Source of the DNA: a virus
IMG/VR virus record: IMGVR_UViG_3300044911_001353
Span: 1 to 30,058 of that record
Reading direction: 5' to 3' (one strand)
DNA: 30,058 nt
The notes under the pieces were generated by a model, which saw only the letters and a program-made list of their open reading frames with translations, searched no databases and was not told the DNA's origin. Below are positions 1 to 30,058 of this stretch, one piece after another. Both the position numbers and the translations under genes were made by a program. Within the stretch, counting starts at the first letter, position 1. Every line of letters begins with the position of its first letter.

Positions 1-48
1 CATCTGCTGGCCCACAGATTCTCATCTTTCTTCTGTTGGGGCCGTCGT

Positions 49-83
49 CCCCACCCTGCACCTTGGTCGGTGGCAGGGTGGGG
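49..83 (-). terminator. Terminator-like hairpin closing the lysis block
   Basis: Perfect 11-bp stem CCCCACCCTGC / GCAGGGTGGGG, extended by three further pairs (ACC/GGT) across a one-base bulge, around a six-base loop. It lies just downstream of the last leftward gene, where the late transcript would be expected to end. There is no U-tract on either side, so it is either a GC-rich terminator of the kind common in actinobacteria or a 3'-end protecting stem. It could also work on rightward transcripts. Confidence 0.6.
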
Positions 84-91
84 CGACCAGC

Positions 92-247
92 TCAGTACAT
101 CCGCTTCGACCGAGTGCTCGGCTTGGGCGTGTCGGCACTCATCTTGCCCTTGCGAGCGCCGCTTGCCTTCTTCGCAGTCTCCTTGAATGCAGCACCAGCA
201 GCAGGTCGCTTCGGCGCCGGAGGCTTGGGGGGACGGGGCTTCATCAT
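92..247 (-). CDS. Small basic protein, 51 aa, unknown function
   Basis: Starts at ATG ATG in a TGATGATG overlap with the holin stop codon (either ATG could be used; 51 or 50 residues). The product is rich in Lys, Arg, Pro and Ala and has no membrane segment or cysteine. The first 15 residues are Pro/Lys repeats and the rest is Lys/Arg with Ala, Ser and Thr. It is the last gene before the terminator-like hairpin. Coupling to the holin gene says it is co-expressed late, but nothing in the sequence gives a lysis role. It resembles in composition the other basic small proteins in this genome (7493-7615, 23554-23817, 27670-29095), which could be nucleic-acid-binding or virion proteins. Confidence 0.55.
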   Translation of the reverse strand: MMKPRPPKPPAPKRPAAGAAFKETAKKASGARKGKMSADTPKPSTRSKRMY

Positions 248-522
248 CAGATGTCCTTGCTCTTGGTGGGGTAGTGGGGTGCTTCGCCCGGCAGCACATG
301 GTGGCTCTGTGCCGTACGCACGATCCAGCCGACCAGGCCCGACGCCGCAGCAGCCAACGCAGCCACCGCAGCCTTGCCGAGTGGCGTCACTGCCGGAAAC
401 TCCGCCGCATCGGTGCCTGCCCATGAGGCCACATCACCGATCCAGCCCAACAGGCTGACGCTGAACACACCGATGAACGTCCACAGCGCCGTGAACAGCG
501 CCGACTTCGTTGCATCCTTCAT
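247..522 (-). CDS. Holin, two membrane helices
   Basis: Small membrane protein of 91 residues that would form lesions in the cytoplasmic membrane and let the amidase reach the cell wall. Two hydrophobic segments are visible, about residues 6-30 (rich in Trp, Phe, Leu) and 48-70 (Ala/Val/Gly-rich), separated by a short acidic loop, followed by a polar tail with Lys and His. The arrangement is like small two-helix holins of actinobacteriophages (r1t-like). The ATG overlaps the upstream stop (ATGA) and follows AAGGAG. Its place in a row with the amidase and another membrane protein supports the lysis role. The specific holin family is inferred from topology, not from a profile match. Confidence 0.8.
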   Translation of the reverse strand: MKDATKSALFTALWTFIGVFSVSLLGWIGDVASWAGTDAAEFPAVTPLGKAAVAALAAAASGLVGWIVRTAQSHHVLPGEAPHYPTKSKDI

Positions 523-842
523 GGCTTCTCCTTCAGATGATCCAAGCGGCAGCCGACATGCTGCCCGACGGCCTCGACCGCACGAACAAGGTAGTCCACC
601 TTCGCTTCAGTGTGCGTCACTCGCTCAACCAGCGTGGCTGACCCAGCAGGCACATGGTTCACTGCCGTGTTGATCTGCTCTACGCCCTTCTTCACCGCTT
701 CCAGCGATGCTTCCATCGAACCCGCCCTGACCGTCACCCGTTGGAAGCCTCGTCGCCACACGAGCAGCAATGCTGCCATACCGATAAGCAACACAGCGAC
801 CGCTCCCACGAACATCGCGCCCTCGGCCAAGGTGGCGCTCAT
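519..842 (-). CDS. One-helix membrane protein with coiled-coil tail (lysis cassette)
   Basis: 107 residues, starting at the ATG in a TGATG overlap with the amidase stop. An in-frame extension upstream lies entirely inside the amidase gene and was not used. One hydrophobic helix at about residues 8-28 ends in WRRG, giving a positive-inside boundary. The remainder is an amphipathic helical region (about 42-60 and 70-90) with repeats of Val/Leu/Ile spaced as in coiled coils. It sits between amidase and holin and has an ATGA overlap with the holin. Possible roles are a second holin, a holin regulator (antiholin) or an envelope-spanning accessory. None is decided by the sequence. Confidence 0.75.
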   Translation of the reverse strand: MSATLAEGAMFVGAVAVLLIGMAALLLVWRRGFQRVTVRAGSMEASLEAVKKGVEQINTAVNHVPAGSATLVERVTHTEAKVDYLVRAVEAVGQHVGCRLDHLKEKP

Positions 843-1324
843 CACGTCACCACCAACTCGGACCAGCGTTCCTTGATGCGGCCCGGGCACGCCGTTGCAG
901 CGACCTGGCCGTGCTGCACCTGCCATGCCTGCGGGCTGATCGCCTGCGTCCACTTCAGGCAGCCGATCAGCCAGCGGTACGACGCCACCTGGGCATCGGT
1001 GCACGCGTCCGAGTTGCCGTTCAGAAACAGAATGCCGTACGACGAGTCGTTGCGCCCGGCGCAGTGCGCCGCACGATACGCGCCAGCGAACTCAGCAATG
1101 CGGCCGTCCATGTGGATGACGTAGTTGTACTCGTTCGCCTTCCAACGGTTGATCGACTGAATCGTCTTGGCGAGGTCGGCGTTCGCGTACGACTTGTTGA
1201 CGCCCGTGTAGTGCACCAGCACCAGGCCGAGGTTGCGCTGCAGCAGCGGCCGTGCCGTGATGCGGTTGATGTTGGTCACCCGGGCCGGCAGACCAAGTTG
1301 CGTGCGGGGAAGGATCGTTGTCAT
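842..1324 (-). CDS. Endolysin: N-acetylmuramoyl-L-alanine amidase (Amidase_2/PGRP type)
   Basis: 160 residues, the size of a single-domain T7-lysozyme-like zinc amidase, which cuts the bond between MurNAc and L-alanine of peptidoglycan. The pattern fits that family: H38 in VHYTG, Y66 followed by a VIHMDG strand (residues 69-74), and H138 eight residues before C146 in TACPG, the same spacing as the zinc ligands H122 and C130 of T7 lysozyme. The position of the T7 catalytic lysine is Thr here (T144), as in some relatives. No cell-wall-binding domain or signal peptide follows, so export must depend on the holin coded two genes downstream. It starts 12 bases after the fibre gene, with only a weak GA-rich ribosome site. 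Confidence 0.9.
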   Translation of the reverse strand: MTTILPRTQLGLPARVTNINRITARPLLQRNLGLVLVHYTGVNKSYANADLAKTIQSINRWKANEYNYVIHMDGRIAEFAGAYRAAHCAGRNDSSYGILFLNGNSDACTDAQVASYRWLIGCLKWTQAISPQAWQVQHGQVAATACPGRIKERWSELVVT

Positions 1325-1336
1325 GTTCTCAGTCTC

Positions 1337-2461
1337 TCAGGTGAACGAATGGCGGCTTGCCATCTGGAACCGCACCCAAGCCAAGAGGTGATCGCCTGTC
1401 GTCCAGGTAAACGGGTCAATGCTGCTTACCGATGCCACGGTAGGAACCGAGATGCCTGAACCCGTGGCGATGATGCGTATGTATCTGCAACCAATTGAGT
1501 TGAAGCCGTCGTGATAAGTGGAGCCGTACCAAAGGTTGCCGGTGGAGTCATTGAGAATTACCTGGCCCTTCGTCAACTCCAACGTCGTAGGTGGCTGGAT
1601 CGCAGGACTGCCCGAGGGCAACGAGAAGATCGGGTTGCCTGTCACCGAAAATCCCGATGACCCCAGCACGGCATAGATCTGCAGGTCAATCCAGCCATCG
1701 CTGCGCTTGAACGTGCCCGTCAGCGTGCCGCCCGTGCCGACCGTCATGTTCGTCGCCGTCGGCGTGTACGTCTGCGTCGGTTCGGAGATGATCACCCAGC
1801 CAGCGCTGTTGTGCTGCATGAGCCGATCGGTGTCCGTCTCGTAGATCATCAGGCTCTCGAAACCCGTCGGTCGCGTCGACGATGTGCACACAACGAACAC
1901 AGCGTGCTGCACCCAGGCCGTGCCGTTGTAGCGCCACAACGTGCCGGTGTCCGTCGTCAGTGCCAACATGCCCAAGCCAGGAGCCGTGATGCCAGCGTCC
2001 CGTGCCGTCGTCGTTGCCCACGACGAGTAGCCCGGCTGCCACGACGGCAACGCGCTTGCAATACCCAACTGCTGACCCGTGTTGCCAATTGCCAGTCGGC
2101 TCGGCGCGCCAGCGGTGCGGCTCAACAGATCGCCGTTGGTGGTCATCGTGTTGGCAAACAGGTTGACCTCGTCGATCGTGGCGGCGTCCAGCACATGCTC
2201 GACGACCGCTGCATCCACATGCGCAACCGCCGACGTCCCATCGAACCCACGCGTCGTCGCCGTCAGCGTGTTGCTGCCGCCCGTGCGCACGCACAGCACC
2301 TTCTCCTCGGTCGCCAGCCCCCGATCGATGGCGATCACGAACGCCGTTGCGCCAGACGGATACGTCGACGCATCGAGCACAGCAATCGCCGTCGTGGCGT
2401 TGGTGATCGGACCATTCAGCTTTGTGGCAACTGCGCCACCTACGTACTGCCTGCGAGGCAT
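1337..2461 (-). CDS. Tail fibre / host-binding-like structural protein
   Basis: 374 residues, beta-rich, Thr/Ser/Gly-rich, no membrane segment. Residues about 15-90 match the beta module also present in the capsid protein and in the connector protein (see findings), ending in a TTRGFDGT...H pattern. The next part (about 100-240) has repeats typical of fibre proteins, such as short GTLWRYNGTAW and DRLMQHNSAGW units spaced by acidic turns. The C-terminal third is a predicted jelly-roll-like run of strands. The ATG follows AGGAGG by five bases and lies eight bases after the large tail protein gene. Its position between tail and lysis genes is the usual place for fibres. The receptor is unknown. 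Confidence 0.85.
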   Translation of the reverse strand: MPRRQYVGGAVATKLNGPITNATTAIAVLDASTYPSGATAFVIAIDRGLATEEKVLCVRTGGSNTLTATTRGFDGTSAVAHVDAAVVEHVLDAATIDEVNLFANTMTTNGDLLSRTAGAPSRLAIGNTGQQLGIASALPSWQPGYSSWATTTARDAGITAPGLGMLALTTDTGTLWRYNGTAWVQHAVFVVCTSSTRPTGFESLMIYETDTDRLMQHNSAGWVIISEPTQTYTPTATNMTVGTGGTLTGTFKRSDGWIDLQIYAVLGSSGFSVTGNPIFSLPSGSPAIQPPTTLELTKGQVILNDSTGNLWYGSTYHDGFNSIGCRYIRIIATGSGISVPTVASVSSIDPFTWTTGDHLLAWVRFQMASRHSFT

Positions 2462-2469
2462 GAGCCCTC

Positions 2470-4281
2470 CTACGTTGTCAGCAACTTCACTACCAGGATG
2501 GCCTCGAACCAGCCACCGTCGTCACGCCAGTTGTTCGGACGCAACTCGAACGCATCGATACGGACTCTCGTAACGTAGTCCCCAACGCGAAACAGCACCT
2601 TCGTCTTGTCGCGCCACAGCGCCTGGATGTGAGCGAACTCATCCTCCAGATCGAGCGACAGTTCCATGCCCATGCCGTCACCCGCTGTGACCCGACTGTG
2701 CACGATCAACGGCACGATCCACTGCTCGGACGGCGGCGGCACCGGATACGCCCGCAGCACCCACTTCAACACCGTCGGCGTGTCGCTGCCGTTCGACGCC
2801 AGATCAACACGCACCCGGCAACTGATCACGTCGATGGCGTTCAGGTCGGCAATCATCTGCCGCAGGCCGACGCCCGATTCGGTCAGCGAGTAGACCGCAT
2901 CGCCTTCCTCGTCGTAGATGGTCAACGTCACCGACTGTCCGGTGGTCAACGGCTTGAAGTCCACGACCATCTGCGACAGGCGCTTGCGCTCCACCGTGCC
3001 GAACAGAATCTTGCCCGAGTCCAGATAGCCAGTCGTGTCGTACGCCGTCGTCGACTCCACAAACACGCCCTGACCGGCCACCGCATACGCCAGCCGGCCA
3101 TTCAGACGCGCCACGCCCGTCACCGCTCCAGCCACGTTCGCCTCGAGGTCGGCTGCGTACGCAGGCTGCAGCGCCTCGACGAACGTAGTCAGATCAAGCC
3201 GTGCCGTGCCAGCCGTCGTGGCCCCGTCGTAGAGCGACCACCCGGTGAACACATACTGGCCCTCGGCGCACGCCGCCTGCACATCACCCAGGTCTGCCAG
3301 CAGCGGACCGTACGTGAGTGACCCGTCTGCGGCCGTCTGTGCCAGCCGTGCGCCCTTGTTGGAATAGATCACTGCGCCACCGGCAAACGACACGCCGCCT
3401 CGCAGCAGTTCGCCCTCAGGGAACGGTGCAGCGTCCTGGGCGATGACGAGGTTTCCGCTCGAATCGGTCGTCGTTGTGTACAGCTCGGACCGGCTGCCAG
3501 CGAAACCGCCGACGTAGATGCGCGAGCCAATCGCAAAGATCGTGGTCCAACGGAACGCTGACTGCTGATGTGTGCGAACCGTCGTCAGCGCGCCGCTGCC
3601 TGCCACGCTGCTCAACGTGCTGCCAATGCCGATCAACAGTCGGTTGCCAACAAACGCCACGTTCGACACATCGCCCGTGACCGGCGTTCCGTACGCCGTA
3701 GGTGTGGTCGCCGCTCCGACGTACTTGACGAGATTGGTCGATGTCGCCACGAACACATCAGAGCCGTCCGTGGCGAACGCCTGCACAGTGCCGCCCGGGG
3801 CCGTCATCGTCGACCACGCACCGAACCCAGTCGAGCGATACAGCGTTGCCCCGTCCGAGGCGTACAGGTAGTTGTTGAATCCGATCAGCCGTGGCGCGCC
3901 CGACGACACCGAACGGGACAACGTGCTTGCTCGATGCAGCGTCAGTTCGTTCTTCGTCCACACGTTGATCGACCGTGATCGATCGAACCGGAACGGGTCC
4001 GACGTGTCGTCAAGTTCGCTGATCTCCTGATCGGCGCCACGGTGCCACGAATAGCGGTAGCGCGACCATGTGCCCGACGCGTTGAACAACGCATCCGATG
4101 GCTCGGCGCTGGTGACGACGCCCTCACGCAGCGTCTGCAGGCTGCTGTGGCGGTACTCCGTCAGGTCGATCGTGTACGTCCGACCATCCAACAGCACCGT
4201 GTGTGGCAGCACCCGCTGCGCGCTGAACGTGCCGAGATAGAACGGTGCCCCGCCGCCGAAGAACGGGATCGACAGGCCCAT
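2470..4281 (-). CDS. Large beta-rich tail protein, nozzle or stopper-like
   Basis: 603 residues starting at an ATG in a TGATG overlap with the connector gene. The N-terminus is short and hydrophobic with Gly (no clear signal peptide cleavage expected in a virion protein). The middle, about residues 130-400, is a series of repeats in which short strands alternate with Gly/Asp turns (for example GFNNYLYASDGATLY, and GNRLLIGIG), as in beta-propeller proteins. The C-terminal 180 residues form further strands ending in a domain with WRDDGGWFEA. Podovirus nozzle proteins (T7 gp12 type) also contain propeller-like folds and are encoded after a small neck protein, which is the context here. The assignment is by architecture and position only. 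Confidence 0.85.
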   Translation of the reverse strand: MGLSIPFFGGGAPFYLGTFSAQRVLPHTVLLDGRTYTIDLTEYRHSSLQTLREGVVTSAEPSDALFNASGTWSRYRYSWHRGADQEISELDDTSDPFRFDRSRSINVWTKNELTLHRASTLSRSVSSGAPRLIGFNNYLYASDGATLYRSTGFGAWSTMTAPGGTVQAFATDGSDVFVATSTNLVKYVGAATTPTAYGTPVTGDVSNVAFVGNRLLIGIGSTLSSVAGSGALTTVRTHQQSAFRWTTIFAIGSRIYVGGFAGSRSELYTTTTDSSGNLVIAQDAAPFPEGELLRGGVSFAGGAVIYSNKGARLAQTAADGSLTYGPLLADLGDVQAACAEGQYVFTGWSLYDGATTAGTARLDLTTFVEALQPAYAADLEANVAGAVTGVARLNGRLAYAVAGQGVFVESTTAYDTTGYLDSGKILFGTVERKRLSQMVVDFKPLTTGQSVTLTIYDEEGDAVYSLTESGVGLRQMIADLNAIDVISCRVRVDLASNGSDTPTVLKWVLRAYPVPPPSEQWIVPLIVHSRVTAGDGMGMELSLDLEDEFAHIQALWRDKTKVLFRVGDYVTRVRIDAFELRPNNWRDDGGWFEAILVVKLLTT

Positions 4282-5192
4282 CAGCCAAACCGCACCGGAT
4301 ACATGGAGCGGAGCTTGTTGATCTCTTCCATCTTCCGGTTCCGATACAGCGCCTGCGACACCTGGCCCTGTTGCACCAGCGAGCCCGGGGGCACCTCCTG
4401 GGCCCGACGAGGCTCATCCTGGGTAGTACGCGCCGACATGCCTGCCTCGTTGGCCTGGAGCAGCCGCAGCCGCACACCCATCGACAGCACATCGAGCATC
4501 GACTCTTGCAGCCCACCATCCACGATCAAGTCCTGCGCTAGCGTGAACGTCGTGTGATACGGCATCGCCGCCTTGACGATGACCTTTCCAGCAGCAACCG
4601 GATCGATGAACCGCAGCGCCAGACCCGACGTGGCAAACGCCGACCACACCGCCGGGTCGTAGCGCACCAGGCGCAGGTTCGCTCGAGGCCATGCCGTCGA
4701 CTGTGTGGTTGAGCCGACGTCCGTCCACTGCCGATGCGCGTCGATGATGCCGTAGCAACCCGCCATCGACACCGGCAGTTCGACCGTCTCCTGGCTGTCA
4801 GCGACCGTCAGTTCCTCGGTGACCACCTGATACAACTGCGGGCCGTACGAACCAATCTCTTCCAGCATGGCGTCGTAGATGTCCAGGCCGGTGAAGCGCG
4901 AGTTGATCCACACTTCGGCCCCTGCATCGTGTGCAGCAGCCGTCGAATCGTGGAACGCACGAATGACTGTGGCCGTCTTGCTCGCCGTATCCACCGACAC
5001 CACACGCAGCAGTTCGGTGCCAATCGACAACATCGACCCCGCCACCACGTTCGCCGTCAACGTCAGCGTCATCGGCACCGTCGTCTGAGACGACGTGATC
5101 GCAGAAGCCAACGTGTTGATCTCGTTGCGGTAGCCAGACGACAGTTGCCGCCGGATGCGGTCAATGGTGACCGAGACAGTGCTGCGCGCCAT
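4281..5192 (-). CDS. Head-tail connector / adaptor-like protein
   Basis: 303 residues. It starts at ATG after AAGGAG with a good spacing. The first 25 residues are a helix with many Arg. Residues about 26-96 carry the shared beta module (GTELLRVVSVD, then VIRAFHDSTAAAH). Then come an acidic helix with EEIGSYG and a long mixed region. A final charged helix (about 240-295) is rich in Arg, Gln and Met. In tailed phages the gene directly after the capsid gene commonly codes for a neck protein that joins portal to tail, and this protein is placed between capsid and tail genes. A tail-completion role is possible instead. No profile-level match can be claimed. Confidence 0.85.
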   Translation of the reverse strand: MARSTVSVTIDRIRRQLSSGYRNEINTLASAITSSQTTVPMTLTLTANVVAGSMLSIGTELLRVVSVDTASKTATVIRAFHDSTAAAHDAGAEVWINSRFTGLDIYDAMLEEIGSYGPQLYQVVTEELTVADSQETVELPVSMAGCYGIIDAHRQWTDVGSTTQSTAWPRANLRLVRYDPAVWSAFATSGLALRFIDPVAAGKVIVKAAMPYHTTFTLAQDLIVDGGLQESMLDVLSMGVRLRLLQANEAGMSARTTQDEPRRAQEVPPGSLVQQGQVSQALYRNRKMEEINKLRSMYPVRFG

Positions 5193-5214
5193 GATCTCTC
5201 CTTACGCGAAGGTT

Positions 5215-5248
5215 GACCCCGCACGGTGTGGCTGCACCGTACGGGGTC
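5215..5248 (-). terminator. Hairpin after the capsid gene
   Basis: Stem GACCCCG / CGGGGTC (7 bp), one mismatch, then ACGGTG / CACCGT (6 bp), loop TGGCTG. It fills most of the 72-base gap between the capsid gene and the connector gene, by far the largest gap in the head block. There is no U-tract. A partial terminator or an mRNA-end stabiliser here would let capsid protein be made in excess over neck and tail proteins. Confidence 0.55.
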
Positions 5249-5264
5249 ACCACCTACGGACAGA

Positions 5265-6437
5265 TCAGACGAGGCCCGAACCCGGCAGCGCCTGCGAGCT
5301 GTCGAGGCCGCTCCACTTCGCCATGTGATCCTGGCCCTTGACCTGGAAGCCGCCCTCGCACACCATCATGTACGTGTCGGTGTCGTCGGTCTTGGCCAGC
5401 TTCTGCGTGATCAGCGGCTGGAACTGCCGGTACACGAAGTTGTCCCGGCTGTAGGCGAAGGCGTTGTTCGCCTTCACCCAGCGGTTGCGCACCAGCACGA
5501 CCTCGTTGAACTCGGTCATCACGGTGGTCGCCCGACGACGCCCACGACGGGCATCCTCGATGTTGACCGTCTGCACGCGCTCGTTGCCGGCGATGTTGTT
5601 CAGCGCCTGGAAGTTGACCGGCCGGCTCATCAGCACCTCGAACATGCCGCCCTTGTCGTACGCCGCCTGCTGCATGTCTTCGATGGCCTCGATGGTTAGC
5701 CAGTACGACGACGAGTCGACGTTCGACGTGACGAAGTGGTTGAGGCCGCCGGTCTGACGCCGGTTGTCGGCCGACCGAACGTGCTTCACGCCATACAGCG
5801 CCGAGTTCTCGATGCCGAGGTTCAGCGACTGCATGGTGTTGAGCATCTGCTTGTTCAACTCGTTCGGCACGCCGTACTTCGGAATGCGCTGCTCGGTACG
5901 CGACACCTGGATCTTCTTGCTCCAGATCTGCGTGTAGTTGCTGTACTTGTCACGGCCTTGGAAGTTGGTCGAACCGATCGAACCTTCGATCAGGATGGTG
6001 CCCAAGCCGATCACGTCGGCGCCGGTCGAGTGCGACGCAGCGGTGGTGTTGGTGTCGGATGCCGAACCACGCACCACGGTCAACACTTCGGTGCTGGTGT
6101 TGATGGCCGTCACGACCATCACCTCGTCGTCGATGCGGATGCCGTCGCCCACGGCGAACTTCACGGCGTCGCCGGTGTTCAGCGTGACGCTGGTGACCGA
6201 CGAGTTGATGGTGCCGTTGAGGGTGCCACGGGGCAGCGGCACCTGCTCCTCGAGCCAGAAGAACTCGACGTTGTCGACCGGGGTGCGCGGCATGAGCGGC
6301 ACACCGTCGGCGCCGGTGCCCGAGAGCAGCGGCAGGTCCATCGGGGAGAGGATGTAGATGAGTTCGTCGATGTTGACCTTGGTCTCGACGGTGAGGTCAT
6401 ACGAGTAGAAGGCGGGGCCTGCGAGTTCCTGTGCCAT
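5265..6437 (-). CDS. Major capsid protein (SU10 / DUF5309-like)
   Basis: 390 residues, the usual size for an HK97-fold shell protein. It opens with a short N-arm containing DLTVETKVNIDELIYILSP, as in the SU10-type capsid proteins grouped as DUF5309. After a short linker, residues about 74-143 form an inserted beta module (GDGIRIDDEVMVV ... VVRGSASDTN ... H..GADV). The central part has many Asn/Gln/Arg and an RRGRRR basic run near residues 293-298. The C-terminus ends in GFQVKGQDHMAKW followed by a flexible tail. Upstream are a scaffold-like gene and a small gene, downstream a hairpin and the connector gene, which is the standard head order. The family name is from recall of the pattern, not from a search. 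ATG follows AAGGAA. Confidence 0.85.
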   Translation of the reverse strand: MAQELAGPAFYSYDLTVETKVNIDELIYILSPMDLPLLSGTGADGVPLMPRTPVDNVEFFWLEEQVPLPRGTLNGTINSSVTSVTLNTGDAVKFAVGDGIRIDDEVMVVTAINTSTEVLTVVRGSASDTNTTAASHSTGADVIGLGTILIEGSIGSTNFQGRDKYSNYTQIWSKKIQVSRTEQRIPKYGVPNELNKQMLNTMQSLNLGIENSALYGVKHVRSADNRRQTGGLNHFVTSNVDSSSYWLTIEAIEDMQQAAYDKGGMFEVLMSRPVNFQALNNIAGNERVQTVNIEDARRGRRRATTVMTEFNEVVLVRNRWVKANNAFAYSRDNFVYRQFQPLITQKLAKTDDTDTYMMVCEGGFQVKGQDHMAKWSGLDSSQALPGSGLV

Positions 6438-6449
6438 GAGAGTGGTTCC

Positions 6450-6746
6450 TTACTGGACGGCGCTGTGCGCTCTGCGGAGATGGGATTCGACCTGATGTCG
6501 CTTCTCCGTGTACTCCTTCCAGCGCAGCACATCACCACTTGGCGTCAGGATCGGCATCTTGTAGCCGCCTGGACGCTCGTCGTACATGATCTGCTTGTTG
6601 ATGCTGGGAGGTGTCGTCGGAGTCGGACGCCAGTTCTGTGTCCGAGTCGATTCGGCTCGGGGTGACACCTGCAAACCCTTCGATCGCAACTTGCACGCGT
6701 AGTGCTCGTTGCAACCTGGGATGTCACACAGGGGTCGGCTTGCCAT
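6450..6746 (-). CDS. Small Cys-containing protein of the head block
   Basis: 98 residues, starting at an ATG in a TGATG overlap with the scaffold-like gene. The N-terminus has C7, C12 and C18 with a His between the last two, which could hold a metal ion, though the set of ligands is incomplete for a classic zinc finger. The middle is Pro/Thr-rich and probably unstructured. The C-terminus (EYTEKRHQVESHLRRAH) is a charged helix. Its position between scaffold and capsid genes suggests a role in the procapsid or virion, but I do not recognise the family. Confidence 0.75.
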   Translation of the reverse strand: MASRPLCDIPGCNEHYACKLRSKGLQVSPRAESTRTQNWRPTPTTPPSINKQIMYDERPGGYKMPILTPSGDVLRWKEYTEKRHQVESHLRRAHSAVQ

Positions 6747-7279
6747 CAGATCACGGGGCGTCGTGCGTTACGATCCCACGCGTTCTGATCAAAGATCACC
6801 CGCTGGTCACCGTTCGATGCTGCGACGAGAATCCGGTCGATTGCTGCCAACTGCGAATCTTCCAGTGCAGCACCGCGCTTGCGGTCCTCGTAGAAGTTGC
6901 TGTAGGCGTCATCGAAGGGATCGACACCCTGGTCGTCAGGTGCGGTCACGCTCTGCCCGCCGCTCAGCCCTCGCCGGAACGCTGCCTGGTCTTGCTCGTC
7001 GGTCGGAATGCTGTTGCGACCGGGAGTGAACAGGCCGAGGTCTTCGGCTTCGGTACGGAGTTCGTCGAGTGAGGTGCCCTCGAACGTCTTGAAGAGCATC
7101 CGGCCGATCTTTGAGTCGGTGTCGATGCCAGCCTTGGCGAACAGGTTTTCTCGCCGCAACTGGGCGATCTCCTGCTCGTACTGACCGGCCTGCTCGGCAC
7201 GCTGCCGCAGCGATCGGATGTCGGGTTGACGTTCCTGCGTTTCCAGTTCGTCGTCGTCGTAGTCGTGTTCGGTTGCCAT
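6746..7279 (-). CDS. Scaffolding-like protein
   Basis: 177 residues, acidic at the N-terminus (DYDDDELETQE), then a coiled-coil helix at about 20-47 (IRSLRQRAEQ, then EIAQLRREN) leading into a motif with LFAKAGIDTDSKIGRMLFK and a DELRTEAEDLGL helix, a pattern I know from scaffolding proteins of actinobacteriophages. The C-terminal third is less ordered and Asp/Arg-rich. It is the second gene before the capsid gene. Scaffold proteins guide capsid assembly and leave or are cleaved before DNA packaging. AAGGAG is six bases before ATG. A capsid assembly protease was not found, so removal may not need one. Confidence 0.75.
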   Translation of the reverse strand: MATEHDYDDDELETQERQPDIRSLRQRAEQAGQYEQEIAQLRRENLFAKAGIDTDSKIGRMLFKTFEGTSLDELRTEAEDLGLFTPGRNSIPTDEQDQAAFRRGLSGGQSVTAPDDQGVDPFDDAYSNFYEDRKRGAALEDSQLAAIDRILVAASNGDQRVIFDQNAWDRNARRPVI

Positions 7280-7320
7280 TGTGTGCTCCTTGGAAGTGTT
7301 GCCATCTCGCCTTGCCTACA

Positions 7321-7344
7321 ACGACCGGCCGGCGAACCGGTCGT
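7321..7344. repeat. Perfect inverted repeat upstream of the head block
   Basis: ACGACCGG, an eight-base loop, then CCGGTCGT: eight perfect pairs. It lies in the 213-base gap (7280-7492) between the ejection block and the scaffold-like gene, 42 bases before that start codon. It could be an operator, or a stem in the 5' leader of the head-block mRNA. No U-tract. Confidence 0.5.
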
Positions 7345-7410
7345 GATGCTTCCAGCGGCCATCTCTAGCTCTCACTGCATGGGGCCGGTTACAGCTCACC
7401 CACATCGCGC

Positions 7411-7416
7411 ATCATA
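7411..7416 (-). promoter_or_regulatory. Candidate -10 element for the head block
   Basis: On the minus strand this reads TATGAT (five of six to TATAAT) in the gap that separates a terminator-like hairpin from the scaffold-like gene. No good -35 hexamer stands 16-18 bases upstream, so the call rests on the -10 match and on position. Phage-specific sigma use or an activator would be needed if it works. Confidence 0.25.
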
Positions 7417-7435
7417 CACATGCCGGTACGCGCAA

Positions 7436-7465
7436 GACGCCACCACCCTCATGGGTGATGGCGTC
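7436..7465 (-). terminator. Terminator-like hairpin after the ejection block
   Basis: GACGCCA / TGGCGTC (7 bp), one mismatch, then five further pairs around a TCAT loop. It starts 28 bases after the stop codon of the 40-residue ORF. No U-run follows on the minus strand (TTGCGCG). Together with the following gap it marks a probable transcript boundary between the ejection and head blocks. Confidence 0.5.
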
Positions 7466-7492
7466 TGTGCCGCTGCCGTGCGTGACGACAGA

Positions 7493-7615
7493 CTACTTCT
7501 TGCCGGGCTTGAACCGCTTGTCGCTGCCGGTCTTGACGGTCGACGTACTGCCGGTGACGACCTTGGTGCCGGTGTACTTCTTGGACGCCGGGGTGGGGCA
7601 CGAGCCTGCCTTCAT
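7493..7615 (-). CDS. Very small basic protein, 40 aa
   Basis: Too short for most gene finders, but it has the best ribosome site of the region (GGGAGGTAACCC before ATG). The product is Lys/Thr/Ser/Gly-rich, with one Cys near the N-terminus, and ends in PGKK. It follows the 420-residue ejection-type protein by 16 bases and is the last gene before a terminator-like hairpin, so it is probably part of that transcript. No function is recognised. A small virion or nucleic-acid-binding protein is possible. Confidence 0.65.
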   Translation of the reverse strand: MKAGSCPTPASKKYTGTKVVTGSTSTVKTGSDKRFKPGKK

Positions 7616-7631
7616 GGGTTACCTCCCTTCG

Positions 7632-8894
7632 TCATGCGTTTCCTGTTCCTATCAGACCACGCTGCGTCTGCACGGCACCGCCACCACCAAGGCCACGGTT
7701 GGCCTGACGGCCGATCAGTCGTCGCTCGAGCGCACTGCGCGCCTTGGCATCGTTGCCGAACGCTGCATCGACACCTGCGCCCTCCAGACTCAGGTCTTCG
7801 GCTTCGGCCACGCCCTCGTCGAACAACGTGCCGTACTCTGACAGTTGACCGATGCCCTGGTCGATCTGCGTGTCCGACGTCGTCATTGCCGAGATGCGTT
7901 CCGCCGTCGTTCGGTCCAGCCCGACGCCCGCCTGGATGCCCTTGCCTGCCGTGTACGCAGACTTGCTCATCCGGTCAAGGTTCTGCACCATGTTGGCGGG
8001 ATCGAGGAAGAACGCAGCCAGTGCCGAGTCTCCGTTGCCCACGCCGTAGAAGTCGCTGAACGCCTGACGGATCGCCGGGTCGGCACTCTGCACACGGGCC
8101 CAGCCCTGACCGACGCGCTGCTCCAACTCGACGGGCGAGATGCCCCTCATCATCAGACTCTGCAGGTCCTCGGTGTTGTTGTCGTAGAACTCCGGTGGCA
8201 ACTGTGCCGACTGCAAGATGTTCTTCGCGTTGCGCTCATACTCGATCACGGTCTTCGCTGTCGGCGTACCGGTGAACCGACCCGCTCGGGCTTCGGCTTT
8301 CAGATACTCAACCGCTGGGAACCGACGCTTGTAGTCGTCAGTCTGCTCCAACTCGAACTCCAGCGTGGCTTCGCTGATGGTGTTGTTGATGATCCGATCC
8401 CACAGCCAGCCAGACGGATTACCCGACCCATCGGTCGAGTACAACCCACCAAGTCCTAGGTCACCTAACGTGGACGACAAGATGCCGAACAGCGCCCTGT
8501 TCTCTGCGCTGTACGCCGGCGTCGGTTCGCCACCAGGCGTCTCCGGAGTCAGCGTTGCCTCCGCACCACCTGCCTCCGCAGCGGGCGCAGGCTCCGTCGT
8601 CGGCGTCGTTGTCGGCGTTTCTGCCGGAACGGTAGGCGCAGGAGCAGGCGGAGCGGTAGGCGCCGGAGCAGGCGAAGCGGTAGGGGATGATGCCGTGGGT
8701 CGTGGCACAGTCGGACGAGGCACCGTTGGTGCTGGCGGCGGCGCAAGCGTTGTGCGTGGCACTGTGCCTGGACCGGTGTCGCCCGGTCTGGCCGTTGGCC
8801 TAGGAACCTGCTGATTGCCTTCCATCAAACGACGCAAGGCGCTGCCTGACGGCGCACCGGACTTCGATCCACCTGGGGGTGTGGGCTTTGCCAT
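7632..8894 (-). CDS. Internal-virion-like protein with Pro/Thr-rich N-terminus
   Basis: 420 residues. After a short basic start, residues about 30-130 are a Pro/Thr/Ala-rich low-complexity stretch (repeats of PRPTV and PAPAPT), surely unfolded. From about 130 a helical domain begins: an acidic TDDYKRRFPAVEYLKAEARAG segment, then EYERNAKNILQSAQLPPEFY and a GISPVELEQRV helix. Similar helical proteins occur in sets beside large virion proteins of short-tailed phages and are thought to be ejected with the DNA. It ends in a Gly-rich tail. GGAG precedes ATG by seven bases, two bases after the neighbour's stop. The ejection role is an inference from context. Confidence 0.8.
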   Translation of the reverse strand: MAKPTPPGGSKSGAPSGSALRRLMEGNQQVPRPTARPGDTGPGTVPRTTLAPPPAPTVPRPTVPRPTASSPTASPAPAPTAPPAPAPTVPAETPTTTPTTEPAPAAEAGGAEATLTPETPGGEPTPAYSAENRALFGILSSTLGDLGLGGLYSTDGSGNPSGWLWDRIINNTISEATLEFELEQTDDYKRRFPAVEYLKAEARAGRFTGTPTAKTVIEYERNAKNILQSAQLPPEFYDNNTEDLQSLMMRGISPVELEQRVGQGWARVQSADPAIRQAFSDFYGVGNGDSALAAFFLDPANMVQNLDRMSKSAYTAGKGIQAGVGLDRTTAERISAMTTSDTQIDQGIGQLSEYGTLFDEGVAEAEDLSLEGAGVDAAFGNDAKARSALERRLIGRQANRGLGGGGAVQTQRGLIGTGNA

Positions 8895-8895
8895 T

Positions 8896-9921
8896 TCAGT
8901 CTCCGTAGAACATCGAACGGATACGCATGATCGCAGCAGCCGTCAGGTCGCGTGCGCCTTTGGTGTTCTGCCACTCAGGACTGCGCCGAGCGTTGACCAC
9001 CAGTTCGTTGTTGGTCGCTGCTCGAGTGGTGCCGTTGGGTTCCTTGACGGTCAGCATGTTCTGCCACTTCGTGTTCGCCAGATCGATTGTGTCAGCGTTC
9101 ATCTCCAACTCGCGAGCGATCAGATCCCGGCTGGGAAGCAAGATGTCCCGCACCGTCATGCCTGCATCGAGTTGTGGTGTCAACCATGCGAACTGCGCCT
9201 TGGCCTGCCCCAGCATGATCGCATTGATGCCGTCCTGCGTCAGTTCGCCCGACGCCACACGCCGTGCGTACTCACGCGCCGTGTCCTCGGACACCGTGAT
9301 CAGTTGCGACGCCGCCATCTTGCGCACTGCGTCGGCCGTCGCCGTGATCTGCCCGGCCTGCAACGTGTCCCAGTCGCCCGCGCCAGCCACGATGTAGTCC
9401 GTGACCATGTCGGCTGACCAGTTGCCGTCGACAACCGACTTGGCAAGCTGCTTGATCGACTCGTCGCTGAATGCCACGCCCATTGACTTGACCTCGTTGC
9501 GAATGGTCGCCTCGGCCTGGGCGTATTGCTGGGCCTTTGATGCGCCGCCGCCACCACCGCCACCACCGCCACCACCGCCGCCGCCCCGCACGCGCGACAA
9601 CGCGTCGAGAATGCCTTGCGAACCCAACACTCTGTTGAGCGCATCACCCGTTGTGTCGAAGCGATAGGTCCACGCAGCCTGGCGAATCGTCTTGGCGTAC
9701 GACGGATCAACACTGCCGACCTGACCAATCAGCCACACGGCAGATTGGCCTTCCAGCGTGTTGTTGAAATACCTGTCGTAGTCCCGGTAATCCTCGTCCG
9801 GCTGCAACCCAGGACGCGTGCTGGCAAGCCCTTCGGCTACGCCGCCTTCCCTCAGCCGACGAGTATTCGCTGGATCTTGCTTCGGCTTGGGAGGCTTCGG
9901 GGTGTTGTTGCGAGGCGGCAT
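8896..9921 (-). CDS. Internal-virion-like protein with a 14-glycine linker
   Basis: 341 residues, ATG in a TGATG overlap with the 446-residue gene. The first 25 residues are Pro/Lys/Arg-rich. A first helical part (40-112) has LIGQVGSVDPSYAK. Then come 14 consecutive glycines (113-126), and after them a long helical domain of about 210 residues with an ARRVASGELTQDGINAIML helix and a C-terminal segment around RRSPEWQNTKGARDL. The two-domain form with a flexible hinge fits a protein that must unfold or pass through a narrow channel, but this is an inference. It belongs to a run of three such genes after the giant gene. Confidence 0.8.
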   Translation of the reverse strand: MPPRNNTPKPPKPKQDPANTRRLREGGVAEGLASTRPGLQPDEDYRDYDRYFNNTLEGQSAVWLIGQVGSVDPSYAKTIRQAAWTYRFDTTGDALNRVLGSQGILDALSRVRGGGGGGGGGGGGGGASKAQQYAQAEATIRNEVKSMGVAFSDESIKQLAKSVVDGNWSADMVTDYIVAGAGDWDTLQAGQITATADAVRKMAASQLITVSEDTAREYARRVASGELTQDGINAIMLGQAKAQFAWLTPQLDAGMTVRDILLPSRDLIARELEMNADTIDLANTKWQNMLTVKEPNGTTRAATNNELVVNARRSPEWQNTKGARDLTAAAIMRIRSMFYGD

Positions 9922-11261
9922 CAGGACTCGTACTTTCTCCTCAGGCGAGACATGTAGTTGGCACCCGGCTCATCCCAACTTGACTCGACGAGAACATCGC
10001 TCACCTGCTGCTCCAGTTCACCCGTCGTGAAGCCAGCCTCAGGGGCCTGCTCCATCCAGGCATCAGGCTTCGGCCCCGTCCAATCGTCAGCGCGCTCTGT
10101 CTGTAGCGAGCGAAGATACTGCCGCACCTGCACGAACTCCTCGGGGTTCAACCGCCGGCCAACGGTGTCCATTGCCAGTCGATCTGCTACAGCCCGCACA
10201 TCACCCAACGACTCGTTGAACGACATCATCCGCTCTTCAGTCAGCCGAGTGCGCATTGCCTGCTCGCGCTGCTTGAACTCCGTGGTCTTGCGCCCGAGAA
10301 ACTCCGCCACAGTCGCCCCGTTGCCCTGGGCGTAGGTGTCACGAATCGCCATCATCCATGCTTGCTGGAACACAGGATCGTTGGCATAGCCGTCCTCGTA
10401 CTGCATGTCCTGCATGATCCACTGGTCGGCCTGCGGGTCATATTTCATGTCGGTCATGTACCCGGCGTCGAACAGCAACGATTGGAGCCTGCTGACGTCG
10501 TCTTCCTCCAGGCCGTACGCCCAGTCCAACATGCGACCAATGGTGCTGCGGCCGGTGATGTCCTTTGCAGCACCACGGTACGACACGCGTGGCCCGCCGC
10601 CAGGCATCGACGCTCTTGCCCCTGGCAAGTTGCCCGCACTGATTGCCTGGTCGGCCATGTCCGGAGCGTTGATGTCCACCCTGCCTGCGCGCACCAATGC
10701 CGCCAGATCACCCGGGTCGACGGTTTGCACGCCGTCCAAAAACGGATTGGCGTCAACTCCCTGACCAATCGCCGTTGTTTGCTCCGTGGCCGCGACCGCT
10801 GGGGAAACACCAGCCTTGTTGGTCTGCGTGTACGCCGTGTTGGTGGTTCGGTAATCCGCCTGTTGAAGTTCCTGCCACCTATCTCCAAGCGGTCGAAAAC
10901 CTTGACGAGACTTGTCGCCCCTGATCAAACGCGGCTCACTCGTCACCAACTGCACGTACGGCCGAACGTCTAGCGCCGCCACCACCGAGCCGTTCATCGC
11001 CTCTTCGGGCAAAGCCTGAACAATCAAGGCCGCCAGTTTGTCGACGTAGTACGAATCAGGTGGTGCAATCTCCGCAGCCGTGAATTGCTCCACAATCGAC
11101 CGTGTAACGATCCGTCGCGCGTCTGCGGCGAGCAACGGCTTGACTCGTGTGGTTTCTGTTTCTGCGTCCCATTCGGGCTTTGCGCGCTCCAGCAATGCTG
11201 GATCGAGCATGATACGCGCTGCAATCTCTTCCGCAGTCCAGAACCGTTGATCCTCAGCCAT
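9921..11261 (-). CDS. Internal-virion-like protein, 446 aa
   Basis: Mostly helical, no signal peptide or membrane helix. The N-terminal 110 residues are charged helices. A middle linker (140-240) is rich in Gly, Thr and Ala. Around residues 258-269 there is RLQSLLFDAGYM, followed by an acidic turn with WIMQDMQYEDGYAND and a helix of the type ...AWMMAIRDTYAQGNG. This layout resembles the peptidoglycan-binding-like repeat (LQ..L...GY) that appears in some phage internal proteins. The C-terminus has RLNPEEFVQVRQYLRSLQ. The start follows GAGGTG and is 8 bases after the stop of the giant gene. The function is inferred from its neighbours. Confidence 0.8.
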   Translation of the reverse strand: MAEDQRFWTAEEIAARIMLDPALLERAKPEWDAETETTRVKPLLAADARRIVTRSIVEQFTAAEIAPPDSYYVDKLAALIVQALPEEAMNGSVVAALDVRPYVQLVTSEPRLIRGDKSRQGFRPLGDRWQELQQADYRTTNTAYTQTNKAGVSPAVAATEQTTAIGQGVDANPFLDGVQTVDPGDLAALVRAGRVDINAPDMADQAISAGNLPGARASMPGGGPRVSYRGAAKDITGRSTIGRMLDWAYGLEEDDVSRLQSLLFDAGYMTDMKYDPQADQWIMQDMQYEDGYANDPVFQQAWMMAIRDTYAQGNGATVAEFLGRKTTEFKQREQAMRTRLTEERMMSFNESLGDVRAVADRLAMDTVGRRLNPEEFVQVRQYLRSLQTERADDWTGPKPDAWMEQAPEAGFTTGELEQQVSDVLVESSWDEPGANYMSRLRRKYES

Positions 11262-11269
11262 GCGTCACC

Positions 11270-14200
11270 TCAATCCAGATCGGCTTCTGGCCGGATGATA
11301 GCCAAGTAGAACGACCGCAACTCCGGCCGTCGCGTCATCAGGTCGTCCATCATCCGCTCGAACGTCGCCTTGGCCTGCTCCACGCTGGCTCGGCCACGTG
11401 CCGAACCGTCCTCTCGCAATGTTGCCAGCGCAATCTTGTACTGGTCCCACGTGGTCATGATCTCACGCAGACCCTCCAACTGTGGCGATGGCGGTACGAG
11501 CGGATCGTAGACCGCCGTGCGCATCTCGTCGATGACCGATGCACGCCGCTGCCGGCCGTCGCTGCTGCTCATCTGCTCGTCGAAGATCGGGTGTGCTGCT
11601 CGATACGCCGTCGATGTCGATTGCCAATACTGGTTGGCCCTCTCGACACCCGACTCGTTGCCTGCCATCTTCATGCGATCGACGGCATCGAGGTACTGCT
11701 TCTTCAACGCGAAGTAGCGCGGTGCAGCTTCCTTGTACTTGAGTTCGGCCAAAAACTCCTCGGGCGTCAGCCTGCGACGCAAGCCTTCGATCAACTGCTG
11801 GTCGTAGGCATACTGCGACCGCTCGTCGCCTTCCTTCGCCACAGGCAGCAACCACGGTCCAGCGAACGGCATGGCCTGCAAGTAGTCGCTGTGCTGCGTG
11901 TAGAACTGCACTGCCTCTTCGGTCGTAGGCAACGACGCTCCGCTTTCCGACTCGGTCTTGCCAACCGTCAGCGCAATGGGGTTGACGATGTCGAACAGGT
12001 TGGCGTCTTGGTTCAACTCCAAGAACCTCACGGTGCCTTCGTCGATGCCCAGTTCCCGGATCAACGTCTGGTACTGGCCGTTGAGGATGTCCCGTGGGTC
12101 TTGCGCACCAAATCCGGTGAAGCCGCCTGTCTCGCCGGTGATCAACGCCTGCGGTGGGCCCGGTGTGAAAAACCCAGCAATGGCCTGGCTGAACAGAATC
12201 ACGCGTGCGTGCTCTCGAGCGCGCCTGAGGAACTCGTCACGCATCTGCGCGTTGGCGTTGTCGGGCAAGCCATCACCGATGGCGTCGAGGTGCGCCATTG
12301 CGCTCATCAGCGCCGACGAGTAGCGGACGTTGGCTTCGTCCACACGCCCGAAGCCACCCTGCATCACGCCATCCCAGATGTTCGTGACCGACGTCGGGAT
12401 GAGATGCTCCAACGCATTGCGGTTGGCTGCGTAGTCACCCAACATCGCTCGCTCGATAGGTGCTAGGTCAACGAACTCAGCGAACATATGCGTCGCCAAG
12501 TCCATCGGCACCGACACGAACGGCGAGAACGAAGGCGTGCCGAACCGCTCCGACAGACCAGGAAACATCGACGACGTAGGCGACTGGAACATCGTGCCAA
12601 TCGCTGCAACACCAACACCCGGCAGCACCTTCGACATGGTTTCCACCAGCAACCCCGAACCTGGGTAGACGAACCAATCCTGGCCTTGCTCGTCCTGGCG
12701 AACGATGCCCACGGTGCGCAGGCCCATGTAGGTCAACTGCGCCTTGCGGATCACCGTCGGATCGTCCAGGATCGTGCGCCCCCACCGCTTCAAGAAGTTC
12801 TCTTCGGCGTACCAAAACGGCAACAGGCCTCGCCCATACTCAGCGAACTGAGTGCGCACCTTCTGCGAGTCGATGAACGGCATGATGTCGCGCAGCGCCG
12901 CCTCGGCAGCCAAGTTGCCGGCTGCGTCGTTCGCGTGACGCACCTCCTTGGCGTGAGCGGCAATCGCCTGTGCCTCGTCCATCGACATCGTCTTTTCACG
13001 ACTGATGGCGCCGTACCGGCGCTCCTGGCCGACGTAGTAGTTCCACGACTTGTGCAGCCGTTCGGCGTCGTAGATCGCACCAACGGGCAGCAGCCGCTCC
13101 ATCTCGGCCAACAGATCGCGCTCCACAGTGCTGCTGTTGACGATGTCCCGCAACCCGTCTGCCAACCGCTCATCACGCATGATCTGTGGCATGGCCGAGT
13201 TGAGCGGCAGTCCCCGAAGCAACTCATTCTCCAGCCGGGTCATGTCCTTCGACGTGACGCGCAGCGACTGCGAAGTTGCGCTGCTCTCCGGCAAGGTCGC
13301 CACCCGTGTGTCGATCGCTTCTCTGATGCGTCGCCAGGTCGGGGCAATCTCGTCGGCAGGCAGTGAACGCAGCCACGCCATCGACTCCCGAGCGCCCCAC
13401 TTCTCGGCCGAGTACCCGTCCACCGATGCCATGCGGCGCACAAGATCGCTGACCTCGTCGATGCGCGTCTGATCAACCACCGCCCGACTGTGCAGCACGT
13501 TGGCGAGAGCCTGAGTTGCGCGCCCCGTCAGTTCGGGATCGAGCATCCACTGGTTCGCCTGCTTGGCAAACCGGTACCGCTGTGCAAAGAAGTGGAACGC
13601 CATCGGGCGACGAACGATCGCATCGATCGCTGGCCCGATCACTTCGTCGAAGCCGTAGCGGACGATCCTCTGCCACGTGTTCTCCTTCAACGGTTCCAAC
13701 GCAGGCCCGATCGCAAACTGCGGACCACCGTGCGCCTCGTCAGGAACGTGCGTGTCCTTCGACCGATAAACCGGCACCCAGTCGGGCGACGGTTCCAACC
13801 GGCCGCGCACGGTAATCATCTCAGCCTTGCGTTCGTGACGCAAGATGCCACGCTGCGCATCAAACGCATCTTCGATCATCGAGCCAATCAACTGCCACAT
13901 CAGATCGTTCGGCTCATAGGTCAAGGACGCTGGCTCCATGAACAGCCCGTCGCCGTACTTGATCTTCTTGCCGCGCTCATCGACGAACGTCGACTCGGGG
14001 TGCAGTTCCTCACCCTCTCGGACTTCGATGATCTCCTTGTTGTCCTTGCCGTAGCGGTACACGCGCGACTTGCGCACCGTCTGCTCAGTGCCGTCCTCGG
14101 CCTTCATGGTGCGCTCATCAAAGCGGGCACGCTGCGTCTCACGGCTCTTCTTGCCGGTCATCTGCTTGATATGCGTCCACATGCGATCGGCGTACGCCTG

Positions 14201-17200
14201 GGCGGCGTCCGGGTTCTGAATCTCGCTCGCCAACTGCACGCGTTCCTTGACGAAGTTGCGGTGCGCTGTCCAGATGGCCGGCAGTTCAGTGCCCGGGCGC
14301 GTTGCGATCGGGCGAATCTCCGAAGTCAACGGCTCGCGTGCATTGGCTGCGTCAGCACGCATCTGCGCCAGGTCATCGAGCAATGCGTCGTCCTGCGTTG
14401 CCGACCGAATCTGCATCCGCTGGGCCAACGGGCTCATCACGCTCGTCGACCGGTTGTCAGTCACGGCGCGAGGCACACGCACAGCGAACACCTCTGGCAC
14501 CTCAGGGCCGAGCTTGCCGTGACGAGCCATCAGGTTCTTCATCGCCAAGTTGAGTTCGCTGACCAGCGCCTGATCGGCAAACAGCATGTCGAGGTCGGGC
14601 AGGTTGTCAGCCGGATTGGGTGCCGTGAAGTAGCCACGGATGGCCGGGCGACTCGACTGCGCAACCGTGCTGTCGTCGAGCAGATCGAAGCCGAAGAACT
14701 GCTTGCCCCGGCGGTACGCCATGTCCATCTGCTCGAGATACATGCTGACCAGTTGGGCACGATGTTGCAGGATCTGCGAAGCGTTGCCGATGCCTGCTGC
14801 GCGTGCCATCTCGCTCACCAACAGGTCGGCCAGATCACCAGCGTTGCGCGCCTGCTCGCCTTCGTACATCGGAGGCAGCGAATCCCACATGGAGCGCACC
14901 GCTTCGTCAGGGATGATCAGCGCGCTGTCGGGTCGGTAGACGGTGACGTTGTCGTACTCGGCGTGGTTGGAGCCGCCCGGCGACTGGAACGACAACGCTG
15001 CTCGCTCCTGCACGGTGGTGTTCTCGAAGTGCCCGGCCAGCAACGCACGCACGTCGGCGTCGGCCTCGTCGATGTTGTTGTACAGCCGGTAGGTGCGCAT
15101 GTCGCCCTGCTCGACAGCGAGACGGCGCGCCTCGTCGGCCAACACCTGCTCGGCGTCCAACGCCGCCAGCCGCTGATCGAACCCTGCCAGTACGGCTGGA
15201 TCGATGTCCTCACCCAACTCCTGGGCGTCATCGAGCGCCTGCTTGCGTTCTGCCTTCACGGCCTTGCGTGCTTCGTCCCGCTGAATGCGCGCCAGGCGAC
15301 GAGAGGCGTCGGCGCTGTTCGGGCCGTACAGCGTCTGCGGCGACGTGTACAGGTGGTTCATCAACTGCCGTTGGTAGTCGTGCTCGTCGATGCCTCGGCG
15401 CATTGCTGCTGCCAGACCGTCTTGCACCCGGCTGAGCGCGTCACGCACGTCGTCGTCGATCAACACTTTCACAGTGTCGAACATCGGCGGCAGATCGGGC
15501 ACGGTGTTGAAGGTCGCTTCCGATGGCAGGATCTCGCCCGTGCGGGTGTACGCCCACACCTCGTTCTTGACCTCGTTCGGCATGTCCCGACGCCACTTGA
15601 GCACATCACCGACGACCTCGGTGTAGCGAGCCAACACTGCGTCGGTGACGTCACGCACCTCGTCGAGCGTGATCGGCCCAGTCTCGGGCAGCCGGTTCTT
15701 CACCAGGGCGAAGAACGGGTCTTGACGAGCCACCGCTTCCAACGTGACGCGTGCAACCTTCGTGTCGTTGGCCGAGAAGCCGAGCAGCAGTTCGCGCACC
15801 AGCGGATCGTCGATGCGTGCGGCCTGGTCCAAGAAGCTCGCCACGTCGTCGTATGTCAACGACGACGGCAACACGCGCGACAGCACCTCGGTCGCCACAC
15901 GCCGGCCACCCTCGTCGAGTGCAATCGTGTTCAGCACGCCCTGATGAGCTGCGTAGTTGAACATCGGATCACCGATGACGCGTTCGTGCCGCTTCCAGCC
16001 GCCACGCATCGCCACGGCCCGAACGGTCTTCATGCCACCCTGGCCGTCCGGCACCTCAAAGGTCTTGAGATCGCTGCGCTCGTACCCACGCTCGAAGTTG
16101 CCTGCCTCGGTGGCCGACACCTCGCGCATCAACACCGTTTGGAACGTCTTGGCGAACTGCTCGCCTGCTTCCACGGTGTAGTCGTTGACACCGCCAGCCA
16201 CCAGTCGGCGCCACGACGACGGCGACCCCATCAACAGGGTGTCGGCGTAGTCGGCCACGTTGAACCACGCCTTCTCCGACGTGGGCACCATCTTGGCGAA
16301 CCGACCCTGACGGGTCATGGCTGCACGCAGTTCCCGCTCGGACGCACCACTGGACAACTGTCGACGAGCGTCGCCGCCGATGCGATCCAGCATCCGGTTG
16401 ATCGGCTGCTGCAACCCTAAGCCACCCCCGCCAGGCACCTCGAGGCCCGACCGCAGCGTCACCTGCATCGACTCGGGCGTGAGCCAATACTGCAGGTTCT
16501 CAGCGAAATCGCTCATGCGCCGCTGCATCGGAGCCGTCCAGTCGAACCGATTGAGCATCCGCTCGACGGGCCGCATCATCTTTGGCAACGGGCCCTGCGA
16601 GTACAGCAACGCCTCCTCGGCGGTGAGCGCACCCTTGCCAACCTTCGCTGCGCCCAACTTCTCGACCTTCTCGATCACGTTGCGCCATGCCCGGTAGCGA
16701 CCGACGTACTGACCGCCCATGTTCTCCACGATGGAGCCGAAGCCGCCACGCAGCATGAAGTTGATCCACTCTTCACCGGCAGCGCGTGGGATGAATGCCA
16801 TGCGCAACAGCACGGCAGGCTTCCACACCTGGTTGACGAACGAGTCCAACACCTTGACGTCGGTCACGCCCATCACCTGCGACACGAACCCCGAGCGCGT
16901 GAGCTTGCGCAGATCGGTGAGGTTCGGCATCATCAGGAACTGCGCCGTGTCGTCCAGCAGCGGCGACGTGACCATGCGTCGGCCGTTGATGTACGTGCGA
17001 TCGACCGTGCCGCCCAGGCCGTATGCGTGCTGGGCGTGCAGCAGGAACTTGTCGACGAACTCCTCGCCGCCCTTCAACGACCGCATACCAGCAATCGTCA
17101 ACCCGTTGTCCAAAGCGGTGAGCATGGCTGCGCCACGGGCATGCCCGGTTGGGTGCTTGATAATCTCGTCGAACCACATGCGCCGCATGTACTCGGGCAT

Positions 17201-19420
17201 CGACGTCAACCGCAGCACCTCGACGAACTGACGGATGTTCTCCGGCGCGCCTTCGCCCACCAACTTGATGCCCTTCGTGGGCGAAATCATGGTGGTTGCC
17301 ATCTGCATTGTGGTGCCCACGGCGTGCGACGTGCGAGGCAACACCGTGGCGACCCTGCGGCCCACCTTGCGCGCCAGCGGGTTCACTTCCTTGTACATGG
17401 CGTACTCGTCCAAGAACGTCGCCGCCCGCTCGTCGATCGGCAGCGCCAACGTGCGTTGCGCAATGTCCGACAGCCGGTCGGTGATGGCCGAGAACTCCGA
17501 CGTCTTGCGCTGCAGCGGCCGGCCGTTCTGCGCGATCGACAGTTGCAGATCCTCCAAGAACTGAATGTCGTCGTCGGGCAACAAGTCGTGCTTGCCGAGA
17601 CGGTTGGCAAAGTCGAACATCACGTCGTTCAACTTCGCAGGCTCGTCAGCCAGTACATCCCAGCCAGTGCGCCCCGGAGCCAAGAAATCCCTGTTGTTCG
17701 CCACGACCTGCAGGAACGGAATGTCCTCCTGCACCGGGCGATGCAACCGCAGATGGGCAGGCAAACCGTCCATGACACGGTTGACCCCCGACTTCTCCAT
17801 CTCCTTGAGCATCTGCCTTTCCGACCGAATGTCGGTGAGGCCGCTCGAGAAGCTGCGCACCTTGCCAGCCGTACGCGCCCACGCCTCGTTGCGGTAGTTG
17901 AAGCCCTTGAGCATCAACTGTTCCTTGTTGCGATAGGTGCCGATGCCGGACAGGATGGACTTCATGTCCTTCACATCCTTCACGTACGCCCGGATGTGCT
18001 CAGCGCCGAACTCGGTCGGCGTGATGACGCCTTCTCTGATGCCGTTCTCCCGGTAGGTGCGCAGACCTTCCCACAGCGACACGTTGTCGGTGCCCAGACG
18101 ACGCGCCATTTCGTAGTCGTCGGTCATCACCGCTTCGGCCAACTTGGTGTGCAGCCGCTTCACCGACGGCACGTTCTCTGCAATCTCGTTGAACCGCTGG
18201 ATGCTGAACGCATCGTCGATCACGTCGAGTCCGAGACGGTGGAACTTGACGACATCGTTGGCGCGCCCAAGCATCAGGAACGGATCGACCGCAATCTGGA
18301 ACAGCGCGTCGGCGCCGCCCGAGATCATCGTGTAGATCGCACTGTCCTTCTCCACCCACGGCAACGCATCCGCCAGGTCGCGTCCAATGCTGATCTTGCC
18401 GTTCTGGAGCTTGTTGACCGCCTCCAAGAACACCGGCTCCGTCATCAACTTCTGCAACGACTGCATCACCGCCTGGTGCTGCGCCGTGTTGGGCTGTGCA
18501 ATGCCATCGGCAATGCGACTCAGTTCACTCAGGTACGAGTTGTTGCGCTGGGCAGCGTCCGTCTCTCTCGCCCCGGCGACCTCGCGAGCAATCTCGTAGA
18601 TCGACCGATCGGAGATGTCTGCAATCTCGACGGCCAGCGTCTTCAAGCGAGGGTCGCCCAACAGCCCTTCGGCGTACCGACTGGCAGCGCGATCGAACGC
18701 ACGCTCGCCGTCGCGTGTGTCCATCCACGCACGCCCGAAGTCCATCGGGTTCAACGGGTCAGCCGCAATTGAGCCTGCTACTGCGCCACCCAGGCCGGCG
18801 GCTCCAATTGCGCCGAGCGCCAGCAGTGATGACCCGCCGGTCGGAATTGCTGCAATGGCAGCACCGATGCCCAGCAGCGCGCCGCCCAGGCCCGCCCACT
18901 GCTGACCGTCGTCCATCGTGCGGATAGCGCGATAGATGTGGGCAGGCTGATCGCCCACCCATGCCAGACCTTGCAGCGCCGGTTGCCAGATCGGCTTGGT
19001 GACCTGACCGAGCCCTTTCAACGGTGCAGCAACGATCTGGAACGGCAGTTTGAGCGCATCGCCCAGCATGTCGGTGACGCCGTACTCATCGACCTTCTGC
19101 GGCTGGTACCCCTGCTGCGTCAACGCCATCTGCTGCGCTCGGGGCAGGCGCGCCCACACCATGCGCTGCATCGCCGGAGTCATTGACTCCACGTTGCTGC
19201 GCAACTGGTCGGCCGCCATCATGCCTGCCAACGCAAACGAGTTGGTACCCAACTGGTCCGTCGAGATCGGCAACGAGGCCATTCGCATCGCCAACTGCGC
19301 GTCGTTGCGCACCAATGGGTTGATGCTGGTCACCAAACGAACACGGTTGTTGATGTCGATGTTCTTCTGGATCGCCGTGATCAGTTCGGACTCAGGGTTC
19401 CAGTTGCTCCAGTCGGTCAC
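11270..19420 (-). CDS. Giant virion-type protein, 2716 aa, probable ejection or polyvalent protein
   Basis: Starts at GTG in a GTGA overlap with the preceding gene, GAGGAG six bases upstream. It takes 27% of the window. Residues about 177-220 form a Gly/Ala-rich hydrophobic segment (two short membrane-like helices). A further hydrophobic stretch is near 2230-2340. Around 855-900 there is VWKPAVLLRMAFIPRAAGEEW, which recalls large virion proteins of actinobacteriophages. Near 1370-1430 is a highly charged coiled coil (RDEARKAVKAERKQA). Near the C-terminal third, PFWYAEENFLKRWGR resembles a segment in large polyvalent-type proteins that are injected with phage DNA. No protease, polymerase (no DxDxD), lysozyme or kinase motif was found by eye. 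It is far too large for a neck protein and its place directly after the portal gene supports an internal core or ejection role. A tape measure is a less likely reading, as no tail tube genes are seen. Confidence 0.9.
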   Translation of the reverse strand: MTDWSNWNPESELITAIQKNIDINNRVRLVTSINPLVRNDAQLAMRMASLPISTDQLGTNSFALAGMMAADQLRSNVESMTPAMQRMVWARLPRAQQMALTQQGYQPQKVDEYGVTDMLGDALKLPFQIVAAPLKGLGQVTKPIWQPALQGLAWVGDQPAHIYRAIRTMDDGQQWAGLGGALLGIGAAIAAIPTGGSSLLALGAIGAAGLGGAVAGSIAADPLNPMDFGRAWMDTRDGERAFDRAASRYAEGLLGDPRLKTLAVEIADISDRSIYEIAREVAGARETDAAQRNNSYLSELSRIADGIAQPNTAQHQAVMQSLQKLMTEPVFLEAVNKLQNGKISIGRDLADALPWVEKDSAIYTMISGGADALFQIAVDPFLMLGRANDVVKFHRLGLDVIDDAFSIQRFNEIAENVPSVKRLHTKLAEAVMTDDYEMARRLGTDNVSLWEGLRTYRENGIREGVITPTEFGAEHIRAYVKDVKDMKSILSGIGTYRNKEQLMLKGFNYRNEAWARTAGKVRSFSSGLTDIRSERQMLKEMEKSGVNRVMDGLPAHLRLHRPVQEDIPFLQVVANNRDFLAPGRTGWDVLADEPAKLNDVMFDFANRLGKHDLLPDDDIQFLEDLQLSIAQNGRPLQRKTSEFSAITDRLSDIAQRTLALPIDERAATFLDEYAMYKEVNPLARKVGRRVATVLPRTSHAVGTTMQMATTMISPTKGIKLVGEGAPENIRQFVEVLRLTSMPEYMRRMWFDEIIKHPTGHARGAAMLTALDNGLTIAGMRSLKGGEEFVDKFLLHAQHAYGLGGTVDRTYINGRRMVTSPLLDDTAQFLMMPNLTDLRKLTRSGFVSQVMGVTDVKVLDSFVNQVWKPAVLLRMAFIPRAAGEEWINFMLRGGFGSIVENMGGQYVGRYRAWRNVIEKVEKLGAAKVGKGALTAEEALLYSQGPLPKMMRPVERMLNRFDWTAPMQRRMSDFAENLQYWLTPESMQVTLRSGLEVPGGGGLGLQQPINRMLDRIGGDARRQLSSGASERELRAAMTRQGRFAKMVPTSEKAWFNVADYADTLLMGSPSSWRRLVAGGVNDYTVEAGEQFAKTFQTVLMREVSATEAGNFERGYERSDLKTFEVPDGQGGMKTVRAVAMRGGWKRHERVIGDPMFNYAAHQGVLNTIALDEGGRRVATEVLSRVLPSSLTYDDVASFLDQAARIDDPLVRELLLGFSANDTKVARVTLEAVARQDPFFALVKNRLPETGPITLDEVRDVTDAVLARYTEVVGDVLKWRRDMPNEVKNEVWAYTRTGEILPSEATFNTVPDLPPMFDTVKVLIDDDVRDALSRVQDGLAAAMRRGIDEHDYQRQLMNHLYTSPQTLYGPNSADASRRLARIQRDEARKAVKAERKQALDDAQELGEDIDPAVLAGFDQRLAALDAEQVLADEARRLAVEQGDMRTYRLYNNIDEADADVRALLAGHFENTTVQERAALSFQSPGGSNHAEYDNVTVYRPDSALIIPDEAVRSMWDSLPPMYEGEQARNAGDLADLLVSEMARAAGIGNASQILQHRAQLVSMYLEQMDMAYRRGKQFFGFDLLDDSTVAQSSRPAIRGYFTAPNPADNLPDLDMLFADQALVSELNLAMKNLMARHGKLGPEVPEVFAVRVPRAVTDNRSTSVMSPLAQRMQIRSATQDDALLDDLAQMRADAANAREPLTSEIRPIATRPGTELPAIWTAHRNFVKERVQLASEIQNPDAAQAYADRMWTHIKQMTGKKSRETQRARFDERTMKAEDGTEQTVRKSRVYRYGKDNKEIIEVREGEELHPESTFVDERGKKIKYGDGLFMEPASLTYEPNDLMWQLIGSMIEDAFDAQRGILRHERKAEMITVRGRLEPSPDWVPVYRSKDTHVPDEAHGGPQFAIGPALEPLKENTWQRIVRYGFDEVIGPAIDAIVRRPMAFHFFAQRYRFAKQANQWMLDPELTGRATQALANVLHSRAVVDQTRIDEVSDLVRRMASVDGYSAEKWGARESMAWLRSLPADEIAPTWRRIREAIDTRVATLPESSATSQSLRVTSKDMTRLENELLRGLPLNSAMPQIMRDERLADGLRDIVNSSTVERDLLAEMERLLPVGAIYDAERLHKSWNYYVGQERRYGAISREKTMSMDEAQAIAAHAKEVRHANDAAGNLAAEAALRDIMPFIDSQKVRTQFAEYGRGLLPFWYAEENFLKRWGRTILDDPTVIRKAQLTYMGLRTVGIVRQDEQGQDWFVYPGSGLLVETMSKVLPGVGVAAIGTMFQSPTSSMFPGLSERFGTPSFSPFVSVPMDLATHMFAEFVDLAPIERAMLGDYAANRNALEHLIPTSVTNIWDGVMQGGFGRVDEANVRYSSALMSAMAHLDAIGDGLPDNANAQMRDEFLRRAREHARVILFSQAIAGFFTPGPPQALITGETGGFTGFGAQDPRDILNGQYQTLIRELGIDEGTVRFLELNQDANLFDIVNPIALTVGKTESESGASLPTTEEAVQFYTQHSDYLQAMPFAGPWLLPVAKEGDERSQYAYDQQLIEGLRRRLTPEEFLAELKYKEAAPRYFALKKQYLDAVDRMKMAGNESGVERANQYWQSTSTAYRAAHPIFDEQMSSSDGRQRRASVIDEMRTAVYDPLVPPSPQLEGLREIMTTWDQYKIALATLREDGSARGRASVEQAKATFERMMDDLMTRRPELRSFYLAIIRPEADLD

Positions 19421-19893
19421 GCCCGACTCCTCTGCGCCAAGTCAGCGAAGTACGGATCGCCGGTGGCGCGTGAGAGTTGCATCATCATGTCGGTCAACGG
19501 GCTGCCGTACGGACGCGACAGCATCTCGGGGCCACCTCCCGGCCCGATGCGCAGACCGGCGGTGACAGGTTCGTTCGGTCGTGCCGTTGGACTCTGGAGC
19601 AACCCACCGCCGCCACGCATCTGCTGAGCGATTGCCATGAGGTCGGGCCTCTGTGGCGATGTCATCTGTTGCGCTACCGGCTGCGGAGGTTGTGCGGCTG
19701 GGGCCGTGGGCCTCGATGCTTGGGGGCGCATCGGAGCCAATACGGAGGGCCTTGCGGCCCCAGCACGCACATTGGGTGCAGGCATTTGCCGTGCGAACTG
19801 TTCCTGCTTGATGCCCTGACCGTAGCCGGTGCCGGGCACTGCCTTGATGGGTTGAGCGGGCATCCCGCTCTGCGTCTTGCGCTTTCTCGGCAC
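19417..19893 (-). CDS. Pro/Gln-rich small protein after the portal gene
   Basis: 158 residues, GTG start after GGAGG with five-base spacing, one base beyond the portal stop, and a GTGA overlap into the giant gene. The first ten residues are basic (PRKRK), then GTGYGQGIKQEQFARQMPAP, then about 90 residues of Pro/Ala/Gln with Met and finally a Gly-rich stretch and a short helix (PLTDMMMQLSRATGDPYFADLAQRS is split over two predicted segments). Nearly all of it should be disordered. It may be a head-interior or portal-associated protein. No family is recognised. Confidence 0.75.
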   Translation of the reverse strand: MPRKRKTQSGMPAQPIKAVPGTGYGQGIKQEQFARQMPAPNVRAGAARPSVLAPMRPQASRPTAPAAQPPQPVAQQMTSPQRPDLMAIAQQMRGGGGLLQSPTARPNEPVTAGLRIGPGGGPEMLSRPYGSPLTDMMMQLSRATGDPYFADLAQRSRA

Positions 19894-19894
19894 G

Positions 19895-21727
19895 TCAGCC
19901 TCCCATGACCTGCATCAATTGACGCATCCGCTGAACGTCACCTGGCACCTCGATCTGCTGCTGCTCGGGAGGTGCGATTGCGGGGGACGGCTGCTGTAGC
20001 GCCCCAGGGCCACCGGCCATGCCAGGCATGGATTCGGGCGGTGCCACCATACCTTCCGGTGCGGCTGGTGCAGGGGTTGCCTGACGCTCGCGCATCATCT
20101 TGTCGGCCTTCTCGACGGCGGTGAAGATGTCCTCGCCGCCGGACAGTTCACGACGGATCATCGCCGCCACCGGCAACGGCATCTGCCCGGTTGCCAACTG
20201 CTGGATGATCGACTGCTTCAACGCTTCCTCGAACTGCTCCTCGTCTACCAGCGCGCCCTCGGCCTCGGGATCGTTGATCCACGGATGCTTCTGACGGAAC
20301 GTGCGACGGCTGATGGTGCCCGTGCCCAACAGCGAGCCAAGAATCTGCGTCTGCTGCACGACGTCGGCGCCAGCGATGGCGTACGACACCGTGTTGTCGT
20401 ACGTCTCGATGTGCTCCTCGGGCGTGAACGACACACGACCCGGATCGTCGGGCCAGCCCGAGAACAGGACGTACTTCTGATCGGGCCAGTAGCCCTTGTA
20501 GGTCGCCAGGATCGCATGGTTCAGGTGCGGCATGTACGCCTCGCTGATCTCATGCAGTTCCTGAATGCGGTGATCAACGGCCATGCCAGCGAGGGCGTTG
20601 ATGCCAGCGCCGGTGCGCAGCGCGCCGTACGTTTCACCCCCCGTTTGGGGGACAAGGCCGGTGGAGACACGGAAGTTGCGCTCCAAGCGGTCGATGATCT
20701 GGCCGGTGCGCTGATCGGGCGTGTTGCGTAGCATTCCGATCGACTCCACGTCAAGCACCATGTTGATCTCGCCCTCGCGTCCGTCCTTCCACTGGCCGCC
20801 GACGACCTGGGGCATTCCGCTCTGCCGGCCGATCGCGTACATGTCGGGGAAGATCGCCTTCTCCTGGGCGACGATGTCCAACGCCATGAGCTTCGCCTGC
20901 AGGTCGACGTTGCCGAGCATGGAGCCGATACGGCTGGCAATCTTGCCGAGCGACACGTTGTGCGGCACGACGGCCGGGACGATCTCCGCACGGTTCGGAT
21001 ACGCAGGGCTCAACTGCATCCACGGTGCAGACATGGTGCGGTTGTAGTAGGTGTTGACGTAGTCACGCACCGGGCCGACGATGCCGAACACGATCTGATC
21101 CAGGTCGAACCACTCCACGCAGTCCCACATCTCGTGTGCTTCCATCGGCGGGATTGGACCACCCTGCTCACTACGCGCGCGTGGGTACAACCGACGGAGG
21201 TGCTCGCCCGAGTGGCGTGTGATGAACGCGCAGTAGTCCGGTGGCCGCAACTGCTCGTTGGCCTGCGGCTCGACGAGCGAACTCAGCGGATCACGAACCT
21301 CGATGCGGGGCATCTTCGTCTCGAAGTCGGGCACCACGACCAGCGAGCCGGTGTGGTACGCCGCCAGTTGCCGGTAGAAACGGCGACGGCCGAGCAACCA
21401 CTTCGATTCGTGGTACGTCGCAGCGATGATCTTGCGCCGGGTCGTGGCGTACGCACGCGAGCGACGGCCCGTGTCCTTCGATGGATCGATGGCAGGCGAG
21501 TACACGGTCGGCCGCACGCTCGATGCGCGCATTGCCATCGAATCGACGGCCTCACCAATCAGCGCCGGGGTCAGCGGAGGCAGGCGTGGCTCGTCGTTCA
21601 ACGATGGCATCGGGATCACCCAGTCGCCGTCGTAGCGGTCGAGCACATCCTTCATCGCCAACAGCGTTGGGCCCTGGATGCGTTGCAGGTCCAACACGAT
21701 CTGCACGATCTCGTCGAAGGTTCTCAC
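19895..21727 (-). CDS. Portal protein
   Basis: 610 residues. The start is the GTG in a GTGA overlap with the terminase stop, with GGAG at a proper distance. A longer reading frame exists upstream but lies inside the terminase gene and was rejected. The size and the position directly after the large terminase are those of a portal, the ring of twelve subunits through which DNA enters the head. The middle is a mixture of strands and helices with many Tyr/Trp, and the C-terminal region from about residue 430 is helical, with a Pro/Gln/Met tail (about 545-610) that could enter the head. No short diagnostic motif exists for portals, so the name rests on context. Confidence 0.85.
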   Translation of the reverse strand: MRTFDEIVQIVLDLQRIQGPTLLAMKDVLDRYDGDWVIPMPSLNDEPRLPPLTPALIGEAVDSMAMRASSVRPTVYSPAIDPSKDTGRRSRAYATTRRKIIAATYHESKWLLGRRRFYRQLAAYHTGSLVVVPDFETKMPRIEVRDPLSSLVEPQANEQLRPPDYCAFITRHSGEHLRRLYPRARSEQGGPIPPMEAHEMWDCVEWFDLDQIVFGIVGPVRDYVNTYYNRTMSAPWMQLSPAYPNRAEIVPAVVPHNVSLGKIASRIGSMLGNVDLQAKLMALDIVAQEKAIFPDMYAIGRQSGMPQVVGGQWKDGREGEINMVLDVESIGMLRNTPDQRTGQIIDRLERNFRVSTGLVPQTGGETYGALRTGAGINALAGMAVDHRIQELHEISEAYMPHLNHAILATYKGYWPDQKYVLFSGWPDDPGRVSFTPEEHIETYDNTVSYAIAGADVVQQTQILGSLLGTGTISRRTFRQKHPWINDPEAEGALVDEEQFEEALKQSIIQQLATGQMPLPVAAMIRRELSGGEDIFTAVEKADKMMRERQATPAPAAPEGMVAPPESMPGMAGGPGALQQPSPAIAPPEQQQIEVPGDVQRMRQLMQVMGG

Positions 21728-23535
21728 AGGCGCGCTCCAATGGGGATGATCAGACTGCTGCTGGTCTGCTTCCACGGTACCGCTCTTGTCTGCCACTGGC
21801 CGGTATTCGCTGCACCAAGATCCGTGCGCTTGTATCGCTGGCGCCACAGAATCCACACGAACCACAGCGCCATCACCCGGTCCTGGCGCAACTTGGTGCC
21901 GCGCTTGCCCGGCTTCCACGCACGCAACTGACGCACCAACTCCTCCATCTCGTTGCGAGTCAAGTCGTCGTCGGCCCAGGGAATGATGATCTCTTCGCGC
22001 AGGAACGACTCGCACATCGACGCTACGCCGATGTTCTCGTCGTACTTGTTCCAGCCCGTCAGGTGCTCGCGCAGTGCGAAGCCGTAGTGCGACTGCATGT
22101 CCAGCAGGCGCTCATCTCGAGCCAGGCCGCGCTGGAAGTTCATCGACTCCACGACGACGTCGGTGACGTAGCCACTCAGGTTGCACCAGGCCACCACGTC
22201 GTTGACGCACTGCATGATCTGCTCGTTGCGCTGCAGGCCGGCGTCTTCACGAATACGACGCACGATCAGTTGGCCCTCGGGCGTCGCCTCGCACGCAATG
22301 ACGCAGTTCTGGCCGCCGAGCGCCGGGTCGAGGCCGACGTAGACGATGTTGCCGGGGGTGACGTTGTGCTTCAACGACAGCAGCGGGTTCTTGCAGCGGT
22401 CGATCATCTCGTCGGTGAACACCCGGTCGGTGTTCGACGCGCCCGGCTCCTGCATGTAGTTGCGGTCCCACGCCTCCTGGCCGACCTTGCGGCGCTGGCG
22501 GTCCAACTGGTCGAGGTTGTACCGCTCGGGCCACAGCGCCTGCTGCTCGCCGGTGATCGGGTCAGTGCGGATGGCTTTGAACTTGATGACCTTCAGGATG
22601 CCCGACAGCGAGTCGTCGTTCGCCAGACGGCTGTAGATGTCGTCATCGCCCACGCGCGTGCCCGCAATCGTGGTGATGCCGTACTCGCCGGGACGCGACA
22701 GTGCGTCTTGGCGCAGCCACTCCTCCATCGAGTCGGTCAGGTTCAGCGTCTTGGTGGACTGCAGGTCGTCGATGTGCAGATGGTCGGTACGGGTCGACAC
22801 GATCTCGCTCTTGAAGCCCAGCGCCTGCATCGAGTAGTCGCGTTCGTCGTGCGACGACTTCTTGAACACGTTGAAGTAGCCGGACCCCCACGGCTGGGCG
22901 ATCATCCGGTCACGGCCCTGGCCGGTCGGCGGCTTGAACGGACCCCAGTCGTTGACGTACTGGGGGTACGGGCCGTCCGGTTCCATGCGTCGTTTCACGC
23001 GCTCAAGGATCTTCTGCGCGATGCGCAGGTTGCCACCAGCCACGGTCATGCGTCGGTCGGGGTGCCGGGCCAACGTCTCGGACGCGTAGTTCTCGTAGGT
23101 CGTGGTCTTGCCGTGCTCGGGCGGCCACAGCGCCATGAGGATGTTGCCCGGAGGCAGGTTCTCTAGCTCCTGAATGAACAGCAACTGGAACCAGGCATAC
23201 GACATGCCGAAGTACCGCTCGGCGTACTCGGCGTGGCCGCCCGAATACTCGCCTCGGAGCACGTTCTTGCCCGCTCGGGCGACATCGACACGCGCTGCGA
23301 ACGACCGATCACGGTTGCGCCACTGCTTGTAGGCGTTGCGGCCTACGCCGACCTCGGCCAACGCCTCGTCGATGGTGCTGCCGGTGCCGATCAGCTCGAT
23401 GAAGCGGTCCTTGCGGCGGTTTGCCTCGATGGACTTGCCCTGATACGCCTTCATCGTCTCGTAGCGACGGGCTTGGGGGTCTTCCTTGGGCTTGGTGCGC
23501 AGGTTGGCCCACGGATCATCGACTAGATCGGTCAT
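21724..23535 (-). CDS. terL: Terminase large subunit with N-terminal helix-turn-helix
   Basis: 603 residues, ATP-driven packaging motor and DNA cutter. Residues 43-75 look like a helix-turn-helix (STIDEALAEVGVGRNAYKQW), as in small terminase subunits. Walker A is PPEHGKTTT (138-146). Walker B is HLHIDDL (252-258) with Asp where Glu is more usual. The ATPase coupling motif is around TTIAGTR (288-294). The C-terminal nuclease has an acidic triad candidate D403 (VGLDPALGG), E463 (VVVES) and D552 (LRQDRV). The start at 23535 has only a weak ribosome site. A separate small terminase gene was not seen, see findings. Confidence 0.93.
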   Translation of the reverse strand: MTDLVDDPWANLRTKPKEDPQARRYETMKAYQGKSIEANRRKDRFIELIGTGSTIDEALAEVGVGRNAYKQWRNRDRSFAARVDVARAGKNVLRGEYSGGHAEYAERYFGMSYAWFQLLFIQELENLPPGNILMALWPPEHGKTTTYENYASETLARHPDRRMTVAGGNLRIAQKILERVKRRMEPDGPYPQYVNDWGPFKPPTGQGRDRMIAQPWGSGYFNVFKKSSHDERDYSMQALGFKSEIVSTRTDHLHIDDLQSTKTLNLTDSMEEWLRQDALSRPGEYGITTIAGTRVGDDDIYSRLANDDSLSGILKVIKFKAIRTDPITGEQQALWPERYNLDQLDRQRRKVGQEAWDRNYMQEPGASNTDRVFTDEMIDRCKNPLLSLKHNVTPGNIVYVGLDPALGGQNCVIACEATPEGQLIVRRIREDAGLQRNEQIMQCVNDVVAWCNLSGYVTDVVVESMNFQRGLARDERLLDMQSHYGFALREHLTGWNKYDENIGVASMCESFLREEIIIPWADDDLTRNEMEELVRQLRAWKPGKRGTKLRQDRVMALWFVWILWRQRYKRTDLGAANTGQWQTRAVPWKQTSSSLIIPIGARL

Positions 23536-23553
23536 CGCGGGGACTCTACACGC

Positions 23554-23817
23554 CTACTTCTTGCTTCGGTTCCGTCCCCGGTTGGCCGCAGGGGCCTCAC
23601 GCACCAGTTTGCCGTCCTTGGTGTGCGACAGATCGGGCCCGCCCTTGCCCATCATGCCCCGTTTGCGGCGCTCGGCAGCCAGTTCAGCCCGCTTGGCCCG
23701 CTGATCGGGTTTCTGGCCGAACTTGGTGTCGTACGCAGCCTTCTTGCGGCGCGATTCAGGGTTCGCAGCGTACCCACGCGCCGACTTGCGAGGGTTTGCG
23801 GCAGGCCGAGGAGCCAT
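23554..23817 (-). CDS. Basic protein resembling a degenerate HNH family member
   Basis: 87 residues, ATG in a TAATG overlap with the preceding gene. It has a charged helix of the type YDTKFGQKPDQRAKRAELAAERRKRG, then GPDLSHTKDGKLV and a C-terminal NRGRNRSKK. This order recalls a phage family with helix, then D-H-K-P-L and a C-terminal basic NLR...NR end that is often called an HNH endonuclease and lies beside the terminase. Only one His of the expected set is visible, so catalysis is doubtful. HNH proteins can aid DNA packaging when next to terminase. Alternative: simple basic DNA-binding protein. Confidence 0.7.
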   Translation of the reverse strand: MAPRPAANPRKSARGYAANPESRRKKAAYDTKFGQKPDQRAKRAELAAERRKRGMMGKGGPDLSHTKDGKLVREAPAANRGRNRSKK

Positions 23818-24089
23818 TAGGCAGGTGGTGTGGCGTCCAGCCCAGACAGGATGCTGGTCGCCTCGGCACGCTTGTTGGCAGCAAGTGCTTTGATCGCCTG
23901 CAGCAACGCATCAATCGTGTCGTCAGTCGTTGGCTGCTGGTCGTTGGCCGAGTTGAAGTCTCGACCGTCGTCGGGGATAGCAGTAAAGCCTTCGAGCGGT
24001 TGCCAGTCCGGGTTCGCGTCGGCGTCCCACATGACGACGTTCTGCACTACGCCATCGGCGTCGAGGATGAGCCAGCGTTGAACGCCCAT
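23817..24089 (-). CDS. Tail-fibre-assembly-like small protein
   Basis: 90 residues, starting at the ATG in a TGATG overlap with the glycine-rich protein. A GTG nine bases upstream (24098) is an alternative. The first half has ILDADGVVQNVVMWDA and WQPLEGFTAIP. This is the pattern I know from small phage chaperones that follow fibre genes (a strand with ..V.NVV.WDG, then W.PP.G). The second half is a helix. It lies directly after the adhesin-like gene, the usual place for such a chaperone. Family identity was not tested. Confidence 0.7.
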   Translation of the reverse strand: MGVQRWLILDADGVVQNVVMWDADANPDWQPLEGFTAIPDDGRDFNSANDQQPTTDDTIDALLQAIKALAANKRAEATSILSGLDATPPA

Positions 24090-25054
24090 CAGAAACACAC
24101 CACCATGACGAAACCTCCGCCTCCTGCGCCACCTGCGCCACTGTTTGCACCGTTGGTCGATGCGCCACCACCACCACCGCCGGAGCCGTAGCCAGACGCA
24201 CCACCAGCACCACCGGCAATGGTCCCGGCTGCGTTGCCCGCACCACCGCCTCCACCCGACGAGCCGCCGAAAGCGCCTGGCTGAATCGTTGAGTTCACGC
24301 CTGCGCCACCAGCACCGCCATCAGCAGTACCTGCGGCTGGGTTGGCCTGAACCGTGCACGTAGAGCCGCCCAAGCCACCAACCGATGAAACGTTCGCTGC
24401 GGTCAAACCGCCACCAGCGCCACCAGTGGATGTCGCAAACCGGTTCTGGGCAGCGGAGCCAGCGCCACCGGTTGTTGACGGACTTGAAACACCAAGCGCA
24501 CCAAACACATTGCCGGAACCACCGAACCCCGTCGAGGTTGAGCCGTTGTTCAGTCCACCACCGCCACCACCGCTGGTGTTTGTCGCCAAGAGTGATCCGA
24601 ACGTCGTCGATCCACCAGCGCCGCCGTTGTTGCCGTTCGTATCGTCAGTCGTGACAACCAACCCACCTGCGCCACCAGCACCGACCGTGACCGACACAGT
24701 GTTGGGCAGGTCAGCGACGTTGAACGTTGCGATGGACACGCCGCCACTGCCGCCAGCCTGACCACCACAACGCACCGTGCCCGCTGCACCGCGACGGCCA
24801 GAACCACCACCACCGCCGCCGCCCACCACCGTGACCTGCGCCCACGTGTAAGCAGCATCGGTCGGCTTCGTCCACGTGCCGTTCGCCAGGAAGGTTTGCA
24901 GATTCGGGGTTCGAGCCGCAGCAGCACCCACTACTGCCATTGTGGTTCGCACCAACTCGGCCCTGTCGCTGATCACGCGCATGGCGTAGATTTCGTCGTC
25001 GTTGTCCAGTTGCGTGACCAGCGGAGTGCTGGGTCGATTGTTGACTGTTGACAT
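24089..25054 (-). CDS. Glycine-rich adhesin-like tail protein
   Basis: 321 residues, start at the second of two ATGs, 8 bases from GGGAGG. The N-terminal 55 residues form a small ordered attachment region, then TFLANGTWTKPTDA and VTVVGGGGGGG introduce a domain of about 260 residues made of glycine clusters separated by short Thr/Asn/Ser stretches, ending in GGGGFVMVVCF. This is the glycine-rich domain common at the tips of phage tail fibres, which fold into polyglycine-type sheets and bind host surfaces. It is followed by a chaperone-like gene. The receptor cannot be told. Confidence 0.85.
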   Translation of the reverse strand: MSTVNNRPSTPLVTQLDNDDEIYAMRVISDRAELVRTTMAVVGAAAARTPNLQTFLANGTWTKPTDAAYTWAQVTVVGGGGGGGSGRRGAAGTVRCGGQAGGSGGVSIATFNVADLPNTVSVTVGAGGAGGLVVTTDDTNGNNGGAGGSTTFGSLLATNTSGGGGGGLNNGSTSTGFGGSGNVFGALGVSSPSTTGGAGSAAQNRFATSTGGAGGGLTAANVSSVGGLGGSTCTVQANPAAGTADGGAGGAGVNSTIQPGAFGGSSGGGGGAGNAAGTIAGGAGGASGYGSGGGGGGASTNGANSGAGGAGGGGFVMVVCF

Positions 25055-25081
25055 AAGCATTTCCTCCCGTCGATTAGCTCA

Positions 25082-25095
25082 TGGCCTCTCGGCCA
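25082..25095 (-). repeat. Small hairpin with GAGA tetraloop
   Basis: TGGCC, loop, GGCCA. On the minus strand the loop is GAGA, a GNRA-type tetraloop. It sits in the 65-base gap between the stop of the small 56-residue gene and the glycine-rich gene. It is short and may be chance, but the stable loop may help mRNA stability. Confidence 0.3.
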
Positions 25096-25119
25096 ATGGA
25101 TTGGTGAGCAGAGCAACCA

Positions 25120-25290
25120 TCACGTAGCCAGCCCAGCCCGAAGGACCGTGATGCTTGCTTCGCAGCCAGCAATCTGTTGGTCGATCGCGTCCATGCCTGC
25201 GATGTCTCCGCTGCTCACGGAAACCAGCCGCTGTTCAGCCAGCCAGTGCTGACGCCGTTCGAGCAAGACGATCAATTCCTCGGGACTCAT
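25120..25290 (-). CDS. Small helical protein, 56 aa
   Basis: Too short for the usual cut-offs. It begins at the second of two adjacent ATGs, five bases after AGAGG. The sequence is helical, with EELIVLLERRQHWLAEQR, a GDIAGMDAIDQQI turn and a second helix ending in LRAGLAT, like a helical hairpin. It lies just after the 568-residue structural protein and before the glycine-rich gene. Its function is unknown. Confidence 0.65.
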   Translation of the reverse strand: MSPEELIVLLERRQHWLAEQRLVSVSSGDIAGMDAIDQQIAGCEASITVLRAGLAT

Positions 25291-25299
25291 CATCGCCTC

Positions 25300-27006
25300 T
25301 CAGTCGTGCGCCTTGATCAACACGTACCCTGCTGTGACGCCAACACCGGCCGTCGACACGCGAGCGCGCATGAGTTGAGTGTGGACGTTGTTGATACCGA
25401 TCTGCACCGTGCTCGACGCCACCGCCGTCAATGGCGAGCCAACGCTGTACCACGTTGCGCCGTTGTCGTCGGAGCCTTCCATCTGGAGAGCGGGTGCAGT
25501 CGTCGTGATAGCACCCACGTTGATGACCAACTGCACACGGTTGCCGCAGTCCTGGGTCTGCAACTGAGCCGTCGTCGAGTTCAAGGTCGTCAACACGATC
25601 GTTCGATCGATCAACTGGCGCGTGGCAAACACGTCGCGCGATAACTGCAACCGGTTGATCGCACGGGTAAACGACGGCGTTGTGCCGCCGAGAGTCTGAA
25701 CGTACCGAACACGGTTGCCGGCCAACGGCAACACCGGCGAGCGGTACATGCCGACGGCCGTGATGCGCGGGAAGTCGTAGACCTTGTACCAGTTCGTGCC
25801 GCTGTCGTCGGACTCTTCGATCGACACATCCATTGTCGGGCTGGTGCCGCTGACCGCCGTGACGGGGATGTTGACCTCGTACGATGTGCCGAAGCCTGGC
25901 GTGATTGCAGCCACCGTGGCCGTGCTCGTAATCGCCGCCGAAGCAACGTCGTTGACGATGGCAGGAATCCCAAGGTTGGCCGACGTGACAGCGGCCAGCG
26001 TTGACCCCGGAGCGATGCTAACCGCACCAACGGTCGCCGCACTGGTGGTCAATGCCACCGGCAAGGGATTCTGTGTGCCTTGGGAGCGCACGCCAGCAAG
26101 CATCACCGCCTGCGCAGGGTGGTTCTCGATTGTCAGATGGCCGAGCGTCCACGTCGTCGTCGATGCCGGGGCCGTCGTGCCGTTGAACGACCAAATGAAC
26201 ACGTACAGACGATCGGTCAGATCCGGCAGGTTCTCGTAGCGCGATGCACGCGTGGTGAAGTTCGGGCCGGTGGCCGACGCGCGCAACGCATCCGAGAAGA
26301 ACAGGTCTCGTCCGGTCCAGTCGTTCATCACCACGGTGCCAGGCGATGCCGTGGTGTTCACCGTGCCAGCGGTGTCACCAGTCGCCCAGCCGTTGCGCTG
26401 CGCATCGAAGTTGATGGCCGTCGCCGTGGCACCCGTGACCAGGTTGCGGATGTAGTTCCGACCGAACACGGTACACAGGCCGCTGCCCGACGCCGGCCAG
26501 CCAGCCACGGTGAATCGGATGGTGTCGACGCCAGGGATCGAGGCGATCGCGTATCGACCGGGCACGCCTGCTGCACCGGTGATAGCAGCAATGTTGACGA
26601 ACTGGCCGACCATCTGGGCAGTGAAGCCGTGGCGCACGATCTGCACATCCACGGTCGTCGAGTTGACGATCGTGTACGCCAGGTTCTCGCCAATCAGGTC
26701 GGCCAGCATGACAGCCAAGTTGTTGTTGACGATTCGCTGCGATGCAGTCAGCGAGAACCGCATCCGCAGCGGGCCGGAAAACGCGCACTTGCTGCGAGCC
26801 AGGAACTCGGCATTCGTCGCAACACCGGTGGTGATGTTGAGCGAACCGGAACCCTGGTTGTAGCCGACACCGCTGCCGACGTATGGAGTCTGCACGAAGA
26901 ACGAATCGAGAACCGATGTGCCGACAGCAGAGAACCCGGCGCCATTGGTTTCCACTCCAACTGGTGCAACCCCGACTACTTGGTTGGGTTTGCGTGGAGC
27001 AGTCAT
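25300..27006 (-). CDS. Large beta-rich structural protein with two C-terminal repeats
   Basis: 568 residues, no membrane helix, Thr/Ala/Ser-rich. It starts at an ATG in a TGATG overlap. The N-terminal 300 residues have a domain with PYVGSGVGYNQGSGSL and WTLGHLTIENHP. The C-terminal part has two related beta domains, each with an SDDxGxxWY motif (399-407 and 512-520), as in other phage and bacterial surface structures built from duplicated sandwich folds. With the neighbouring small protein (27006-27344), it may be a head-decoration or tail-surface protein. No symbol is given, as the fold is not recognised with certainty. Confidence 0.85.
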   Translation of the reverse strand: MTAPRKPNQVVGVAPVGVETNGAGFSAVGTSVLDSFFVQTPYVGSGVGYNQGSGSLNITTGVATNAEFLARSKCAFSGPLRMRFSLTASQRIVNNNLAVMLADLIGENLAYTIVNSTTVDVQIVRHGFTAQMVGQFVNIAAITGAAGVPGRYAIASIPGVDTIRFTVAGWPASGSGLCTVFGRNYIRNLVTGATATAINFDAQRNGWATGDTAGTVNTTASPGTVVMNDWTGRDLFFSDALRASATGPNFTTRASRYENLPDLTDRLYVFIWSFNGTTAPASTTTWTLGHLTIENHPAQAVMLAGVRSQGTQNPLPVALTTSAATVGAVSIAPGSTLAAVTSANLGIPAIVNDVASAAITSTATVAAITPGFGTSYEVNIPVTAVSGTSPTMDVSIEESDDSGTNWYKVYDFPRITAVGMYRSPVLPLAGNRVRYVQTLGGTTPSFTRAINRLQLSRDVFATRQLIDRTIVLTTLNSTTAQLQTQDCGNRVQLVINVGAITTTAPALQMEGSDDNGATWYSVGSPLTAVASSTVQIGINNVHTQLMRARVSTAGVGVTAGYVLIKAHD

Positions 27007-27344
27007 CAGTCGAACCAGTCGGACCCTTCGGTCACGTACGGGGTCGACGCGCCCGAGCCAAGCACGGACAGCGCAACGTACTTGGCGCGAGGCGACTTGA
27101 ACACGACGACTCGGGCACCGGCCGGAACGAACCAGTTCTCGTCGGCCAGCGCCACCGCATCGGTGGCGTCGGCCCTGGCTGCCGCAGCGGCAGCCGTGTT
27201 GCCGGTGAACACGCGCACCGCCAGCGTCTGCGACGCATGAGTGTTGCGCACCGCCACCTGGTTGACGGATGACGTCAGGTACGAGGTCTCAGCGGTGGTG
27301 CCCACCAAACCGTGCGTGATCAACTGACCGTTGTTGTCTGCCAT
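27006..27344 (-). CDS. Small beta-rich structural protein
   Basis: 112 residues. ATG follows GGAGG at a good distance. The sequence is Ala/Thr/Val-rich with clear strand patterns (QVAVRNTHASQTLAVRVF, then ARVVVFKSPRAKYVALSVL) and an acidic C-terminus ending in GSDWFD. It is coupled to the 568-residue protein by a TGATG overlap, so the two are probably made in similar amounts and may bind one another. A small decoration protein or tail-fibre attachment domain is possible. Confidence 0.75.
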   Translation of the reverse strand: MADNNGQLITHGLVGTTAETSYLTSSVNQVAVRNTHASQTLAVRVFTGNTAAAAAARADATDAVALADENWFVPAGARVVVFKSPRAKYVALSVLGSGASTPYVTEGSDWFD

Positions 27345-27389
27345 TGCCCAGAACCTCCATCGTTCGTCGGGACTTCGATGGCTGGCACG

Positions 27390-27503
27390 TTACACAATGC
27401 GTAGCGACGCGCGGTGCATTGGCGCAACAAGTTCGCCATCACCGTCGATCACCGTCAGCACCGGGCGGCCCCGCTGGGCCACCCAGAGTTCGTCGGCGCT
27501 CAG
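27390..27503 (-). CDS. Possible small protein, 30-37 aa, start unclear
   Basis: A frame that ends before the 112-residue gene reads ..ELWVAQRGRPVLTVIDGDG.. and MHRASLRIV, with strand-like alternation and codon use similar to its neighbours. The start is uncertain: a CTG overlapping the upstream stop (CTGA) after GGAAAG would give 37 residues, and a GTG at 27482 would give 30. It is reported as weak because neither start is strong. Confidence 0.35.
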   Translation of the reverse strand: MSADELWVAQRGRPVLTVIDGDGELVAPMHRASLRIV

Positions 27504-27658
27504 TCTTTCCGGGGGAACGGCTGATCCGCCGTCCCTCGAGGCGGCGTCTTGCGCGCCATCTTGCGCCAGTCGCACACGGCGATGATCGTCACCGCCAGAA
27601 ACAGGACGCACAGACCGATGCCGATGGCGCCGTCGATCAGAAACCCAAGCCATTGCAT
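27500..27658 (-). CDS. Single-helix membrane protein, 52 aa
   Basis: The ATG has GGTGAGG in the right place, the SD overlapping the preceding stop. Residues 4-29 form one hydrophobic helix (Leu, Ile, Val, Gly, Phe with one Asp and two Cys), followed by a basic segment WRKMARK and a hydrophilic tail. The size and topology are like those of short accessory membrane proteins of phages. It is separated from the lysis genes by more than 26 kb of sequence, so a lysis role is not supported by position. Confidence 0.65.
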   Translation of the reverse strand: MQWLGFLIDGAIGIGLCVLFLAVTIIAVCDWRKMARKTPPRGTADQPFPRKD

Positions 27659-27669
27659 CAGTCTACGCC

Positions 27670-27945
27670 TCACCACTTGACCTTGTGGCTCCAGTAGCGC
27701 GCCGACATCTTGTCGGGCGACGAGTCCTGGGCGTTGTGCCGAGCGTAGTACGACTTCTTGCGTGCCTTGTCCTTGGCGGACGTTGGGTTCTTGCCGGCAC
27801 CCCGCACGCCTTGCTGGCCGAACCGGATCAGCTTCACCTGATCGCCCGACTTCGCCAGCACGGCGTGCGACTTCGTCGGGTGATTCGGTGTGCGCTTGGG
27901 CTTGTTGTAGCCAGCGAACGTCTCCGAGCCGCGCTTGATCGCCAT
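27670..27945 (-). CDS. Conserved-looking small basic phage protein
   Basis: 91 residues with a recognisable pattern: a GSETFAGYNKPKRTPNHPTKSHAVL beginning (given here only as the pattern YNKPKRTPNH...KSHAVL), then VKLIRFGQQGVRG, and a C-terminal SARYWSHKVKW. This looks like a small protein that I know from many short-tailed phages, there also near virion genes, without proven function. The middle is Lys-rich. ATG follows GAGGG. It lies between two other basic proteins. Confidence 0.75.
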   Translation of the reverse strand: MAIKRGSETFAGYNKPKRTPNHPTKSHAVLAKSGDQVKLIRFGQQGVRGAGKNPTSAKDKARKKSYYARHNAQDSSPDKMSARYWSHKVKW

Positions 27946-27947
27946 GA

Positions 27948-28550
27948 TCAGCGCCCTCGAATGCCGCCGCCACCACGGAGGATGGCGCTGCCGCCACCGC
28001 CACGGGCCCGACCGCCATACTGCGGGTACTTCGGGGTCCGATACTGGCTGGGACTTCCGAGTTTGCTCTTGGGGACGACCGAGTTGCCAACACGCACCTG
28101 GGGCGCAGGAGTGCGAGGAGTTGTCAACGGCTTGCTCGAGGATCTGGATGCCGCTGCCGAGGCGGCACCCAGTGCTCCCATCCCGGCGGCGATGGCCGTT
28201 GCGTTCGGGCCTTCCTTCGACGAACCCTTGCTCTTGTTCGACTTGGCGGCGTCGCGCGAACGGTTCGTGGTACCCAGTGAGCCACGGCCCGGCTTTGTGT
28301 CGGATGACTTGGACTTGTTCGCACCTCGATACGCCGGAGCATCTCGAGTTGGACCAGTCTTGGGTGCAGGCTTCGGTGCAGACGGCTTGGACGCAGAGCG
28401 TCGAGCGGCTGAATCCTCGGTCTTGGCAGCCTTTGCCTTCTGCTCCTTGGCTACCTGGGCGTCACCCTTGCGGACGCCGGTGCTGCGGTCTTCGTTCTTG
28501 CGCTTCTTCTCCAGCGCCGTGAGGTACTTCTGTGCTCCGGTGTCAGCCAT
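27948..28550 (-). CDS. Basic low-complexity protein, 200 aa
   Basis: Starts after AAAGGA. A helical, charged N-terminus (KYLTALEKKRKNEDR) leads into a long Lys/Ser/Ala/Pro-rich region that should be disordered, with one Ala/Gly-rich hydrophobic piece near residues 117-132 (AIAAGMGALGAASAAA), and a C-terminus rich in Gly and Arg (GGRARGGGG). This mix suggests nucleic-acid or membrane interaction. No family is recognised. It is the second gene of the late block. Confidence 0.75.
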   Translation of the reverse strand: MADTGAQKYLTALEKKRKNEDRSTGVRKGDAQVAKEQKAKAAKTEDSAARRSASKPSAPKPAPKTGPTRDAPAYRGANKSKSSDTKPGRGSLGTTNRSRDAAKSNKSKGSSKEGPNATAIAAGMGALGAASAAASRSSSKPLTTPRTPAPQVRVGNSVVPKSKLGSPSQYRTPKYPQYGGRARGGGGSAILRGGGGIRGR

Positions 28551-28588
28551 GTTGGTGTCCTTTGTAGTTCCGGTTGATCCTGGTCGTT

Positions 28589-29095
28589 CTACTTGCCACG
28601 GGCGAACAACCGTCCGCCGCCGCGTCCGCCGATGCCACCGCCCGAATTGCCACGGGCGCCAGCAGCACCTCCTCGGGCAACATTGCCACGGACGGAGTTG
28701 GAAGCGGAGCTGCCAGGCTTGGCCGTGGAACTGATCTGCGTTGTCTTGGGCTTGGGATTCTTTTTGCCTTGGAACCGATCGGCGTAGAGGTCGGCGTCCG
28801 TCCAGCCTTGCCTTCTCAGGTGCTTGACGTACATATCGTTGATCTTGGTCTTGGACTTCTCAACCTTCGGCGAGTTGAAGTTGGACTGCTCGAAGTATGG
28901 GCGCGATGCCTTGGGCACCTGCGCTTGTCGCCCCCGGTTTACTCCGGGCTTCGGCGCAGCGTCGCCGGGTCGAGCACTGGTGCGGGGCTTGGGACGGGGC
29001 GGTACAGCCGTCTTCGCCATGAGCTTGGCCTTGGACTTGGGCTTGGGGTCGCCGGGCTTGGGGTCGGTGGGGGCGGCAGGCTTCTTGCTGGGCAT
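28589..29095 (-). CDS. Basic low-complexity protein, first gene of the late block, 168 aa
   Basis: The start at ATG (29095) is favoured because a TANNNT box lies seven bases upstream (leaderless start) and the reading frame before it is short; GTG at 29122 has no ribosome site. The N-terminal 55 residues are Pro/Lys-rich and disordered. The middle has a short ordered helical stretch (NDMYVKHLRRQGWTDADLYADRF). The C-terminus is Gly/Arg/Ser-rich (GGRGGGRLFARGK). As the first gene of the late transcript its role is unknown. Confidence 0.7.
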   Translation of the reverse strand: MPSKKPAAPTDPKPGDPKPKSKAKLMAKTAVPPRPKPRTSARPGDAAPKPGVNRGRQAQVPKASRPYFEQSNFNSPKVEKSKTKINDMYVKHLRRQGWTDADLYADRFQGKKNPKPKTTQISSTAKPGSSASNSVRGNVARGGAAGARGNSGGGIGGRGGGRLFARGK

Positions 29096-29102
29096 GAGCG
29101 GA

Positions 29103-29108
29103 ACGATA
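29103..29108 (-). promoter_or_regulatory. Candidate leaderless promoter of the late block (-10 box)
   Basis: On the minus strand TATCGT (TANNNT consensus of actinobacteria) ends seven bases before the ATG of the first late gene, the spacing known for leaderless transcripts, and the gene has no ribosome site. No -35 hexamer is clear, the region 17 bases upstream being CTTTTT. Confidence 0.35.
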
Positions 29109-29158
29109 TACCAGGTTGCCACCAGAAAAAGCGGTTCTTCCGCGCAGCGACCCGGTGT

Positions 29159-29187
29159 CCCCCGAACGGGTGACCCCCGAACAGGGG
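29159..29187. repeat. Tandem palindromic repeat in the divergent region
   Basis: Two copies of CCCCCGAAC(A/G)GGG spaced by 15 bases (29159 and 29174). Each copy is close to a palindrome (CCCG AA CGGG in the first). They lie about 65-90 bases upstream of the late start codon, and before a possible rightward promoter. This is the usual form of an operator for a dimeric regulator, or of two stems of an RNA leader. Confidence 0.5.
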
Positions 29188-29223
29188 ACTAGCGAAGGCT
29201 CTGAGGGTGTGCAATACTGAACA

Positions 29224-29279
29224 ACGAAGGCCGCCCCCTGAGCGCTCGAGTTACCAGTTCGAGCAGGGACGGCCTTCGT
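29224..29279. terminator. Long terminator-like hairpin between divergent genes
   Basis: ACGAAGGCCG / CGGCCTTCGT (10 bp), a small internal loop, CCCT / AGGG, then GCTCGA / TCGAGC around GTTACCAGT. The CGAAGGCC...GGCCTTCG outer stem is typical of actinobacterial terminators. Neither flanking gene ends here, both start, so it is not a simple gene-end terminator. It may be an insulator, an attenuator in a rightward 5' leader, or the end of a short RNA. Confidence 0.5.
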
Positions 29280-29334
29280 GAATGGGATGCAGGGAGATCG
29301 TACCCGGCATCACGAGATGGTGCAAGGAGCAACG

Positions 29335-29598
29335 GTGGCCCGCATGGACTGGGAGAAGGCAGAGCACGGGCGCAAGAAGGCGCTCATCCGTGCTGCCGCC
29401 GACGAGCTACCGCAGACCATCAAGGCCCGGTACGCCGGGCTGTGCACCGAATGCAAGTCCCAGTACCCCGTAGGCACAGGCATTCAACGGTCGATGACCG
29501 GCTGGAAGCACGCCCACTGCGCACTGATCCCATCCATCCACGACCGCATGACACAACGGCGCGAGACTCTGCGCCAACAGCGATCAGCCGCACGCTGA
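29335..29598 (+). CDS. Small zinc-binding-like protein
   Basis: 87 residues on the plus strand, GTG start five bases after AAGGAG (an upstream extension has no ribosome site and overlaps the hairpin). The N-terminal 30 residues are a charged helix. Then comes a metal-binding motif with C37 and C40 (CTEC) followed by HAHC at 59-62 (H59, C62) with a GW pattern between, as in small C-x2-C / H-x2-C zinc domains of actinobacteria and their phages. The C-terminus is a basic helix. It may bind nucleic acid. It is the only convincing rightward gene, so it probably opens the early or middle region. Confidence 0.75.
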   Translation: MARMDWEKAEHGRKKALIRAAADELPQTIKARYAGLCTECKSQYPVGTGIQRSMTGWKHAHCALIPSIHDRMTQRRETLRQQRSAAR

Positions 29599-29601
29599 TC
29601 G
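29581..29601 (+). terminator. Hairpin at the end of the zinc-protein gene
   Basis: CGATCAGC, loop CGCAC, GCTGATCG: eight perfect pairs, spanning the TGA stop at 29596-29598. No U-tract. It may partly stop rightward transcription or protect the mRNA end. Confidence 0.45.
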
Positions 29602-29608
29602 GCCTCAC

Positions 29609-29721
29609 ACCTTGCGACCAAGGTAAGACGGTCGCCACTCCAGAGATGCTGCACGTTCCACCTCCCAGGCCGCTGGGAACTGCATGGGACGGATGCCGTT
29701 CAGGCCTCTCGCTCTGGAGTG
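29609..29721 (+). promoter_or_regulatory. Candidate structured RNA leader with alternative stems
   Basis: A gap with no ORF of quality contains two mutually exclusive stems, ACCTTG/CAAGGT (29609-29624) and GCGACC/GGTCGC (29614-29635), followed directly by a 10-bp perfect closing stem CACTCCAGAG/CTCTGGAGTG (29636-29645 with 29712-29721). Inside the latter are TGCA-C-GTTCC / GGAACTGCA (29650-29659 with 29676-29684) and GACGG/CCGTT (29688-29692 with 29696-29700), a three-way junction. The 3' arm of the closing stem ends next to a small ORF and covers a GGAG. This is the form of a cis-acting RNA switch, but no known class is recognised and each stem alone could be chance. Confidence 0.35.
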
Positions 29722-29736
29722 AGTATCGAGGCAGCA

Positions 29737-29844
29737 GTGCATCTCCATGTCGAGCCGTACATTCCAACACGGCCGGGAGTCCGGGTGTGGCAACCGGACG
29801 GGGGATACCACAAGACCGTCTCTGCACGGCCGGCAGATGAGTGA
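29737..29844 (+). CDS. Very small possible protein, 35 aa
   Basis: GTG start five bases after GAGG. An upstream GTG in frame (29719) overlaps a GGAG and is less suitable. The product reads HLHVEPYIPTRPGVRVW, with a regular strand pattern, then GGYHKTV and an acidic end. Codon use is like real genes of this phage. It follows the candidate RNA leader and may be regulated by it. Confidence 0.4.
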   Translation: MHLHVEPYIPTRPGVRVWQPDGGYHKTVSARPADE

Positions 29845-29850
29845 GATGAG

Positions 29851-29940
29851 GTGACCACCCCCCTGCACACCTTCGAGCAGCAGGGAGTGAGGAAGCGTCA
29901 CCGTAACCGACCAGTGAAAATGGCCAGGACGGTTATATAG
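29851..29940 (+). CDS. Very small possible protein, 29 aa
   Basis: GTG six bases after the end of the previous small ORF, in a GAGATGAGGTG context, giving a product rich in Arg, Gln and Lys (VRKRHRNRPVK). It is short, so only the ordered spacing and the lack of another candidate support it. The rest of the gap up to the end of the window (29941-30058) holds a hairpin and an open frame without ribosome site. Confidence 0.2.
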   Translation: MTTPLHTFEQQGVRKRHRNRPVKMARTVI

Positions 29941-29945
29941 GTGGT

Positions 29946-29988
29946 GGGTGTCCCGGCACATCGGCTTGTTCTTCTCCTGCCGACACCC
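29946..29988 (+). terminator. Hairpin near the right end
   Basis: GGGTGTC / GACACCC (7 bp), a two-base bulge, then GGCA / TGCC, with a 19-base loop containing a pyrimidine-rich run. It may stop rightward transcription after the tiny ORFs. The large loop and lack of U-tract make it weak. Confidence 0.3.
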
Positions 29989-30058
29989 CCGGGCGTGGTC
30001 GAGCGTGCGAAACGAGCACGCCGTCCGTCGCCCGCTCACGTTGGGGGGGGCGGGGGGC

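Follow-up and report, generated by a model that had tools for sequence, protein, structure and literature searches.

The reuse of one small domain across different virion proteins is already known from the Ig-like domains (Fraser et al. 2006, cited in PMC8718954 and PMC10385173). E-loop insertion domains in capsid proteins are known from crAss phages and T4, and in the crAss001 major capsid protein gp32 the I-domain is an E-loop β-barrel at the capsid surface, which adds wall thickness and stability (PMC10172136); the I-domain of the P22 coat protein is a six-stranded Greek-key barrel (PMC5701804). In the tail, domain VI of the JBD30 baseplate hub gp53 (8RK3) is described as a small six-stranded β-barrel that braces the baseplate, and structure 8VJH holds the tail-tip protein of phage Chi (PMC11945409). 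In this study, we describe a module of about 75 residues that, judged by sequence profiles, is one homologous unit common to the capsid protein, the connector and a fibre-like protein of a single virus, and that belongs among such moveable structural pieces.

The window, that is, the whole stretch of DNA analysed, comprises 30,058 bases of the record IMGVR_UViG_3300044911_001353 and has the genes for its virion proteins on the minus strand (Table 1). It also encodes a 2716-aa protein (11270-19420, minus strand) without a Pfam match and with a weak PHROG match over 75 residues only, possibly an internal virion protein, from its size and place alone, and a protein whose C-terminal domain is rich in glycine (24089-25060, minus strand) and which matches families of tail fibres and minor tail proteins.

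Table 1. Genes of the window and the three copies of the module
Feature	Position	Strand	Evidence and remarks
Major capsid protein, 390 aa	5268..6437	-	Pfam SU10_MCP PF17236, E 1.9e-46
Connector, 303 aa	4281..5192	-	phrog_7578, E 7.5e-45
603-aa protein, phrog_11667, function not assigned	2470..4281	-	Between connector and fibre genes, without module
Fibre-like protein, 374 aa	1337..2461	-	phrog_23837 virion structural protein, E 6.4e-23, residues 3-150
Module copy 1, capsid residues 70-147	5997..6230	-	AlphaFold2 model and profile match
Module copy 2, connector residues 24-97	4902..5123	-	AlphaFold2 model; profile E 1.8e-25
Module copy 3, fibre residues 12-92	2186..2428	-	Profile E 2.7e-16; sequence profiles only
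Terminase large subunit	21724-23535		Further along the window
Portal-like protein	19895-22015		Further along the window

An earlier sequence-only reading of this DNA had proposed the shared β module and had quoted two short strings from each protein, all six of which are found at the places given: IRIDDEVMVV (100-109) and VVRGSASDT (121-129) in the capsid protein, LSIGTELLRVV (55-65) and VIRAFHDST (76-84) in the connector, and RGLATEEKVLCV (47-58) and TTRGFDGTS (69-77) in the fibre-like protein. For each protein, homologues were gathered by whole-protein similarity and aligned, and the segments were then compared as profiles. The whole-family profiles, aligned with no segment given beforehand, had their best local matches between connector 28-96 and capsid 73-144, between connector 27-108 and fibre 14-99, and between fibre 10-95 and capsid 68-150, which coincide with the segments proposed earlier. 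The profiles of the modules themselves matched with probabilities of 98.8% (E 9.4e-17) for connector and capsid, 96.6% (E 5.8e-10) for connector and fibre, and 96.0% (E 4.1e-9) for fibre and capsid; with deeper families the values were 98.8, 95.7 and 94.3%, respectively. The maximum among the column-shuffled controls (200 per pair, 600 in total) was 7.1%, and control segments elsewhere in the same proteins and in the 603-aa family gave 0.1-0.6%. The comparison of each segment with the others that had been suggested as a check is thus far above the shuffled controls (94-99% vs at most 7.1%), and the shared module is borne out.

The same domain can be followed into solved structures. A mixed profile finds the Chi tail tip 8VJH, with two copies (E 7.4e-12), the JBD30 hub 8RK3 (E 6.5e-8) and the VP1 capsid 9IN6; a weaker match is to the N-terminal residues 13-90 of the GP4 fibre 8JOV chain 1 (E 4.5e-4). 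The connector-only profile reaches the JBD30 hub (1.3e-6) and the Chi tail tip (6.3e-6), and the capsid profile matches the VP1 capsid 9in6 over its length (E 1.1e-79) and, with its module columns, the JBD30 hub (0.0039) and the Chi tail tip (0.0067). The matched residues of JBD30 (505-555 of the 735-residue hub) would correspond, from the order of the domains, to domain VI. No solved structure was found with the fibre-only profile, made of modules only, so that the GP4 match rests on the mixed profile.

Convergence of short β-strands rich in Thr, Ser, Val and Gly, instead of homology, might be invoked for a module this short, all the more as its 72 columns do not settle the deep branching among host-protein types. 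We regard this explanation as scarcely credible, since column-shuffled profiles of the same composition and other β-rich segments of the same proteins stay at or below 7.1% and 0.6%, respectively, the alignment covers all six strands, with one Glu and one Arg kept in 20/20 aligned modules, and profiles built independently converge on one and the same domain in the solved tail-tip proteins. The column shuffles and the other segments of the same proteins likewise rule out chance or composition as the source of the similarity.

Capsid and connector copies can be related even without profiles: a single-sequence search of the record with the capsid protein returned, apart from the query, only the connector segment (32% identity, E 1.3e-4). 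An independent first sign came from the PHROG searches, in which the connector family model phrog_7578 also matches residues 72-143 of the capsid protein (E 1.7e-6). The fibre copy, unlike this pair, is detectable with profiles only, and its membership rests on them, as the structure models cover capsid and connector. A profile search of every ORF in the window (E at most 10) found no fourth copy, and the 603-aa protein (2470-4281), taken as negative control, was without the module. The three genes had been called neighbours; they do lie near each other, but not directly adjacent, the 603-aa gene separating connector and fibre. An alignment of 20 modules has one Glu and one Arg invariant, corresponding, together with a His, to Glu105, Arg123 and His136 in the capsid copy, Glu60, Arg78 and His88 in the connector copy, and Glu52/Glu53, Arg71 and His81 in the fibre copy; the Arg is missing from the fibre copies of some relatives. 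The His noted earlier at 10-13 residues past the Arg is conserved in connector and fibre copies and within the close capsid group; its conservation does not extend to every capsid relative. Identity between the copies within one phage is 24-32%.

In the AlphaFold2 models (mean pLDDT of 76 for the capsid protein, with the module mostly at 79-89 but 61 at residues 121-130, and of 84.5 for the connector, with the module at 85-95), each of the two modules has six strands, at 70-73, 83-86, 98-102, 105-113, 118-123 and 141-147 in the capsid protein and at 24-28, 38-41, 54-57, 60-68, 73-77 and 93-96 in the connector, in register with the profile alignment. The strand pattern agrees between these two copies, the ones covered by the models. 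The strand count and the description of the JBD30 domain suggest that the module may form a closed barrel. A structure search with the connector model returned the VP1 capsid over about 130 columns (E 4.4e-4), a match most simply explained by the shared module. Many predicted viral proteins, including tail fibres, are matched as well, and the tightest matches of module size are at 2.1-2.2 Å over about 80 columns.

The capsid protein is a major capsid protein of SU10 type with the HK97 fold: it scores 159 bits against the SU10_MCP model (cutoff 24.1), and in the structure search its model was matched to the VP1 capsid 9in6 (E 1.2e-25), to the SU10 capsid 7z45-7z48 and to HK97 and encapsulin capsids. 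In the model, the module is flanked by a strand at 58-63 and by strands at 163-179, followed by a long helix at 193-215. The capsid protein of HTVC106P matches the module-free core (E 5.1e-47) and is without exactly the module, between Trp61 and Glu151-Gly152. The capsid module is thus a clean E-loop insertion, lacking in a relative. SU10-type capsid proteins of about 460 aa from five other contigs (L137:161-1543, L138:771-2153, L139:868-2250, L154:1788-3167 and L157:1788-3167) have a longer, different-looking insertion at the same place of the E-loop, in which no module was detected; in these five contigs the module occurs in a separate protein of 231-238 aa.

The 303-aa connector is probably a head-to-tail adaptor ring protein, as judged from its model. 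The top Foldseek matches of this model are tail-complex, connector and neck proteins, including podophage, P1, VP1, N4, DEV and GTA proteins; the matches to adaptors are weak (E 3.5e-4 to 0.05), with a best TM-score by target of 0.52 (P1 connector). The predicted module sits after the first helix, ahead of a body resembling head-tail adaptors. A second type of connector carrying the module, at residues 191-260, was seen in a 319-aa protein (L161:5431-6387) with weak N-terminal matches to the head-tail connector models TIGR01560 and TIGR02215.

In the fibre-like protein, a chain of 374 residues, the module is the N-terminal domain. Many metagenomic relatives share the first 130 residues only and diverge beyond residue 130, so that the protein combines a conserved N-terminus with a diverging C-terminal part, as expected of a phage tail fibre. 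A second short region, at residues of about 190-275, recurs in many proteins of about 200 aa on metagenomic contigs that are different in other respects, and within single contigs it is found in several consecutive genes. Two other contigs (L162:4829-7946 and L155:5992-8866) have three consecutive short genes with the module near each N-terminus, which look like runs of related fibre genes; one stretch (L162:4829-5965), considered as a capsid protein, was dropped from the capsid set, as it has no capsid core.

At least nine other contigs (L003, L099-L101, L103-L108) have the same combination of capsid, connector, 603-aa and fibre genes, three of which carry the module. The records of eight related genomes with this gene set were searched whole and each holds exactly three copies (8/8), as the sequence-only reading had suggested looking for. 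A wider set of contigs has the connector, the 603-aa protein and the fibre in common. Among the latter, three loci have, upstream of the connector, a gene that by eye resembles a glycosyltransferase (L009:2958-4115, L010:3503-4669, L014:3376-4527), and no capsid gene of the window's type was detected there. The genome of Streptomyces phage Manuel has two copies, in connector and fibre, and its capsid protein, of N4-gp56 type, is without the module; Bacillus phage phi18-2 has one copy per genome, in the capsid protein. As phi18-2 has the capsid copy alone and Manuel the connector and fibre copies, the presence of the capsid copy can be separated from that of the connector/fibre pair. Thirteen PHROG families match the module, among them tail, head and baseplate proteins, and long tail-type proteins of 904-1093 aa (L145:529-3807, and others on L147, L151, L152, L153, L156, L159, L163 and L166) contain two or three copies per chain.

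In a tree of the modules, the capsid copies (13/13) of different phages fall into one clade, as do the connector copies (32) and the fibre copies (30), each in a clade of its own; a second tree again recovered the close capsid group and the connector group. Clustering follows the host protein and not the phage; the copies are therefore old, and no recent exchange is seen. The forks joining the host-protein types are not settled by these trees of 72 columns, and a tree that keeps the two capsid groups as one is not rejected by the AU test (p 0.485), so that the module may have entered the capsid family once or twice. The clustering by host protein leads us to reject recent gene conversion among the copies, and with it goes most of the appeal of recent module copying among the three genes in this phage lineage, which the proximity of the genes, with three copies within about 4 kb, might suggest. 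Such copying is extremely improbable, given also that the same three copies are found in 8/8 related genomes and that their identity within one phage does not exceed the range given above; no related phage with two nearly identical copies was seen. The domain moving between virion proteins that had been envisaged is thus upheld as far as its recurrence in many virion proteins is concerned, but not as a recent exchange.

The homology, the position in each chain, the strand pattern (two of the three copies, by model), the conservation of the set and the antiquity of the copies are probably best accounted for by one homologous barrel module in capsid, connector and fibre, with bracing or docking between virion subunits as its likeliest role. 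The capsid copy, as an E-loop insertion domain, would most likely lie on the outer shell and brace neighbouring subunits; the connector copy, inserted past the first helix of a probable head-to-tail adaptor, would most likely point outward from the ring; and the fibre copy, as the N-terminal, virion-proximal domain, would most likely be the fibre anchor. This outward placement and this role are suggested by analogy with JBD30 domain VI and the crAss001 E-loop domain, and by the fibre terminus concerned.

The N-terminal end of a phage fibre is normally the virion-proximal end. The position of the fibre copy at this end therefore makes anchoring likelier than receptor binding, and it argues against the binding of the host surface that the sequence-only reading had offered as an example. 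In its full form, that idea would make the module an adhesive, ligand-binding domain whose three copies engage the same glycan or protein on the host surface, as has been proposed for Ig-like domains on capsids. Many carriers of the module are annotated as tail or fibre proteins, and among the close capsid group the mean identity is lower in the module than elsewhere in the protein (58% vs 74%), a variability that would also fit an exposed, adapting surface. The fibres, however, diverge past residue 130, in the part to which one would assign receptor binding, the copies in one phage are distant in sequence and cluster by host protein, and the JBD30 homologue braces the hub and is not described as binding a receptor. 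An adhesive function is thus quite unlikely. A partner common to all three copies, at shell, neck and fibre alike, is conceivable but finds no support, as there are phages with the capsid copy only and phages with the connector/fibre pair only.

A more restricted proposal is that the modules dock to each other, barrel to barrel, with the N-terminal module of the fibre on the connector module at the neck, the capsid copy having been acquired independently. Connector and fibre copies do occur together in every locus in which the fibre gene is covered, also where the capsid protein has no module (Manuel); however, most of these loci were found by fibre similarity, so that the co-occurrence is partly built into the sampling, and the Bacillus phage group has the capsid copy alone. 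We consider this docking at the neck unlikely. In a broader version, the module would be a common docking unit, joining fibre, connector and the capsid copies of the portal vertex through one repeated barrel interface. Such contacts between fibre, neck and shell would explain why exactly three copies are kept in the related genomes, yet this version is distinctly improbable as well. Bracing or docking between virion subunits, as proposed above for each copy in its own place, is the role that we favour.

The module adds to the Ig-like domains a second one that is widespread among virion proteins, and it is absent from Pfam and NCBIfam: no Pfam model covers it, and the capsid, connector and fibre proteins have no match in NCBIfam. 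No paper naming it was found in the literature searched, which was thin in structure papers. Its recognition ties together, through sequence homology, an insertion in the E-loop of a capsid protein, one in a probable head-tail adaptor, the likely anchor of a fibre and a domain of tail-tip hubs, and provides a structural assignment for many unnamed phage proteins. It also makes the origin of capsid insertion domains testable, as the capture of a domain also used in tails.

Compared with the systems described so far, the module resembles the Ig-like phage domains in being a small β-domain found in many kinds of virion protein, but it has six strands and barrel-type homologues, where those have the Ig sandwich. 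Against the Ig, Big_2 and FN3 families of Pfam there was no meaningful match (the best, PF20622, Bacterial Ig domain, at E 0.018 for 1/20 members), and membership of an Ig-like family was dropped. The I-domains of crAss001 and P22, compared by description, are β-barrels inserted in a capsid protein of HK97 fold, like the capsid module; no sequence link was found between them and the module. That of crAss001, of about 100 residues, lies in the E-loop, as the capsid module does, whereas that of P22 is inserted in the A-domain. The Beephvirinae phages of Streptomyces (Manuel, Dennebes) have a homologous connector with the module, a fibre N-terminus with the module and adjoining genes of the 603-aa type, and differ in the capsid protein, which in Manuel belongs to the N4-gp56 family and not, as in the window, to the SU10 type. 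The putative tail fibre of phage GP4 (8JOV chain 1) has its match, although weak, at the N-terminus, the same place as in the fibre-like protein of the window. JBD30 gp53 domain VI and the Chi tail tip are homologous to the module by sequence profile, and the six strands described for the JBD30 domain agree with those in the models of the capsid and connector modules, although the JBD30 domain belongs to a siphophage tail-tip hub and the module of the window to capsid, adaptor and fibre. The closest parallel for the shell is the capsid protein of Vibrio cholerae phage VP1 (9IN6), which is of the same SU10 type, about 18% identical to that of the window in the structural alignment, and carries a homologous module, with a longer loop, at the same place.
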